Part shown: positions 1 through 64,000 of the stretch, in pieces
How the letters are laid out: each line of letters starts with the position of its first letter
Numbering within the stretch: position 1 is the first letter of the stretch
Assembly: GCA_016342745.1 (NCBI GenBank)
Contig: JAEINT010000004.1
Location: forward strand, 124,001 to 188,000
DNA: 64,000 bases
Direction: 5' to 3'
From: Labilibaculum sp.
Lineage (GTDB): Bacteria; Bacteroidota; Bacteroidia; Bacteroidales; Marinifilaceae
Translations under genes and position numbers: made by a program
Notes under the pieces: model-generated
Told to the model about the DNA's origin: nothing
What the model saw: only the letters and a program-made list of their open reading frames with translations
Databases searched by the model: none

Positions 1-462
1 TTTTTTGTTAAATCGAGTAGATAATGATTTTGCCGCATTGATAACAGCAGTTTTATAATCTTCTTGATTGGTTAAACGATAAGCATTTCCATAGCAGCAA
101 TAAATCATAAAACCAACATCATGAGTATTAACATTAAACTGCTCTTTTTCCATCGAAAGAGTCCACTTACGAGCTGCCTCTTTAATTTTTTCATCTTTAG
201 AATACTCATAGATATACCAAAGATTACCAGGGAAAAAACCACTGACCCAATCGCTTGAACCGGGAGCTCTTAAACTTCCATCTGCATTTATCGAGCGTGG
301 GAATTTTGTTAGGTCGGGATTTGCAACGATAGCATTTTCCAAATGTTGTTTTGAAATTTTAAAAGCTGATTCGACAAAATTATTGCTTGTGGTTTGTTTG
401 GTATTTGCGCAGGAACTAGCCATAGCAATCCCAATAACAATTAAAAAGTAATATTTAATCAT
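1..462 (-). CDS. GH88 unsaturated glucuronyl hydrolase, 3' part cut off by window edge
   Basis: Only the first 154 codons are inside the window. They start at the ATG at 462 and stay open to base 1. The protein begins with a lipoprotein-like export signal ending in an S-S-C stretch, so it is probably periplasmic or membrane-anchored. The segment with S-D-W-V-S-G-F-F-P-G and the H-D-V-G-F motif (Asp115) closely resembles the complete GH88 at 32408-33622, where the same motif carries Asp116. GH88 enzymes hydrate the 4,5-unsaturated uronyl residue that polysaccharide lyases leave at the non-reducing end of oligosaccharides. The gene follows susD by 56 bases, with a perfect hairpin in the gap, and is probably the last visible gene of the sigma/FecR/SusC/SusD unit. 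The second catalytic Asp lies outside the window. Confidence 0.88.
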   Translation of the reverse strand, partial: MIKYYFLIVIGIAMASSCANTKQTTSNNFVESAFKISKQHLENAIVANPDLTKFPRSINADGSLRAPGSSDWVSGFFPGNLWYIYEYSKDEKIKEAARKWTLSMEKEQFNVNTHDVGFMIYCCYGNAYRLTNQEDYKTAVINAAKSLSTRFNKK

Positions 463-482
463 CTTAATTATAGTTAAAAGAA

Positions 483-508
483 GAAAGTCCGTCCGTAAAC
501 GGACTTTC
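483..508 (-). terminator. perfect 10-bp hairpin between susD and GH88
   Basis: Arms 483-492 and 499-508 are perfectly complementary with a 6-base loop. On the minus strand the stem is followed by a short T-rich stretch (ttctttt). It may be a partial terminator or a processing hairpin that sets GH88 expression below that of susC/susD. Readthrough is likely because the downstream gap is only about 20 bases. Confidence 0.55.
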
Positions 509-518
509 TAAAAGATTA

Positions 519-2027
519 TTAATTGTATCCTTGATTTTGAGGAAGAAGATTTGGATTACGATCTAATTCGTCTTGAGGTAAGGCTAATAAATATTTGGTA
601 TCGTTAAAATTATCGTGTGGTTCTAACGAATTAGTACCTTTGAAAACTTTGTCTCCCAGTTTTCTACGGCTAATATCCCACCATCGTTTAAATTCAAAAG
701 AAAGTTCTAATCTTCTTTCTTCCAAAACCATATCACGAAATTCATCTTTCGATAATCCAGATGCAACATTCTCAGGGAAATCATTCATTGTGCCGGCCGC
801 ATTACGAGCTCGTTCCCTAATTAAATCTACATAACCTTCCAGTTCAGCATTTGGTCCTGTAACTTCGTTCCCTGCTTCGGCAGCCATAAGCAACACATCT
901 GCATAACGATAAACTGCGTAGTTAATATCTGATTGTGAATTTGCGAAACCTGCATTGCCTGGAAACCTGTTATATTTATCAATATGAGGTCTTTTTTCAG
1001 TTGGGAATTCAGAATAGTGTTTTAACTCTCCGTTAAAATACTGGTGAGTCAGAAAAGCTACACTTTTTCTGTAATCACGATCGTCCCAGTCATTATATAC
1101 TGCCATTGAAGGAACTGCAGCCCCCCAGCCAGGAATATCAGAATTTTGAGTTCCGGTAAGGGTTGTAATGTAATCAACACCAATACCTCCTGATCCACCT
1201 TTTGCTTGCCCAAGAAAATCAATGGTAAACAAATGCTCTTTCATACCATCATGTTTGCTGGCATCAAATAAATCCTGATAGTCAGCTTCCAAATCAATAT
1301 CGCTAGCCGCGGCGTTGTCAATCACCCATTTTGCGTTTGCGTATGCGTCGCTCCAGTTTTCTAATGTTAAATGAACATCGGCCAACATTGCATAGGCAGA
1401 TGCTCTTTTAGCTCTGCTTGATGAGTTTTGGGTCATTGGTAAATTCGCCTTAGCAAATTCAAGGTCGGCTACAATGTTTGCATAAACGTCTTCTTTCGAA
1501 GTTTTTGAAATTTCAAATAAGGACTCGGGATCGGAAACAGCTTCTCCAATATATGGAATATCGCCGAATAAACGAACTAAGTTAAAATAGGCAAAAGATC
1601 TGATAAATCTTGCTTCTGCAATTAGCTCGTTTACAGTAGTTTCGTCGAGTTCTCCGGCTAAGCCTTCAGCACCTGCAATGGCACTGTTGGCAGCACTGAT
1701 AATTTGATAGGATCGTGGCCAAAAAACGCTGGTCATACCACTATAAGCATCGCTGGTAAAATCATTAATCTGTACCCTGCGTGAAGGAGTTGCTCGGTTA
1801 CCAATATCAACCATATCGCTTCGCAACATAATGGTTAAAGAAAACTTCCTTCCCCAGTATGTTTCAGCAGCCATGTGTCCATAAGCGCCAAAAATTCCAG
1901 CTTCAACATCTTTTTTTGTTTTAAAAAAACTTTCAGGAGCTAATAAATAGGGTTCTTCTTTTAAATCGGTACAAGCAAAAAGGCCTGCAAACAATAATAA
2001 AATTGAGATTATATTAATTTTTTTCAT
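519..2027 (-). CDS. SusD-like nutrient-binding outer-membrane lipoprotein
   Basis: SusD-family protein of about 502 residues. It begins with a lipoprotein signal whose lipobox is L-F-A-C followed by T-D, so the mature protein should sit on the cell surface as the lid of the SusC pore. The N-terminal region carries the usual pattern (E-E-P, then an A-R-F-I-R-S-F-A-Y-F-N-L-V-R-L-F-G-D-I-P helix near residue 140). The C-terminal part has R-Y-A-D-V-L-L-M-A-A-E-A and E-R-R-L-E-L-S-F-E, followed by N-P-N-L at the end. An ATG at 2027 is preferred over an in-frame TTG at 2036. It lies 12 bases after susC, so the two are surely co-transcribed. Ligand specificity cannot be read from the sequence. Confidence 0.95.
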   Translation of the reverse strand: MKKINIISILLLFAGLFACTDLKEEPYLLAPESFFKTKKDVEAGIFGAYGHMAAETYWGRKFSLTIMLRSDMVDIGNRATPSRRVQINDFTSDAYSGMTSVFWPRSYQIISAANSAIAGAEGLAGELDETTVNELIAEARFIRSFAYFNLVRLFGDIPYIGEAVSDPESLFEISKTSKEDVYANIVADLEFAKANLPMTQNSSSRAKRASAYAMLADVHLTLENWSDAYANAKWVIDNAAASDIDLEADYQDLFDASKHDGMKEHLFTIDFLGQAKGGSGGIGVDYITTLTGTQNSDIPGWGAAVPSMAVYNDWDDRDYRKSVAFLTHQYFNGELKHYSEFPTEKRPHIDKYNRFPGNAGFANSQSDINYAVYRYADVLLMAAEAGNEVTGPNAELEGYVDLIRERARNAAGTMNDFPENVASGLSKDEFRDMVLEERRLELSFEFKRWWDISRRKLGDKVFKGTNSLEPHDNFNDTKYLLALPQDELDRNPNLLPQNQGYN

Positions 2028-2039
2028 TTTAATCAAGTT

Positions 2040-5000
2040 TTAGAATGTAACTTTTAGACCAACAGTATAGGATTTTGCATTTGGATATGCTCCGTAATCG
2101 AATCCAACGTTCATATTTCCACCTGCACTCGCATCAGTACTGTAATTTACTTCTGGATCAAATCCTCTGTATTTTGTGAAAGTATAAAGGTTTTGTCCAC
2201 TAACATAAAATCGTACTTTGCTTAAACCCAGACTTTTCAGAGCTGATTCTGGTAAATTATAGCCTAAGGCTATATTTTTTACGCGTAAATAACTTCCATC
2301 AAAAATCCATCTAGAAGAGCTATGATAACCACTAGTTGAACTTGCTTTTGGTACATTGGTATTTGTATTGGTTGGCGTCCAGCGGTTTAATGCTTCAGTT
2401 GTTGAGTTGGCTACTCCTCTTAAAGTTTCCAATTCCATTAATGTAAAACTATACATGTCGTTGCCTTGCGATCCTTGCATGAAAATATTCAAATCGAAGC
2501 CTTTGTAACTAAATGTATTGTTAATGCCATAAATAAAATCAGGATTTGGATCACCAATTATAGTACGGTCATTACCGTCAATTTTTCCATCTGCTTCACC
2601 TGTTAGGTTTCCATCCGCATCTTTTACTCCATTAATATCTTTATATTTTTCGCCACCAGCATATGTGTCCCATGTTCCAGGTAAAATGGTTTCCCCTTCC
2701 TGAGATACACCATCATATACATATCCATAGAAAGCACCAACAGCTTCTCCTTCGCGCAAAATATTTGTATTGCTAATACCTACCAGATGACCTGGCATAA
2801 CACGGTAAAAAATATCTTTCTCGTCAGGTAAACTCAATACTTTGTTTTTGTTTGTAGAGAAATTGATATCGGTAGTCCATTTAAATTCACCATCAAAATT
2901 CACTGTTGATAAAGCAAACTCAAAGCCTTTATTTTCAATGCTTCCAATGTTTTTTAACGTATTCCAATAACCTGAATATTCTGGTAGAGGCATACTGAAA
3001 AGCAGATCAGTTGTTTTTTTATAATAATAATCAGCAACCAAATGAATCCGTTGGTTAAACAATCCTAAATCAAAGCCAATATCAGTTTGTGCGGTAGATT
3101 CCCAGGTTAAATTATCGTTGGCAACCTCTGCTGGACGCGCAGCATTAACAATTGATGAATTTTGAATTACATGTATAGAGCTATACTTTGCCAAAGATTG
3201 ATAAGGTCCAATTCCTTGATTTCCAGTGACCCCATAACTAGCCCTGATTTTGAATTGGCTTACTTCTTCAACATCTTGCAGAAATGACTCTTCAGCTACA
3301 TTCCATGCAATAGCAGCAGAAGGGAAGAATGCCCATTTGTTATTTTTGGCAAATCTCGATGATCCATCGTAACGTGCATTTACAGTAAGCATATACCTGT
3401 CTAAAAGCTTATAGTTGATTCTGCCATAATAGGAAGACAATTCAGTCTCAGTTAAAGATGAATAATCATTTTTAAACTCTGCTCCTCCGCCTAAATCCCA
3501 CCAAAGAAATGCATCTGTCAAAAAACTCTCGGTTTTGGTGCTAAAACTTGCATTTTTGTTTCTGCTGTAGGAATAACCACCCATTGCCGTGATATCGTGA
3601 TCTCCAATTTTTTTAGAATAGGTAAAGTAATTTTCACTACTTATAGATGTATTTTTAATTGAAGACATACTTGCACTACCACCTACAGCTTTTCCAACTA
3701 TTAATGTTGATGGAAGGAAAGAACCATTCTGTGAGTTACTTGTATTTGCCCCAAGTGTGAATTTAAACTTCAAATCATTTAAAAGAGCATATTCTCCAAA
3801 CATATTGGCTTGTAACCAATCAGTAATTACCTCATTTTTTGGTTCGTTCGACATTGCAATTGGGTTGTCATTTGGGTCACCAAACCATGAAATTGCATAT
3901 TCGCCCTTGTCATTATATACAGGAAGTGTTGGTTCTGCAGTAACAGCTGATGAGGTTACGCCACGACCGGAGCCTTGTTGTGTTGATACTCCATTTTTAA
4001 CTGACCTTCGAGCAAAAACATTAAGTCCCATGTTAAATTTTTCACTTGCCTTAATGTTAATATTACTGGTAAGTGAGTATCTTTTATAGGTTGAATTAAT
4101 AACAATACCTTCCTGATCGTAAAGAATTCCGGAGACGTAATATTTTATGCCATCGTTTCCGCCACTAATCGAAAGTTGGTGATTTTGAATAGATCCTTTT
4201 CTGAAAAGTTCATCCTGCCAATTAGTTCCAGACCCAATGATGGATCCATTAAGTGCATTTGGATCAATTTCTTGCACATACTCAGTAAATTGATTTTTAT
4301 TTAAAAGATCAATTTTATTAATAACATCCTGAGATGAATACGAAGAGTTAAATGAAATTGTAGGTTTTGAATCTGAACCTTTTTTTGTGGTTATCATTAC
4401 CACACCATTTGCTCCCCTTGATCCATATATTGAAGTGGCTGATGCATCTTTTAAAATTTCAATTGATGCAATGTCTTCTGCAGGAGGCATTATTCCACCA
4501 GGGAAACCATCAACAACATAAAGAGGTTCCGATGTAGAATTTATTGAAGTACCTCCACGTATGCGCATTCTTAAAGAAGAACCTGGCTCTCCATTATTCG
4601 ATTGTATTTGTACTCCGGCCGCTCTTCCTTGTAAGGCCTGCGATACTCCTAATGAAGGGAAAGCAGCAAGTTCTTTGGACGAAACGGAAGAAACAGCACC
4701 TGTTAAGTCTGATTTTTTCATTGATCCATATCCAATTGCGATAACTTCATCAAGACCTATGGTATCATCAGTCATAGATACATTTATCGTTTTTTTGCTA
4801 CCAACCCGTACTTCTTGAGTTACCATTCCAATAAATGAAAATTCAAGAATAGTTCCTTCGGGAATATTTGAAAAGCTATAAACGCCATCAGGATTAGAAA
4901 TAGTACCTTTTGAAGTACCTTTTATAATAACTGTTACTCCAGGAAGAGGATTACCATTATCGTCTGTTATTTTCCCAGTAACAGTAATATTCTGTTCCTG

Positions 5001-5372
5001 TAAAACCACATTGGCTTTTTTAATAATAACGTTTTTGTGTTCATAATTCACCTCCAACTCTTCATCTTTAAATATTTGATGTACTACCTGATCAACAGGC
5101 ATTTGATCAACATCTACAGAAAAGAGTTCATTAGTATTAAAATCACTGGTTTTAAAGAAAAAGCCTAAACCTGATTGAACCTCAATTTCTTTAAAAATTT
5201 CAACTACAGTAGCATCACTCATTTTAAGTGTTACTAATTCATTTTGACTGAAGCTTTCTGCAGAAACTACCGTAGTAAATATTACTATTAACAATACTGA
5301 TAATTTCATAACTTTTAACATTTTTGATCGCACATACCTATCCCAGTAAAGCGAATGTACATTTTTTTTCAT
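2040..5372 (-). CDS. SusC-like TonB-dependent transporter with N-terminal STN signalling domain
   Basis: Outer-membrane TonB-dependent transporter of 1110 residues. After the signal peptide (ending near A-E-S-F-S-Q, about residue 44) comes an STN domain (about 50-120). A carboxypeptidase-D regulatory-like domain follows (about 127-210, with G-K-I-T-D-D-N-G-N-P-L-P-G-V), then a plug (about 215-330, with R-I-R-G-G-T-S-I-N) and a 22-strand barrel ending in an aromatic-rich strand (V-G-L-K-V-T-F). The STN domain is the part that contacts a FecR-type anti-sigma factor, and such a gene lies immediately upstream with an ECF sigma gene before it. This pair therefore probably senses its own substrate by trans-envelope signalling. 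The second SusC in the window (28904-31987) lacks the STN domain. Confidence 0.96.
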   Translation of the reverse strand: MKKNVHSLYWDRYVRSKMLKVMKLSVLLIVIFTTVVSAESFSQNELVTLKMSDATVVEIFKEIEVQSGLGFFFKTSDFNTNELFSVDVDQMPVDQVVHQIFKDEELEVNYEHKNVIIKKANVVLQEQNITVTGKITDDNGNPLPGVTVIIKGTSKGTISNPDGVYSFSNIPEGTILEFSFIGMVTQEVRVGSKKTINVSMTDDTIGLDEVIAIGYGSMKKSDLTGAVSSVSSKELAAFPSLGVSQALQGRAAGVQIQSNNGEPGSSLRMRIRGGTSINSTSEPLYVVDGFPGGIMPPAEDIASIEILKDASATSIYGSRGANGVVMITTKKGSDSKPTISFNSSYSSQDVINKIDLLNKNQFTEYVQEIDPNALNGSIIGSGTNWQDELFRKGSIQNHQLSISGGNDGIKYYVSGILYDQEGIVINSTYKRYSLTSNINIKASEKFNMGLNVFARRSVKNGVSTQQGSGRGVTSSAVTAEPTLPVYNDKGEYAISWFGDPNDNPIAMSNEPKNEVITDWLQANMFGEYALLNDLKFKFTLGANTSNSQNGSFLPSTLIVGKAVGGSASMSSIKNTSISSENYFTYSKKIGDHDITAMGGYSYSRNKNASFSTKTESFLTDAFLWWDLGGGAEFKNDYSSLTETELSSYYGRINYKLLDRYMLTVNARYDGSSRFAKNNKWAFFPSAAIAWNVAEESFLQDVEEVSQFKIRASYGVTGNQGIGPYQSLAKYSSIHVIQNSSIVNAARPAEVANDNLTWESTAQTDIGFDLGLFNQRIHLVADYYYKKTTDLLFSMPLPEYSGYWNTLKNIGSIENKGFEFALSTVNFDGEFKWTTDINFSTNKNKVLSLPDEKDIFYRVMPGHLVGISNTNILREGEAVGAFYGYVYDGVSQEGETILPGTWDTYAGGEKYKDINGVKDADGNLTGEADGKIDGNDRTIIGDPNPDFIYGINNTFSYKGFDLNIFMQGSQGNDMYSFTLMELETLRGVANSTTEALNRWTPTNTNTNVPKASSTSGYHSSSRWIFDGSYLRVKNIALGYNLPESALKSLGLSKVRFYVSGQNLYTFTKYRGFDPEVNYSTDASAGGNMNVGFDYGAYPNAKSYTVGLKVTF

Positions 5373-5434
5373 AGATTTGTAATTGTTGATTAAACTTTGA
5401 TTCCGGTATCAGACGGATTCATTAACAATTCAAT

Positions 5435-5458
5435 AGTGCACCTCACCACAGGTGCACT
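5435..5458. terminator. 9-bp hairpin between fecR and susC
   Basis: Arms 5435-5443 and 5450-5458 (AGTGCACCT and its complement) are perfect with a 6-base loop. A run of six T lies on the plus-strand side (5458-5463), so as an intrinsic terminator it reads best on the plus strand. No plus-strand gene ends here. On the minus strand, where fecR runs into susC, it is a stable hairpin without a U tract and could be a processing or stabilising element in the susC leader. Confidence 0.45.
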
Positions 5459-5466
5459 TTTTTATT

Positions 5467-6477
5467 TTAATATATAATGATTACATCTTTTCCTCGTGTT
5501 TTTGTTTCTATTTTATAGTTAATATCCAATGCAGATTTTAAAATATCCAATACTTGCTTAATAGTTGTGTGTCGTTGAATTACACTAGTAAATTTGGTAT
5601 TAGCCAGTTCCTTATCCTTAATTTGAATATCAACATGATACCATTTTTCAATATCTTGTATTATGCTACCTAAAGCCATATCGATAAACACAAATTTACC
5701 TTCACTCCATGAGGCCACTAACTTGCTATCTACCTTTTTAATGATGGCATTACCTTTCGTTTTGTTATAAAAAATAGCTTCTCCTGGATCAAGGTTGGCA
5801 AGACAACTTCCATCATAACGTAAAACGTCTACATCTCCTTCAATTAAGGTAGTTTTGATAATATTGTCTTTCTCATAAGCTTTAATATTAAACTTAGTTC
5901 CTAAATCATGCACTTTGATATTACCTAAATCAACAATAAATTCACGCTTTTCATTATGAACTACTTCAAACAATGCCTCTCCATTCAACTTTACGAGAAC
6001 TTTATTTTTCTCTTCCCTTATTTGAACATTAGATTGGGCATTCAACCAAATCAGAGAACCATCCGTTAATGTAAATGAAGAAATACTTCTGGCTTCTGAG
6101 TTAAATGAATATTCCCGAACAGAATTATTCTTAATATGATTATTTATTAACAGATAAGATGTGGCTGTTGTAAACAAGACAAAAATAAATACGGCTGCAT
6201 ATCTCCACACCCATCTCACCAATGATAAATGCGATATAGATTCTTTTCTAGCATGCCAAAAATTATCGAACATTTGTTTTTTGCGTGGCAAAGAAAGTTG
6301 TTCGTCTTTTATTTTTGAAAGGTTCCAAAGATTTTTTAATCGAATGAACTCATCCCGCTTTTCAAAATCACTTTCCAAATTCTTTAACAGCAATAATTCC
6401 TCTTCTGCTGTGAGTTCTTTGTTTATTATTTGATTAAATTCCTTCACAATATTTTCCTTTTTGTATCTACTATACAC
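5467..6477 (-). CDS. FecR-family anti-sigma factor
   Basis: Inner-membrane anti-sigma regulator of 336 residues. The N-terminal cytoplasmic part (about 1-90) has the usual acidic helices (E-E-E-L-L-L-L-K-N-L and R-L-K-N-L-W). A single membrane helix lies near residues 92-110 (Y-A-A-V-F-I-F-V-L-F). The periplasmic FecR domain (about 130-230) contains S-F-T-L-T-D-G-S-L-I-W-L-N-A, and a DUF4974-like C-terminal domain (about 255-336) has K-F-V-F-I-D-M-A-L-G-S-I. The family transmits the state of an STN-bearing TonB receptor to an ECF sigma factor, and both partners flank this gene. The first available start is a GTG at 6477 with an in-frame TAG shortly upstream; no ATG suits the family N terminus. 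The start is therefore unusual or slightly uncertain. Confidence 0.93.
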   Translation of the reverse strand: MYSRYKKENIVKEFNQIINKELTAEEELLLLKNLESDFEKRDEFIRLKNLWNLSKIKDEQLSLPRKKQMFDNFWHARKESISHLSLVRWVWRYAAVFIFVLFTTATSYLLINNHIKNNSVREYSFNSEARSISSFTLTDGSLIWLNAQSNVQIREEKNKVLVKLNGEALFEVVHNEKREFIVDLGNIKVHDLGTKFNIKAYEKDNIIKTTLIEGDVDVLRYDGSCLANLDPGEAIFYNKTKGNAIIKKVDSKLVASWSEGKFVFIDMALGSIIQDIEKWYHVDIQIKDKELANTKFTSVIQRHTTIKQVLDILKSALDINYKIETKTRGKDVIIIY

Positions 6478-6787
6478 GTCAAACTCGTGCTACCCTATCA
6501 AAAATAAAAAAAATATGTGACGAAAATTTAAGACAAACCTAAATATTTCACATAACCACCTACCCCAGTGGCCCTTACAAAAGCTGTTGGAAATATCGAT
6601 TTTGAATAATAAATCATTTTTCTAACATCAAGCTTGAAAAAATGGCTTTAAAAAAAGTGATCCAAAAATTGATAGTGCTGCACAATTAAATATTTATCCA
6701 CGAATTCTGGAGATTAATTCAGATAATAAAAAAGCTGCACTAATTTGCTATATCTGTAAACAGACTTAAAAAGATTTCATAAATGCT
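6478..6787. other. intergenic region with a short coding-like remnant
   Basis: This 310-base gap separates fecR from the sigma gene and probably holds the fecR-susC promoter. An inverted pair ATATGTGA (6513-6520) and TCACATA (6548-6554) is visible. On the plus strand, a frame ending at the TAA at 6767-6769 is open for about 43 codons and reads like protein (it contains L-N-I-Y-P-R-I-L-E-I-N), but it has no start codon. I cannot assign it to a family. It may be a relic of a lost gene or chance. Confidence 0.3.
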
Positions 6788-7381
6788 TTAGCAAAGTATA
6801 TTTGTAATCAGGTAAATATAAAACAGGTAATCTTTTAAATCAATTTTTAGAATAGAAAGTGCTTTTGACATACGAACCTCAACTGTTTTTTGACTAACAT
6901 TCAATTTTTCAGCAATCTCCTTATACTTTAAATCCTCAAACCGGCTCATTCTAAAAACAGTTCTGATATCTTCTGGTAAATGATTAATAGCTGTTTCAAT
7001 TTTTTCCTGCAATTCGATAAACTCAATATTATCCGATGCAATTAAATTCAACGCATCGTAATTCAGTTGCATTTCTATATATTTTAAATCCTGTTTAGTT
7101 TGAAGAATAGCTTTTTGGCTACGTAAATAATTTAAACAGTTATTTTTGGTAATGGTGTAAAGAAAATTCTTCAAGTTTTTATTATCATTGATGCTGTCCC
7201 TTACATCCCATAGTTTAATAAAAGCATCCTGAACCATTTCTTCGGCAATTTCTTCCTTTTGGACATATTGCAATGACAGATGATATAATAAATCGGAAAA
7301 TTCCAGAAAAATCTTCTCAAAAGAACGTTTATCACCTTTCTGTAATAAACTAATATCAACCCCAAATTGAAATTTACCCAT
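6788..7381 (-). CDS. ECF RNA polymerase sigma factor
   Basis: Sigma-70 family protein of 197 residues in the ECF class typical of Bacteroidota. Region 2 spans about residues 12-90, with Y-H-L-S-L-Q-Y-V-Q-K-E-E-I-A-E-E-M-V-Q-D-A-F-I-K-L-W split over two helices. Region 4 spans about 125-180, with L-P-E-D-I-R-T-V-F-R-M-S-R-F and the helix-turn-helix K-Y-K-E-I-A-E-K-L-N-V-S-Q-K-T-V-E. It heads the run sigma, fecR, susC, susD, GH88. Its likely job is to switch on susC/susD transcription when the SusC STN domain signals through FecR. A consensus Bacteroidota -7 element sits 32-39 bases upstream of the start codon. Confidence 0.95.
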   Translation of the reverse strand: MGKFQFGVDISLLQKGDKRSFEKIFLEFSDLLYHLSLQYVQKEEIAEEMVQDAFIKLWDVRDSINDNKNLKNFLYTITKNNCLNYLRSQKAILQTKQDLKYIEMQLNYDALNLIASDNIEFIELQEKIETAINHLPEDIRTVFRMSRFEDLKYKEIAEKLNVSQKTVEVRMSKALSILKIDLKDYLFYIYLITNILC

Positions 7382-7412
7382 AACAATATATATCTTAAAT
7401 GCATGTTGTAGG

Positions 7413-7420
7413 CAAATATA
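7413..7420 (-). promoter_or_regulatory. TAnnTTTG -7 element for the sigma gene
   Basis: The minus-strand sequence TATATTTG matches the Bacteroidota -7 consensus TAnnTTTG exactly. A TTG that could be the -33 element lies about 22 bases further upstream, slightly more than the usual 19. Distance to the ATG at 7381 is suitable. The rest of 7382-7662 shows no other gene. Confidence 0.5.
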
Positions 7421-7662
7421 AAAAAATAATAAGGTTTATTAACAATTCATCATTTTCAAGTTTTTATTAAAAAAATCCTTACAAAAATGCCCCCACAAAT
7501 ATCGCTTTTTCATAGGGGAAACTCCTACTGTAATTTTCATTAGTTCCTTACTTTAAGCAAAATAAAGAGATAATGTCACTCAATTAAATATTAAAATGTA
7601 AAGACCTGTAAAACAACGACTAGAACAAAGAAGTCCTCTCTATTTAGATAAAGTTTCATAAA

Positions 7663-7695
7663 AAAACCTGTAATACAATAAAATTTACAGGTTTT
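7663..7695 (-). terminator. intrinsic terminator after the sulfatase relic
   Basis: Arms 7663-7673 and 7685-7695 (AAAACCTGTAA and its complement) are perfect. The minus strand continues with T residues. It closes the minus-strand unit that holds the sulfatase fragment and isolates the sigma operon from upstream transcription. Confidence 0.75.
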
Positions 7696-7767
7696 CTTAA
7701 ATAATATTACACTAATACCACTGCTGTTCGCATAAAAACTGGTTAAAGTTTTAACAATTTTTACTAT

Positions 7768-8046
7768 CTAAGTTTCAATTTCTGTGTTTTTTTTATAATT
7801 CTCTCCTTGAATAACTATAAATGCATCATACATTTCTTTCAGTATCTCAAGGTACACTTCTGCCAAATTATTCTGCTGGCTAATATCTTCTTTCAGATTG
7901 TACAATTGAAAACCTTTAGAATTCCCTAATTCAATATTAACTTTTGTAGCTAAACCCGGTCCTTTGTATACAAGAATCATCAACCAATCTCCTTTTCTAA
8001 AAGCTATTCTTGTATTTGCCTCAATAACAAAACGGGTAATCAGCAA
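7768..8046 (-). pseudogene. C-terminal relic of an S1 sulfatase
   Basis: The 92-codon frame matches only the last roughly 90 residues of the complete sulfatase at 13827-15383. Shared segments include G-D-W-L-M-I, Y-K-G, V-N-I-E, G-N-S and F-Q-L-Y-N-L-K-E-D. By my count about 47 of 83 aligned residues are identical. The catalytic Cys region, the metal ligands and the signal peptide are all missing, so it cannot be an active sulfatase. Bases just upstream do not continue the homology in this frame. It sits between GH3 and the sigma gene, and probably marks an ancestral tandem sulfatase duplication that has mostly been deleted. Confidence 0.82.
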
Positions 8047-8128
8047 GAAACCATTGTATTGCCAATAAAACTAATAGAAAGAGAATCAAGTAATAGGTAA
8101 ACTCAAATCGCAACCATTTATAAATCAC

Positions 8129-8160
8129 AAAAGCTTATCGATATATATCGGTAAGCTTTT
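8129..8160. terminator. long AT-rich hairpin downstream of GH3
   Basis: Arms around 8129-8143 and 8146-8160 pair over nearly their full length with one mismatch, and T residues follow on the plus side. It stands between the GH3 terminator and the sulfatase relic and may act as a second or bidirectional terminator. Confidence 0.55.
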
Positions 8161-8195
8161 TCTTTTGCCTTTTTTACCATTTTTAGCCAAATAAA

Positions 8196-8224
8196 AATGG
8201 ATAGGCAATCATCACCTATCCATT
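8196..8224 (-). terminator. intrinsic terminator of the GH3 gene
   Basis: Arms 8196-8205 and 8215-8224 (AATGGATAGG and its complement) are perfect. On the minus strand the stem is followed by tttatttgg. It lies 22 bases after the GH3 stop and ends the sulfatase-GH29-beta-helix-GH3 unit. Confidence 0.75.
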
Positions 8225-8246
8225 CCTATTTAATTCTATTATCGTA

Positions 8247-10883
8247 CTATTTTTCTATGTGAATTTTAGCACTCAATCCTTCGGTTGTTGCCGATTTATA
8301 TCCAGGCAATACACCACCTACAAATACTTCAAAGTCACCTTCAGATAAAACTGTTTTTCCCAATTTATCAACATAGGAAAAGTATTCAGGTTTCAATTCA
8401 AAAGTCACCGTCTTAGTTTCTCTACTGTTGATCTTTAGCTTACTAAAACTTTTTAAAGAAGTAATAGGCAAATCGATCTTCAAGTCCTTTATTTTATTGG
8501 AAATATACACCTGTACAACTTCTTCCCCCTCCAGTTCTGAAGTATTACGGATATCCACTTCAAGTGTAACTGAGTCTCCTAACTTCGACTTCTTAGCAAT
8601 TTTTAAATTCGAATATTTGAAATTACTGTAACTTAATCCATATCCAAAAGGATACAAAGCTTCACCTTCGAAGTATCGATAAGTCCTATTTTTCATGCTA
8701 TAATCAGAAAAATCTGGTAGATCATTTACAGATTTATAAAAAGTAACTGGCAATCGGCCACTTGGGTTATTTTCACCAAATAGGGTTTTCCCAATTGCAT
8801 CTCCAGCAGCCTGACCAGGATACCATGCTTCTAAAATAGCAGGGATATTCTTGTCTGACCAATTAATAGCCAAAGCACTTCCATTCAATAATACAAGAAC
8901 GATTGGCTTACCTGTTTTGGCAACAGCTTTTATTAATTCTTGCTGATTTTCTGGTAGAACAATATCGGTACGATCACCTCCGTAGAAACCATCAATTTTT
9001 AAACCTCTAATTTCTTCTCCTTCTAAACGAGGAGATAATCCCATACACATAACTACAACATCAGATTTTTCAGCTACCTCTAAAGCATTTTCAACCAACT
9101 TTCGATTATTTGGTACCCAAACCAAACGGAAGTTCGCATCTCCGGTTTTTGCTACAAATTCAATTCTAATATTATATTCTTTACCAGCCTCTAACTTTAC
9201 AGATGCAACCTTTTTGGTATTTTGATGGTAAAATTCGGCATGCTTAACGTGCAAAGAGTCATCAATAAATATTCTGAATTCATGATGTGCTTCTGAACCC
9301 AAACGATACTCTCCGCTTTCCTTCACTTTCAAAATTCCTTGCCATCTGATACTAAAATTATCGTCTGGAAAATTTGCCAATGGAGCACCATCTCTCCAAT
9401 CAAAAGCCAAATGCTTATCGAAATGTTTTGCTGCAGGCTTTCCTTCCAACTTGGTATTTGAAAAGTATTCTCCCCATAATCCTTCTTTAAGGATACCATT
9501 TTCTTTTGTGAAAAGTAATCCCTTTGGTAATGTTTCAACAACATTAACACCTTCGGCCCAATCAGCCCCCAAAGAATAAAGAACATTACATCCTTTTGGA
9601 GCATACTTCTTAATTCCTTCCAGTGGAGTAGATGCCTCAAATGGTAACCCATTATAATTCCCTAGAAGTACTTCCAAGTCATTAGCATTAGGTCCCATAA
9701 CACCAATGGTTTTTATGTCTTCGGATAAGGGAAGCAAATTCTTTTCATTTTTCAACAAGACCATTGACTCACAAGCCGATTTAATAGCTAGCTTCTGATT
9801 TTCCTCACTATTTACAACACTCATAGGTATTTGTGCATAAGGAACAATTTCGTCAGCATCGAACATCCCTAATTTAAAACGAGCCAATAAAACTCTTTTT
9901 ACAGCGATGTCAATCTCCTCTTCGGATATTAATCCCTGCTTATGGGCACTGTTCAAAGTTTTATAATAGTCTCCACAATTTAAATCACAACCTGAAGTAA
10001 TACCAACAACGGCAGCCTCCTCCTTAGAATCAACTATTTTATGATGCAGGAAAATATCACGAATTGCATTACAATCTGAAACAACATATCCATCAAATCC
10101 CCATTCATCTCTCAAAATTTCAGTCAACAAACGTTTATGTCCACTACAAGATTCACCATTAAATCGATTGTAAGCACTCATGATTGAATAGGCTCCACCC
10201 TCTTGAATCGCTTCTTTAAAGTGTGGCAAATAAGTTTCATACAAATCCTTATCACTACAGGTAGCATTAAACCTATGACGCTCTGGCTCAGGACCACTGT
10301 GAACAGCATAATGCTTTGGAGTAGCGACCAATTTCAGATACTTTTCATCTTCTCCCTGAAGTCCTTTCACATAAGCAACTCCTAGGCGACCTGTTAAAAA
10401 TGGATCTTCTCCGTATGTTTCAATTCCTCTTCCCCATCTTGGATCTCTAAAAATATTGATGTTTGGAGCCCAAAAAGTTAAACCTTGAAAATTATTTCTT
10501 TTTCCATTACGAACAAAATTATGATGTTTAGCTCGTGCTTCATCCGAAACAGCTACAGCAATATCGTAAATCAAATCCTTATTCCAGGAAGATGCCAAAC
10601 CAATCGGTTGAGGAAAAACTGTCGCTCTTCCTGAGTAAGCCACTCCATGTAACGCCTCATTCCACCAGCCATATTCAGGAATATCCAAACGAGGTACAGC
10701 TTTCGATTCGTCTGTTAGCTGAGCTATTTTTTCTTTTAAAGTCATTTGATCAACAAGAAGATCAACTCGATCTTCCATACTTAAATCAGTATCGAGGTAC
10801 GATTTATCAACTTCCTGTGCTTGAACATTCGTGCAACTAAGCACGAAGCCAAATAGTAAAAACAAGTAAGTATTAAATTTCAT
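8247..10883 (-). CDS. GH3 beta-glycosidase with inserted PA14 domain
   Basis: Exported glycoside hydrolase of 878 residues. The signal peptide could be cleaved after V-Q-A, or the S-C at residue 17 could be lipidated. The GH3 N-terminal barrel (about 35-350) contains P-N-I-N-I-F-R-D-P-R-W-G-R, K-H-Y-A-V-H-S-G, and the nucleophile segment G-Y-V-V-S-D-C-N, where Asp270 is the expected nucleophile. The alpha/beta sandwich domain is interrupted by a PA14 domain (about 460-600, starting G-L-W-G-E-Y-F). A fibronectin-III-like domain closes the protein (about 770-870). This layout is common in beta-glucosidases and beta-xylosidases of Bacteroidota, and the insert often shapes substrate entry. It is the last gene of its operon. 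Confidence 0.95.
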   Translation of the reverse strand: MKFNTYLFLLFGFVLSCTNVQAQEVDKSYLDTDLSMEDRVDLLVDQMTLKEKIAQLTDESKAVPRLDIPEYGWWNEALHGVAYSGRATVFPQPIGLASSWNKDLIYDIAVAVSDEARAKHHNFVRNGKRNNFQGLTFWAPNINIFRDPRWGRGIETYGEDPFLTGRLGVAYVKGLQGEDEKYLKLVATPKHYAVHSGPEPERHRFNATCSDKDLYETYLPHFKEAIQEGGAYSIMSAYNRFNGESCSGHKRLLTEILRDEWGFDGYVVSDCNAIRDIFLHHKIVDSKEEAAVVGITSGCDLNCGDYYKTLNSAHKQGLISEEEIDIAVKRVLLARFKLGMFDADEIVPYAQIPMSVVNSEENQKLAIKSACESMVLLKNEKNLLPLSEDIKTIGVMGPNANDLEVLLGNYNGLPFEASTPLEGIKKYAPKGCNVLYSLGADWAEGVNVVETLPKGLLFTKENGILKEGLWGEYFSNTKLEGKPAAKHFDKHLAFDWRDGAPLANFPDDNFSIRWQGILKVKESGEYRLGSEAHHEFRIFIDDSLHVKHAEFYHQNTKKVASVKLEAGKEYNIRIEFVAKTGDANFRLVWVPNNRKLVENALEVAEKSDVVVMCMGLSPRLEGEEIRGLKIDGFYGGDRTDIVLPENQQELIKAVAKTGKPIVLVLLNGSALAINWSDKNIPAILEAWYPGQAAGDAIGKTLFGENNPSGRLPVTFYKSVNDLPDFSDYSMKNRTYRYFEGEALYPFGYGLSYSNFKYSNLKIAKKSKLGDSVTLEVDIRNTSELEGEEVVQVYISNKIKDLKIDLPITSLKSFSKLKINSRETKTVTFELKPEYFSYVDKLGKTVLSEGDFEVFVGGVLPGYKSATTEGLSAKIHIEK

Positions 10884-10995
10884 TTTCTTTATTTTTTAGA
10901 ATTAATTTTATCCTATTTTTATATTTATAAAGCATTAGAGATTCATAAGCGAGAAAAACTTCCCCTTACACATTTTCAATTTATTAAGCTTATTT

Positions 10996-12192
10996 CTAAA
11001 GTTCTACAGGATACAAAGTCCCCCCAACCGGCACTAGGGACTCAGGTAATTCAGGAAAATTAGTCCAATGATCTTTTGGCTTAACTTCAACCGGCCCATG
11101 GTAAACAACAGATTCATCCGACCAAGGTGTTGTATTGTTATGGTTCCTTTCTACGCACTTATTCCGATACAGAAAATTAGGATTGGAAGAAATATGATGA
11201 AAAGAAGCCCAAGGTCCCATTATTGCAAAATAGTTTGGTCCGCTATTTGGCATATCCTCAGGCAATACAATTCTGTTATTTTCTATTAAGTTATTGCCAT
11301 CATCTCCTGTATGGAAACTTAACTCTTGTTCAAAATCATTATCATAAACCACATTGTATTCCACACCCGACCCCTGAATGGAAATATGTCTTAAATGAGT
11401 AATCTTACAAGCGGTAACCAGATTATATTTCGAATCATTTAGTAAAAAAAAGTATCCATGGCAACCACCGCATTTGTTAAAAACGCCATCAACAAATAAG
11501 TTTCTCATGGTAATATGTTCTCCTATACAACGCACAGGAAAATCTGCACTATTAAGAATATCTAAATCATCAATCCAGCAATCGTAAGCTTCAAAAAACC
11601 AAACCGAGATATTTTCATTATCAGGCAACTCATTATTTTTTGCTTTGCTGCCAACGTTCCAATCGTACTTAGGTTTTCCCCATCCACCTTCAATTGTCAA
11701 TCGATAAATTCCACTATTGTGCACACCTTTACCAAATTTAAATGCACCATTTCCATCGTCTCGAGCACCTGGAATGTTCTCATTTATTCCTTTATTGTTA
11801 GCATCGATATCTTTATGAATCTTACACGTAACTCCTTTTCGCGATTCTCCTAAAAGAATAACATTACTCTTTAAATCAACCTGTCGATCAATATTATATG
11901 ATCCATTTTTTAAGAAAAGAATACCTCCTCCCTTACTCGAAAGCTGATTAATGGCAGTATTTATTTCTTTACTGTTACTTCCAGACTCCAGAATCAGATC
12001 AATTTTTAATTTATCAATCTTAGGAATTCCACCTCTAACACCAGCAGTTTTCCAAATTTTCATTTGAGGCCAGTTCTCTTTATTTTCTTCGATTAACTTC
12101 TCGTTAAAACGAACTCCTGGATCTCCAACCTTTAATTGAGTGCAAGCAAAACCAAGTACGGCAAATAGAATTCCAACAATAAACTTATTCAT
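10996..12192 (-). CDS. right-handed beta-helix protein, possible new lyase or glycosidase (copy 1)
   Basis: Exported protein of 398 residues with a probable lipoprotein signal (G-F-A-C). The central part is rich in the short N/D/G-containing turns of parallel beta-helix proteins: G-G-G-I-L-F-L-K-N-G-S-Y-N-I near residue 90, then coils with N-L-I-E-N-N-R. It is strongly similar to the plus-strand gene at 43065-44288; in the C-terminal two thirds about three quarters of residues match. Shared blocks include G-G-C-H-G-Y-F-F-L-L, C-K-I-T-H-L-R-H-I-S and F-A-I-M-G-P-W-A-S-F-H-H-I-S. I cannot assign it to a numbered CAZy family. It sits between GH29 and GH3, so a polysaccharide-cleaving role is likely but not shown. 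Confidence 0.8.
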   Translation of the reverse strand: MNKFIVGILFAVLGFACTQLKVGDPGVRFNEKLIEENKENWPQMKIWKTAGVRGGIPKIDKLKIDLILESGSNSKEINTAINQLSSKGGGILFLKNGSYNIDRQVDLKSNVILLGESRKGVTCKIHKDIDANNKGINENIPGARDDGNGAFKFGKGVHNSGIYRLTIEGGWGKPKYDWNVGSKAKNNELPDNENISVWFFEAYDCWIDDLDILNSADFPVRCIGEHITMRNLFVDGVFNKCGGCHGYFFLLNDSKYNLVTACKITHLRHISIQGSGVEYNVVYDNDFEQELSFHTGDDGNNLIENNRIVLPEDMPNSGPNYFAIMGPWASFHHISSNPNFLYRNKCVERNHNNTTPWSDESVVYHGPVEVKPKDHWTNFPELPESLVPVGGTLYPVEL

Positions 12193-12244
12193 GATTAATT
12201 CTATCTTTTTATTTAGTGAGACAATAATTCATTTTATCTACAAA

Positions 12245-13741
12245 CTAATTCAATTCGAACTTAAAAACAGTTGCTATTTCGTTCATTTCAGCATCTGGAA
12301 TAGTAAGTTTGAAATTGCGTTTTCCAATCCCCCATTTTACATCAACATCTTCCCCAATAAGAGAAACCTTCTTTATCCCCTTGGCAGGAAAATAGTCATG
12401 AATTGAAAGTCCCCGAATTTCTAATTCCGATCCTGGAATAGGCTTTCCAAGTAAAAAGAGGTAAAGGTATTTTCCATCTTTCGACTTCAAAAAACGTCCA
12501 TCTTTTGCCGTGTATTGAACTGTTGCCGATTGTCCTCCAAAATGACCTTCTTCAGCCTTGGCTGGTCCAAAACCATTATAATCGAATGGTCGAGTTTCAT
12601 AAACAGCTTCGGCATGAAGCTTCATCCAGTCACCAATATTCTTTAAGATATCTCTTTGTTCTTTATTAATTTCACCATCCGCTTTAGGCGATATATTCAA
12701 TAGTACGATACCATTCTTACTCCAAACATCTATCATATTTCGAACAACAAGCTCGGCAGGTTTATAGGTTTGTCCCTGCACATAACACCACGAGTTATTA
12801 CTCAAAGTTATATCCGTTAACCATACCGATTCTGATAAATCCTTTTTACCACCTTGTTCAATATCAAGAATACCTAAAGACTTTGGCATGTCGTTTTGCT
12901 TGTAAGCAATTACAACCTCCTGATTTTTCTTTTTAGCCTCGTTTAGGTAATAGGCTGCAAATTTTTGTCGATATTTTTCTGGAATAACGTTCAACCAAGA
13001 ATCGAACCAGATTACATCAGGAGAATACTGATCAATCACCTCCTTTAACTGATCAAACCAATATTTATTAAATTCTTTTTCAGGAATATTACCATACAGC
13101 TTAGCAATATCAGGATCTTTAGAAGAAGTTGCATATTTTGGGTGATGCGCATAATGACTGCTGTAAATTTTCCATTGGGTTGAATCTCCTTTATGACGCT
13201 GCAAGTTTCTGGCATGATGAAAAGTCGTAATAAATTTCATGCCTCTTTCCTTAATTGGTTTTTCTAGAGCTCCTGTTATATCTTGTTTTGGCCCACGATC
13301 AGCAGCATTCCATGGATTCACCTTACTATCCCACATGGCAAATCCATCGTGATGCTGAGCACAAGGTCCTGCAAATTTTGCTCCTGCATCAGCAAATAAT
13401 TGTGCCCAATCTTCCGCATCAAACTTTTCTGCCTTAAACATTGGAACAAAATCATGATAATTAAATTCAGAAGGTGCTCCGTAAGTTTTAGTATGATGTT
13501 GTATTATTCTATTATTATCACCTCGGTACATGTGGAACGGATACCATTCCGAACCATAAGCTGGAACAGAAAAAATACCCCAATGAAAATAAATGCCCAA
13601 CTTGGCATCAGAAAACCATTCAGGCGATTGATTATGTGCCATTAAGGACTCCCAACTTTCTTTGTACTGATTCTCTTTTTGAGCAGAAACTTGATGTACA
13701 AATGACATCAATACAATAATAAAAATAAATCTATACATCAA
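12245..13741 (-). CDS. GH29 alpha-L-fucosidase
   Basis: Exported enzyme of 498 residues with a signal peptide ending V-S-A-Q. The GH29 catalytic barrel is recognised by G-I-Y-F-H-W-G-I-F-S-V-P-A-Y-G-S-E-W-Y, then H-H-D-G-F-A-M-W-D-S and the nucleophile segment D-V-I-W-F-D-S-W, where Asp247 is the expected nucleophile. L-L-N-I-S-P-K-A-D-G follows near residue 350. The family removes alpha-linked fucose with retention of configuration. Downstream of a sulfatase and upstream of the beta-helix and GH3 genes, it points to fucose side groups or a fucose backbone. No fucose isomerase, kinase or aldolase gene lies in the window. Confidence 0.95.
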   Translation of the reverse strand: MMYRFIFIIVLMSFVHQVSAQKENQYKESWESLMAHNQSPEWFSDAKLGIYFHWGIFSVPAYGSEWYPFHMYRGDNNRIIQHHTKTYGAPSEFNYHDFVPMFKAEKFDAEDWAQLFADAGAKFAGPCAQHHDGFAMWDSKVNPWNAADRGPKQDITGALEKPIKERGMKFITTFHHARNLQRHKGDSTQWKIYSSHYAHHPKYATSSKDPDIAKLYGNIPEKEFNKYWFDQLKEVIDQYSPDVIWFDSWLNVIPEKYRQKFAAYYLNEAKKKNQEVVIAYKQNDMPKSLGILDIEQGGKKDLSESVWLTDITLSNNSWCYVQGQTYKPAELVVRNMIDVWSKNGIVLLNISPKADGEINKEQRDILKNIGDWMKLHAEAVYETRPFDYNGFGPAKAEEGHFGGQSATVQYTAKDGRFLKSKDGKYLYLFLLGKPIPGSELEIRGLSIHDYFPAKGIKKVSLIGEDVDVKWGIGKRNFKLTIPDAEMNEIATVFKFELN

Positions 13742-13826
13742 TTTTAATAATTTTTAAAAGCATTGAGAGTAACAATCCCAACCATTAGATAGAGCAAGTA
13801 CTCTCAATACTATTTTTTTTCAGACT

Positions 13827-15383
13827 CTATTTCAATTCAACAGCTTCTACATTTTTGTAGTCTGTACCACGAATTGCTTCAAAGCCTTTTAACATTTCTT
13901 TTAATTTATCAGGCATAGCAGCTGCTAAATTTTCCTGTTGGCCTACATCCTCTTTCAAGTTATAAAGTTGGAATTCATCCGAATTACCAATCTCAATATT
14001 TACTTCATCCAAAACCTTATCCCCTTTGTATGGAGGAATCATTAACCAATCGCCATTACGATATGCCGTTCTGGTTGTAGCTTCAATTACTAAATCTTCA
14101 CGGCCCTGATCTTTAGTTCCCATGAATGCCTCAAGTATATTTTCACTATCATTAACTGCAAGTTCGCTACCAACTAAATTGGCAATAGAGGTAAACAAAT
14201 CAACTTGACAAACCAAAGCATCTGAAACTTTTGGTTGAATTTTACCTTTCCAATAAGTAATAAAAGGAACTCTAACTCCAGCTTCAAACAAACTATACTT
14301 TCCTCCTCTTAAAGGACCAGCAGGTTTGTGATCTCCTAATTTTTCAACTGCATCATCAAAATAACCATCATTTAAAACAGGACCATTATCGCTAGAAAAA
14401 ACAATTAAAGTATTATCCAAAATTCCTTCTTCTTCCAAGGTCTTCATGAATTCGCCTAAACACCAATCTGCCTCAACAATAACATCACCTCTTGGGCCTA
14501 AACTCGATTTTCCAACAAAACGTTGGTTTGGTGTACGCGGCACATGAGGTTGTTGCATTGCATAGTATAAAAAGAATGGCTTTTCTTTATGATCCTTTAC
14601 ATATTTCTGGGCTTTTGCCAAAAAGTGATCCGCCATATCTTCATCAACCCATTTTGCAGATTCTCCACCTTTCATGTATCCAATACGAGGAATGCCATTT
14701 ACAATACTACTGTTATGACCATGATGCCATTTCATTCTCAACAATTCAGGATTATCCTTTCCAGTTGGTTGCCCTTCAAAATTTTCAGCATAGTTAATTT
14801 CAATTGGATCATTTGGATCCAATCCATCAACATAACCATTGTCGATATAAACAGTTGGAACACGATCTTGCGTTGCTGCCATAATGTATGCATAATCAAA
14901 ACCAACTTCATTTGGACCAGGAGTTACACGCTTATTCCAATCATTAACACCAGTTCCTAATCCCAAATGCCATTTTCCAACTACTGCCGTTTGATATCCT
15001 TCAGCCTTCATCATTTTTGGAATCGTCATTTGATCTGTTCCAATTAACAAAGGTGCCGTTCCTGGCAAAATCTTAGCATCCTTATTTCTCCAAGGATATA
15101 CTCCCGTTAGTAAACCATATCTACTAGGGGTACATGTTGCTGATGTTGCATATCCATTGGTAAACTGAACACCGCCTTTAGCAAGAGCATCAATATTCGG
15201 TGTTTCCAATCCTTTTGCTCCGTAAACACCAACATCTCCATAACCTAAATCATCAAGATAAATAACAACGACATTTGGTTTATCCGCATTCTTCTTTGTC
15301 TTTTTCGTTTCGCTTTTGCAGGCTGTAAATAGCAAGACAAAAGCCATCACGTAATACAAATTTTTCTCCGTAAATAGATTCAT
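13827..15383 (-). CDS. S1-family sulfatase
   Basis: Type I sulfatase of about 518 residues. The ATG at 15383 is chosen over 15410 because it gives a standard lipoprotein signal (L-L-F-T-A-C). The formylglycine motif C-T-P-S-R begins at residue 84 of this start, in the segment S-A-T-C-T-P-S-R-Y-G. An early metal-binding motif (Y-L-D-D-L-G-Y-G-D) and a second one (F-S-S-D-N-G-P-V) are present. The enzyme would remove sulfate esters from sugar residues in the periplasm; which position and sugar cannot be told. It needs a formylglycine-generating maturase that is not in this window. It leads the unit with GH29, beta-helix and GH3. Its C-terminus is the parent type of the relic at 7768-8046. Confidence 0.95.
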   Translation of the reverse strand: MNLFTEKNLYYVMAFVLLFTACKSETKKTKKNADKPNVVVIYLDDLGYGDVGVYGAKGLETPNIDALAKGGVQFTNGYATSATCTPSRYGLLTGVYPWRNKDAKILPGTAPLLIGTDQMTIPKMMKAEGYQTAVVGKWHLGLGTGVNDWNKRVTPGPNEVGFDYAYIMAATQDRVPTVYIDNGYVDGLDPNDPIEINYAENFEGQPTGKDNPELLRMKWHHGHNSSIVNGIPRIGYMKGGESAKWVDEDMADHFLAKAQKYVKDHKEKPFFLYYAMQQPHVPRTPNQRFVGKSSLGPRGDVIVEADWCLGEFMKTLEEEGILDNTLIVFSSDNGPVLNDGYFDDAVEKLGDHKPAGPLRGGKYSLFEAGVRVPFITYWKGKIQPKVSDALVCQVDLFTSIANLVGSELAVNDSENILEAFMGTKDQGREDLVIEATTRTAYRNGDWLMIPPYKGDKVLDEVNIEIGNSDEFQLYNLKEDVGQQENLAAAMPDKLKEMLKGFEAIRGTDYKNVEAVELK

Positions 15384-15499
15384 ATTTATTTTTTTGAAAT
15401 TATTAATCATTTTAAATAAGTTATGTTCAAATTTACCTATTAAATGATTATTTGAAGGGTTAAAAAAAACATTATAAGGGGGTTAAATCGAACATTTTT

Positions 15500-15507
15500 C
15501 AAATGTA
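15500..15507 (-). promoter_or_regulatory. TAnnTTTG -7 element for the sulfatase operon
   Basis: Minus-strand TACATTTG matches the Bacteroidota -7 consensus and lies about 115 bases upstream of the sulfatase start. No clear -33 TTTG is seen at 19 bases. Confidence 0.4.
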
Positions 15508-15635
15508 AAATGCCCCTCTTAACTATTAACATTCTCAAATTCAGCTTTAATGAATCAAAAATAAGAAACAGAAACACTTCTTTTGCGATGAATATTATCC
15601 TTTAGCAAATCAATTTTAACCTTTCTTTTCAACAA

Positions 15636-15682
15636 AGACATGCCCCAGCATTTCCTATTTTTAAAAAGCCAAGGACATGTCT
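15636..15682 (-). terminator. weak hairpin after the catabolic operon
   Basis: AGACATG (15636-15642) pairs with CATGTCT (15676-15682), with further partial pairing inside a large loop. It follows the stop of the last catabolic gene at 15703. The U tract is poor, so it may be only a partial terminator. Confidence 0.35.
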
Positions 15683-15702
15683 CTAATCAATAATTCCGCT
15701 AA

Positions 15703-16671
15703 TTAAATCCTGTAAATATTTTTATTAACCATCTTCATTAAGCCATTGTAGTCTTCCGTTTTCATCATCTCTAATATCTCCTGATGATTTAATGATTTTG
15801 CCAATTTATAGGCCCCAATCGTAACTTCAGAATGGCGATTGAAAAAGTCAACCATATCGAAAATACGTGGCGAGGCATCGGTAGTAAAATGTTTATTGTA
15901 ATTATATTGCTGAGCCCAAAACATCATTTCAATATAATTTAAGAAATGGCGACTAGCACCAACCAAATCCCAATCAGCCTTTGTATCATTATCATTGGTA
16001 TGAATATAAGCATCAAATCCATTTTCATAGATCAAAGAAAGAGCCTGAGCAGGGTTTTCCTGACTTTGCAATGAATGGCCCATATCAATCGTAATTCCAG
16101 TATTTTTACATTGAACATCTTTTAATAACAAAAGCGTTTTTGCTGTTGTATCAAGCTGACAATGAACTCTAGTCTCAGAATATTTCGGTTCTATGAACAA
16201 AGGAATTTCAGGAAGATAGTCGGCTGCCTCTCCAATGGTTTCAACCATATAATTCCAGGCCGTTTTATAGTCGATTTGGAACAAAACATCGTAACCATCA
16301 CTTAATGGACAACACGTAACGTGTGGAGCTCCAACAGCCTTGGCGAAATCTTTTGCTTTCTTAATCATTGCAACAGCTCGGTCACGAACTCCTTTATCAG
16401 GTCTAGACAAAGCACCTGGTACCCATTCTGCTTCCTTTTTTACATTGACATTAATGGCTGCGAATTCCAATCCATATTTATCCATCAATGCTTTGGTTTC
16501 TACTGGTCCGTCGTTTTCATATGGAAATACCATTTCAACTCCCGTGAAACCATCTATCTGTGAAACTAATTCTAATTTTTCATCTGTAGTTTTAGGTTCT
16601 TGATATTCTGAAAAACGATCTTGTGTTTTGCCCAGAAAACCAATTATTACACCTTGCTTTATTACTGACAT
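15703..16671 (-). CDS. xylose-isomerase-like TIM-barrel sugar isomerase/epimerase
   Basis: Cytoplasmic protein of about 322 residues in the AP-endonuclease-2/xylose-isomerase-like family. The ATG at 16671 avoids overlap with dhaL and starts M-S-V-I-K-Q-G. Metal-ligand-type segments are visible: L-F-I-E-P-K-Y near mid-protein, G-I-T-I-D-M-G-H, A-Y-I-H-T-N-D-N-D, and a late D-A-S-P. Members interconvert sugars or sugar phosphates (isomerases, 3-epimerases). It is the last gene of the seven-gene catabolic run, 17 bases after dhaL. By analogy with erythrulose pathways it could be the phosphate epimerase/isomerase acting after the kinase, but the other TIM barrel (19830-20693) could fill that role instead. 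Confidence 0.85.
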   Translation of the reverse strand: MSVIKQGVIIGFLGKTQDRFSEYQEPKTTDEKLELVSQIDGFTGVEMVFPYENDGPVETKALMDKYGLEFAAINVNVKKEAEWVPGALSRPDKGVRDRAVAMIKKAKDFAKAVGAPHVTCCPLSDGYDVLFQIDYKTAWNYMVETIGEAADYLPEIPLFIEPKYSETRVHCQLDTTAKTLLLLKDVQCKNTGITIDMGHSLQSQENPAQALSLIYENGFDAYIHTNDNDTKADWDLVGASRHFLNYIEMMFWAQQYNYNKHFTTDASPRIFDMVDFFNRHSEVTIGAYKLAKSLNHQEILEMMKTEDYNGLMKMVNKNIYRI

Positions 16672-16688
16672 ATTATATACTTTAAATT

Positions 16689-17327
16689 TTAGTTTAATAG
16701 CTGTTTTGTAGTATTGGCAATAGTTTCCAATATTAAACAACAGGAAGTTGCACCTGCATCCAATACACCTCTAGAACGCTCTCCTAATCTACTGGCTCGG
16801 CCTAATTTGGCAACCATATCTTTTGTAGAATCGCGACCTTCCTTTGCTGCTTCCACCATTTGATCCAATGCAATATCAAAGGTTTTGCCTTCATTAGTTG
16901 CCAATTTAAATGCCTCAACTGCAGGATATAATGTATCAACTAATGTTTTGTCGCCAGGTTTAGCCGGAGAAATTGACTGTACCGATACCAACATAGCTGA
17001 TACTGCTTTATTAAAATCTTCGATTTCGATATTTTCTTTTCCACTTAACTCCTTGGCAAATCCTTTAAATAGTTTGCCATATAAAGGTCCCATTGATCCA
17101 CCAATCTTCATCATTAGAATTTTAGCCAATACCTTCATCGAATCAGATAAGTCACCAGGTTTTTCATCTAAAGCAGCACGACATAAAGTAAAACCTTTGT
17201 TCATATTCACGCCATGGTCGCCATCTCCGATTAAACCATCAATATCACTTAAATACTGTTTATTTGTTTGAATCGTTTTTATTAATTCATCAACAATTAC
17301 AGCTCCTTCCAAATTATTAAAATTCAT
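16689..17327 (-). CDS. dhaL: dihydroxyacetone-type kinase, nucleotide-binding subunit DhaL
   Basis: All-helical nucleotide-binding subunit of 212 residues. The phosphate/magnesium site is visible as G-D-G-D-H-G-V-N-M near residue 32, and a second conserved block A-S-R-L-G-E-R-S-R-G-V-L-D-A-G-A near residue 180. It follows dhaK by six bases, so the two should form one kinase. In enterobacteria the split DhaK/DhaL pair takes phosphate from the phosphotransferase protein DhaM; no DhaM, HPr or enzyme I is present here. The pair may therefore use ATP directly, as fused kinases do. The substrate may be a ketose other than dihydroxyacetone. Confidence 0.93.
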   Translation of the reverse strand: MNFNNLEGAVIVDELIKTIQTNKQYLSDIDGLIGDGDHGVNMNKGFTLCRAALDEKPGDLSDSMKVLAKILMMKIGGSMGPLYGKLFKGFAKELSGKENIEIEDFNKAVSAMLVSVQSISPAKPGDKTLVDTLYPAVEAFKLATNEGKTFDIALDQMVEAAKEGRDSTKDMVAKLGRASRLGERSRGVLDAGATSCCLILETIANTTKQLLN

Positions 17328-17333
17328 AAGTCT

Positions 17334-18338
17334 TTAATTTGCAAATTGTTTTAAACCAACCGAATCACACTCATAATTCATACATTCTTTCAGCTCATCA
17401 TCCAACTTCATTATTGTGCAAGTAACACCTGACATTTCTAAAGAAGTAAAATAATTACCGACATAAGAGCGATACACTTTTATACCTTTTTCTGATAGTA
17501 TTTTCTCAACATCATTAAATACTATGTACTGTTCCATAATAGGAGTCGATCCTAATCCCGATATTAAAACAACAACTTCATCCTCCTTTTCAAAAGGAAG
17601 ATCTGGTATAATAACATCGCACATTCGCTTGGCAACTCCTGCTGCCGACTCTAATGGTACAACTTCAATTCCAGGCTCTCCATGATGACCAATACCAACC
17701 TCCATGGTTCCTTCTTTAATTTCAAAGTTTGCATGACCAACTTCTGGAATAGCACAAGGAGCTAAACCAACACCCATACTTCGAGTGTTATTAATGGCTT
17801 TTTGAGATGCAGATATTACCTCATCAAGGTTAGCGCCCATAGCTGCTTTTGCACCACCAACTTTCCACATTAATATTTCACCTGCAACTCCTCTTCGTCT
17901 TTCCTCTTCACCTTTTGGAGCAGAAGGAACATCATCATTGGCAACAACAGTTTTTACTAAAATATCATCATCTTCAGCCTCTTCCATTGCCATCGCAACA
18001 TTCATGTTATCACCAGCATAATTACCATACAATACTGCTACACCAGCACCTCCATCAGCTTCTTTTATTGCATCGTAAAACATTTGCGCTGGAGGCGAAG
18101 AAAAGATTTCTCCACAAGCAACAGCATCTACCATATTGCGACCAACATAACCAATAAATGCAGGTTTATGACCAGAGCCGCCTCCGGTTACGATACCTAC
18201 TTTACCTTTTATAGGAGCATCTTTATATTTTATGACTCTTTCGTTTTCCGTTGGAACTACTAAATCTGTATGAATTTTAAGGTAAGCCTCCAACATATCT
18301 TCAACAACATTCGCTGGATTGTTAAATAGTTTTTGCAT
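17334..18338 (-). CDS. dhaK: dihydroxyacetone-type kinase, substrate-binding subunit DhaK
   Basis: Substrate-binding kinase subunit of 334 residues. Family marks are G-K-V-G-I-V-T-G-G-G-S-G-H-K-P near residue 50, Y-G-N-Y-A-G-D-N-M-N near 105, and G-H-H-G-E-P-G-I-E. In the last, His219 matches the histidine that forms a covalent hemiaminal with the ketose carbonyl in the Escherichia coli protein. Related kinases phosphorylate dihydroxyacetone, and the L- and D-erythrulose kinases belong to the same family. With an RpiB-like isomerase and TIM-barrel isomerases in the same operon, a ketotetrose or similar short ketose is a better guess than dihydroxyacetone alone. Confidence 0.93.
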   Translation of the reverse strand: MQKLFNNPANVVEDMLEAYLKIHTDLVVPTENERVIKYKDAPIKGKVGIVTGGGSGHKPAFIGYVGRNMVDAVACGEIFSSPPAQMFYDAIKEADGGAGVAVLYGNYAGDNMNVAMAMEEAEDDDILVKTVVANDDVPSAPKGEEERRRGVAGEILMWKVGGAKAAMGANLDEVISASQKAINNTRSMGVGLAPCAIPEVGHANFEIKEGTMEVGIGHHGEPGIEVVPLESAAGVAKRMCDVIIPDLPFEKEDEVVVLISGLGSTPIMEQYIVFNDVEKILSEKGIKVYRSYVGNYFTSLEMSGVTCTIMKLDDELKECMNYECDSVGLKQFAN

Positions 18339-18352
18339 CGCTTTATTTTTTG

Positions 18353-19264
18353 TTAGTTTTTAATTTTTGAAACTGGATTTTCTAAAATTTCCTTAATCAT
18401 GTTAGGATTTGTTTTTTCAACTCCTGTAAGAAAATAGATGGCCATACCTGCATCAGAAGGATCATAGTGTAATCCTTTATTTTTTGTACAAGTAATTAAT
18501 CTTGAATACAACCAGTCCAAAGCTCCTTCTTTATAAAGTTCTTTATTATTTGCCTCAAAAGTCTTCATCCAATCGTAATGCTTTTTTGGGCAATTCAATC
18601 CCAAATAGTCTTTACCTTCATTTTGATCCAAGATCTTTACGAACTTCACATTGCCACCTTTTTTGTTTCCAAATTCTGCAATCATTTCCTTAAAAGTCCA
18701 ACCCGAATGTTCTGGTTCTCCTTTATTAATCTTGTCTGAATGTCTGTTATTCCAATAGGAATGAGAAAGAACCGTAACATACTGTCTTTTTTCAGGATTT
18801 GCACGATTAATTGCCTCACCTACAACTTGCATTGGTCCTGCAGCAATAATATACAAGGGATCATCAATCGATGATGCGTTAATCGCTTTTGCCATTTTTT
18901 TATAGGCTTTCTCTGGATTATCCACAGCACATATAAACTTAGATTTATTGAACCCAAATCTCTTCTTTGCTCCCAATGCACTTTCACGCATGTGCTCATA
19001 GGCATTCATTCCTTCAGGAGAAGAAGGATGTCGCAAATTACTCCACCAAATGTGATCACTATACGTATACAAAACCACTTTATTCTGCAAACCTTTTGCT
19101 GCTAACATTGCCAAAGTTAATGGTGTAGCCGCCCAATCATCATGATCATGTTCATTACCATCCGAACTGATCGCAATTCTTCCTTTCCCCTGCCACATTG
19201 GTGTTTGAGCATATGTTCCAATTGAGGAGAATACGATCAAGCCAATTAAAATTATTTTTTTCAT
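18353..19264 (-). CDS. exported nucleoside-hydrolase-like protein
   Basis: Protein of 303 residues with a clear signal peptide (ending G-T-Y-A-Q). After it comes a segment I-A-I-S-S-D-G-N-E-H-D-H-D-D-W-A-A that resembles the Asp-rich calcium-binding start of nucleoside hydrolases. The later block P-L-Y-I-I-A-A-G-P-M-Q-V also fits that fold. The protein would act in the periplasm on an N- or O-glycosidic ribose-like substrate, if active at all. Its place inside an otherwise cytoplasmic catabolic operon, 14 bases before dhaK, is odd and suggests it feeds or senses the same sugar. I do not recognise a characterised close relative. Confidence 0.7.
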   Translation of the reverse strand: MKKIILIGLIVFSSIGTYAQTPMWQGKGRIAISSDGNEHDHDDWAATPLTLAMLAAKGLQNKVVLYTYSDHIWWSNLRHPSSPEGMNAYEHMRESALGAKKRFGFNKSKFICAVDNPEKAYKKMAKAINASSIDDPLYIIAAGPMQVVGEAINRANPEKRQYVTVLSHSYWNNRHSDKINKGEPEHSGWTFKEMIAEFGNKKGGNVKFVKILDQNEGKDYLGLNCPKKHYDWMKTFEANNKELYKEGALDWLYSRLITCTKNKGLHYDPSDAGMAIYFLTGVEKTNPNMIKEILENPVSKIKN

Positions 19265-19284
19265 ATGTTTTAGCTTTTTAATGC

Positions 19285-19360
19285 AGATGAAATCACAGGC
19301 TACTTACATCTTTTACCTTACCTTGCATTTTAGAAGTAAGTAGTCCTGTTCTTTTCATCT
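19285..19360 (-). ncRNA. long intercistronic hairpin in the catabolic operon
   Basis: Three paired blocks stack in order: AGATGAAA (19285-19292) with TTTCATCT (19353-19360), ACAGG (19295-19299) with CCTGT (19345-19349), and CTACTTAC (19300-19307) with GTAAGTAG (19336-19343). Only small internal bulges separate them. No U tract follows on the minus strand, so it is not a standard terminator. It lies in the only long gap of the operon (98 bases) between the RpiB-like and nucleoside-hydrolase-like genes. It could stabilise or separate the two halves of the transcript. Confidence 0.5.
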
Positions 19361-19362
19361 TC

Positions 19363-19818
19363 TTATTTTTTAAATGATAGTTGTTCCAAATCGTGCATTT
19401 GATCAACCTTTGGTTGAGATCCTCCTCCCTGAAACTCAGAAACTAACCAAGCATCAACAATTGTTTTCGCCAATTCTGGACCAATAACCCTTTCACCCAT
19501 AGTAATCACCTGAGCATCATTACTTTTCCTTAATCTTTCTGCAGAAAAAACATCATGACAAACGCCTGCATATACAGATTCTACTTTGTTTGCAATCATA
19601 GACATCCCTAAACCAGTTCCGCAGATTAAGATTCCTCTCTCGTACTTCTTATCTTTTATTTGTACTGCTAAATTGTATCCAATTTCAGGATATAAAGCAT
19701 CTTCTTTTGAAGCAGAATAATCTAAATCCGTAACATCAATATTTTTACTTTCCAGATGCTCTACTAAAACCTTTTTTAAATTAACAGCCGCATCATCACA
19801 ATCAATTGCAATTTTCAT
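19363..19818 (-). CDS. RpiB/LacA/LacB-family sugar-phosphate isomerase
   Basis: Cytoplasmic isomerase of 151 residues, the usual family length. The catalytic Cys lies at residue 66 in I-C-G-T-G-L-G-M-S-M-I-A-N-K-V, the same position as in Escherichia coli RpiB. C-H-D-V-F-S-A-E-R-L-R-K-S-N-D-A and I-T-M-G-E-R-V-I-G-P follow as in the family. RpiB converts ribose 5-phosphate and ribulose 5-phosphate; relatives act on allose, galactose and tetrose phosphates. In characterised erythritol and threitol pathways an RpiB relative converts D-erythrulose 4-phosphate to D-erythrose 4-phosphate. That role fits a neighbour of a DhaK-type kinase better than a housekeeping pentose role. Confidence 0.92.
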   Translation of the reverse strand: MKIAIDCDDAAVNLKKVLVEHLESKNIDVTDLDYSASKEDALYPEIGYNLAVQIKDKKYERGILICGTGLGMSMIANKVESVYAGVCHDVFSAERLRKSNDAQVITMGERVIGPELAKTIVDAWLVSEFQGGGSQPKVDQMHDLEQLSFKK

Positions 19819-19829
19819 ATTCTTCTATT

Positions 19830-20693
19830 TTATCTTGTAACGTGAGGTAACTCTTTCTCTAAAAACTTTAAACTTTCTTCAACCCAAAAATCCGGATCTT
19901 TAACAAATGCTCCACTTGCCTCGCTTCCCATTTCAATACCTGCGACACAAGGTTCTCCAAGTTTTGCACAATTCTCTTCAATGCCCAACTCCAAACATTT
20001 ATCAACATAAGTTCTGAAAGGAACAGCTCCTGTGCCTAAAATACTGTTTGTATGCGCAAAACTTTCCGTCTCGCTCAAATGCACATGTATCATTCTGCTT
20101 TTTAATTTTTCCAACTGCTCAGGACCTTCACGAGTTATTACCAAATGACCTACATCGATATTTGGATATACATTAGGCATTCCAATATCTTCTACAGCCT
20201 TGGCTAATTTGTATGTGTTATTACAGATAAAATAAACATGCGGATCCAATTCGATACCAACATGCATATCCTCATTTTTACAATACTCCGCAATGCGACC
20301 AACATTTTCTAGCATATACATCCACGATTGCTCAGGTGTTGTACCCAATTCATACAAACCACCTCCCCAACACACCAATAGTTGTCGGCCCCCAAGTTCT
20401 TTCTGATATTCAGCACAAGCTTTCATATAATCAAAAACCTGATCTCTTTTTCTAGGATCCGGATGAGCTGTATCTTTAGTTGCTACCATTAACATCTGTG
20501 TACTATGAATGCCATTGTCCTTCACAATTTGCACAGCTTCCTTTCGCTGTCCAGCTGTCATAGTTAAAGGATTCCCTTTTCTAATTCCAGCATATTCAAT
20601 ATACTTGAACCCATACTTTACCGCAGCTCGCAACGACTCATCAGGTCCTTTATCTCCAACTTCATAGACTAAAGTATTTAATGCTAATTTCAT
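19830..20693 (-). CDS. TIM-barrel sugar isomerase/epimerase
   Basis: Cytoplasmic protein of 287 residues of the xylose-isomerase-like TIM-barrel family. Probable metal ligands are the Glu in V-G-I-E-L-D-P-H, the Asp in N-I-D-V-G-H, the His in I-H-V-H-L-S-E, and the Glu in V-A-G-I-E-M-G. Family members include hydroxypyruvate isomerase, tagatose/psicose 3-epimerases, L-erythrulose-phosphate isomerase and apiose isomerase-like enzymes. It starts two bases after the transporter gene stops, so transport and first conversion are tightly coupled. A likely task is turning an imported aldose into the ketose for the DhaK/DhaL kinase. Confidence 0.88.
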   Translation of the reverse strand: MKLALNTLVYEVGDKGPDESLRAAVKYGFKYIEYAGIRKGNPLTMTAGQRKEAVQIVKDNGIHSTQMLMVATKDTAHPDPRKRDQVFDYMKACAEYQKELGGRQLLVCWGGGLYELGTTPEQSWMYMLENVGRIAEYCKNEDMHVGIELDPHVYFICNNTYKLAKAVEDIGMPNVYPNIDVGHLVITREGPEQLEKLKSRMIHVHLSETESFAHTNSILGTGAVPFRTYVDKCLELGIEENCAKLGEPCVAGIEMGSEASGAFVKDPDFWVEESLKFLEKELPHVTR

Positions 20694-20695
20694 GT

Positions 20696-21988
20696 TTATA
20701 TATTTTTATTTGTTACAATTTTAAATTTGCTTTGAATTGAATTTTCTGGTTTCATAAACATCCATGTAATAATTGCTACAACAGATAAACCTGCCGCGAT
20801 ATAAAAAAATGGTAAATTGCTCCCAGTCCATTCGAACAGGTATGGATAAGCGATAATGGTAATGAATGCACCAAGATTACCTGCCATATTCATAGTCCCA
20901 GATACTAAACCTGCATTTTCCTTACCTATATCAATACAAAAGGTCCATGAAGGACTCAATGTCATATCTGCCCCAAATACGGCAATTGCAAGAAAACAAA
21001 CGGCCATAACAACTGATGAAGACTGAGTTACCATTACCATTCCGAATGCTGCAAAGATAAAACCAAGCACCGCTGGCATTCTTCTTGATAGATTAACACC
21101 CTTAACACGATAAAAATAATCGACCATAAAACCCGAGCACCAATTCCCTACGGCCCCTGCTATTAATGGTATTGAACTATACATTCCAGCATCAATAGCC
21201 GACATTGCGAATTTTTCCTTAATAAAAGGGAACATCCATGTTAATGTAAAGTAAAAAGTAAAGTTGCTACAGGTATATTGCAGCATTGCTAGCCACATGT
21301 TTCTCGATGATAAAATATCTTTAAAAGATAAAAGTGAATGTTTATTTGTAGTTCCTGAATCTCTACTTTCTATAATAAAACGCTTCTCTTCATCGCTAAT
21401 TATTCTCGATTCTTCTGGCGAATTTTTAAATAACAAATACCACAAAATAGCTGCCAGAATGCCAATAAATCCAAAAACAACAAATGAATACCTCCAACCA
21501 ATTGAAGTGATCATCCATGCTACTAGAGGAAGGGCAAAAGCGGCACCAATACGCGAACCAGAAAAATTTATTCCTTGAACAATGCCTCTTTCTTGTACTG
21601 GAAACCAATTGTAAACAACTTTTGCTAAACTTGGAAAAGCCCCAGCTTCCCCGGCTCCAAATAAAAATCGAATCACCAACATGGAAACATAATTCCATGC
21701 AAAGCCGGTAACAGCAGTCAAAATGGACCATACTGTCACAATTCCTGCAATAACACCTTTAGGACCATATCTATCAGCTAATTTTCCCGATGGAGCTTGG
21801 AGCAAGGCATAACCTAATGTAAAAACAGCCATCACCCAACCAAAATCGGTCATATCAAAACCAAGATCCCCACTAATATCTTCCTTAGCAACCGATATAC
21901 ATGCTCGATCAACATAGAGCAAAACGGTCAATAAAAATGTACTAAACACCAATAAAAAACGAATTGGAAAAACACCTTTTAACTTCAT
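20696..21988 (-). CDS. MFS sugar/sugar-acid transporter (ACS-like)
   Basis: Inner-membrane transporter of 430 residues with about twelve hydrophobic helices. The loop after helix 2 has the MFS signature G-K-L-A-D-R-Y-G-P-K-G-V (near residue 68). The start D-R-A-C-I-S-V-A in helix 1 is typical of the anion:cation symporter branch that carries hexuronates, aldonates and phthalate-like acids. As first gene of the catabolic operon it probably imports the monosaccharide or sugar acid used by the following enzymes. The upstream region carries a perfect palindrome (22041-22056). Confidence 0.9.
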   Translation of the reverse strand: MKLKGVFPIRFLLVFSTFLLTVLLYVDRACISVAKEDISGDLGFDMTDFGWVMAVFTLGYALLQAPSGKLADRYGPKGVIAGIVTVWSILTAVTGFAWNYVSMLVIRFLFGAGEAGAFPSLAKVVYNWFPVQERGIVQGINFSGSRIGAAFALPLVAWMITSIGWRYSFVVFGFIGILAAILWYLLFKNSPEESRIISDEEKRFIIESRDSGTTNKHSLLSFKDILSSRNMWLAMLQYTCSNFTFYFTLTWMFPFIKEKFAMSAIDAGMYSSIPLIAGAVGNWCSGFMVDYFYRVKGVNLSRRMPAVLGFIFAAFGMVMVTQSSSVVMAVCFLAIAVFGADMTLSPSWTFCIDIGKENAGLVSGTMNMAGNLGAFITIIAYPYLFEWTGSNLPFFYIAAGLSVVAIITWMFMKPENSIQSKFKIVTNKNI

Positions 21989-22040
21989 AAATATTAATCT
22001 TTAACTATTTTAGGGTAAAATTTGATGCGGATTGGACTAT

Positions 22041-22056
22041 ATTCAAACCTTTGAAT
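22041..22056. promoter_or_regulatory. perfect palindrome ATTCAAA-CC-TTTGAAT, operator candidate
   Basis: Two 7-bp arms with a 2-bp centre lie 53-68 bases upstream of the MFS start codon, in the 465-base gap shared with the divergent DUF5060 gene. The sub-sequence CTTTGAATCGG (22049-22059) recurs inverted at 22185-22195. No other gene-like content is seen in 21989-22453. Confidence 0.5.
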
Positions 22057-22184
22057 CGGTTTAAAATTCCTCTTCCTTTTTACAACAAAAACACATCAAC
22101 AAGATTAGATTTATTGAAATATAATATTGGTCAGAATCGTATGGAATAGGTCTAATAACATTCTATATTTCTGCGATAACGCTT

Positions 22185-22195
22185 CCGATTCAAAG
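22185..22195. promoter_or_regulatory. inverted second copy of CTTTGAATCGG
   Basis: CCGATTCAAAG here is the exact reverse complement of 22049-22059, about 136 bases away. An 11-base exact inverted match within one divergent promoter region suggests a shared regulator site or DNA looping. Confidence 0.4.
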
Positions 22196-22453
22196 CAATT
22201 TTTTGGCACAAATATTGAATGTTACAAATTCGAATTAACTCATTAAAAATCCAGCAAAAACGGCATCTTCAACAAGATACTTCACTCATATAAACATCAA
22301 AAATCATGTATATATTCAAAATAAAAATCTAGTTTTTATCAGGCAGTGAACAATAGTGACCACCTTTAGTATTATTTCAACCTCGCTTAGCTATAAAATA
22401 ATCTAATTTCAGGCATATTTTTTTACATCTATAATTATAAAACAACTCTACAC

Positions 22454-24091
22454 ATGAGAGCTAAATTCAAATTCGTTTATTTATTATTACTGTTTTCGGT
22501 TTACTTAAATACTAGTTTGCAAGCCGAAATAAAATCTACCGCTTATTCATCCTCAAAAAATATTTCTTTAAAAAAATGGGAAGTACTAGATATTGCATTT
22601 AAGGCTAAATCAAAATCTCCCTTCACAACCGATTTTCATGCAATTTTCACTTCTCCAAGTGGAAAAGAGCAGAAAGTTGCTGGTTTTTATAATGGCAACA
22701 AAGAATGGTTACTTAGATTCTCTGGAGCGGAGGTAGGAAAATGGACTTTTAAAACTTCATCCCCTGTAAAAGCATTAAATAACAAAAAAGGTGCGTTAAA
22801 TATTTCGAATGAAATTGCAGAAGCAAAAAAAGGTGGAATTGTTATTCCTAAAGAAGATCCACAACATTTTTATTATGAAGATGGAACTCCTTATTTCCTT
22901 ATGGCATTTGAATGTGACTGGCTTTATGCTTTAGACTATCACAACGAAGAAGCTTTACCAAAAACAGATCACTTACTAAATCTTGTAAAAGATAATGGAA
23001 TGAATCAGGTAGTAATGAATGTCTTTTCGTACGATGTTCATTGGAAATGGGGTAAAGATCCACTTTTAAAAGAGCATCCTGAACACGAATTTGGAGGACC
23101 TAAAGACATTTTTCCTTTCCTAGGAAATAATGACAATCCTGATTTCTCAGCTTTAAATGTTGATTTCTTTAAGAAACTAGACAGAACCATTGATTTAATG
23201 AATGAGAAAGAAATCATCTCTCATTTAATGATCTATGTTTGGAACAAAGATGTTAATTGGCCTGAAATGAATACCGAAGCCGATAACATGTACTACGATT
23301 ATATTGTAAAAAGATATGGCGCATTCCCTAATATCATGTGGGATGTTTCAAAGGAAGCACTATTTTATGGTAGAGCCGATGATGAGTATATTTTGGAAAG
23401 AATCAACAGATTACGAAAAGCCAACTGGTTCAACCGATTGGTAACTGTTCACGATTACAAATTCTGTCAACGCAACGCTAAGGATGTAGATTACATTTCT
23501 CGTCAGGACTGGACCCACTTACTTTACAGAAACATGCTTGACGATCACAATAAATATACAGACAAGCCAGTTTTCAATATTGAACATGGCGGATATGAAG
23601 AATCTTCTTATGTAGTATTCTCTGGTAGTTACATTAGTGCAGAAGCATGCCTGCGAAGAAATTATGAATGTCTGTTTGCAGGTGTTTACTCAACCTATTA
23701 TTGGCAAGGTACATCGTGGAATGCAATTATTTGGAACCCATTCGAACAAGATGATTCATTCTACAAGCCGAAATTTGAATATTTTAAACACATGACAGCT
23801 TTAATGTCAGAATACGAATTCAGTAATTTTGAACCAGATCCAACACATAACCAAGCAGGTTTTTGCTTAAAAGAAAAGAACAAAGAAAATTACTTGTACT
23901 ATGTACCAAAGGAAACTTACTGGTATCGCACAGAGTTTTTATTTAAAAGAACTAAAAAGCCGATTACATGTAAATGGTTTAATACCCTAACTGGTGAATA
24001 TTCAAAAGAATTTGTGATTACCAAAAAGCAACACTTTATTTCTCCATGGTATAACAAAGCAGATGCTATTTTAATACATACTGTAGAATAA
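22454..24091 (+). CDS. DUF5060-containing glycoside hydrolase, GH140-like (clan GH-A type)
   Basis: Exported protein of 545 residues with a signal peptide ending L-Q-A-E. An N-terminal DUF5060 beta-sandwich (about 25-115) contains F-N-N-type strands such as V-G-K-W-T-F-K-T. A TIM barrel (about 130-440) follows with Y-Y-E-D-G-T-P-Y-F-L-M-A. The expected acid/base is Glu301 in M-W-D-V-S-K-E and the nucleophile Glu377 in F-N-I-E-H-G-G-Y, as in clan GH-A. A small C-terminal domain resembles the putative collagen-binding domain. Relatives with DUF4038 barrels include apiosidases (GH140). It is transcribed divergently from the sugar operon and could release that sugar; its actual substrate is unknown. 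Confidence 0.8.
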   Translation: MRAKFKFVYLLLLFSVYLNTSLQAEIKSTAYSSSKNISLKKWEVLDIAFKAKSKSPFTTDFHAIFTSPSGKEQKVAGFYNGNKEWLLRFSGAEVGKWTFKTSSPVKALNNKKGALNISNEIAEAKKGGIVIPKEDPQHFYYEDGTPYFLMAFECDWLYALDYHNEEALPKTDHLLNLVKDNGMNQVVMNVFSYDVHWKWGKDPLLKEHPEHEFGGPKDIFPFLGNNDNPDFSALNVDFFKKLDRTIDLMNEKEIISHLMIYVWNKDVNWPEMNTEADNMYYDYIVKRYGAFPNIMWDVSKEALFYGRADDEYILERINRLRKANWFNRLVTVHDYKFCQRNAKDVDYISRQDWTHLLYRNMLDDHNKYTDKPVFNIEHGGYEESSYVVFSGSYISAEACLRRNYECLFAGVYSTYYWQGTSWNAIIWNPFEQDDSFYKPKFEYFKHMTALMSEYEFSNFEPDPTHNQAGFCLKEKNKENYLYYVPKETYWYRTEFLFKRTKKPITCKWFNTLTGEYSKEFVITKKQHFISPWYNKADAILIHTVE

Positions 24092-24101
24092 TAAATATTT
24101 T

Positions 24102-24131
24102 AAGTCCTAATAAGCTATCTTGTTAGGACTT
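24102..24131 (+). terminator. intrinsic terminator after the DUF5060 hydrolase
   Basis: AAGTCCTAA (24102-24110) and its complement (24123-24131) form a perfect stem followed by a run of T. The next gene starts 20 bases later, so it may need its own promoter or partial readthrough. Confidence 0.75.
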
Positions 24132-24150
24132 TTTTAATTATAAATCTGAT

Positions 24151-25803
24151 ATGCGAGTAACAATTATTACATCCATCTTGTTCTTATTTCTGGCAGCATC
24201 TTGTCAAAAACAGGAACATAATAATTCTCCTAAGATTTTACAGGAGTTCATTAAAAAAGGTTCGAAAAGTATCTTACCAGATTTTTCGTATGCCGGATAT
24301 AAATATGGTGAAAAATCTATACCTAATGTCGAAAGTAAAATTTACGATATTACATCTTTTGGTGCAGTTCCAAACGATAATTTAGATGATACAAAAAGTA
24401 TTCAAGCAGCAGTTGATGCAGCTGGGAAAAACAAGGGTGGCATTGTATTTTTTCCACCTGGCACCTTTCACGTAAACATGGATACCAATCGTCTTGATAT
24501 CGTTCGAATAAACCACAGTAATATTGTAATGCGAGGTTCTGGCTCCGACATAAATGGTACAACTATTTTTAGTGGCAGTGAAACAACTCAAACTACAAAT
24601 CCATGGTTATCTCCTTTTGTGTTTCATACAGGTTTAAATCTTTTTGACACAGAACGATTTTATAGTATTGATGAAGAACCGGTATTTGCGAGCTTAACAT
24701 CAGACATTCTAAAAGGAGATAAAGTACTGAAAATAGAAAAAACAAAAGGCTTAAAAAGTGGCGACATCTTACTTATTGCAATGAGCAATACTACCGACGA
24801 TGGAGATTTAATGAAGGATTTAATGGATCCTTTAGAGTATGATCCTTTCCAAACGAGCTATATTAACGCAGGCCGCGATCGAAAATCATCATTTCAATGG
24901 TCTGTCGAAATTGATCAAATAATTAATGATCAAGAAGTTTTATTGAAGCAACCATCACGTAGAGATATCAAAACGAAATTTAAGGCACGAGTAGCTATCA
25001 TGCCAATGCTTAGAAATATTGGTATAGAAAACTTTCGATTCGATTGCGCTTACAAAGGTGGTTACAGTCATCACAAAACACCAGAACATGATTATGGCTG
25101 GGGAGCCATTTGCATGCATCGAGTTTCTCATGGTTGGGTTCGCAATATCAATATTAACAACTACGTGCAAAACACGCACTTGGTAAACAGCCGAAATGTA
25201 ACGATAAGTAACATTACAATGTCTGGATTAGATGGACATTACGGACCTAAAATGTATCATTCGAATGATAATTTGGTTGAAAATATTAAGGTTAGGGGGC
25301 TTTATACTCATGGTCCAGGTTTGGAAGGTGCCAGCTTTGGAAATGTATATCGAAATATCAATCTAACACATCCTTCACCTATCGATTTACACGGAATTGG
25401 TGGCCCTGACTTTTGCCCTCCGATGTACAATTTGTATGAGAACATTTCAAACCTAACAAAATTAGGTGGTGGCGGCGCTACAACAAACATTCCTCATTCG
25501 GGTGAATACAATACATTTTGGGGATTGGAATTGGCTAGTTTCAATGATGATGGTTTTAATGAGCTGTTCTATTCTTGGATTTGGAGAGATGCCAAACGAT
25601 TCAACAATGAATTTCATATTGATTGCCATAAACAATATCTGCGAAGCATTATGGTAGGCATTCACAATCCAAACAAAAAACTTTCCATAGAGCACAAAAC
25701 AGAAGATCGTAATGATGATTGGATTTATGTAGAAGGATTAAATCAGAATCTAAATTTATCTTCGCTTTATGAGACACAATTAAAGCTTCGGCTAAGCAAA
25801 TAG
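24151..25803 (+). CDS. pectate-lyase-3-type beta-helix lipoprotein
   Basis: Lipoprotein of 550 residues (lipobox L-A-A-S-C). Near residue 65 it has the start of a Pectate_lyase_3 beta-helix: I-T-S-F-G-A-V-P-N-D-N-L-D-D-T-K-S-I, then G-G-I-V-F-F-P-P-G-T-F. Helical coils follow to about residue 500, including N-Y-V-Q-N-T-H-L-V-N-S and G-G-G-G-A-T-T-N-I-P-H. Proteins with this fold include lyases, GH28-like hydrolases and epimerases. I see no motif that decides between them. It is convergent with the carbohydrate-binding gene at 25889 and separated from it by a strong bidirectional terminator. Confidence 0.75.
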   Translation: MRVTIITSILFLFLAASCQKQEHNNSPKILQEFIKKGSKSILPDFSYAGYKYGEKSIPNVESKIYDITSFGAVPNDNLDDTKSIQAAVDAAGKNKGGIVFFPPGTFHVNMDTNRLDIVRINHSNIVMRGSGSDINGTTIFSGSETTQTTNPWLSPFVFHTGLNLFDTERFYSIDEEPVFASLTSDILKGDKVLKIEKTKGLKSGDILLIAMSNTTDDGDLMKDLMDPLEYDPFQTSYINAGRDRKSSFQWSVEIDQIINDQEVLLKQPSRRDIKTKFKARVAIMPMLRNIGIENFRFDCAYKGGYSHHKTPEHDYGWGAICMHRVSHGWVRNININNYVQNTHLVNSRNVTISNITMSGLDGHYGPKMYHSNDNLVENIKVRGLYTHGPGLEGASFGNVYRNINLTHPSPIDLHGIGGPDFCPPMYNLYENISNLTKLGGGGATTNIPHSGEYNTFWGLELASFNDDGFNELFYSWIWRDAKRFNNEFHIDCHKQYLRSIMVGIHNPNKKLSIEHKTEDRNDDWIYVEGLNQNLNLSSLYETQLKLRLSK

Positions 25804-25833
25804 TGCCATTCGCATTTTTATGGCATAGACATA

Positions 25834-25866
25834 AAAAATCTCGTTACAGACTGTAACGAGATTTTT
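25834..25866. terminator. bidirectional terminator between convergent genes
   Basis: AAAAATCTCGTTACA and its complement form a perfect 15-bp stem with a 3-base loop, with A on one side and T on the other. It serves the beta-helix gene on the plus strand and the carbohydrate-binding gene on the minus strand. Confidence 0.9.
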
Positions 25867-25888
25867 CTTTATTAAGAATTTAAATTTC

Positions 25889-27031
25889 TTATTTCATTGT
25901 ACAAATTTCAAGACTCACCCATCTTCCACGAGCAGTTGCTGTTGAACTTCCCTCTGGGACCAATCCATTTGTTGCATTGGTAAATTCTACCTGAATTAAA
26001 TCACCTCTCTTTAGATCAACAGCCAATCTATTTAATACATGAGTTTGAATTGTATAATCTGCGGTTCTTGTTCCATGAATACAATTGTTTTTTACCTGTC
26101 CTACTTCCACACCATTCACTTTTAAAACAAATATTGACTCTCCATCAGTTTCCTGCATGGTATTTATTTTAAACACCGCTTTTCCTGATTTTCCCTTGTA
26201 TTTAATTTGAGCTACAGCCTTCGCCAATGGAACTTTCACACTCAATATATCCTTGCCTTTTTTTCTATCTTTTACCGCATCTGCAAAGCCTTCAATATTT
26301 GTGTACTGATCGAAATCGACAGCATTAATTGTGGTGCACTGATATTCTGATGGACGATATTTAGCGTCATTACTATCGGCCAAATCAACAAATGACTTCA
26401 CAGTCAAAGGAATTGAAGTCTCATAAAAAAGAATGTAATCGATATTCGTTCTCTGTGCTCGTCCAGACATGGTAAAAACATATTCTTCACCTTTCTTTAA
26501 ATTGTAGAGGATTGCCTCGCGGGTATGTTTGGCTCCACCTTCGCCCTTATAACAAACGCCCCAGTTTTCTGTACCGCGACCATAAAATTTCATATTCTTT
26601 TTTAAATCATCAGTAGTATACGCTTTCGAGGCAGATGTAAAATCGCCGAACAGTCTCACATACACATCATTGCACTTGTCCGGCGCTAAACCAAGCAGGC
26701 GTTGATACATCCGCATAGCCAAACGATATTCACCCGTTTTAGGGCAAGTAAATTTGTATTCCAATGGAGAAGATGCTTCCCCACCATTGTGATTGTTTCC
26801 AGCGAACTCTAAATGAGTTTTATTAATTGGCGCGACACCAGTCTTCAAATTAAAATATGTACTATCAGAGGGCGTTATAAGCTTCCATAATCCTAAATCT
26901 GAAGCGGTATTTTCAGCCTCAATGGCAATGTAATTTTTACCGATTGTTTGAGCTTGCACATTACTAAAAACAAACAATAACATGATTGATACAAGAATCA
27001 ATCTTAACGTATAAAAGTTTCGATTTTTCAT
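25889..27031 (-). CDS. secreted carbohydrate-binding-like protein
   Basis: Exported protein of 380 residues (signal ending N-V-Q-A-Q). The first half resembles a CBM6/CBM35-type beta-sandwich: I-A-I-E-A-E-N-T-A-S near residue 35, and G-E-Y-R-L-A-M-R-M-Y followed by an R-T-N-I-D-Y-I-L-F-Y-E strand. The second half looks like another beta-sandwich with K-V-N-G-V-E-V-G-Q-V. No catalytic motif is visible. It lies downstream of the second susC/susD pair, past a terminator, so it may be expressed separately. A binding protein or an enzyme of an unknown family are both possible. Confidence 0.6.
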   Translation of the reverse strand: MKNRNFYTLRLILVSIMLLFVFSNVQAQTIGKNYIAIEAENTASDLGLWKLITPSDSTYFNLKTGVAPINKTHLEFAGNNHNGGEASSPLEYKFTCPKTGEYRLAMRMYQRLLGLAPDKCNDVYVRLFGDFTSASKAYTTDDLKKNMKFYGRGTENWGVCYKGEGGAKHTREAILYNLKKGEEYVFTMSGRAQRTNIDYILFYETSIPLTVKSFVDLADSNDAKYRPSEYQCTTINAVDFDQYTNIEGFADAVKDRKKGKDILSVKVPLAKAVAQIKYKGKSGKAVFKINTMQETDGESIFVLKVNGVEVGQVKNNCIHGTRTADYTIQTHVLNRLAVDLKRGDLIQVEFTNATNGLVPEGSSTATARGRWVSLEICTMK

Positions 27032-27095
27032 ATTGACATTTGATTAAGTGTGGCAGATTAAAGTAGACCTTAAACAACCAAAATCTGCATAAAAA

Positions 27096-27123
27096 AATCC
27101 AGCGAGACTAAGCTCACTGGATT
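27096..27123 (-). terminator. terminator after the second susD
   Basis: AATCCAGCGAG (27096-27106) pairs with CTCACTGGATT (27113-27123) with one mismatch. On the minus strand a run of seven T follows directly. It lies 46 bases after the susD stop. Confidence 0.82.
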
Positions 27124-27168
27124 ATCTTTCTTAGTAAGTCAACCCTTACCTAATTGACTATTTCGTTA

Positions 27169-28869
27169 TTAATATCCTTCGTTCTGAATTAAATTAGGAT
27201 TCTTATCCATTTCTCCCTGAGGAATTGGCATCCTGTAATAACGCATTGGGAAGGTTTGCTCCTTTGTTTTTTTATTGAACACAAATCTTTCATAAGTTAA
27301 TGCTCCTGTATCCTCATCCCTAAATATATTCATCCCATGAAAATATCCTTTAAGAACAATATGCGCAATTTTATTACGAACTAAATCCCAGTAACGATGA
27401 TTCTCAAAAGCCAATTCCACTCTACGCTCATGTAATATTTCTTCAACCATAGCTTCTTGCGAAAGACCCGGTCTTACCGCTGTTAATGTAGGAATCTTAG
27501 CTCTGCTTCTAACTGCATCCATTGCAGCGTAAACACTTGCATCAGGACCAACCGCATGATTTTGTGCTTCAGCATAGTTCAATAAGACTTCACCCAAACG
27601 AAGTTCTTTCCAACTCTGATAACAGTCTCTTGAAACAACAGCATCACCAACATAACAAAACTTTTTAGTCCAATAGCCAGTATAGGGTGCAGCTTGTAAA
27701 TCTGCTCCTACAGCAACAATTTCGCCTGCAGTATTCTTTGTTCTTGCATGATCTGTTTTTCTTCCGCGATAATCCATATCATGATAAACAACAGTAGCCG
27801 CTAAACGAGAATCTCTATTTGCATAAGGATCCTGATCATTGTAGGTAGGATCTTCATCAATTGGCAATCCATTAATAGTTTCATACTCATCAACTAATTC
27901 CTGAGTTGGCAAATACTGAGAATGACCACCAAAAGCTTTTGAAGATGCATAAAAGTCCCAACCGTGTTTTTTAGCTACAGGATCACCCATAATCTCAAAA
28001 ATTACTTCTTTATCATGTTCCGAACCATCAGTTTGAAATAATGCACTATAATCTGGACTTAATGTATATCCGAAATCACTATTCATTACTTTTAATGAAG
28101 CCGCTGCTGATTTCGCATAATAGCTTGCATCAACACTAGCAGCAAACAATAAAACTCTACCTTGCAATGCCCAAGCAGCTTCCATTGTAGCTCTACCATA
28201 CTCATTACCTGATAAATTTTTCGCTGCAGGTAAAAGTGGAGCAACCGCATCCAATTCTGCTGATATAAAATCATAAACCTCCAGCTGAGCTGTTTGTTTT
28301 GTCATTAAATCATCATCAAATGATTGAGCTGTTATAATCAATGGTACATCTCCAAATCGACGTGCTAATCTGAAATACAAGAAAGATCTTACCCATCTGG
28401 CCTCAGCAATAAGACGGCTTTTACTCGCTTCATCTATTGGAGAATCATTCTCTAAACCCGCAATTAAGAGATTGGCTTTACGAATGCCTTTATAATTACC
28501 CTCCCAATTATTCCAAACTAAATTCGTTGGAGTCATTAGTCCTGGAACAAATATTTTTTGTGACAGTGGCCAAGTACTTTTATTTCTGGCATTATCGGTA
28601 CACACATCCCATATATATACATTTCCTTCTCCACCATCATTCCCTTTGTACTCCGGTTGCACACCTGTTGCATCTCTAGCACCAAATCCACGAGGAATGT
28701 AATTGTACACATTCATTAAATATGAGGTCGCAAGTGCTTCATCAGAATATACCGATTCATCCGAAAACCCATCTAGTGGCTCTTTATTTAAATAGTCTTC
28801 ACATCCAACTGTTAGAAAAACAATTAGAATAAGAGCTAATCTACTTGTATATATTATTATCTTTTTCAT
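27169..28869 (-). CDS. SusD-like nutrient-binding lipoprotein (second pair)
   Basis: SusD/RagB-family protein of 566 residues, longer than the first one. The lipobox is L-T-V-G-C followed by E-D-Y-L-N-K-E-P-L. The TPR-like helical core is visible in A-R-W-V-R-S-F-L-Y-F-R-L-A-R-R-F-G-D-V-P near residue 155, and the family C-terminal block in E-E-I-L-H-E-R-R-V-E-L-A-F-E and N-P-N-L-I-Q-N-E-G-Y. It follows susC by 34 bases. It should bind glycan at the surface and close the SusC barrel. Confidence 0.95.
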   Translation of the reverse strand: MKKIIIYTSRLALILIVFLTVGCEDYLNKEPLDGFSDESVYSDEALATSYLMNVYNYIPRGFGARDATGVQPEYKGNDGGEGNVYIWDVCTDNARNKSTWPLSQKIFVPGLMTPTNLVWNNWEGNYKGIRKANLLIAGLENDSPIDEASKSRLIAEARWVRSFLYFRLARRFGDVPLIITAQSFDDDLMTKQTAQLEVYDFISAELDAVAPLLPAAKNLSGNEYGRATMEAAWALQGRVLLFAASVDASYYAKSAAASLKVMNSDFGYTLSPDYSALFQTDGSEHDKEVIFEIMGDPVAKKHGWDFYASSKAFGGHSQYLPTQELVDEYETINGLPIDEDPTYNDQDPYANRDSRLAATVVYHDMDYRGRKTDHARTKNTAGEIVAVGADLQAAPYTGYWTKKFCYVGDAVVSRDCYQSWKELRLGEVLLNYAEAQNHAVGPDASVYAAMDAVRSRAKIPTLTAVRPGLSQEAMVEEILHERRVELAFENHRYWDLVRNKIAHIVLKGYFHGMNIFRDEDTGALTYERFVFNKKTKEQTFPMRYYRMPIPQGEMDKNPNLIQNEGY

Positions 28870-28903
28870 CTTTCTTTTTATTAATTTCTTGATAAAGATT
28901 CAA

Positions 28904-31900
28904 TTAGAATGAAACATTTAATCCCATTGTATAGGAGCTCATAAGTGGAGCAATTCCTAAGTGCCCTTGAGTATTTTGCACTTCAGGATCTTCATATTTT
29001 GTTTTAGAGAATGTTAATAAATTAGTACCTGCCACATAAACTCTTAAACTACCAAGACCTAAACTCTTCAATTTCTCAGAACTAAAAGAATAATCCAACT
29101 GAAGGTTTTTTAATCGACAATACCCACCACTTCTGTACCAGAAGTCAGACTTAGTTGTATTTCTGGAATTATTTGAAGTTCCATCGGCTACTAATCGTGG
29201 ATATCTTGCATTAGTATTCTCTGGAGTCCATGAGTTTTCAGCAATCTCGTAAATTGTGTTTACGCCACCCAAATTAAAAGGTCTATCCAAATAAATTTCT
29301 CGGTCTACATTAGTAGCTCCTTGGAAGTTCGCCGTTAATCCAAAGCCTTTGTAAGAAAGAGCAAGGTTAATACCATAAACAATCTCAGGGAAATCAGTAT
29401 TTGCAATTGGTACAATATCATTTACATCTAGAATACCATCATCGTTTTGATCCACATACTTTATATCTCCAGCACGTAAAGTTGAATTTCCACTTTTGTC
29501 CTGATCAAGTCCCCAAGCGTCTATTTCTGCTTGAGACTGAAACAATCCATCAGATTTGTACCCAAATTGAGTACCAATTGAACGACCTTCCTTTTTTCTT
29601 CCTGGAAGCACATCATCGGCCTCATTTACATCCAGCAATTCGTTCTTCGCATAGGTCATGGTTCCTTCAATGGTATATTCAAAATCACCTACCGTATTTC
29701 TATGACGTGCTAAGATTTCAAATCCTTTCACTTCCATTTCACCACTATTGGTTTTTGGCAAAGTGATTCCAGCAGTTTGAGGAACTAAACCAGACGAATT
29801 AATTAACATATCGGTAGTATGTCTGTAAAAATAATCTCCTTCGAAAGAGAATTTTCCATCGAACATACCTAAATCTAAACCGATATTAAAAGTTGCTGTT
29901 GACTCCCAAGATACATCCTCATTAGCCGCTGTTGATTCAGCAATGGCCAATCGGTGAACACCTCCAACATTATAACCTCTTCCGTTACCATCAAAAGAAT
30001 ACCCACCCAAATATTGAAAAGCAGCAAGATTATCGTTACCAAGTATACCATAAGAACTTCTAACTTTCATTAAGTCGAGCCAGCTAGCATCTTTCATGAA
30101 ATTCTCTTCGGTTAAACGCCAAGCTGCAGATGCAGATGGAAAGAATCCAAAACGTTGCCCTGGAGCAAAACGGTACGATCCATCGTATCGTCCATTAACC
30201 TGAAAATAATATTTGTTCGCATAATTGTAATCTACTCTACCAACATATCCTTCCCGAGCTTGCTCCGAAGCACTTCCATCATTATCTTTCTGATCTGGAT
30301 TACCTGCAAATAAATAATCAACATCATTTGAGATAAAACCTGTACGACTAGCAGTTAATCTATCTTTCTCTTCTTCATTTCTTTCAAACAAAAGCAATCC
30401 TGTAAATTTATGCTTGCCAAAAGTATTTGTATAATTAATGGAAGTTTGAATCGTTCTTCTTTCACGAGTTTGTTTCCATTCAGTTAAGCTAGGAGTAACC
30501 CCATCAGGAATTTTACTCCATTCGTCAGTTCCTCTTGAATAAGAATAAGTATCGTATCCATGTTTAAATTGTTTGTCGTGAGTAAATCGCTTATCGAAAG
30601 AGTAACGCCCATTCACACTCAATCCCTGTACCCAAGGAATAACAACATTCATTTTAATGGTTGATTCATAAAAGTCATTCCCAACATTTTTATATCCTGT
30701 ATCATTTGCCCAAGCATCTGGATTACCATCGAACCCTGAAAAAGCATAAGCTCCTAATCCTTGTAATTCCTCTGGTAAATTTGCAGGGTGAGTAGGAATT
30801 GTGTTGTGAGTTTTTAACCACAATTCATCATCATCCTCAGGAGAACGAGTCGCATCTTCACTTCTCATCGCCATGTCCATTCCAATTGTAATGTAGTCGT
30901 TCACCTTAGCGTCGACATTAAGTCTGGCATTAAAACGCTTAAAATTAGAAATGTCATAAAGACCATTTTGATCCATCATACCAACAGACAAGAAATACTT
31001 CGCAGCTTCCTGCCCTCCACTTAAAGATACATTATGCGTTTGAATCGTAGCAGAATTATCAAAAGCCTCACCAATCCAATCTGTATCAGTCAATGTTCCG
31101 TTTTTGAATCCTTCCAATTGTTCTGCAGTATATAAATCCAAACCCGTTGCATCACCATCATTCGCATTTGTAAATGCTTGGTTAGAATATCTGGCATAAT
31201 CGTACGAATTTAAATAATCCAAAATTTTGGTTGGTTTCTGAAAACCGTAAGAAGCATTGTAATTAACGGTTGGTTTTCCTTCTTTACCTCTTTTAGTAGT
31301 TACTAAAATTACGCCATTAGCAGCACGGGCACCATATATTGCAGTAGAAGCAGCATCTTTAAGAACTGTCATACTTGCAATATCATTAGGATCAATACGG
31401 CTCCACTCACGTTCAACTCCATCAACAAGAACCAATGGATCTGAGTTATTTTGAGTTCCCTTACCACGAATTACAATATTGTTATCTTCAAATCCTGGCG
31501 ATCCTGAAAGTTGAGTTGTAACAACACCTGTTAATTTACCTGCGATGTTTGCAACTAAACTAGCTGATGGTGCAGTGTTTAACTTATCACCTTTCACTGC
31601 AGCAACAGAACCTGTTAAGTCAACCTTTTTTGCAGTACCATATCCTACAACAACAACTTCATCCATACCAATGGTTTCATTTTCCATTGCTACATTAATT
31701 GTTGTTTTACCAGCTACTGGCATTTCAATCGTTTTCATTCCTAGAAAAGAAAAAACTAAAAATGAATTCTCCTCTTCAACACCAATAGTATATTTACCAT
31801 CAAAGTCGGTAACGGTTCCTGTATAAGTACCTTTAACTACAATAGAGGCTCCAATAATAGGCTCACCATCTTGTCCTGTAATTAAACCACTAATTTGCTT

Positions 31901-31987
31901 CGACTGAGCAAACAAGCTTGTGGATATAAAAAACATAGAAACAAGCATTAACAAATACTTATTCCAATATGTGCATTTTTTAACCAT
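28904..31987 (-). CDS. SusC-like TonB-dependent transporter (second pair)
   Basis: Outer-membrane transporter of 1027 residues. The signal peptide ends S-L-F-A-Q. It is followed directly by the carboxypeptidase-D regulatory-like domain (about 30-115, I-S-G-L-I-T-G-Q-D-G-E-P-I-I-G-A), the plug (about 120-225, with V-V-V-G-Y-G-T and V-I-R-G-K-G-T-Q-N-N) and the barrel, which ends M-G-L-N-V-S-F. There is no STN domain, so it does not signal through an anti-sigma factor. The nearby hybrid two-component regulator is the natural candidate to control it. It imports oligosaccharides made at the surface. Confidence 0.96.
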   Translation of the reverse strand: MVKKCTYWNKYLLMLVSMFFISTSLFAQSKQISGLITGQDGEPIIGASIVVKGTYTGTVTDFDGKYTIGVEEENSFLVFSFLGMKTIEMPVAGKTTINVAMENETIGMDEVVVVGYGTAKKVDLTGSVAAVKGDKLNTAPSASLVANIAGKLTGVVTTQLSGSPGFEDNNIVIRGKGTQNNSDPLVLVDGVEREWSRIDPNDIASMTVLKDAASTAIYGARAANGVILVTTKRGKEGKPTVNYNASYGFQKPTKILDYLNSYDYARYSNQAFTNANDGDATGLDLYTAEQLEGFKNGTLTDTDWIGEAFDNSATIQTHNVSLSGGQEAAKYFLSVGMMDQNGLYDISNFKRFNARLNVDAKVNDYITIGMDMAMRSEDATRSPEDDDELWLKTHNTIPTHPANLPEELQGLGAYAFSGFDGNPDAWANDTGYKNVGNDFYESTIKMNVVIPWVQGLSVNGRYSFDKRFTHDKQFKHGYDTYSYSRGTDEWSKIPDGVTPSLTEWKQTRERRTIQTSINYTNTFGKHKFTGLLLFERNEEEKDRLTASRTGFISNDVDYLFAGNPDQKDNDGSASEQAREGYVGRVDYNYANKYYFQVNGRYDGSYRFAPGQRFGFFPSASAAWRLTEENFMKDASWLDLMKVRSSYGILGNDNLAAFQYLGGYSFDGNGRGYNVGGVHRLAIAESTAANEDVSWESTATFNIGLDLGMFDGKFSFEGDYFYRHTTDMLINSSGLVPQTAGITLPKTNSGEMEVKGFEILARHRNTVGDFEYTIEGTMTYAKNELLDVNEADDVLPGRKKEGRSIGTQFGYKSDGLFQSQAEIDAWGLDQDKSGNSTLRAGDIKYVDQNDDGILDVNDIVPIANTDFPEIVYGINLALSYKGFGLTANFQGATNVDREIYLDRPFNLGGVNTIYEIAENSWTPENTNARYPRLVADGTSNNSRNTTKSDFWYRSGGYCRLKNLQLDYSFSSEKLKSLGLGSLRVYVAGTNLLTFSKTKYEDPEVQNTQGHLGIAPLMSSYTMGLNVSF

Positions 31988-32407
31988 AATAGATAAAATT
32001 AGATTAGTAATTATTTTTTATGTGTTTACTTAATATAGTTGATCAAGCAAATTCAAAACAGATTTTCTCTTTTAAGAGAATTACAAGTCGTCACTTTCAT
32101 CTTTTTTTTGAATTTCCTCTTTCCACTGGGTATTTATATAATGTCAAATATAGATTTATGGCAAACCTCCTGTGTGCAGAATCGTTCCGAAACATTCCAA
32201 AATCATCCAAAATACTGATTACATTACAATTGCACAAAAACCAATACAATATTAACTGCAACTTATAAAATAATATTCCTGCCTATTAGCAACTTATACT
32301 CTTCTATATTCTTCTTTTTTTATTGTCATCACTAAGTATATTAATGATGACAATAAAATTCCTTCAACAGTTGAAATATTTCACTTCAAAGCTATGTGTT
32401 AGCCGAT
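31988..32407. promoter_or_regulatory. susC2 leader/promoter region with inverted repeats
   Basis: This 420-base gap holds no gene. TTCTCTT and AAGAGAA (32065-32071, 32074-32080) form a compact palindrome 78-93 bases upstream of susC, a candidate operator. A near-consensus -7 element (minus-strand TGAATTTG, 32048-32055) lies next to it. A perfect 14-bp stem (32318-32331 with 32345-32358) follows the GH88 stop; its T-rich arm is on the 5' side of the minus transcript, so it is a doubtful terminator. Confidence 0.45.
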
Positions 32408-33622
32408 TTATTTAGCAGCCAACTTTTCATTTTCCGTTTTTAACAATCTCATCAACGCTTCCACGTAATAATAATCAGCATAATTCAAAGGAACATCTAT
32501 TTCTGCATTGTGAGGAATACTGCCAACACTGTGTTTCAAAATAAAATTACCATTGGTTCCCAATTCGGCTCTATACTCTTTAGAAGATAAATTCTTAAGA
32601 ATGAACTGAGCTTCTTTCCTATAATCTTTTGTAGAATATTCATCCAACTCGATTAAGGCCGAAGCAATAACAGAAGCAGCTGACACATCTCTCGGTTCTG
32701 AAGGAATCTTTGGAGCATCATAATCCCAATAAGGAATACAATCTTTAGGCATTCCCTCATCTGTGAAAATAAAATTTGCGATCTCTTCTGCTTTGTCCAG
32801 ATACTTTTTGTCTTTTGTATATCGGTAACAAACCGTGTAGCCATATAATCCCCACGCCTGACCTCGAGCCCAAGCACTCTCGTGTGCATAACCTTGTGCT
32901 GTTTGCTTACTTCTTACATTTCCAGAAATTGAATCGTAATCTACAACATGATAAGAACTACCATCCGGACGATAGTGATTTTTCATTGTCGTATTGGCGT
33001 GCGTAATTGCAGCTTTTTTATACTTGTCATCCCCGGTTATATTCGACAATTCAAACAACAATTCAAGATTCATCATGTTGTCGATAATTACAGGATATTG
33101 CCATCCACGTTTAGCTTGCCAACCAGAATCAACATTCCAGGATTGAATGCATCCAACTTCCGGATTAAATCTTGTTAGTAAAGAATTACCCGCATCAAGC
33201 ATGATATTCTTAGCATCCTCATTCCCATCAATTCTAAAATTGTTCCCATAAGAACAATTAAATACAAAGCCCAAATCATGATTCGTTGTTAAAAATCTAT
33301 GATCACTATATAAGGACTGCAACTCTTCTGCGTTATCCTTCCATTGGTTTACTCTTGTATATTCATACAAATACCAACAGGTTCCTGGAAAAAATCCTTC
33401 GGTCCAATCGAAACCAGACTTTGCCCAATGCATATCACCTGTAGCTGTTAGTGTTCTAGGTAGTCTATTTACTTCAATTGATTCCTTTCTCAACAATTCC
33501 GTCTGCTCACAAGCAAAATCTAAACTCTCTTTGCAAAACTCTTGCGTGCTTTGTTCACTATCACAACTGAAAGCAAAAAGAACTACAAGTCCTGCAATTA
33601 AATAATGTAAGGGTTGTTTCAT
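32408..33622 (-). CDS. GH88 unsaturated glucuronyl hydrolase
   Basis: Lipoprotein-type enzyme of 404 residues (signal ending F-A-F-S-C). The alpha/alpha-six-barrel motifs are clear: D-W-T-E-G-F-F-P-G, then T-N-H-D-L-G-F with Asp116, and V-I-I-D-N-M-M-N with Asp181. The latter two are the positions of the catalytic acids in the family. A-H-E-S-A-W-A-R-G-Q-A-W-G-L-Y-G-Y follows near residue 250. The enzyme hydrates the unsaturated uronic acid at the end of lyase products, so PL8 and PL6 enzymes in the same cluster are logical suppliers. It is divergent from the hybrid regulator gene. Confidence 0.95.
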   Translation of the reverse strand: MKQPLHYLIAGLVVLFAFSCDSEQSTQEFCKESLDFACEQTELLRKESIEVNRLPRTLTATGDMHWAKSGFDWTEGFFPGTCWYLYEYTRVNQWKDNAEELQSLYSDHRFLTTNHDLGFVFNCSYGNNFRIDGNEDAKNIMLDAGNSLLTRFNPEVGCIQSWNVDSGWQAKRGWQYPVIIDNMMNLELLFELSNITGDDKYKKAAITHANTTMKNHYRPDGSSYHVVDYDSISGNVRSKQTAQGYAHESAWARGQAWGLYGYTVCYRYTKDKKYLDKAEEIANFIFTDEGMPKDCIPYWDYDAPKIPSEPRDVSAASVIASALIELDEYSTKDYRKEAQFILKNLSSKEYRAELGTNGNFILKHSVGSIPHNAEIDVPLNYADYYYVEALMRLLKTENEKLAAK

Positions 33623-33677
33623 TATTACCTTTTAATGTTTTTATAATTGATTTTCTATTTATCTCAAATCTCTAAGG

Positions 33678-33685
33678 CAAAACTA
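33678..33685 (-). promoter_or_regulatory. TAnnTTTG -7 element for GH88
   Basis: Minus-strand TAGTTTTG matches the consensus exactly and lies about 60 bases upstream of the GH88 start. The -33 element is not clear. Confidence 0.45.
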
Positions 33686-33803
33686 GATCAATTCAATCAT
33701 ACAACAGAGCAGGATTTTTCTTTTAAAGGTGAATATTGTACACATCTAAAAAACTTCACATAGGCGCACTTGATATACATTCTCACACAATAAGCCCGTA
33801 CAA

Positions 33804-33835
33804 TTTCACACCTCTTGTGAACGTTTTCACACCTC
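33804..33835. promoter_or_regulatory. direct repeats TTTCACACCTC spaced 21 bp, overlapping a TGTGA-N6-TCACA palindrome
   Basis: The 11-mer occurs at 33804-33814 and 33825-33835, start to start 21 bp. A further TCACAC lies at 33783-33788. The palindrome TGTGA-ACGTTT-TCACA at 33816-33831 fits the CRP/FNR-family consensus exactly. Direct repeats two helical turns apart suit an AraC-type DNA-binding domain such as that of the adjacent hybrid regulator. The rest of 33623-34097 shows no gene. Confidence 0.55.
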
Positions 33836-33990
33836 ATTAACTAGATAAGCTATTTACTTTGTAAGTGTTGATTAAAGTGCACTTTCGTCATTTTATTTTT
33901 CACATTTACATGGATATTTTAAGATAAAATAAGAATTTGAATTAATTGCCTAAATTCAGACAATAAGCATGGGCATTTAATCCTAATTCG

Positions 33991-33998
33991 TAAATTTG
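33991..33998 (+). promoter_or_regulatory. TAnnTTTG -7 element for the hybrid regulator
   Basis: TAAATTTG matches the consensus and lies 100 bases upstream of the start codon. No TTTG is visible 19 bases further up. Confidence 0.35.
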
Positions 33999-34097
33999 AA
34001 ATTGCTTATCGGATTAAAATTGAGTGAATCTGTTTTCTAAATCCATAAAGTTTAAATCAACATTACTAAATTCTGACAAAACAAAATAATAGACTGT

Positions 34098-37000
34098 ATG
34101 ACCATAAAAGCAAAGCTTTTTTTAATTGGCTTGATTTTCTTTTTCTGTACTGCGCAAAGTCAGCAAATTTCCTTCGATTATCTTGGAGTTAATGATGGTC
34201 TTTCGCAAAACTCAGTTACTACATTGGCTCAGGATAGCTTAGGGAGAATATGGATAGGAACCAGAGATGGACTTAATGTTTATGATGGTACACAAATAAG
34301 AACATTTAGACCAATTAGAGGAGATTCAACTTCTCTTCTAGGACATTTTATCAATTCCATCATTTCCGACGCGAACGATTTATGGATTATCTCAAAGAAT
34401 GGTCTTTCTCGTCTCAATACAACTAATTTACAATTTGACCAATATCCTAAGAAAGGATTAATATCAATAGCAAAATTTAAGAATGAGGTAATTGTTGGTA
34501 CACACCGTGGTCTATTCACATTAAATCAGAAAAATAGCTTATTCGAAAAAAAAGATAAAATTCTTACTGAAGAGCTTACGATACAAAACTTATATCCGGA
34601 CCGTTCTGGAACCTTATGGATTGGAACAGATCAAGGCCTTTTTGCATATAACCCAGACAAACAACTTACCGAAAAAATCCTAAATACCAACACCACTTGT
34701 ATTTTCACAGATTCAAAAAAACAGGTTTGGGTAGGAACTGCTGAAAATGGAGTTTTCTTATTAAATAATCAACGAAGACAAATAGCCCATTTTGTTCACA
34801 GTGAGAACACATTATCCATTGTAAATAATACAATCCGAGATATTAACGAAGATCCTAATGGTAACATTTGGGTTGGAACTTTTCTTGGCTTAAGTATTAT
34901 CAACAATAACACGCACAAAATTTCTAATTACACAAACAATAAAAATAGCGATAACTCACTCTCCCACAATAGCATATATTCGATTCTAAAAGATCAACAA
35001 GGCAGCATGTGGTTAGGAACTTACTTTGGTGGAATTAGTTATTTCAACCCCGATTTTCATCTTTACCAAAAATATCCTGTGATTGAACATGATGGATATG
35101 GAATCAGTTTTAATGTTGTTGGTGAAATGATTGAAGACAGTAATAAAAACCTTTGGATTGCAACCGAAGGTGGCGGCATTGACTTCTACGATCGCCAAAA
35201 CAATATTTTCAAACATTATCGTCATGAAGAAGGGCAAGCGGGACTTTCTCATAACAATGTAAAGGCTCTTGCATTTATAGACAAAAATACGCTCCTAAGT
35301 GGAACACATATGGGAGGAATTAATATTCTCAATATAAAAACAGGTAAATTTCAAAACTTTTTAATCGACAAGAAACAAGATGGTTCTCTTCAATCCAATA
35401 TTGTTGATGAAATTATTGCCTATCAAGATATTTTCCTACTAGGAACCAAAAGTGGCATTATTAAATTTGATCCAAAAACACATCAGCTATCCCCCTTATT
35501 TCAAAAAGATAACGAATACAATCTAAATGAAAAATCAATTATCTGCTTACTCGAAGACAGCTTTGGAGTTCTTTGGATAGGAACGGAAGAACAAGGTCTT
35601 TTTTCCTATGATAGCAAGTCAGGTGAGATCCGAGAATTTCAATCCTCATCTACAGACTTAAATTCAATAAGCGGGAACAATATTGCCTGTATTTTTGAAG
35701 ATCATCAATTTCGCCTTTGGTTTGGAACACATGGTGGTGGCTTGGATCAATACAATAGGGAAAAAGGCGTTTTTACAAATTACAATATGGCAAAGAATAA
35801 TTTGCCAAGTGATTTTATTCAAGGAATTAAAGAATCCAGATTTGGGAATTTATGGATTGCCAGTTCTAAAGGTTTATCTCGTCTTGATATTGAAAACAAC
35901 AAAATATACAACCACTCACAAAAAAATGGGTTTCCGCTAAATGAAATTAATAAAGGTGCTCTATATCTCACCAGTGATGGAGAAATATTTGTGGGTGGCA
36001 TTAACGGTTTGGTTTCTTTTAATGAAGAAGAAATGCTAAATCGCTCCAATAATTTCAAACTCATCTTAACCTCTATAAGTGTTAATAATTCGAAAGTGAT
36101 ACCAAATGCCCCTACTCAAATATTAAATAAGGACCTTCCGTACACCGAGAAATTAATTCTTAAACCTGGGCAAAATGTATTCACAGTAAACTATTCTGCT
36201 TGCAACTACATTTCAACCAATCAAAACACTTACCAATATCAATTAGAGGGTTTCGATACAGAATGGATTAATTCTGATGACAAAACTTCAATTACCTACA
36301 CGAACCTTAATCCTGGAGACTATACGCTTCGTGTTCGTGGTTTAAGTGGTGTTGAAGAAACAATAATAGATGAGAAACAGCTTTTAATTCAAATTAATCC
36401 TCCGTTATACAGAACTTGGTACGCAATCATTGCCTATTTCTTATTTGTTATTGGCATTTCGTGGTGGTTAAACAAAACCTATCGAGCCAGATTAAAACTA
36501 GAAAACACAATTAAATTAGAGAAACAAGAAAAGACCCAAATAAAGGAGTTGAACCAGTCAAAATTGAATTTCTTCACGAATATTTCTCATGAATTTAGAA
36601 CTCCTCTAACACTTATTACGGGAACAATAGAGTCCATTTTAGAAGATAGTAAAACAAGGCCTGCCACGTACAAAAAATTGATTACAACACACAACAATGC
36701 GGTTCGTTTAAACAATTTAATAACCGAACTATTAGATTTTAGAAAATTAGAACATGGTAAAATTAAGCTTAAGGTTAATGAAAATGATTTAGTTGTTTTC
36801 TTAAATGAAATAACTCAATCTTTTGAACAATATGCTCAATATCACGAGATTAAACTAAATTTTAAATCTCCATCCAATCTATCCTTGTGGTTCGACAAAA
36901 AACAACTGGAGAAAGTTTTTTACAATATCATATCAAATGCCTTTAAATTTGTAACCGATAAAACAGGTAGCATTTCGATACACACCATTGAAAGTCAAAA

Positions 37001-38159
37001 CCATATTGATGTTATTATTGAAGACAATGGCTTGGGAATGCCTGCAGATCAAGCTAAAAAAATATTTGACCGATATTATCAAATTGATAATTTAGAAGGT
37101 AAAACCAATCGTCATGGAAGTGGTATTGGACTTGCCCTGTGTAAGAATATCCTAAAATTACATGATGGTCAAATATTTATCGATAGCGAGGAAGGAAAAG
37201 GCACGAAGTTCTCGGTTCGTCTTCAAAAAGGAAATCGTCATTTTAAGGAGAAAGAATTTGCGTCTGAAGGCAATTTAATCGATGATACTTCTGAAGTCTC
37301 TCAACCCCTTTTACTAGAGAAAAAGGAAGAGATTACGGAAGAAAGCCAAATTCAAGAACAAGCTCCTAATGTTTTAATTGTTGAAGATAATCCTGAAGTA
37401 CAAAAGATGTTGTCTGATTTACTTGATAAAATGTATAATATTTTGATTGCTTCCGATGGTAATGAAGGAATTAAAATAGCCATTGAACACCAGCCAGATT
37501 TGATTCTATCGGATATCATGATGCCAAACCTTACTGGTACTGAGATGTGTGCAAAGCTAAAACGAAACATACAAACCAGTCACATACCCATCATTCTATT
37601 AACGGCTAAATCAGCAACTAAATTCAAAATTGAAGGCTTGGAAACGGGTGCTGATGATTACTTAACCAAACCATTCAACACCAAAATACTAAAGGCTAGA
37701 ATTAAAAATCTACTGCAAAACAGAATGTTGCTGCAGCAAAAATTCAGACAAGATCCGAAAGCTGAAATCAAAGAAATTACGACTAACTCTATCGATCAAA
37801 AGGTTCTTAAGCTAGCAAAGGAAATTGTAGAACAGAATTTGGACAATACAGAATTTGACGTACAAGAATTTGCACGAGAAATGGGAATTGGTAGAACCAG
37901 ACTCTATTCTAAAATCAAAGGCGTAACCGGACAAACACCAAATGAGTTCATTCTATCTACAAGACTAAAAAAGGCCGCGGACATGCTTCTTACCAATGAA
38001 GAAGAAATGAATGTATCCGAAATTGCCTACTCCGTTGGATTTAGCACACCTCGCTACTTTAGCAGATGTTTCCGGGAGCATTTTGGTGTTTCGCCATCAA
38101 GATATGGGAAAGCTAATGATGGTAGTAGTGTTGAGAATGAAGATGAAACTGAAAATTAA
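34098..38159 (+). CDS. hybrid two-component system regulator (sensor kinase, receiver, AraC HTH)
   Basis: One-protein two-component system of 1353 residues. A signal peptide (1-22) is followed by a periplasmic pair of seven-bladed propellers built from Reg_prop repeats (about 25-680, many W-I-G-T or W-V-G-T turns) and a Y_Y_Y domain (about 690-765). A membrane helix spans about 773-793. The cytoplasmic part has HisKA with phospho-acceptor His831 in I-S-H-E-F-R-T-P, HATPase with E-D-N-G-L-G-M-P, a receiver with Asp1139 in L-S-D-I-M-M-P, and an AraC-type HTH (about 1235-1345). Such regulators bind an oligosaccharide in the periplasm and activate PUL genes. It is flanked by GH88 and by PL6 genes, its probable targets. 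Confidence 0.97.
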   Translation: MTIKAKLFLIGLIFFFCTAQSQQISFDYLGVNDGLSQNSVTTLAQDSLGRIWIGTRDGLNVYDGTQIRTFRPIRGDSTSLLGHFINSIISDANDLWIISKNGLSRLNTTNLQFDQYPKKGLISIAKFKNEVIVGTHRGLFTLNQKNSLFEKKDKILTEELTIQNLYPDRSGTLWIGTDQGLFAYNPDKQLTEKILNTNTTCIFTDSKKQVWVGTAENGVFLLNNQRRQIAHFVHSENTLSIVNNTIRDINEDPNGNIWVGTFLGLSIINNNTHKISNYTNNKNSDNSLSHNSIYSILKDQQGSMWLGTYFGGISYFNPDFHLYQKYPVIEHDGYGISFNVVGEMIEDSNKNLWIATEGGGIDFYDRQNNIFKHYRHEEGQAGLSHNNVKALAFIDKNTLLSGTHMGGINILNIKTGKFQNFLIDKKQDGSLQSNIVDEIIAYQDIFLLGTKSGIIKFDPKTHQLSPLFQKDNEYNLNEKSIICLLEDSFGVLWIGTEEQGLFSYDSKSGEIREFQSSSTDLNSISGNNIACIFEDHQFRLWFGTHGGGLDQYNREKGVFTNYNMAKNNLPSDFIQGIKESRFGNLWIASSKGLSRLDIENNKIYNHSQKNGFPLNEINKGALYLTSDGEIFVGGINGLVSFNEEEMLNRSNNFKLILTSISVNNSKVIPNAPTQILNKDLPYTEKLILKPGQNVFTVNYSACNYISTNQNTYQYQLEGFDTEWINSDDKTSITYTNLNPGDYTLRVRGLSGVEETIIDEKQLLIQINPPLYRTWYAIIAYFLFVIGISWWLNKTYRARLKLENTIKLEKQEKTQIKELNQSKLNFFTNISHEFRTPLTLITGTIESILEDSKTRPATYKKLITTHNNAVRLNNLITELLDFRKLEHGKIKLKVNENDLVVFLNEITQSFEQYAQYHEIKLNFKSPSNLSLWFDKKQLEKVFYNIISNAFKFVTDKTGSISIHTIESQNHIDVIIEDNGLGMPADQAKKIFDRYYQIDNLEGKTNRHGSGIGLALCKNILKLHDGQIFIDSEEGKGTKFSVRLQKGNRHFKEKEFASEGNLIDDTSEVSQPLLLEKKEEITEESQIQEQAPNVLIVEDNPEVQKMLSDLLDKMYNILIASDGNEGIKIAIEHQPDLILSDIMMPNLTGTEMCAKLKRNIQTSHIPIILLTAKSATKFKIEGLETGADDYLTKPFNTKILKARIKNLLQNRMLLQQKFRQDPKAEIKEITTNSIDQKVLKLAKEIVEQNLDNTEFDVQEFAREMGIGRTRLYSKIKGVTGQTPNEFILSTRLKKAADMLLTNEEEMNVSEIAYSVGFSTPRYFSRCFREHFGVSPSRYGKANDGSSVENEDETEN

Positions 38160-38269
38160 TTAAATATACCGATCAAATTCGTCTTATTACGAGGCATTTT
38201 TCTTTGATGAAAATTAAGCCTCTTCTGAATGTTAAGACATACAATTGCGGAAGATTTTACACCATTGGG

Positions 38270-38277
38270 TATATTTG
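38270..38277 (+). promoter_or_regulatory. TAnnTTTG -7 element for the PL6 operon
   Basis: TATATTTG matches the consensus exactly, 111 bases upstream of the first PL6 start. TTTTACACC at 38255-38263, just upstream, differs by one base from the TTTCACACC core of the 33804 repeats, which hints at shared control. Confidence 0.45.
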
Positions 38278-38387
38278 ATTACCTGACATTTACAATTCAT
38301 TAATATAATCAATTGTACTTGTGTTGCTGTTAAAAAGGTTTTACTAATTCAACTTAACACCTGTATGTAATTTAAACTGTAATTTTT

Positions 38388-39800
38388 ATGAAACCTATTA
38401 TTACTATTGCTTTATTGCTTGTTATCAATCTTATTTCGTGTACTAATCCAAGTTCAAACAGGATATATACATCAACCAATACCGAATTACAAACAGCACT
38501 CAATCAAGCAAATCCTGGCGATACCATAATTGTTAAAAATGGCGATTATCACAACATGTTGTTGGAAATGAATAGATCAGGAAATAAAGACAAGCGAATC
38601 ACAATTAAAGCTGAGACAGCAGGGAAATCTTTTTTTACCGGAGAAACAGGAATTCGTATAAAAGGCGATTATATAACATTTTCTGGATTTAGTTTTGAAG
38701 GTGCCATGATTCATTCGGAATTTGTTGATCTTAAAGAAAAGTATAAAGAAATAAATTTCCGAAAATATGAACATCCTCCATTGATTGAATCAGAAGGAAG
38801 TTATAACACCTTCGAAGATTTATATATTAATAAAGTAAGTAATAATCCGAAACTCGATCACCACACTTATTTTTTATTACATGATAGTACTCAGTACAAT
38901 ATCATTAACCGTTGTTGGTTAGAGAGAAAAACTCAGCGCGGTATGGGTGTCTTAATTCATGCTACAAAAGATTTTCATGAAGGTAGATATCATGTTGTTA
39001 CAAACTGCTATTTCAAAGCGGACAGGCAAGATGGCAATGGAGGCTCTGCTGTTAGAATAGGAACTGGAATGGAAACAACGGAAGGAATTGCCAAATGCAC
39101 TGTAAAAAACTGTTTCTTCGATGAATACGACGGAGAAGAAGAAATTTTCAGTATTAAATCCACTGGCACTACTTTAGATTCTAATACATTTCTGAATTGC
39201 AGGGGAATGCTTTCATTTCGACATAGTCATAATAATGTTTTGAGCAATTGTTTTATTATCAACAACGACGAATCACCTATAGAAGGTGGCTTCTTTTGTA
39301 TTTGGGGGAAAGGACACAAAATTGTAAATAATTATTTTTACGGATCTAAGAGAAACAAACGTACTACAGGCACTATCTCCATGATTTCAGGAAATAGCGA
39401 TAAAATAACCACAACACATGAAGCTGTAGCTGATATTTTAATCAAAGACAATATTATCTATGAAAGTGATACAAGTGGTTATGCAATAACTGTCGGAGCC
39501 AGACACAAATACCGCTCAGAAAATAGATCTATATTACCGAGAGATGTTACAATTGCCGGTAATTACATTTACAACAGCTCAGAAAAAGAACAAATAAAAT
39601 ATACCGAATCTCCAAAAAACATCAAATATTCAGACAATAAAGTATTCGGAAATATAGGATTATCTCCGGTTCCTGAAGGCATTGTAAAAACAGATATAAA
39701 ACTGGTTGCTGATAAGTACGGAATTTATCGTGCAAAAGGAAAAGGTCCTGCAGGTAATCCTCTATCTAAAAAAGATGTTGGTCCGAAATGGCTACAATAA
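38388..39800 (+). CDS. PL6 polysaccharide lyase, copy 1
   Basis: Lipoprotein of 470 residues (I-S-C near residue 18) with the PL6 beta-helix. The family pattern of a catalytic Lys and Arg 21 residues apart is present: Lys257 in F-S-I-K-S and Arg278 in L-S-F-R-H-S-H-N-N. The same spacing is found between Lys250 and Arg271 of chondroitinase B. PL6 enzymes cleave alginate or dermatan/chondroitin-type uronic acid linkages by beta-elimination with calcium. With PL8, GH88 and sulfatases around, a glycosaminoglycan-like or other sulfated uronate polymer is as likely as alginate. The next gene, 22 bases on, is a paralogue. Confidence 0.92.
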   Translation: MKPIITIALLLVINLISCTNPSSNRIYTSTNTELQTALNQANPGDTIIVKNGDYHNMLLEMNRSGNKDKRITIKAETAGKSFFTGETGIRIKGDYITFSGFSFEGAMIHSEFVDLKEKYKEINFRKYEHPPLIESEGSYNTFEDLYINKVSNNPKLDHHTYFLLHDSTQYNIINRCWLERKTQRGMGVLIHATKDFHEGRYHVVTNCYFKADRQDGNGGSAVRIGTGMETTEGIAKCTVKNCFFDEYDGEEEIFSIKSTGTTLDSNTFLNCRGMLSFRHSHNNVLSNCFIINNDESPIEGGFFCIWGKGHKIVNNYFYGSKRNKRTTGTISMISGNSDKITTTHEAVADILIKDNIIYESDTSGYAITVGARHKYRSENRSILPRDVTIAGNYIYNSSEKEQIKYTESPKNIKYSDNKVFGNIGLSPVPEGIVKTDIKLVADKYGIYRAKGKGPAGNPLSKKDVGPKWLQ

Positions 39801-39822
39801 TATTTAATTAACTATTATAATA

Positions 39823-41178
39823 ATGAATAAGTTTACTACAAAAAGTATAATACTCCTTCTAATGGGTTTATTATACCAAAATACTTACGCTGTAAATACA
39901 TATGTAAGTAACCCACAAGAATTACAAACTGCTGTGGATAATGCCTTACCTGGAGAAACGATTATACTAAAAAATGGAATTTATAAAGATTTCCTTTTGA
40001 CAATCTCGACATCAGGATTAGAAAATAAAATAATTACAATAAAAGCTGAACACGGAGGGAAAGCGAAATTCCAAGGTAAAGTGGGTATTTTAGTAAAAGC
40101 TAACTACCTTAAATTATCAGGTTTTGATTTTGATAATGCTTCACAACACAATACAAGCGATCGTCTAATTGATATTCAAGGAAGTTACAACCTGATTGAA
40201 GACATGTATATTAATCATTTAAGTAATGGTTCACATCGAAATCATCGATATATTTATTTTTCGAATAAAGCAACGCATAATACAATTGACAGATGCTGGT
40301 TCGAAAAAGAAAAACAACATGGTATGGTTATTTTTGGAGACAATGATCCTACAGTAAATGGAACCTATAACATTATTCAAAATTGCTATTTTAAGGCTAA
40401 GAGACAACCTGATAACGGAGGTTCTGCCATTCGATTTGGTACAGGAATGAAGAAAAAAGAGATTATTGGCGCCAACACAGTCAGAAATAATCTTTTTGAC
40501 CACTACGATGGAGAAAATGAAATCATGTCAATAAAAAGCAGTAACAACTTAGTAGAAGCCAATACATTCAAAAATTGTTATGGTCAATTGACTTGTAGGC
40601 ATTACCATAACAACATTGTAAAAGATAACTTTTTCATTACTACCGATTCTAATCTGATTGATGGTGGCACCATTACTATCTGGGGAGAAGGGCACCAAAT
40701 TACTAACAATTATTTCTATCAGGCTAAGCCTCGCTATTCTGATGCAGGAGCAATAATTTTCACTGCAGGAAATGGAACTCACTTTAGTTCTCATCATCAA
40801 CGTGCTAAAAACATTCTTATCAAAGATAATATTATCTACGAGTGTAATTCGACCAGTCATGCCATTACATTTGGCAATTTATATGAAAGAACTCCAACAA
40901 GAATCTTAATGCCAGAAAACATTAACATTACAGGTAATTGCATTTACCAAAGCACGAATAAAGAACAAATTCACTATGTGAAAGATTGTAATTCGATCCA
41001 TTATTCTGAAAATATTATTTATAAAAATGCAGGCTTTAAAAAACTACCTGAAGGTATCTACGAAGTCAATCCAAATTTTAAGCCCGACATGTATGGGATT
41101 TATAGATTGGCTGGTAAAGGACCTAAAGGAAATCCTCTATCTAAAAAAGATGTTGGTCCGAAATGGCTAAAGAAATAG
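39823..41178 (+). CDS. PL6 polysaccharide lyase, copy 2
   Basis: Exported protein of 451 residues; the signal ends near T-Y-A-V without a lipobox Cys, so it is probably soluble in the periplasm. The first copy is a lipoprotein. Lys238 in M-S-I-K-S and Arg259 in L-T-C-R-H-Y-H-N-N keep the 21-residue spacing of the PL6 active site. The two copies differ over most of their length, yet both end with G-N-P-L-S-K-K-D-V-G-P-K-W-L, encoded by 39 identical bases. The pair may split the work between surface and periplasm or between two linkages. Confidence 0.92.
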   Translation: MNKFTTKSIILLLMGLLYQNTYAVNTYVSNPQELQTAVDNALPGETIILKNGIYKDFLLTISTSGLENKIITIKAEHGGKAKFQGKVGILVKANYLKLSGFDFDNASQHNTSDRLIDIQGSYNLIEDMYINHLSNGSHRNHRYIYFSNKATHNTIDRCWFEKEKQHGMVIFGDNDPTVNGTYNIIQNCYFKAKRQPDNGGSAIRFGTGMKKKEIIGANTVRNNLFDHYDGENEIMSIKSSNNLVEANTFKNCYGQLTCRHYHNNIVKDNFFITTDSNLIDGGTITIWGEGHQITNNYFYQAKPRYSDAGAIIFTAGNGTHFSSHHQRAKNILIKDNIIYECNSTSHAITFGNLYERTPTRILMPENINITGNCIYQSTNKEQIHYVKDCNSIHYSENIIYKNAGFKKLPEGIYEVNPNFKPDMYGIYRLAGKGPKGNPLSKKDVGPKWLKK

Positions 41179-41385
41179 TAAAACCTCAATTAAAATCAGA
41201 ATAGTTTTACATTAAGTGGAGTAATGTCATAAAAAAAACATGAAAAGAATCATCTGCCTTAAATTCAGGTTTGTTAAAGTAAGCTAATTAGTCAAAATGT
41301 ATAATAAGTGCTCAAATTTGAATTTTATTGTCAATCCTATTTATGGGTAATCGGTAATTTTAGATTCTAATTTTAACCATAGAAT

Positions 41386-43026
41386 ATGAAAAGATCATTA
41401 AAACATTTTAAAAGCTACTTTTCTTTATTGGCTTTGTTAATTCTTGTATCCTACTGTCAGGAATTATATGCACACGTTCAAGCAAATAAAATCTTTATCG
41501 ATAATATGGTATTGCAACGCAATAAGAGCAACACCATATTCGGAACTGCCGATTCAGAAAAAGAAGTAAGAATCCTCTTTAAAAATAAGCAATACAATTC
41601 TAATGTAATTAATGGAAATTGGAGTGTAAATATTGATCCATCAGATGCTGGTGGCCCATATACATTGGAGATTCAAGGTGATAATAAAATTACAATCAAA
41701 AATATACTTGTTGGTGATGTTTGGTTATGCAGTGGGCAGTCTAACATGTATTCTCGTATTAAAGATTTAAAAAACAACTTTCCTGACCTAGCTGCTCCTT
41801 ACCTCAACACTTACAAAAATAAGAACATTCGCTTTTTCACGCTCAATATCCACGCAAGTAGCATTGAGAAAAAAGAAATAGAGCCATCCTCTTTTAATAG
41901 AAACGGATGGAAAGAAATAAATCCAGAAACTGTTTTAGAGTGCTCTAGTGTTGCTTTCTTTTATGCAAAAAAGATTCAAGAAGAAACTGGCATTCCAATC
42001 GGATTAATCATCTCCACCAAAGGTGGTACTCGTGCAGAATGTTGGGTTAAAGATAAGGTATTATCATCTAAACCTCTTTACAAACCAATCCTTGACACCT
42101 TTCAAAAAAACCTTATAGGCTACGAAGAAAAATTTGCAAAATACTGTAGAGATACTGCCGTATGGATGAAATCCCATGATTTTAAAGGAATGAAATATGA
42201 AAGCATTCATTCATCGAAAAGAAAAGGTGGGCCGAAAGAACCTATGGGATCAAATCACATTAAACGTCCATCAGGACTTTACAATGCAATGATTGCTCCA
42301 CTATCTCAAATTTCTATAAAAGGAGTTATTTGGTATCAAGGTGAGAGCAATACTTGGAACATAGATATGGTTAAGCGATACACTAGCCTATTTCCCGATT
42401 TAATTAAACAATGGAGGAATGCATGGGGATACGATTTCCCATTTTACTTTGTGCAGCTAGCAGCTCATAAGATACCACAAAAAAGCCCAATAGACGAAAC
42501 TTGGCCTTTTATGCGAGAAGCTCAAACAAGAGCATTACAATTACCTAAAACTGGCATGGCTGTAATAACCGACAAAGGATATATTTTCGACATCCACCCT
42601 CCATTTAAAGCTGAAGCAGGTGAACGATTGGCATTACAGGCTCTAAAAAACACCTACGGGCAAAACATTGTAGCATCTGGTCCTATTTTTAAAAATTACA
42701 AAGTGAAAAACAAAGAAGTAATTCTAAGTTTTAAAAATTTTGGTAAAGGTTTAGAATCCCGCACAATTACATTAGATACCATCCCACTTGATGAAAGCAA
42801 CTTACAAGGTTTTTCTATTTGCGATGAGAATCACAACTGGGTTTGGGCCAAGGCTGAAATAATTTCGAAAAACAAAGTTAAAATTTGGAATGAAGAAATT
42901 GAACATCCTGTAGCCGTAAGGTTTGCATGGGCAAACTTTCCAATTTTCAATTTATTCAATTCGGAAGGACTTCCAGCATTACCTTTTCGAACAGATACAT
43001 TTGAATACGTTTCAACAAAAAAATAA
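41386..43026 (+). CDS. SGNH/sialate-O-acetylesterase-like esterase
   Basis: Exported esterase of 546 residues. The SGNH catalytic pieces are present: Ser119 in C-S-G-Q-S-N-M, the G-V-I-W-Y-Q-G-E-S-N-T block near residue 315, and Asp402 with His404 in F-D-I-H-P-P. An N-terminal beta-sandwich (about 30-110) and a C-terminal one (about 430-540) frame the alpha/beta core, as in the sialate O-acetylesterase family. Within polysaccharide loci these enzymes usually remove O-acetyl groups so that lyases and hydrolases can act. It lies 207 bases after PL6 copy 2 and 38 before the beta-helix gene. Confidence 0.9.
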   Translation: MKRSLKHFKSYFSLLALLILVSYCQELYAHVQANKIFIDNMVLQRNKSNTIFGTADSEKEVRILFKNKQYNSNVINGNWSVNIDPSDAGGPYTLEIQGDNKITIKNILVGDVWLCSGQSNMYSRIKDLKNNFPDLAAPYLNTYKNKNIRFFTLNIHASSIEKKEIEPSSFNRNGWKEINPETVLECSSVAFFYAKKIQEETGIPIGLIISTKGGTRAECWVKDKVLSSKPLYKPILDTFQKNLIGYEEKFAKYCRDTAVWMKSHDFKGMKYESIHSSKRKGGPKEPMGSNHIKRPSGLYNAMIAPLSQISIKGVIWYQGESNTWNIDMVKRYTSLFPDLIKQWRNAWGYDFPFYFVQLAAHKIPQKSPIDETWPFMREAQTRALQLPKTGMAVITDKGYIFDIHPPFKAEAGERLALQALKNTYGQNIVASGPIFKNYKVKNKEVILSFKNFGKGLESRTITLDTIPLDESNLQGFSICDENHNWVWAKAEIISKNKVKIWNEEIEHPVAVRFAWANFPIFNLFNSEGLPALPFRTDTFEYVSTKK

Positions 43027-43064
43027 TACAACTACAATAGTATAAGAATAAAAAAATAAATCAA

Positions 43065-44288
43065 ATGTCATTAAAAAATAAAATAAGCATTAGCTCAATC
43101 ATTCTTCTTTTGAGCCTCTATTTACCAGTTGTAGCACAATTACAAGTTGGTGACCCTGGCGTACAATTCGATGAAAGTAAATTCGATTCGAACTTTCCGC
43201 AAATGAAAATTTGGGCAAGCGCAGGTGTAGAAGGTGGAATACCTTTCATCGAAAACCTGAATATTAAGAAAAGGTTGAAGTCTGGGTCAAATAGTGCAAC
43301 GATCAACAAAGCAATTCAGAAAGTAGCTAAAGCTGGCGGTGGTGCAATCTTCTTAAAAAACGGCATTTACAACATTGATGTGCAGATTAACATGGCAAGC
43401 AATGTCTCCCTTATTGGTGAAAGCCAAGAAGGAGTAATTTGCCAGCTACACAAAGACATTAATGAAAACAATGCCGACAAAAACCCAAACTGCAACGATC
43501 CTAAAGCTTGGGACGATGGCAACGGCGGGTTTAAATTTGGCAAAGTAGAAAATTGTGGAATCTACCGATTAACAATTAAAGGCGGTTGGGGAACTCCAAA
43601 ACATCCGTGGAATATTGGCAGTAAGAAACTCAACAATGAACTTCCTGGCAATGAAAATATTTCGGTATGGTTTCTGGGTGCTACCAATTGTTGGATTGAT
43701 GAATTAACCATTTTAAACAGTGCCGATTTCCCAGTTAGATGCAGTGGAACTCATATAACAATGCGTAATTTAAATGTAGATGGCGTATTTAATAAACATG
43801 GAGGTTGTCACGGCTATTTTTTCCTTCTAAACGGATCAAAATACAATTTGGTTACAGGCTGTAAAATTACTCACTTACGTCATATCTCTTTGCAAGGTGC
43901 CGGCGTAGAATACAATGTAGTTTACGACAATGATTTAGAACAGGAAATAAGCTTCCACACCGCTGATGATGGTAACAACCTGATCGAAAACAATAGAATT
44001 ACTTTACCTGCTGATATGCCTACCAAACCAAATTATTTTGCAATTATGGGACCATGGGCTTCTTTTCACCACATCTCAACTCATCCTAATTTCTTGTTCA
44101 AAAACAAATGTTTGGAAAAGAATCACAACAATAAAACGCCTTGGTCCGATCCATCGGTAGTGTATTCTGGCCCGAGAACAGTTAAACCCAAAGATCATTG
44201 GACAAACTTTCCTGAGTTAGCAAAAGAAATGACACCAAAGGGCGGAACACTTTATCCGATCCTGCTAAACGGAGCAACAAGCAAGTAA
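43065..44288 (+). CDS. right-handed beta-helix protein, possible new lyase or glycosidase (copy 2)
   Basis: Exported protein of 407 residues with a signal peptide ending V-V-A-Q, closely related to copy 1 at 10996-12192. Both start L-Q-V-G-D-P-G-V or similar and keep the blocks D-D-G-N-G, S-A-D-F-P-V-R-C, G-G-C-H-G-Y-F-F-L-L and H-T-x-D-D-G-N-N-L-I-E-N-N-R-I. Copy 1 is probably a lipoprotein and copy 2 soluble, so they may act in different places. Conserved His, Asp and Arg residues in these blocks are candidate active-site residues. No known family motif is recognised. Confidence 0.8.
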   Translation: MSLKNKISISSIILLLSLYLPVVAQLQVGDPGVQFDESKFDSNFPQMKIWASAGVEGGIPFIENLNIKKRLKSGSNSATINKAIQKVAKAGGGAIFLKNGIYNIDVQINMASNVSLIGESQEGVICQLHKDINENNADKNPNCNDPKAWDDGNGGFKFGKVENCGIYRLTIKGGWGTPKHPWNIGSKKLNNELPGNENISVWFLGATNCWIDELTILNSADFPVRCSGTHITMRNLNVDGVFNKHGGCHGYFFLLNGSKYNLVTGCKITHLRHISLQGAGVEYNVVYDNDLEQEISFHTADDGNNLIENNRITLPADMPTKPNYFAIMGPWASFHHISTHPNFLFKNKCLEKNHNNKTPWSDPSVVYSGPRTVKPKDHWTNFPELAKEMTPKGGTLYPILLNGATSK

Positions 44289-44330
44289 AAAGGAAGTATT
44301 TTACAATCATCCCTTTGTTATCTCTTTTTT

Positions 44331-44800
44331 CTCAGTCCCGATCCTTATCAGGAGCTCAAATATAATAGCCCAGGGTAAATGAGCACAGCGAATGCCACCC
44401 AGGGATAATAATGTAGCAGTAAATACCGGCGCAAGTAGAAAAAACATTTAGAAAGCAATTCCCGTTTGCGTCGGAATAGCGAAAGGTAGATTGTCGAAAG
44501 ATTGCATTCTTGCATATTCAAAGCTTGCTTTTTAGGATACTTTCTGTTGTTAAGGATTTTCAATAAAAGGAGCGCATCTCCTTATTTTTTGCTTGTCCTT
44601 TAGCCGGACGGGCTTCTACTTTTTCCTTGGATAAAAAAGTAAACAAAAAATCATTGACAACGTCCTCAATCACCCGTTACTAGTTCGATTGCTAAACAAA
44701 AAGAACTCGCTACGCTCAAACAGCTTTTTGTTCTTAACGCTCTCTTCACTAAACGGGTCCCGATCTCCGGACTCAATGTCAAATCCAAATCCTCGAAAGG
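44331..44800. repeat. non-coding intergenic repeat-like block
   Basis: This stretch lacks convincing genes and differs in texture from its surroundings. It contains gcccaggg...acccaggg blocks (44368-44405), a ccttggataaaaaagtaaac phrase near 44624 and ACCCGTT/AACGGGT arms (44672-44678, 44752-44758). Such phrases are common in dispersed intergenic repeats of Bacteroidota, from memory. The short frame at 44348-44563 within it looks like noise. Confidence 0.5.
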
Positions 44801-44868
44801 TTTCGTGAATTGAGATAAGGTCTTAGCTCCTAAAACTTGTCCTATTTTGATGATTACTGATCCATAAA

Positions 44869-44904
44869 AAAAACCTCAAGCCTGATCACAGACTTGAGGT
44901 TTTT
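44869..44904. terminator. bidirectional terminator
   Basis: AAAAACCTCAAG (44869-44880) and its complement (44893-44904) form a perfect 12-bp stem with A and T flanks. It is centred between convergent units ending at 44288 (plus) and 45092 (minus). Confidence 0.85.
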
Positions 44905-44950
44905 CATTTAATTCAAGAAACTGTCCAAAATAACAAGTTCAATCTATAAT

Positions 44951-45020
44951 TGTCATGTTGAGCGTAGTCGAAACATCTGTAAATTACGAGATAGATTCTT
45001 CGACAAGCTCAGAATGACGA
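44951..45020. repeat. imperfect inverted repeat of the TGTCATGTTGAGC...GCTCAGAATGACG type
   Basis: The left arm 44951-44978 and right arm 44993-45020 are imperfect reverse complements with a 14-base spacer. This phrase, with cttcgacaagctcagaatgac, recurs in intergenic regions of many Bacteroidota genomes in my memory. It is likely a small palindromic repeat rather than a gene-specific site. Confidence 0.6.
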
Positions 45021-45091
45021 CAGAAGATAGCTATTTGGACGCCTTATTCTTATGGAAGATGAAATGAGCCCTGCAAGGGCAACTGAAACCT

Positions 45092-46813
45092 TTATTCAGC
45101 TCTTGAAATCAAAGCTTCACTTTTTGTAATCCCATTTTCATTGAAGGCTTCAATGGTGAAAAAGTATTCCTGATTGCTATTCAAACTTCGAATCGTTACT
45201 GCTGTATCGCCATAAACAAGGTAATTGTGATACAATTTGTCCTTCGCATTTCCATAGCTGATGTTGTATCCTGTGGCATGTTCCGATTTATTCCAACTTA
45301 AATCAACTGCTCTTCTGTCCTTTTTTCGTAAGACTGTCAAAGACTTAACTGCCGATGGCTTAGCACCCGAACCTTTTCCAAACACTCTAAATCCAGAAAT
45401 GGCGAAACTACCATCGGGAACCTGAATGTTTTTAACGCGCAAATAACGATAGCTTACCTTCTCACTCAACTGAATGTAATCATGCGAATTGTCATTGTCG
45501 TTCTTCGATTTGTCAACAAGCACGGCCCAATCTTCGTTGTTGTTGGAAGCCTCAATTACATACTGATGACGCAAACCAGCAAGTCTACCAAACAAATTGG
45601 TATTTTGCTCTGCAAAGTTCATCTGAATAGCGTAAACATCGTATTGCTCGCCCAAATCGATACTAGCCCATTCGCTACCATCTCCCGTAGCCGCAGCCCA
45701 ATAAGTACGAATATTCTCATCGTTGATATTACTCGCTTGGTAAGCGTCTAAAGTAGACGAAACGCTCACTTTTTTGTTGTAAGACAAAAGCATCCATCCT
45801 GGAAAGATATCCTCAAAGCTTTTAATCTTTTTATTTGGAATTGCAATTGGGTAATCGCCATATTTTGTAGTGGAATACATTATGCCATCCTCATCCCAAA
45901 AAGCTGGGTAAAATCCCACTCTACGTTCAAATTTATGCTTTACCGATATGGAAATGGTTCCCAAATGCCAGAAATTACCATAGGCATCTTCAATTGTACT
46001 TCCATGACCTGCACCACAAGCAAAACCTTCTGGTTTGTATGCAAACGGATTGTGCTCCGCCAAAGTAAATGGCCCCATCGGATGATCAGCAACATAAACC
46101 CCATCAGCATAAGACTTCTCTCTTGTACCTGGCGCTGAATACTGCAAATAGTATTTGCCATTGTGCTTGTTCATCCAACAACCTTCAAGCCATGGTGCAT
46201 TTTCATATTCTGTATTGTAATCGCCTCTTACTTCCCAACCATATTCGGCAGGATTCTGATTCAACACCTCCTTGGTTTCGCCAATCACATTAAAAGTATT
46301 CACATCAATTTCGCTAACATACAATGGCTTCACATTCGAACATCCCCAATACAAATACAATTTCTCATCCGTATCCTGATAAAAACAAGGATCTTCAACA
46401 GGAAAGTCCAAATCATCAACTGCCAACCATTTCCCACTCTTTGGATCGGCGGATTTATACACCTTCTTATTGTGCTTCGACGAAATCGCCATAAAAATCG
46501 TATCTCTCAAAACAATTGCTGTTGGTGCATAATCCTCAACCGGTATTTCGTTGGAAAGAACAAAGGTCCATTGTGCTAAATCTTTCGAATGCCAATAGCC
46601 ACCCGATTTCGAAGCAAACAAATAGTATTCTCCTTTAAATTCAATAACGGTAGGATCGGCCGCTTCCCTTCTCGATTCCCCATCGGGTCTGAATCGGTAA
46701 GACAAATTCATTGGATTGCACACCGTCGCTAATTCTGTTTTTGCTATAGATGGCTTTTCAGCACAACTGGCAAACAAAATTGCTACGAGTAAACTCAGTA
46801 CTAACTTTCTCAT
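45092..46813 (-). CDS. GH43 glycosidase with F5/8-type C and FN3 domains
   Basis: Lipoprotein of 573 residues (L-F-A-S-C). The five-bladed GH43 propeller (about 30-330) shows the three expected acids: Asp53 in A-A-D-P-T-V-I, Asp141 in V-E-D-P-C-F-Y, and Glu210 in W-L-E-G-C-W-M. A discoidin-like F5/8 C domain (about 350-470, W-A-S-I-D-L-G) and a fibronectin III domain (about 480-570) follow, probably for binding glycan and spacing. GH43 enzymes act on arabinose, xylose or galactose links. It lies 28 bases after the PL8 gene, so the two work on the same polymer. Confidence 0.93.
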   Translation of the reverse strand: MRKLVLSLLVAILFASCAEKPSIAKTELATVCNPMNLSYRFRPDGESRREAADPTVIEFKGEYYLFASKSGGYWHSKDLAQWTFVLSNEIPVEDYAPTAIVLRDTIFMAISSKHNKKVYKSADPKSGKWLAVDDLDFPVEDPCFYQDTDEKLYLYWGCSNVKPLYVSEIDVNTFNVIGETKEVLNQNPAEYGWEVRGDYNTEYENAPWLEGCWMNKHNGKYYLQYSAPGTREKSYADGVYVADHPMGPFTLAEHNPFAYKPEGFACGAGHGSTIEDAYGNFWHLGTISISVKHKFERRVGFYPAFWDEDGIMYSTTKYGDYPIAIPNKKIKSFEDIFPGWMLLSYNKKVSVSSTLDAYQASNINDENIRTYWAAATGDGSEWASIDLGEQYDVYAIQMNFAEQNTNLFGRLAGLRHQYVIEASNNNEDWAVLVDKSKNDNDNSHDYIQLSEKVSYRYLRVKNIQVPDGSFAISGFRVFGKGSGAKPSAVKSLTVLRKKDRRAVDLSWNKSEHATGYNISYGNAKDKLYHNYLVYGDTAVTIRSLNSNQEYFFTIEAFNENGITKSEALISRAE

Positions 46814-46841
46814 TTTTTATCTCTTTTATCTTTTCAAATAA

Positions 46842-49800
46842 TTACTTCACCAACAATACCTCAGCACTTAATCCATCTCTGCATTCAAATTCTACAACAG
46901 TCTGTTTTTTATCTGATGATACAATCTTAGCATTCTTCATTTCGGCAGTTTCCATTTCTTTTAGCTGCTTTTCAATCTTCCATTTGCCCTTTAAAGTCAA
47001 CTGTACTTTCGTAGATCTACTTTTCCAATAGAACCATTCTCGCTCGTATATCGACAATTCGCAACGAGAACCATCAGGTAATAAATCATCTTGACCATCG
47101 TAGATATTCAAATCAGGATCGGCAACCGAAAGCACGAGCTTCTGCCCTTCTTCCTTCACTAAGAAGGTAGCCTGTTTATTAACTTTCGCAACCAATCCTT
47201 TCTTGAAAGCTGCACCTTGCTTTGCATATACCGCGTAGGCGACTGCTTTTTCCTCATTCAATTTCACAACATGTGCCTCTTCATTTTGCTGTAGTACTTC
47301 AATTGGCTTGGTCTTGCTTTCCATACGCTCGACAAATGCATTCATTTTTACTGCATCGGCATTGGCTAGTAAAACATATTGGTAGGAAGCATTTTTTGGT
47401 GCACTTCCGTGATTAATATAAGCAGTGGCAAAATTTCCTTTTACTTCGCCCTTGTTCTTGTAATCAGGATTCTTTTGTTCCGAACGTTTAAAAATCAATT
47501 CAGCACCTTCGCCAATGTCCGAAATGTAGAAACCTGTATTTCGATTGTCAATCATCCACAAAGGATTCTTAACACTCATGCTTTTGGCATATGGAAATGT
47601 ACTGATTTCGCCATCAAAACTGGTATTTGTTAGTACACCGCTTTCCTCTAAATGCGTTTGGAAAAGACTTGTTTCCACATCGTAAGTCAAATCAGATTGA
47701 ATATCTGTTCCCAAACAAAGCACTTTATCCTTGACAAAGAAATAAGTTTTTTTGCCAGTAAAACCTTGCAAGTTAAACTTGTTGTGCCCTTTAAACTGAA
47801 AAGCATAAATTCCGCAGCCATAAGAAGTAGAAACGCCACCCGAAAAGGCCTGATCACTCAACAAATACTCTCCCGCCTCATCGCGGACTTGTCCCGGATC
47901 GGTTAACATTTCGCTGTATGGCAAATGTACAGCTGTCACACCCGGCCACAAATGCCAGTCGTATCCTTTAAACCATTTATCATTTTTAGGCGTTGGACTG
48001 TCGACACTTTCCGGATAAGCAACATCCAAATAACCATTGGCGATAAACAAAGGAAAGGCTTGAAATGATTTCCCCCAACTTTCGAAGGGGTATACATATT
48101 TGCTGTGTGCTCGTACCGAAATCATGTAATCATCCTGCTGACGATTCATGCCTACACAAGTGTATGGAAACACCTTGCAGCCGGTGTAATTGTAGTCCTC
48201 TTTTGTCAATCGCAAAGCAGCCAATTTCTTTGTCCAGAACTTATGGTCATCCTGTTCTTTTCCATATTTCGCTAGCAAATCATCATACAAAGCGGCCATT
48301 TCCTCATCAAACTCTTTCGCCGAAAGAGCCAACATTGCAGGGATTGGAAAGAATAAATCTGGCAGAGTATAATTGCTAAAACGAATGCTGGCAAAAGCCT
48401 TGGGTGCCATAATCTCATCGGTAAACATTTGAAATAAGTAGGTCTCGGTAACTTTTTTCATTCGAGAATAAGAAGTTTCGCTAGCCGCAAAAGAAGTTCC
48501 CGATAATATGTACATGGTAGAAACCGCACCATTAATCGCACGACCACCATAACCAAAAGCATGACCGGCATGATGAAAAACCGTACCATCTGGCTTAAAA
48601 GTTTCGTCTAATGCCTGAGCATAGCCCGTTGTGATGTTCGAAAAATAAGACGAAAAATGACGCAAATCTCTTGACTTTTCAGCAGAATCTTCCTGCATTA
48701 GTGCAGTTAGTAAACGGGGTATCAACAGACCTTGAATTTCATCGGCGTTACCAGCAACACGCCCTGCACACCCATAAACTTCTTGCTCATTATATACCTG
48801 ATTAAAAGAATAAAACCATCGACAAATATCAATTGCCTTGTTCAATCGCTTGTGTTTTTTCAGTACATCGCGCATGATAAACATGGCTGGGCCATATTCG
48901 CGAATGTTGTAAGAATAATGATGCAACCACCCCAAACCAGCTCCAAAATCAAAACCCTGATCAACGCCATAATCAAAAAGGTTGATGAACATTTCTTCCA
49001 ATTCATCCTTTATTTCCTTGTTATGGCTATAGTAATGCAGGTTCGAAATATCGCGCAAAACGTAATTAAAATCCTGTCGCCAGCGCATTAAACCATCAAA
49101 TTTCTCCTCTTTGGGTAATTTTAGCTCTTTAAAATGATCATTCATGATGTGCTGATAGATTAACGGACGGCCATAAATCTTATCTTCTTCACGCCTAATC
49201 TGAAAGCTTTCGTATTTCGCCTTCACCTTAGCAAACTTGCCATCGCTGTTTTTTTCACGATTGTAGTCTGGCCAATACAGATCCATCACCTGATGCTCTA
49301 TTTTTCTAAAGTCTGCAATTTCATTTTTGTCTAACTTTTCCAATTCATAAGTTGGCCTGAATTTACTGTACTCCATTAACAAATGCGGATATTGAGAAAC
49401 CAAGCGTGGGTGCTGATCGATATTTGGCAATTGCGGATTTGGCCCTACCGTTCGCGGATTCATCGTAACCGAAGTGCCCAACATATCGAAAAAGAAAGTT
49501 CCCGAACCTGTAGCCGGCGCATTAATGGTCATTCTTGTCATGTCTTCGCGAGGAACACCACGCATATCGCCACGATCGTAAGCAATTGCAATGCTTCTCC
49601 AGCCTTTAAAATTCAGGTTGAAATCGAATTCGCAATCAACAACATTCTCACGTCCGAACTGAATGCGCAAACGCTGATTTCTTGCCTCATCGTTATACAC
49701 CCACATAAAAAATCCCCTCGGATCTTCCAAAATTGGATTGCTAAGCGAACCGCCATGTCCATCTCCTTTTTCCAAAGCATCTGCTCCCAACATTCTTTGT

Positions 49801-50057
49801 TTGTGGTAGCCAATGGGTGTATCAAATACAATTTGATCGTTCCCTTTCCATTGCCATTTCAAAGATTTCTCACCTTGCTTCATTCGATGTTCATCGATGG
49901 AAATGGCTCGACCTGTGGCCGATAATCCTTTGGGAATTCCCTCTTCGAAACTTTCTAGAATTTTGGCCGGAGCCTGCAATTCTTCCTTTGTATTCTGAGC
50001 AAAAATTGGAATGCTAGCGGAAATAAACACCCCAATTGCAAGTAGCTTTAATCTCAT
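46842..50057 (-). CDS. PL8 lyase of the chondroitinase ABC type
   Basis: Exported enzyme of 1071 residues. An N-terminal lyase jelly-roll domain (about 30-190, I-L-E-S-F-E-E-G-I-P) precedes the alpha/alpha toroid (about 210-590) and the C-terminal beta-sandwich domains. In P-D-G-T-V-F-H-H-A-G-H-A-F-G-Y-G-G, His496 and Tyr503 keep the seven-residue spacing of the catalytic His501 and Tyr508 of Proteus chondroitinase ABC. The enzyme should cleave hexosaminide or hexosyl-uronate links by beta-elimination and leave an unsaturated uronate for GH88 or GH105. PL8 also includes hyaluronan and xanthan lyases, so chondroitin is only one option. Confidence 0.92.
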   Translation of the reverse strand: MRLKLLAIGVFISASIPIFAQNTKEELQAPAKILESFEEGIPKGLSATGRAISIDEHRMKQGEKSLKWQWKGNDQIVFDTPIGYHKQRMLGADALEKGDGHGGSLSNPILEDPRGFFMWVYNDEARNQRLRIQFGRENVVDCEFDFNLNFKGWRSIAIAYDRGDMRGVPREDMTRMTINAPATGSGTFFFDMLGTSVTMNPRTVGPNPQLPNIDQHPRLVSQYPHLLMEYSKFRPTYELEKLDKNEIADFRKIEHQVMDLYWPDYNREKNSDGKFAKVKAKYESFQIRREEDKIYGRPLIYQHIMNDHFKELKLPKEEKFDGLMRWRQDFNYVLRDISNLHYYSHNKEIKDELEEMFINLFDYGVDQGFDFGAGLGWLHHYSYNIREYGPAMFIMRDVLKKHKRLNKAIDICRWFYSFNQVYNEQEVYGCAGRVAGNADEIQGLLIPRLLTALMQEDSAEKSRDLRHFSSYFSNITTGYAQALDETFKPDGTVFHHAGHAFGYGGRAINGAVSTMYILSGTSFAASETSYSRMKKVTETYLFQMFTDEIMAPKAFASIRFSNYTLPDLFFPIPAMLALSAKEFDEEMAALYDDLLAKYGKEQDDHKFWTKKLAALRLTKEDYNYTGCKVFPYTCVGMNRQQDDYMISVRAHSKYVYPFESWGKSFQAFPLFIANGYLDVAYPESVDSPTPKNDKWFKGYDWHLWPGVTAVHLPYSEMLTDPGQVRDEAGEYLLSDQAFSGGVSTSYGCGIYAFQFKGHNKFNLQGFTGKKTYFFVKDKVLCLGTDIQSDLTYDVETSLFQTHLEESGVLTNTSFDGEISTFPYAKSMSVKNPLWMIDNRNTGFYISDIGEGAELIFKRSEQKNPDYKNKGEVKGNFATAYINHGSAPKNASYQYVLLANADAVKMNAFVERMESKTKPIEVLQQNEEAHVVKLNEEKAVAYAVYAKQGAAFKKGLVAKVNKQATFLVKEEGQKLVLSVADPDLNIYDGQDDLLPDGSRCELSIYEREWFYWKSRSTKVQLTLKGKWKIEKQLKEMETAEMKNAKIVSSDKKQTVVEFECRDGLSAEVLLVK

Positions 50058-50227
50058 GGTATCCGTTTTTTCAAGTACTGTAAAATTACATCTTCCAAAT
50101 TTCGCCTTTTTAAAACTAAGAAAGGGCTACAATTGTGCGCAAGCTAAGCACTTATTATACAGTCAAAATACATACACTTATCTCTTGTCGCTAACAAAGA
50201 GCACTTTAGCGGCGTTAACTATATAAA

Positions 50228-50257
50228 AAAGCCTAACGATTCACACTGTTAGGCTTT
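50228..50257 (-). terminator. terminator after GH105
   Basis: AAAGCCTAAC (50228-50237) and its complement (50248-50257) form a perfect stem. On the minus strand a run of T follows. It separates the BNR_4-GH105 unit from PL8-GH43, which must have its own promoter in 50058-50227. Confidence 0.85.
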
Positions 50258-50282
50258 CTACTATCTAATAAAACTCTTATTT

Positions 50283-51392
50283 CTATTTGCTGTACAGTTT
50301 AAAAACTTCCGAACCGGCACTTAAGAAAGCACCTGTACCGTACACTTCCGATTTATCGGGCCAAGCCTTACCTGGTGCTGCGCCAATTGGCTGCACATAG
50401 CCCAACATGCCATCTTCGGTAATGCAATTGCACATTGCATTCCATGCTTTTCGCACTACTGGCTCGTAGGTTTCCGCATCTAATATTCCTTGGTTAATTC
50501 CCCAAGCCAAACCAAAAGTAAAGAAGGAAGAACCGCTGGTTTCTGGTGTAGGGTAATGTTCTTGTCCCAACAAACTCATTGCCCAATGGCCATTTGGCGT
50601 TTGAATCTCCACCAACTTTTTAGCCATCTTCTTGTAAATTTTAAGGAAATATTTGTACTCCTTTTCTTTCGGATCTAATTCCTTTAAAATGTTTGCCAAA
50701 CCAGCAAACACCCAACCATTACCTCTTCCCCAAAATATTTTTGTTCCGTTGTCGAGTTTGCCCATATAACCCTCATCGCGATAGTACAGATTCTCTTTTT
50801 TATCGAACAAAAAGTCGGTAGTTGCTTTGTATTCCGAAAGCATAAAGTCCAAATACTTTTTCTTTTTGGTAATCTTATACAATTGTGCCCAAACTGGTGG
50901 CGACATAAACAGGGCATCGCACCAATTCCAACGATCTTGATGAAATGGTGTTCTCCAATTCAATTTACTCTGAGAAGGATGGTATAGGATAAAATCGAAC
51001 TGCTTGCGCGTTGCTTTAATCATTTTCTCGTCGCCATACTTGCGGTACAATTCGCAATACATTTGCCCTATGGTATGATCATCGGCATGATACTGGCGCT
51101 TGTGCAAGGTCCAATTCTGCTCTTCTCCAATATTTTTCAACCAATTGTAATAGGCATCATCATCGGCCATTGCAGCCCATTTTTGCATGCCTACATAAAG
51201 CGCGCCATTGGTCCAGTCGGCAATATGATGTGCTTTATCTCGCCCACTAAAACAATCTTTAAAATGTTCTATTTGCCAATCGGCAACTCGTTTCATTTCC
51301 TTTTTCACCTCTTCGGGCTTAATGCTTTGTGAAAATCCAGGCTGCATAAATAAGAGCAACAGGCTCAGTAAAATAAATTTGCTAAGTCTCAT
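50283..51392 (-). CDS. GH105 unsaturated uronyl hydrolase
   Basis: Exported alpha/alpha-six-barrel enzyme of 369 residues (signal ending G-F-S-Q). Family motifs are H-A-D-D-H-T-I-G-Q-M-Y near residue 103, W-N-W-C-D-A-L-F-M-S-P-P with the expected catalytic Asp159, and G-R-G-N-G-W-V-F-A-G near residue 225. GH105 removes unsaturated rhamnogalacturonyl or glucuronyl ends from lyase products. It starts 30 bases after the BNR_4 gene, so that protein is the likely upstream partner, possibly a lyase. Rhamnogalacturonan and ulvan-type substrates are both known for the family. Confidence 0.94.
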   Translation of the reverse strand: MRLSKFILLSLLLLFMQPGFSQSIKPEEVKKEMKRVADWQIEHFKDCFSGRDKAHHIADWTNGALYVGMQKWAAMADDDAYYNWLKNIGEEQNWTLHKRQYHADDHTIGQMYCELYRKYGDEKMIKATRKQFDFILYHPSQSKLNWRTPFHQDRWNWCDALFMSPPVWAQLYKITKKKKYLDFMLSEYKATTDFLFDKKENLYYRDEGYMGKLDNGTKIFWGRGNGWVFAGLANILKELDPKEKEYKYFLKIYKKMAKKLVEIQTPNGHWAMSLLGQEHYPTPETSGSSFFTFGLAWGINQGILDAETYEPVVRKAWNAMCNCITEDGMLGYVQPIGAAPGKAWPDKSEVYGTGAFLSAGSEVFKLYSK

Positions 51393-51422
51393 ATGAATTA
51401 ATATTTGAGTTTCAGAATCTAA

Positions 51423-52718
51423 TTAATCTAAGGTATAATCTATTCGGGTTTTATAATTGGTATAATGAACATATTTCTCGTTTACCATCCAAAGCAAGAC
51501 GGTCTTATCCCCACGTTTCATATTTTGCGGAACAACAGGTCGTACATTATCGTATTTCGAATTTTGCGTTATGGGCGTAATGTCCCACGATTTTCCATGA
51601 TCAGAAGTTACTCTCTTTTCAATTTCGAATATTCCATTCACATCTTTCGAAATGTAAATGGTATTCGCCTCTAAAGGATGAATGCACATGCCTCCTGAAT
51701 AGTGTGGCTCTTTTTCAACTTTTCCTTCTTGAGTTTGTGGAAACCATTTTCCCGAATTACAAATTTCATGATCGATCCATTCTCCTTTTACATATTGCGC
51801 ATAACGATACAAATGCTCTGTTTCTTTCGGATATCGCGCATACAGAATAACCGGATTTCCTTTTTTATCTGCATTAACATCGTACACCCAAGCTCTTCCC
51901 TCCTGTTCAGTCGCTCTATAAACTACCGATGCCTCTTTGGGTTCAAAAGGCAATTGATCGAAATCACAAATTTTTGTGCCATCAATTCTCCAAAAGGCTC
52001 CCTTCTCGTAACAAGCATAATATACCGAATTGGTTTTTTCATTCCGCGGGTGACCATCTGTAAAAACAATATGAATTTTTGATTGCCCATCGGAATAGTA
52101 ACGCACATATGGTCGATTTCCGCCTTGAAATGGTTTATTTGTGATAAAGACGCGCGCATCAGAGAATGATTTCCCATTGTCGTCCGACCACATTATATTT
52201 GGTTTAAAACCTGTCCATCTGCCAAAACAATAAATACGCCCATTTTCCTTTTTCAATTGAAATGGGTTTGCATAAGTCACACACTTTCGTGGATACAGCT
52301 TAAACTGCTCCTTATTCAGTACCTTTTTTGCAATCAGCGATGAAAATTCTGTTTCCCCCTTGTTCAAATGATGAAACCGAACCACTGTATCCATGTGCTT
52401 GGCATAGCTCATTAAAACGTCGCCATTCTTTAATTCTAAAAAAGAAGGGTTGGCATGATCATCCTTATCCAATTTTGAGCTCACATTTTGAATTTTCTTC
52501 TCTCCGGATTTCAAATTAAGAATCGCACTAATAATGGAACCATCTTCACTCACCCAACCAGTTGCAATTTCATCGGCAACATTGTGTTTGTAAATGGCTC
52601 TTGGTGCTGAAAACCAACACCAGGCACCATCATCAGTAATGGTTTTTTGCTGTGCAAATAAATTACTTGTCAGCAATAAAAAGCAAACGATTGATAAAAT
52701 GGCCTTTATCATTTTCAT
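51423..52718 (-). CDS. BNR_4 seven-bladed propeller protein, possible polysaccharide lyase
   Basis: Exported protein of 431 residues (signal ending L-F-A-Q). The family opening D-D-G-A-W-C-W-F-S-A-P-R-A-I is followed by repeated propeller strands, with S-D-D-N-G-K-S-F near residue 185 and S-D-H-G-K-S-W near 395 as Asp-box repeats. BNR_4 proteins occur widely in polysaccharide loci. Some ulvan lyases (PL24/PL25) share the seven-bladed propeller fold, but I cannot see their active-site signature with certainty. The tight pairing with GH105 supports a lyase role; a rhamnosidase or binding role is also possible. Confidence 0.8.
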   Translation of the reverse strand: MKMIKAILSIVCFLLLTSNLFAQQKTITDDGAWCWFSAPRAIYKHNVADEIATGWVSEDGSIISAILNLKSGEKKIQNVSSKLDKDDHANPSFLELKNGDVLMSYAKHMDTVVRFHHLNKGETEFSSLIAKKVLNKEQFKLYPRKCVTYANPFQLKKENGRIYCFGRWTGFKPNIMWSDDNGKSFSDARVFITNKPFQGGNRPYVRYYSDGQSKIHIVFTDGHPRNEKTNSVYYACYEKGAFWRIDGTKICDFDQLPFEPKEASVVYRATEQEGRAWVYDVNADKKGNPVILYARYPKETEHLYRYAQYVKGEWIDHEICNSGKWFPQTQEGKVEKEPHYSGGMCIHPLEANTIYISKDVNGIFEIEKRVTSDHGKSWDITPITQNSKYDNVRPVVPQNMKRGDKTVLLWMVNEKYVHYTNYKTRIDYTLD

Positions 52719-52840
52719 GGATTTTAATTTAAATATTCATCAACTTGTATAATCGTAGATAGAATTGAGATTGGTGATAATTACCATTCCTCTCAACTAC
52801 TATCTCAAATGAACACTATTTCGAGCATTTTGTTTATCTT

Positions 52841-52870
52841 TAACACTGTTTTAACGGTACTTGTAACGGT
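52841..52870. promoter_or_regulatory. three tandem 7-bp repeats (TAACACT, TAACGGT, TAACGGT)
   Basis: Repeats start at 52841, 52852 and 52864, a spacing of 11 and 12 bp, so they lie on one face of the helix. They fall in the divergent region between the BNR_4 operon and the winged-helix gene. OmpR/PhoB-type winged helices typically bind such tandem direct repeats. Confidence 0.5.
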
Positions 52871-52942
52871 TAAATACAACTTTAAAACACTCATTTACAG
52901 ATACCTAGCAAGCAACAGTGTAATTTGTCCCATTTTCAGTCA

Positions 52943-54094
52943 ATGAATATATCCTCAGAAAAAAAACGATTAACGCTTGATAAAATCCTCAAAAGCGAGA
53001 CTTTTTCGAAAGCTCCAACAAGCAGTTCGATGCTTCAATATTTGTTCGAGGAAACGCTAAAAGGAACCGACTTAAAAGAAAAGCTTATCGAGATCGATTT
53101 TTTTGGAGAATCAAAGAATACAGACAAAAGCAATCCTCGGGTTCGAGTAAACATTTACAACCTGAGAAAAAAACTGACAGCCTATTATGAGAAAGAAGGT
53201 AAAAATGATTTCTGGCAATTAATTATCGATAAGGGACAATATCAGGTAAAATTCGTTGCAAAAAATCCAAAAGAGCGATTGCTTAAATCAGCCAAACCTG
53301 CTATTCTAATCCCTTACCTGCTTTTGTTTGTTGTTCTAATACTATTTGCCTTAAGCCGTATGCCTAAAAAGCCACCAATGTTATGGCGTTCATTTCTTAC
53401 CAACAAAAGCGCAACTACCTTATTTGTTGGCGATGTATTTGGCGTTATGGGCACAACTGCAACTGGCAATATAGGTTGGAATCGCGACTACAACATTAAT
53501 GATCTGGAAGAGTTTTATCAATTTTGTGAAAATAATCCCGAACTTGCAAGTAATTTAAAAGCTGCAAACTATTCTTACACGAACGGAATGGCTGCCTTAT
53601 CAACACAAAGACTTACGCTCTTGTTTAAAGATTACGGGAAAGAATTTAACATTCGATTTTCGATGCAAAGCACCATTGCAGATATCAAAGAAGGAAACTC
53701 CATCTACATAGGACCATTAAAAAACAACAATAAATTTATTCACTTTTTTAATGAGGAAAATCCTTACTTTAAAATTGATGGAGATAGTCTTCTATTTTCC
53801 AATCATCCTATCCTAAGAGATACTGTGCTAAACCTTATTTCTGACGGAAGTGAATCGGACTATTCCATTGTTTCCAAAATACTTGGCCCTGATAATAGTG
53901 AGCAATTCATTTTCTTTTCGAATCATGACATTGGCGTTCGCTCTACGGTAGAGTACTTTACAAATACAGACTCCCTAGAACATTTCACGGAAAAATTTCT
54001 AGACACAAAAGACAATTTTACTGCCGTTTTTCTTACCAAAGGAGTGAACAGAAACAACACCGATTTAGAATTGATTTTGGCTGTTGGACATTAA
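52943..54094 (+). CDS. membrane-anchored winged-helix-like regulator with unknown sensor domain
   Basis: Protein of 383 residues from the ATG at 52943; an in-frame TTG at 52925 would add six. Residues about 10-100 resemble the winged-helix-like domain known from membrane regulators of Acidobacteria and other phyla: S-S-M-L-Q-Y-L-F-E-E-T, I-E-I-D-F-F-G, P-R-V-R-V-N-I-Y-N-L-R-K-K-L. One membrane helix follows (about 118-137, I-L-I-P-Y-L-L-L-F-V-V-L). The remaining 240 residues, probably periplasmic, have N-S-I-Y-I-G-P-L and D-Y-S-I-V-S-K-I-L-G-P. The layout recalls ToxR/CadC one-component regulators. It lies opposite the BNR_4-GH105 operon, its likely target. Confidence 0.7.
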   Translation: MNISSEKKRLTLDKILKSETFSKAPTSSSMLQYLFEETLKGTDLKEKLIEIDFFGESKNTDKSNPRVRVNIYNLRKKLTAYYEKEGKNDFWQLIIDKGQYQVKFVAKNPKERLLKSAKPAILIPYLLLFVVLILFALSRMPKKPPMLWRSFLTNKSATTLFVGDVFGVMGTTATGNIGWNRDYNINDLEEFYQFCENNPELASNLKAANYSYTNGMAALSTQRLTLLFKDYGKEFNIRFSMQSTIADIKEGNSIYIGPLKNNNKFIHFFNEENPYFKIDGDSLLFSNHPILRDTVLNLISDGSESDYSIVSKILGPDNSEQFIFFSNHDIGVRSTVEYFTNTDSLEHFTEKFLDTKDNFTAVFLTKGVNRNNTDLELILAVGH

Positions 54095-54119
54095 CTAACT
54101 CAATAGTCTATAAAAAAAC

Positions 54120-54151
54120 AGAAGAGAATGCCCTGATGGACATCCTCTTCT
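54120..54151. terminator. hairpin between convergent winged-helix and sulfatase genes
   Basis: AGAAGAGAATG (54120-54130) pairs with CATCCTCTTCT (54141-54151) with one mismatch. An A run before it gives a U tract on the minus strand for the sulfatase; on the plus strand the tail is short. Confidence 0.7.
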
Positions 54152-54221
54152 TTAAGGTACACTTATGTTCTTTCTTTTATTATTTGATTTTCTCAAACAC
54201 CAATAAGCTTCATTAAAATGA

Positions 54222-55751
54222 TTAGTAATTTAGATAATCACCACAAATTTCATTTTGTGACCATTTGTCGTCAATAGCTTTCAATTGCTTGACCAACTCA
54301 GCATTAAACTTAGCCACCAATTTTTCATCCATATCGTCACCTTTAATTCGGTTCATTTGGTATGGATCTTTTTTGTTATCGTAGTAAAATGACTCTTTAA
54401 AGTCAACCGTATTCGATGTTGTTACCACATAGGTATAATCGCCTGTATACAATCCACGCGAATTGTAATCGAAATACAGTACTGCATTCGGAGCATTCTT
54501 TTCACTTTTCGGATTTTCGATTACATCAGCCAAATTAAGACCTTGTACCGAAGCTGGTATCTTATCTTCCAATCCAACCATAGCCAATAAGGTCGGCATC
54601 ATATCTGGGGTACTCAACATTACATCTTCTACACGGTGCTTTAACTTGTTTCCCCACTTAATAATGAATGGAATGTTAAAGGCCTCGTTTTCTGGGAATG
54701 GTTTTCCTTTGTGTCCATGACTTCCCAACATTTCGCCATGATCGGAAGAAAACACGATAATTGTGTTATCAGCAACACCCATTTTTTCCAACTTTTCCAA
54801 TACCAAACCAATAAAATGATCTACCGCACTCACATTTGCAAAATAGTAAGGAGCATATTCCCCAACCTTTTTATCGGCATTACCTCTAAGTAGTAATTCA
54901 TCTATTTTTACATCTCCATGGTCTGTGTACTGAGGGAAGAAAGTCATATCGGTACTTTCCTCTGTCCATGGATTATGTGGCGGATTTAATGCCCAAGTAA
55001 TAAAGAATGGTTTGTCGGTATCACGCTGTCCGTGTGAGTTGTCTAGGTAATTCAACAATGCTTCTGCCTCAAATTCGGCAGAAAAACGCTTAGGCTGATA
55101 CAAATCTCCATCTTTAATTCCTTTAATTGCTTTAGGATCATTTGAATAACAAAGTGGATCTTTATGCGTATCACGCAAGGTTTGAAAGAAATAGCGATAA
55201 CCCAAACGATCTGCCCCTGGTGGAACGTAAGTATCGTATCTGTTTACGAAATGACCGCCCGGCGCCTCTTCGCTTCCTACATAAGTACCTTTCTCGTCGA
55301 AAAGTGGTTCTGTTCTTTGCCAATGGCATTTTCCAAAATAAGCCGTTTCGTAACCCCCTTCGGCAAATACATTTGCCATAGCCTTGCCATCTACCTTAAT
55401 TCCAACTTCGCGATCTTTTCGACAATTCGCTGTTAAGCCATTTGTGTATGGATATTGTCCACTCATTAACATGCCTCTAAAAGGACTGCACAATGGAAAA
55501 TTACTCATGGCCTGACTAAAAACGATTCCTTCGTTAGCTAACTTATCCAAGGCAGGTGTTTTTACAGGGTCGGGCGTTCCATGTATGTATTTTGCATTGT
55601 CTCCCTGCGACCAAAAACCCAAACTAAACTGACGGTACTGATCAGGAAAAATGAAAATTACATTAGGCGCTGCTTCCTCTTTCACCTCTCCACATCCAGA
55701 AAATGACAAAACAAACATTGTCAAAATTCCCCAAACTATATTTCTTCTCAT
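54222..55751 (-). CDS. S1-family sulfatase (second, different type)
   Basis: Type I sulfatase of 509 residues with a lipoprotein-like signal (S-F-S-G-C). The formylglycine motif is C-S-P-F-R with Cys88, in F-P-L-C-S-P-F-R-G. Metal-site segments are I-F-I-F-P-D-Q-Y-R near residue 33 and F-S-S-D-H-G-E-M-L-G-S-H-G near residue 335. The Asp-Gln instead of Asp-Asp at the first metal site occurs in several S1 subfamilies. It differs strongly from the sulfatase at 13827, so it probably removes sulfate from another position. It is opposite a LacI-type gene and may be controlled by it. Confidence 0.94.
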   Translation of the reverse strand: MRRNIVWGILTMFVLSFSGCGEVKEEAAPNVIFIFPDQYRQFSLGFWSQGDNAKYIHGTPDPVKTPALDKLANEGIVFSQAMSNFPLCSPFRGMLMSGQYPYTNGLTANCRKDREVGIKVDGKAMANVFAEGGYETAYFGKCHWQRTEPLFDEKGTYVGSEEAPGGHFVNRYDTYVPPGADRLGYRYFFQTLRDTHKDPLCYSNDPKAIKGIKDGDLYQPKRFSAEFEAEALLNYLDNSHGQRDTDKPFFITWALNPPHNPWTEESTDMTFFPQYTDHGDVKIDELLLRGNADKKVGEYAPYYFANVSAVDHFIGLVLEKLEKMGVADNTIIVFSSDHGEMLGSHGHKGKPFPENEAFNIPFIIKWGNKLKHRVEDVMLSTPDMMPTLLAMVGLEDKIPASVQGLNLADVIENPKSEKNAPNAVLYFDYNSRGLYTGDYTYVVTTSNTVDFKESFYYDNKKDPYQMNRIKGDDMDEKLVAKFNAELVKQLKAIDDKWSQNEICGDYLNY

Positions 55752-56100
55752 TTTATATTATTTAAAACATGATTCTTCTGTACATTCCAATAAAGCTCCT
55801 TCCCTACAGAAAGAAGTCTGACCAAAATTAGATAATCCAAGTCCATACAAGGATTACAATAGTGCAGAATAGGGCAAAAATCATACACTCATTAAATATC
55901 TGTAAGCTCAAAATCAATACCAATAGCTAATTTACATGTGATTGTGAAATTTATGTAATTGTAGCGATTCAATTAATCAAAAATATGATTTTTATCAACT
56001 TTAATTTTGAAAAAGCGACATTCTACACATTAATTATTAGCAATTCCATTTTAATTGATTAATAATTGTAAAAACATTCTATTGATATGAACAGAACACT
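55752..56100. other. divergent intergenic region sulfatase/LacI
   Basis: No gene is seen. Minus-strand TAATTTTG at 55823-55830 matches the Bacteroidota -7 consensus and is well placed for the sulfatase. The rest is AT-rich without clear repeats. Confidence 0.4.
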
Positions 56101-56108
56101 TATTTTTG
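56101..56108 (+). promoter_or_regulatory. TAnnTTTG -7 element for the LacI-type gene
   Basis: TATTTTTG matches the consensus, 78 bases before the start codon. A TTG lies about 16 bases upstream, shorter than the ideal spacing. Confidence 0.45.
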
Positions 56109-56134
56109 TTCTTTAACTATAATTGTAAACTTTC

Positions 56135-56167
56135 TATTCAGAATAAACTGCTGTCCTATTCTGAGTA
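56135..56167. promoter_or_regulatory. two related half-palindromes in the lacI-type leader
   Basis: TATTCAGAATA (56135-56145) is a perfect 11-base palindrome and TATTCTGAGTA (56157-56167) is a close copy 22 bp further on. Their place just after the predicted -7 element suits an autorepressor site. Confidence 0.4.
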
Positions 56168-56185
56168 TCTAGAAAAAGGAGAAAA

Positions 56186-57238
56186 ATGGCAAAAATTCGT
56201 ATTAAAGACATTGCTGAACAAGCTGGCGTATCGGTAGGAACAGTAGATCGTGTTCTTCACAATCGAGGTGAAGTTGCTGAAGAAACGAAGACCAAGATCC
56301 TAGAGATTGCCAAGAAAAACAATTATCAGCCTAATCTTATTGCAAGAGCCTTAACTTCAAAAAAACAATGTGTATTCGCCTCGCTATTGCCAACACCAAC
56401 CGAAGAAGATATTTTTTGGAGAAGACCTTTGGATGGAATTAGTGACGCTGCAGAAGAATTAGAACAATTTCAAGTCGTTGTAAAGAAGTACTTTTTCGAA
56501 CATTACAACGAGCAAGACTTTATTGTACAAACCGAAGCCATTTTAAAGCTAAATCCAGCAGGTGTAGTCTTCTCTCCTATCTTCACTAAAGAAAGTTTAG
56601 CCTTCACAAAAAAGCTCGATAAAAAAGGAATTCCATACGTTTTTATTGAATCTAAATTAGAAAATAGTAATTATTTAGCCTACGTAGGAAGCGATGGATA
56701 CAACGGTGGAAGAGTCGCAGCAAACCTAATTGATTTTGGAATTTCTAAAAATGCAGATGTTCTAGTAGTCAACTTGGCTAAAAATCTTGAAAATGTTCTT
56801 CACCTAAATCAGCGAACTCAAGGTTTTCTAAGTTACTTTATGGATAAGGGGAATAACGAGGGATTAAAAATATCGATCGAGATTCCAACGTCAAAATCAG
56901 ACCTAATTAAAGAAAAACTGAATCACGTTTTAAAGCAAAATAAAAACATTAAGGCCATTTTCACAACTGGCTCCAAAGTCTATAAAATTGCTCGATACCT
57001 CGAAACGAATCAGTTGGACGATATCATATTGGTTGGCTTCGATCCCATCGATCAAAACATTCACTACCTGAATAGAGGAAGTATAAACTTCTTAATTGGC
57101 CAGCATCCATATCAACAAGGATTTAAAGCAGTCAAGAAACTGTTCGAACATGTTTTATTACAACATAAAATAAGCAAAGATGAATACCTTCCAGTTGACA
57201 TCATCAATTGTGAGAGCATAAAACTATACAAAGCATAG
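56186..57238 (+). CDS. LacI-family transcriptional regulator
   Basis: DNA-binding regulator of 350 residues. The LacI helix-turn-helix is at 4-25 (I-K-D-I-A-E-Q-A-G-V-S-V-G-T-V-D-R-V-L) with the hinge helix ending near N-L-I-A-R-A-L (about 50-58). The rest is a periplasmic-binding-protein-like effector domain (about 62-345) with V-G-S-D-G-Y-N-G-G-R-V-A-A-N and a late G-F-D-P-I-D. It probably senses a sugar. An unusual feature for this genome is a clear Shine-Dalgarno GGAG at 56178-56181. The divergent sulfatase is the nearest candidate target. Confidence 0.94.
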   Translation: MAKIRIKDIAEQAGVSVGTVDRVLHNRGEVAEETKTKILEIAKKNNYQPNLIARALTSKKQCVFASLLPTPTEEDIFWRRPLDGISDAAEELEQFQVVVKKYFFEHYNEQDFIVQTEAILKLNPAGVVFSPIFTKESLAFTKKLDKKGIPYVFIESKLENSNYLAYVGSDGYNGGRVAANLIDFGISKNADVLVVNLAKNLENVLHLNQRTQGFLSYFMDKGNNEGLKISIEIPTSKSDLIKEKLNHVLKQNKNIKAIFTTGSKVYKIARYLETNQLDDIILVGFDPIDQNIHYLNRGSINFLIGQHPYQQGFKAVKKLFEHVLLQHKISKDEYLPVDIINCESIKLYKA

Positions 57239-57262
57239 TCAAAAAAAGAGGTTCATAAAAAA

Positions 57263-57284
57263 GCCTGACTTAAACAGGTCAGGC
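57263..57284 (-). terminator. terminator after the TPR gene
   Basis: GCCTGAC (57263-57269) pairs perfectly with GTCAGGC (57278-57284). On the minus strand tttttta follows. It lies 28 bases after the TPR stop and also sits just past the LacI stop. Confidence 0.8.
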
Positions 57285-57311
57285 TCATAGAATCATTATA
57301 TTTTAATCGAA

Positions 57312-57602
57312 TCAAGGATTATATAAATCAGGATTAAAATAATCCATAATCGATTTAATCATCTCAACTTTTACCTTGGCTTTTTTATGATCTGGTTCAA
57401 TATCTGTCACACGAAAATAGGCACTCATTGCTGCAGGTAACTCCCCTAACTGGTGATACATTTCTCCCACCTTAAAAAGAGCTTCTACATTCTCCTTATC
57501 TACCTCAACTACCTCCTGATATTTTTCCAAGGCAGATCGAAACTCCTCCAAAGCCTCTAGCTTCATTGCTTCGATTATCTTATTCTCTATATCTTTATTC
57601 AT
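57312..57602 (-). CDS. small TPR-repeat protein
   Basis: Cytoplasmic protein of 96 residues without a signal. Two TPR-like helix pairs are visible: L-E-A-L-E-E-F-R-S-A-L-E-K-Y-Q-E-V-V and A-L-F-K-V-G-E-M-Y-H-Q-L-G-E-L, followed by A-M-S-A-Y-F-R-V. Such proteins mediate protein contacts; no partner is suggested by the neighbours. It appears to be a single-gene unit. Confidence 0.8.
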   Translation of the reverse strand: MNKDIENKIIEAMKLEALEEFRSALEKYQEVVEVDKENVEALFKVGEMYHQLGELPAAMSAYFRVTDIEPDHKKAKVKVEMIKSIMDYFNPDLYNP

Positions 57603-57732
57603 CTTATTATTAATTTAGTCGCTTGTTGTAAGTGGCAAATGTAAGTATTTTTCATTTCCGATCGAATAAATACACTCAATTGATCTGAAAAGAAAGACTT
57701 ATTTGTAATTTTAAGGTCTAAACTTTACGAGT

Positions 57733-58323
57733 ATGACAAAACAACACTGGAGACCTGGTACAATGGTTTACCCCTTGCCTGCTGTAATGGTAAGCTGCGG
57801 CAGTACACCTGAAGATTATAATATCATTACCATTGCTTGGACAGGCACCATCTGTTCTGATCCTGCAATGTGCTATATATCGGTTCGTAAAAACCGACAT
57901 TCTTACGATATCATTAAAAATAGCGGCGAGTTTGTTATCAACCTAACAACGAAAGATCTTGCTTTTGCAACAGATTGGTGTGGTGTTAAATCAGGTAAAG
58001 ATTTCGACAAATTCAAGGAAATGAAATTAACTCCTGGCAAATCAAAAGAGATATCTGCACCCATAATAGAAGAATCGCCTTTGAGCATAGAATGTAAAGT
58101 TACCAAAATTATAGAGTTAGGATCGCATGACATGTTTATGGCCGAAGTGGTAAACGTTCAAGCCGATGAACGATACATTGACGAAAAAGGAGGATTTTCT
58201 TTAGCTAAATCGGGTCCGATAGCCTATTCTCATGGTCATTACTTCGAACTGGGAGAATTGGTTGGGCGTTTTGGATACTCCGTAATGAAAAAGAAAACAA
58301 AGGAAAAACTACAAAAGAAATAA
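57733..58323 (+). CDS. flavin reductase family protein (FMN-binding split barrel)
   Basis: Cytoplasmic protein of 196 residues. It resembles the flavin-reductase-like split-barrel family: P-L-P-A-V-M-V-S-C-G near residue 10, I-T-I-A-W-T-G-T-I-C-S-D-P near residue 33, I-S-V-R-K-N-R-H-S-Y-D-I-I, and F-V-I-N-L-T-T-K-D. Members bind FMN and reduce flavins or act as small oxidoreductases. Convergent with DUF4293 and separated by a strong terminator. Confidence 0.9.
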   Translation: MTKQHWRPGTMVYPLPAVMVSCGSTPEDYNIITIAWTGTICSDPAMCYISVRKNRHSYDIIKNSGEFVINLTTKDLAFATDWCGVKSGKDFDKFKEMKLTPGKSKEISAPIIEESPLSIECKVTKIIELGSHDMFMAEVVNVQADERYIDEKGGFSLAKSGPIAYSHGHYFELGELVGRFGYSVMKKKTKEKLQKK

Positions 58324-58361
58324 GTGAAGAAAATTATAAGCGATACTCACTGATTAAAACA

Positions 58362-58390
58362 ACAAAACCGGCCTTTTGAGCCGGTTTTGT
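58362..58390. terminator. bidirectional terminator
   Basis: ACAAAACCGGC (58362-58372) and its complement (58380-58390) form a perfect 11-bp stem with a 7-base loop, between convergent genes ending at 58323 and 58410. Confidence 0.92.
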
Positions 58391-58409
58391 AATATTATTT
58401 TGTGGTCGC

Positions 58410-58871
58410 TTATCGAATTCGATCCATAGAACGAATCAAAGCTTCGTCTTTTCCAATTTCTCTAATTGCCAAATAGCATAAAACCAATGCAACCAATGGG
58501 AATGCATTAATAATACTATAATTTGCAATGGCTCCCAATTCTTTTGCTTGACTATTGATACTATAGTAAATCAACCCCACCGCACCAATCATACAAATCA
58601 TATTAAAGATCGTTAAGCGAATTTGCAACATTCTTTTCTTGAATAAGAAAATTGTAACCAAGCCAATTAAAGCAATAATGCTTAACAAAACAGCTACAGG
58701 TAATGCATTAAAAACTGCAGGTTCACCTTCAACAAGTGCTGGTATACCACGGTAAATAAATTCATATGCAACGTTCGATGCATCAATTAGCTCTGCTAAA
58801 GGAAAAAAGAACATCATTGCAATTAAAATAAAACTCCCTAATAGGTATAAAGATTGAATTCTTTGTATCAT
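58410..58871 (-). CDS. DUF4293 integral membrane protein
   Basis: Inner-membrane protein of 153 residues with four hydrophobic helices (about 8-28, 55-78, 85-108, 118-138). The start M-I-Q-R-I-Q-S-L-Y-L-L and the charged tail A-I-R-E-I-G-K-D-E-A-L-I-R-S-M-D-R-I-R are typical of DUF4293, a family nearly confined to Bacteroidota. The function is unknown. It is a single-gene unit bounded by hairpins. Confidence 0.88.
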   Translation of the reverse strand: MIQRIQSLYLLGSFILIAMMFFFPLAELIDASNVAYEFIYRGIPALVEGEPAVFNALPVAVLLSIIALIGLVTIFLFKKRMLQIRLTIFNMICMIGAVGLIYYSINSQAKELGAIANYSIINAFPLVALVLCYLAIREIGKDEALIRSMDRIR

Positions 58872-58910
58872 CGTATATTTAATTTTTGCTACAAATTTAA
58901 ACTTAAATAC

Positions 58911-58940
58911 AAAAGCAGCAAATTTTCATTTGCTGCTTTT
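58911..58940 (-). terminator. terminator after the DUF5916 gene
   Basis: AAAAGCAGCAAAT (58911-58923) and its complement (58928-58940) form a perfect 13-bp stem with a 4-base loop. It lies about 130 bases after the stop of the minus-strand DUF5916 gene. Confidence 0.75.
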
Positions 58941-59072
58941 TACCATCATTACGTTACTAACTAATCACACTTAGTAAAAAAAAATAATACTTTGTTGAAT
59001 TACCCCTAATAACAAAGCCGATTTTTTGCAAGCTTTTACAGCAAGTTAATTCTGTAAAATTTAAGTAGGTTA

Positions 59073-61502
59073 TTAACCTTTTCGTTTTAACGACATGTAG
59101 TCGATATAATATAAAACTTTGACCGACAAACTATTAAACTGCGTCGCATCAAATGTGTTTTTCAAGTTATTTACAAAGCGATGAGCTACTTTATCATCAT
59201 CACTAAAAATAGTATTCTTCCAAACCACAGCTAATTCACTCCCTGGAGCAAATCTCCACGAATAAACCATATCAATATTAAAGCTGTTAAAATTGATATC
59301 ATTATTTTCATTATAATCGGTACTCGCTAGTCGTCCGTTATCTTTTAAGCGATGAAAGCTATTGTATTCTGCCTTTGCCCAATAATGTCTAACTTTTAAA
59401 CTTAAAGAACTTTTGTTATTGAAAATATAATCACTCGATAGTTTATTCTCAACATAAGTTCTGTTTCTATCTCCAATATAAACTGTTGAATTCCCATTAA
59501 TTTCTTCATCATCAACGTAGCCTAAATCATTTAAGGTTCTTCCCCACTCTATTTCGTATTCCATCATGAACCGATCACTAAAGCGATAACGAGATTCAAA
59601 CTCCATTTCAAACACTCTTAAGTTATCTGTCGATAATCTTTTACCATATTCACCTCTAATATCTATTGCCAAGGCTTTTCGGTAATCAGATGATACCCAA
59701 CCACCAATAAATGCCGAAGATCCTTTTCTCAATTTCATTCCATCAATTCTCGGCTCATCAAAATCATATTGATGTATTGGTCTAAAATTCCCATAAATAC
59801 CAGTTGATATGTGACTTTTAAATTTAACTCGAGCATTGTAAAAAATGGTAAACCTTGAAAATCTTCGAGGTGAATATCTTGCCTCATGGTGAAAGCGAAT
59901 GTTTCCATTTCGAACCAACAAAGCTCCCTTGGGATCTGAATTGTTATAATAGAAATTCAAATTGTTATTGATCTGATTATTTCGATTTAAAAATCCCATA
60001 TCATTAGGATTGTATTGATCTGAAATCATTCGATGGTAATAATCCCAAGTGAACTTTCCGTTAATTTTACCAAATTCCATCTCGTGATAATGTCCTATTT
60101 CATCTGATTCTCCCTTTTCAAATCGTTGCGAAACAATTCCTTTTCCTTGAAGACTATATGATCTTTCCTTATTTCGGAATTCGAATTCTGTACCACTAAC
60201 ATTTGCGATATAATCAGTTTCTGGAATGTAAACATTCGTATTGTAAAGACTAACATAGGACTCATTCTTGAGACTTTGATCCACCACCAACATATTGTAA
60301 TTGGTAAATGCCTGCGTCTTAATTTTACGTTCTACACTGGTAATTGTATCTTTAACTTCAGCAAAAGTATTTTTCGTCATTGCATTAAATACACCTATAC
60401 CCAATCCTTTTGAATTTCGCCCTGATACTTTCGTCGCATTAATTATTTTTGTTTCAATCGGATTCTCTGTGATAACTTCATCGTCTTTTAACTCATCCTC
60501 TACATTATATAAATTAATAGGACGTCCACCAACCCTTCTCGAATAGAAAATTTCACCTCTATCGAACAACTCAGTAGCTTCGGTAAAAAATTGTCTATTT
60601 TCATCAAATTTCACTTCGAACGGAGACAGATTTAATATTTCATCGTCAGATTGTACCTGACCAAAATCGGGAACCAACATCATATCCAAAGTATAGCTTT
60701 CATTAATCCCATACTTTAAATCCATTCCTCCTCTGTAATTCATTTCTACAGATGAATGATCTGAAGATTTGTCTATATAAGTTGAAAAATAAGGTGTGAA
60801 AGACAAACGAACAGGAGGATTAACATTCTCAATTCCATTTAATATACCTGATTGACCGACCCAACCATCTTCTTCTTTATCTATAAAATTCCAACTAATT
60901 TTCTCTCTAACACTTTGAATATTTCGAATTATATTAATACCCCAAGTTTGCACATCCTTTGTAGGAAAACGCAAAGCCGAATAGGGAATTTCAAATTCCG
61001 CACTCCATCCTTTTCCATTAATCACTGTGGCACTGTTCCAAACAGCATCCCAACTAGAATCTTCATTTCCTTTTACAACCTTAGCATCCCACTGTACACC
61101 TGCAGGTGTAACAATAAATTCAAATGCATCTAATCCATTGTTAAAGGGGTCAATTAATAAGGATAGAAAATCAGAATTATTAATCTCATCTCTTTTACTC
61201 AACTCCTTGAATATTTTTTCAGGCTCATTATCATACATCATCACACCAACTATAATCGCCTGATCAGTATAAATAAATTTTGCTTCTGTTTTAAAATTAG
61301 AACGTGCACCATTTGAAGGTTCAAATTGGATAAAATCAGTTGCAACAGGAATTCCTTTCCAGATATCATCGGTTAGCTTCCCATCAATTATTGGTTTAGA
61401 GGAAACGCGGATAGCAGATATTTCTTTTTTGGTTTGCAATGCTTGAGTAGGCAAGGCAATAAAAAGAATGAAAATGCAAATTAGTAATGGCAATTTATTC
61501 AT
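59073..61502 (-). CDS. DUF5916 outer-membrane protein with CBM9-like N-terminal domain
   Basis: Exported protein of about 809 residues. The ATG at 61502 is chosen over an in-frame GTG at 61508; the signal ends Q-A-L-Q. A CBM9-like domain (about 30-220) contains P-I-I-D-G-K-L-T-D-D-I-W and F-E-I-P-Y-S-A-L-R-F-P. The rest is the DUF5916 region, with many amphipathic strands suggesting an outer-membrane barrel (D-F-G-Q-V-Q-S-D-D near residue 280, N-R-Q-F-F-T-E). The role is unknown. Paired palindromes about 135-160 bases upstream suggest it is regulated. Confidence 0.85.
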   Translation of the reverse strand: MNKLPLLICIFILFIALPTQALQTKKEISAIRVSSKPIIDGKLTDDIWKGIPVATDFIQFEPSNGARSNFKTEAKFIYTDQAIIVGVMMYDNEPEKIFKELSKRDEINNSDFLSLLIDPFNNGLDAFEFIVTPAGVQWDAKVVKGNEDSSWDAVWNSATVINGKGWSAEFEIPYSALRFPTKDVQTWGINIIRNIQSVREKISWNFIDKEEDGWVGQSGILNGIENVNPPVRLSFTPYFSTYIDKSSDHSSVEMNYRGGMDLKYGINESYTLDMMLVPDFGQVQSDDEILNLSPFEVKFDENRQFFTEATELFDRGEIFYSRRVGGRPINLYNVEDELKDDEVITENPIETKIINATKVSGRNSKGLGIGVFNAMTKNTFAEVKDTITSVERKIKTQAFTNYNMLVVDQSLKNESYVSLYNTNVYIPETDYIANVSGTEFEFRNKERSYSLQGKGIVSQRFEKGESDEIGHYHEMEFGKINGKFTWDYYHRMISDQYNPNDMGFLNRNNQINNNLNFYYNNSDPKGALLVRNGNIRFHHEARYSPRRFSRFTIFYNARVKFKSHISTGIYGNFRPIHQYDFDEPRIDGMKLRKGSSAFIGGWVSSDYRKALAIDIRGEYGKRLSTDNLRVFEMEFESRYRFSDRFMMEYEIEWGRTLNDLGYVDDEEINGNSTVYIGDRNRTYVENKLSSDYIFNNKSSLSLKVRHYWAKAEYNSFHRLKDNGRLASTDYNENNDINFNSFNIDMVYSWRFAPGSELAVVWKNTIFSDDDKVAHRFVNNLKNTFDATQFNSLSVKVLYYIDYMSLKRKG

Positions 61503-61636
61503 AGTCACTTAGGGGCAATTGGTTAATAGCATGATGGCAATTCAGATTGTCATCCGTTTACAAGCACATTTTATGCCAAGCCATCTCCTAGCACTAATTA
61601 TCAAGCCCTTAAATAATTGTATGTTATTTATAACTG

Positions 61637-61664
61637 AACGTTATTGGAACACTAACGTACGTTA
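61637..61664. promoter_or_regulatory. two palindromes, AACGTT and TAACGTACGTTA, with centres 19 bp apart
   Basis: TAACGTACGTTA (61653-61664) is a perfect 12-base palindrome. A second palindromic core, AACGTT, lies at 61637-61642 within actgaacgttat. The style recalls TetR-family operators, but no such regulator is in the window. Confidence 0.45.
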
Positions 61665-61696
61665 ACGAACAGTCCATTGAAAAAATACACAAAAAA

Positions 61697-61720
61697 AACC
61701 GCCTGATTGCTCAAGCGGTT
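61697..61720 (-). terminator. terminator after the SPFH gene
   Basis: AACCGC (61697-61702) and GCGGTT (61715-61720) form a stem followed by a run of eight T on the minus strand, 26 bases after the SPFH stop. Confidence 0.85.
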
Positions 61721-61746
61721 CGTCTTATATTTAGGATTAAATATTC

Positions 61747-62559
61747 CTAGTTATTTCCAAGAATTAGTGGCATTCCATCTTTTCCACTTCCAATTACTAC
61801 AACTTTAGCATTTGGAGATTCTGATAACTTAATAGTCGCCTCAATTCCACGCATCTTCAAAAGTGCAGTAGTCAAACTACTATTGATAATTTTATTGGCC
61901 ACAGCCTCACCATCAGCAGCAATTCTTTTTCTTTCTGCTTCACTTTTTTCTTTATCCAATCTAAACTGATAAGCCAAAGCCTCTTGCTCCTGTTGAAGTT
62001 TGCTTTCAATCGCCGTTTTAATTTTCGCTGGAAGATTTATCGAACGAATCAATAAAGCCTTCATTTGAATATTATTGGTCTTTAATACTAGAGAAGTTTC
62101 TGTAATAATAGCTTCTTCAACTTCTTTTCTTCTAGTAGAGTAAATTTCCTCAGCTGTATATCTACCTGCCACTTGTCTAACCGATGAACGAACCTCAGGA
62201 ACAACTAACTGACTGATATAGTCTTTACCAAAAATCTCGTGCAAATACCCAATTTTATTATACTCTGGATTAAAACGAACAGAAACATCAATATTTACAG
62301 ATAATCCACTTTTATCTAGAACATCCATTGTTTCTTCACTTTTTTGCTCACGAACAACATAAACATTCATTTTGTTCCAAGGAGCGATCACATGGAAACC
62401 AGGCTGAAATACATTATCCTTATCCAATCCACCTGTAAACTTACGGAAAATAACACCACGTTCACCTGGCTGCAGTGTTACGAACATACTTGTTCCAGAC
62501 AAAACCAAAATTACGGCCATTATACCTAGTACTATTAAAAAATAAGGTTGTTTCTTCAT
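61747..62559 (-). CDS. prohibitin/SPFH-domain membrane protein
   Basis: Membrane-anchored protein of 270 residues with one N-terminal helix (about 7-28). The SPFH/Band 7 domain (about 28-215) has V-T-L-Q-P-G-E-R-G-V-I-F-R-K-F near residue 27 and a coiled-coil segment with Q-Q-E-Q-E-A-L-A-Y-Q-F near 190. Prohibitin-like proteins form large ring assemblies at the membrane and often modulate FtsH-type proteases. No protease gene is adjacent. Monocistronic by context. Confidence 0.93.
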   Translation of the reverse strand: MKKQPYFLIVLGIMAVILVLSGTSMFVTLQPGERGVIFRKFTGGLDKDNVFQPGFHVIAPWNKMNVYVVREQKSEETMDVLDKSGLSVNIDVSVRFNPEYNKIGYLHEIFGKDYISQLVVPEVRSSVRQVAGRYTAEEIYSTRRKEVEEAIITETSLVLKTNNIQMKALLIRSINLPAKIKTAIESKLQQEQEALAYQFRLDKEKSEAERKRIAADGEAVANKIINSSLTTALLKMRGIEATIKLSESPNAKVVVIGSGKDGMPLILGNN

Positions 62560-62692
62560 CTTTTTTATATTTACTGTTTCAATTATATTTCTAATTCATG
62601 TTAAATATAGTACAATAATATTAGATATTACGGTATGTGTAGCGTCTAAATAAAAAATACGCCTCTCTTATCAAAAGAAAATAAGATGTTAG

Positions 62693-62723
62693 TTTGAAGA
62701 TTGAGAAAAATTACATAATTTCG
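62693..62723 (+). promoter_or_regulatory. Bacteroidota promoter of the nucleoside phosphorylase gene
   Basis: TTTG (62693-62696) and TAATTTCG (62716-62723) are 19 bases apart, the ideal spacing. The -7 part has one mismatch to TAnnTTTG. Distance to the start codon is 29 bases. Confidence 0.5.
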
Positions 62724-62752
62724 GCTCTTTGCTCTCGTAAATTTTTAAAGAT

Positions 62753-63628
62753 ATGAAAGAAATAAAATCATCAGAATTAATTATCAATCCTGACGGAAGC
62801 GTTTTTCATTTACACCTTAAACCAGAACAACTGGCCGAAACTGTAATTTTGGTTGGTGACCCAGGTAGAGTTGAACTCGTAGCGAGTTATTTTGACAGCG
62901 TTGAATGTACAGTTTCAAATAGAGAATTTGTTACTAAAACAGGTATATATAAAGGTAAAAGACTATCGGTCCTTTCTACTGGTATTGGTACGGATAACAT
63001 CGATATCGTAGTTAATGAGCTAGATGCTTTGGTAAATATTGATTTAAAAAGCAGAACACCTAAAAAAGAACATACTAGCTTAAATCTAGTAAGAATCGGA
63101 ACTTCTGGTGCATTACAAGGATTTATTCCTGTAGATTCGTTTTTATTATCTAAAAAATCAATTGGTTTCGATGGAATGTTAAACTTTTACGCAAATCGAG
63201 ATTCTGTATCAGAGCTTGATTTTGAAGAGGCATTCAAACAATTTGTGAACTGGGATAAAAAACTAGCATCTCCTTATGTTGTACCTGCATCTAAATTACT
63301 TGTAGATCAGCTTGATGGTGACGATATGATCCAAGGAGTAACCATTTCGGCTAACGGATTTTATGGTCCTCAAGGAAGAGTGTTACGTCTACAAACGCTT
63401 GATCCAGATTTAAACGACAAAATTGAAGCCTTTGAGTTCAATGGTGAAAAAATCACGAACTATGAAATGGAAAGTTCTGCAATTTTTGGTCTTTCAGCAA
63501 TGTTAGGCCACGAATCGGTTGCAGTTTGTGCAATTATTGCCAACAGAATCAATAAAGATGCAAGTAAAGACTATAAACCAACGATAAAAAAGTTGATTCA
63601 AACCGTTTTAGATCGACTTGGTAAATAG
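62753..63628 (+). CDS. nucleoside phosphorylase (uridine phosphorylase-like)
   Basis: Cytoplasmic enzyme of 291 residues in the nucleoside phosphorylase family. The phosphate-binding start is V-I-L-V-G-D-P-G-R near residue 33. S-T-G-I-G-T-D-N and R-I-G-T-S-G-A-L follow, and the late N-Y-E-M-E-S-S-A-I-F-G-L carries the Met-Glu pair that binds ribose. The reaction is phosphorolysis of a nucleoside into base and ribose 1-phosphate in salvage. It belongs to the core-genome end of the window. Confidence 0.93.
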   Translation: MKEIKSSELIINPDGSVFHLHLKPEQLAETVILVGDPGRVELVASYFDSVECTVSNREFVTKTGIYKGKRLSVLSTGIGTDNIDIVVNELDALVNIDLKSRTPKKEHTSLNLVRIGTSGALQGFIPVDSFLLSKKSIGFDGMLNFYANRDSVSELDFEEAFKQFVNWDKKLASPYVVPASKLLVDQLDGDDMIQGVTISANGFYGPQGRVLRLQTLDPDLNDKIEAFEFNGEKITNYEMESSAIFGLSAMLGHESVAVCAIIANRINKDASKDYKPTIKKLIQTVLDRLGK

Positions 63629-63653
63629 CTTTTACCCTTATTATCAAAGATTT

Positions 63654-63685
63654 AACCCGCAAGATTGTTTTTCCTTGCGGGTTTT
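63654..63685 (+). terminator. terminator after the nucleoside phosphorylase gene
   Basis: AACCCGCAAG (63654-63663) pairs perfectly with CTTGCGGGTT (63674-63683), followed by T residues on the plus strand. Confidence 0.9.
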
Positions 63686-63716
63686 ACTATATTTAGTGAG
63701 GACTAAACCTATTGAT

Positions 63717-64000
63717 ATGAATAAGAATAAATTAGCTGCTCTATTGTCCTTACTGGATGATCCTGATCAAGAAATTTATCGAAGTATTGAAAAGGAGCTA
63801 GCAGAATTACCGATAAGTACGATCCCTCAATTAGAAGATTCGTGGTTCAATTCAAAGAATGAAATGTACCAGGAAAGATTGGAATCAGTTATCAACAAAA
63901 TTCAATTCACTAATGTCAAGAAGGATCTAATAAAATGGGCCGCTTCCGAATCACCAAATTTGATTGATGGAGCTATATTAATCAATCAAAGTTACAATCC
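63717..64000 (+). CDS. transglutaminase-like (SirB1-type) protein, N-terminal part
   Basis: The first 94 codons of a gene running off the window, starting at the ATG at 63717. The segment L-L-S-L-L-D-D-P-D-Q-E-I-Y, then L-E-D-S-W-F-N-S and L-E-S-V-I-N-K-I-Q-F, matches the helical N-terminus of Bacteroidota proteins with a SirB1-like transglutaminase core. The core itself is not in the window. No export signal is seen. Confidence 0.75.
   Translation, partial: MNKNKLAALLSLLDDPDQEIYRSIEKELAELPISTIPQLEDSWFNSKNEMYQERLESVINKIQFTNVKKDLIKWAASESPNLIDGAILINQSYN

Follow-up and report, generated by a model that had tools for sequence, protein, structure and literature searches.

The gene at 52943-54094 of the window (the whole stretch of 64,000 nucleotides of Labilibaculum sp. 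that we analysed) belongs to a family of single-pass membrane proteins that carry an OmpR-type winged helix and face glycan genes in the divergent orientation, and in one clade of this family a conserved predicted operator is inherited together with the regulator. Taken as a whole, the explanation that we regard as likely is a membrane-anchored one-component regulator, which binds this operator, senses a glycan and activates the facing BNR_4-GH105 operon. The cytoplasmic winged helix, of OmpR/PhoB type, would bind three half-sites at 52839-52873, which are spaced by about one helical turn. The periplasmic domain of 240 residues would act as the sensor, the most likely signal being an oligosaccharide set free from a sulfated glycan that contains uronic acid, and the single membrane helix would relay this signal, probably via altered dimerisation. 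The bound regulator would then activate the BNR_4-GH105 promoter, standing in for its missing -33 element. A single-pass winged-helix one-component regulator for BNR_4-GH105 had been proposed in a preliminary description of this DNA, and the OmpR-like domain, the charge bias placing the N-terminus inside and the operator found throughout the clade all argue for it, as far as sequences can tell.

The regulator and its domains

The gene and the parts of its product are the following:

52943..54094, plus strand: regulator gene, 383 aa, open frame from the ATG at 52943 to the stop ending at 54094
52952..53272, plus strand: winged helix of OmpR/PhoB type, residues 4-110 (PF00486, hhalign and AF2 model)
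53297..53356, plus strand: single transmembrane helix, residues ~119-138 (hydrophobicity, and a helix in the AF2 model)
53372..54091, plus strand: predicted periplasmic alpha/beta sensor domain, residues 144-383 (AF2)

Full-length relatives with 22-85% identity were found in the regulator's own genome, in Labilibaculum, Echinicola, Belliella and in other Bacteroidota, and therefore the open reading frame is a real gene. The relatives with 77-85% identity belong to Labilibaculum and to one more genome of the same family, those of Echinicola and Belliella show 44-45%, and the own genome holds three such genes, namely the window regulator and two full-length paralogs at around 27%. An in-frame TTG is located at 52925, upstream of the ATG at 52943, and the alignments of the Labilibaculum relatives start at this ATG. 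The regulator was present in 12 of 99 genomes of relatives and in 12 of 296 genomes from a spread of Bacteroidota, both counts including its own genome. More distant relatives were located on plasmids of Persicobacter, Catenovulum and Novosphingobium, with a partial match on a Granulicella plasmid. Outside the Bacteroidota the plasmid-borne relatives belong to Proteobacteria and Acidobacteria, therefore the family crosses phyla. No Pfam or NCBIfam model recognised the window protein (its single-sequence scan gave no Pfam match of note), and we found no description of the family, the operator or the sensor in the literature searched.

Regarding the winged helix, 42 of the 44 family members matched PF00486 (Trans_reg_C) when isolated domains were scanned with E up to 1, the best of them with E 6.5e-6. 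The cut-off of this model is 26.2 bits, and the best match (L088) was just above it with 26.6 bits, the other listed scores being below; the domain of the window protein reached 14 bits versus the 26.2 required. The profile of the 44 family domains matched the eight OmpR-type domains of the own genome with E 7e-6 in hhalign, and a PDB profile search with the winged helix gave weak top matches that were mostly OmpR-family domains, for example ArlR. In the AF2 model the helices span residues 25-40, 46-54 and 66-84 and are followed by a hairpin, the recognition helix lying at around residues 66-84. Going by the alignment, VRVNIYNLRKKL and IDKGQYQVKF would be the counterparts of the recognition helix and the wing of OmpR-type domains. 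OmpR-type domains carry an N-terminal beta-sheet, in place of which the model of the window protein has helices. Judged by its sequence, this winged helix is a divergent one of the OmpR/PhoB type.

Exactly one hydrophobic helix was found in each of the 44 family members. The net charge of the flanking 20 residues had a mean of +3.6 before the helix and +0.5 after it, and the N-terminal side was the more positive one in 38 of the 44 members, the expected bias being absent in the other 6. This charge bias, on which the orientation is based, supports a topology with the N-terminus probably inside and the C-terminal domain outside.

The 240-residue outer domain was modelled by AF2 as one confidently predicted domain (pLDDT 91.1, pTM 0.88). 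It had no match in Pfam or NCBIfam, and neither the whole protein nor a profile of the sensor found a match among PDB sequences. The best Foldseek matches were BcsB and the N-domains of GH115 and GH67 alpha-glucuronidases. All of them were weak (best E 3.5e-3, TM to the query at most 0.40), so we rejected the assignment of the sensor to a BcsB or GH115/GH67 N-domain fold and left its fold unclaimed. BcsB and GH115/GH67 are carbohydrate-associated proteins, which is suggestive only as to the sensor. No ligand site was identifiable in the outer domain, and we infer direct periplasmic glycan binding by it.

The architecture of the preliminary description, that is a winged-helix-like domain, a single membrane helix and an outer domain of 240 residues of no recognised family, was therefore borne out: the winged helix at profile level (PF00486 and hhalign), the membrane helix in every family member as well as in the AF2 model, and the outer domain by the searches of Pfam, NCBIfam and PDB sequences.

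Divergent neighbours and the predicted operator

The surroundings of the regulator gene contain these features:

51423..52718, minus strand: BNR_4 protein, whose gene opens the presumed target operon (PF15892, E 1.5e-28)
50283..51392, minus strand: GH88/GH105 unsaturated uronyl hydrolase, encoded second in this operon after a 30 bp gap (PF07470, E 8.8e-86)
46842..50057, minus strand: PL8-family lyase closest to chondroitinase, possible further target
45092..46813, minus strand: GH43, possible further target
54222..55751, minus strand: sulfatase, convergent with the regulator
52839..52873, plus strand: predicted operator TTTAACACTGTTTTAACGGTACTTGTAACGGTTAA with three half-sites at spacings of 11 and 12 bp (intergenic alignment, motif model)
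52806..52813, minus strand: candidate -7 box of the BNR_4 promoter, TTCATTTG on that strand, 33 bp from the operator

The gene upstream of the regulator was divergent in all 44 Bacteroidota members that had this gene inside the fetched stretch. Many of these members are close kin, so the pairings amount to fewer than 44 independent cases. In most members the annotated divergent partner was a GH2, GH3, GH28, GH43, BNR_4, alginate lyase, SusC/TonB receptor or sugar transporter gene, the exceptions including planctomycete-type cytochrome proteins and one Ig-domain protein. Outside this set, the Granulicella relative faces a TonB receptor adjoining a GH1 gene, one Catenovulum relative faces a cytochrome operon and has a beta-galactosidase on the other flank, and for Novosphingobium no confident call of the upstream gene was obtained. 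Where a protein has only the winged helix in common with the family and its C-terminal part is of TPR type, the neighbours were of other kinds.

Some single loci deserve mention. One clade of the family (L080, L083 and L119) faces DUF1553/planctomycete-type cytochrome genes and not classic PUL genes. Two winged-helix proteins with C-terminal TPR repeats (L089 7111-8694 and L090 7374-8969) adjoin a DcaP porin gene, and their intergenic region also contains TTTAACGGTTAAA. One genome (G252) has a regulator pair with a GH3 gene between in two near-identical copies (L072 1478-6515 and L073 8562-13819), and in one of the copies the GH3 is split into three frames. The SusC facing the regulator of Echinicola shivajiensis is in two frames (L009 6764-9769), which may be a genuine break or an error in the sequencing.

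A conserved block, TTTAAC-N5-TTTAACGGTA-N4-TAACSGTTA, emerged when the divergent intergenic regions were aligned; in the window it lies between the regulator gene and BNR_4-GH105. It was present in 18 of 18 members of the window protein's clade, whose facing genes are unrelated (BNR_4, GH2, SusC), and in all of them the AAC half-sites were spaced 11 and 12 bp. These 18 operator-bearing proteins form one clade with a support of 100/100. We trained a motif model on the seven BNR_4-type loci, in which 27 of 36 columns are invariant within the motif versus 38 of 170 in the rest, and scored it on the remaining loci. In the first set, the ten clade members not used for training scored 29.6-43.5 bits versus shuffle maxima of 4.8-12.2. 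The Persicobacter locus, which was fetched later, reached 29.0 bits between its divergent genes, and elsewhere in the 15-kb locus no site exceeded 3.7.

The pattern of two half-sites had one match free of mismatches in the own genome of 5.37 Mb (0.03 matches are expected by chance within the window); two further matches carry three mismatches, no more than the reversed control yields. In five other genomes each exact site was located at a clade regulator gene: Labilibaculum filiforme has two sites and two clade regulators, and each of the genomes of Echinicola and Belliella has a single exact site, located at the regulator gene. The site follows the regulator clade and not the target gene, so it is best read as the binding site of the regulator, and the window protein would bind 52839-52873. 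For the two paralogs of the own genome and for distant clades we rejected this operator model, as other AACGG arrangements are found there; the operator rule is therefore limited to one clade. The Rfam scan of 50000-57500 found no RNA element.

Direction of control and other explanations

On the BNR_4 strand, 13 of 17 loci have a -7-like box at a distance of 32-33 bp from the operator (with an exact CAAA in 11), the Echinicola and Belliella loci having no such box at this distance. With this spacing the operator would end near -38. In the window, the BNR_4 promoter has no TTTG at the usual -33 spacing from the candidate -7 box, and the operator lies about where the -33 element should be, suggesting activation. 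PhoB acts at promoters where the activator replaces the upstream element. An operator ending near -38, as in PhoB-type promoters, favours activation, and we consider it more likely than not that the regulator activates BNR_4-GH105 and does not repress it. An operator between both genes could block either promoter, and the regulator might accordingly repress the divergent operon and its own gene until the glycan signal lifts the repression. Nevertheless, the site does not overlap the candidate -7 box but precedes it at a constant distance of 32-33 bp, and TTTG is missing at -33; both fit an activator, which makes repression improbable.

It is also conceivable that the operator belongs to another regulator, since a LacI protein (at 56186) and an HTCS-like protein (at 34098) are encoded in the same window. 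However, the site is unique in the own genome and tracks the regulator clade through different bacterial families and alongside target genes that are unrelated, so we give this explanation hardly any credit. Less easily dismissed, although still rather unlikely, is that the outer domain senses a partner protein or the state of the envelope instead of a glycan, or that proteolysis frees the winged helix. A binding site is not recognisable in the sensor domain, its fold matches are only weak, and some known transmembrane regulators need partner proteins (PMC10269533). Against this, no conserved small partner gene was found beside the regulator, its neighbours being enzymes and importers of several kinds.

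The glycan itself is likely a sulfated uronic-acid glycan. The best PDB relative of the GH105 is 4ce7, an unsaturated 3S-rhamnoglycuronyl hydrolase (ulvan-type activity), and the sulfatase is closest to endo-4-O-sulfatase and to chondroitin/dermatan sulfate 4-O-endosulfatase. We refrained from naming one glycan because the evidence is split, the GH105 pointing to an ulvan-like substrate and the PL8 lyase and the sulfatase to a chondroitin-like one.

Relation to known regulators

SusR is described as a protein of the membrane whose sensor is periplasmic and whose DNA-binding domain is cytoplasmic, the latter C-terminal and without similarity to known domains, and its predicted sites are 67 or 77 bp apart (PMC3878776). 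Transmembrane transcription regulators (TTRs) have been reported as enriched in Bacteroidota, in a census that used Pfam models (PMC10269533). The mechanism thus belongs to a known kind, and the earlier claim of a logic not listed among PUL regulators holds only in part: SusR, which was on that very list, itself spans the membrane as a one-component regulator and there are known regulators of ToxR/CadC type, whereas the family is new. New as well are its N-terminal OmpR-type domain, its sensor domain and its operator, and the domain order differs.

The window protein shares with SusR the membrane location and, by prediction, the periplasmic sensor, the cytoplasmic DNA-binding domain and the control of local glycan genes (PMC3878776), but its DNA-binding domain is N-terminal and OmpR-like, and its half-sites are 11-12 bp apart. 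Like the ToxR/CadC TTRs (PMC10269533), it is a one-component protein with an N-terminal OmpR-type winged helix, one membrane helix and a C-terminal domain predicted to lie outside. Unlike them, its outer domain has no Pfam family, its winged helix is mostly below the cut-off across the family, and it is probably dedicated to glycan loci. The curated models did not recognise it as a member of the ToxR/CadC family proper (PF00486 below the cut-off, no NCBIfam), and neither ToxR nor CadC was among the listed fold matches of the outer domain, which had no PDB sequence match. As the winged helix is mostly below the Pfam cut-off, the Pfam-based TTR census (PMC10269533) probably missed the family.

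With OmpR/PhoB response regulators the protein has in common a winged helix related at profile level and tandem half-sites about one helical turn apart; this trait, sites around 11 bp apart, is present in 18 of 18 clade members, and their binding by the regulator is our reading. However, it lacks a receiver domain and is membrane-anchored. As in HTCS, predicted periplasmic sensing would be coupled to local PUL control, but the Pfam scan found no kinase, receiver or AraC-type domain.

A wider reading is that this phylum-crossing, membrane-anchored OmpR-type family makes up a further main class of regulators of glycan loci, in addition to ECF/FecR, HTCS and SusR, and that its periplasmic domain has a new fold for sensing carbohydrates, like that of BcsB or the alpha-glucuronidase N-domain. 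We hold it tentatively, at slightly less than an even chance, and the resemblance meant is a distant one to the flavodoxin-like part of BcsB or to the alpha-glucuronidase N-domain. In any case, an unannotated family of regulators of polysaccharide use is gained, whose predicted operator, sensor domain and target promoter are each open to experiment. As neither Pfam nor NCBIfam has a model for them, genes of this kind tend to be labelled "hypothetical protein", so the glycan loci they control are left with no assigned regulator. The regulator may offer a compact glycan-responsive switch and, being a single protein with one site per clade regulator in the genomes searched, it could reveal how a membrane-tethered protein finds its promoter.

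Apart from this regulator, the window holds an HTCS-like protein of 1353 aa (34098-38159), a LacI regulator (56186-57238) and an apparent ECF sigma/anti-sigma pair (5467-7381), so several types of regulators are found side by side. Two lyases of the chondroitinase-B family are also adjacent, in tandem, at 38388-41178.
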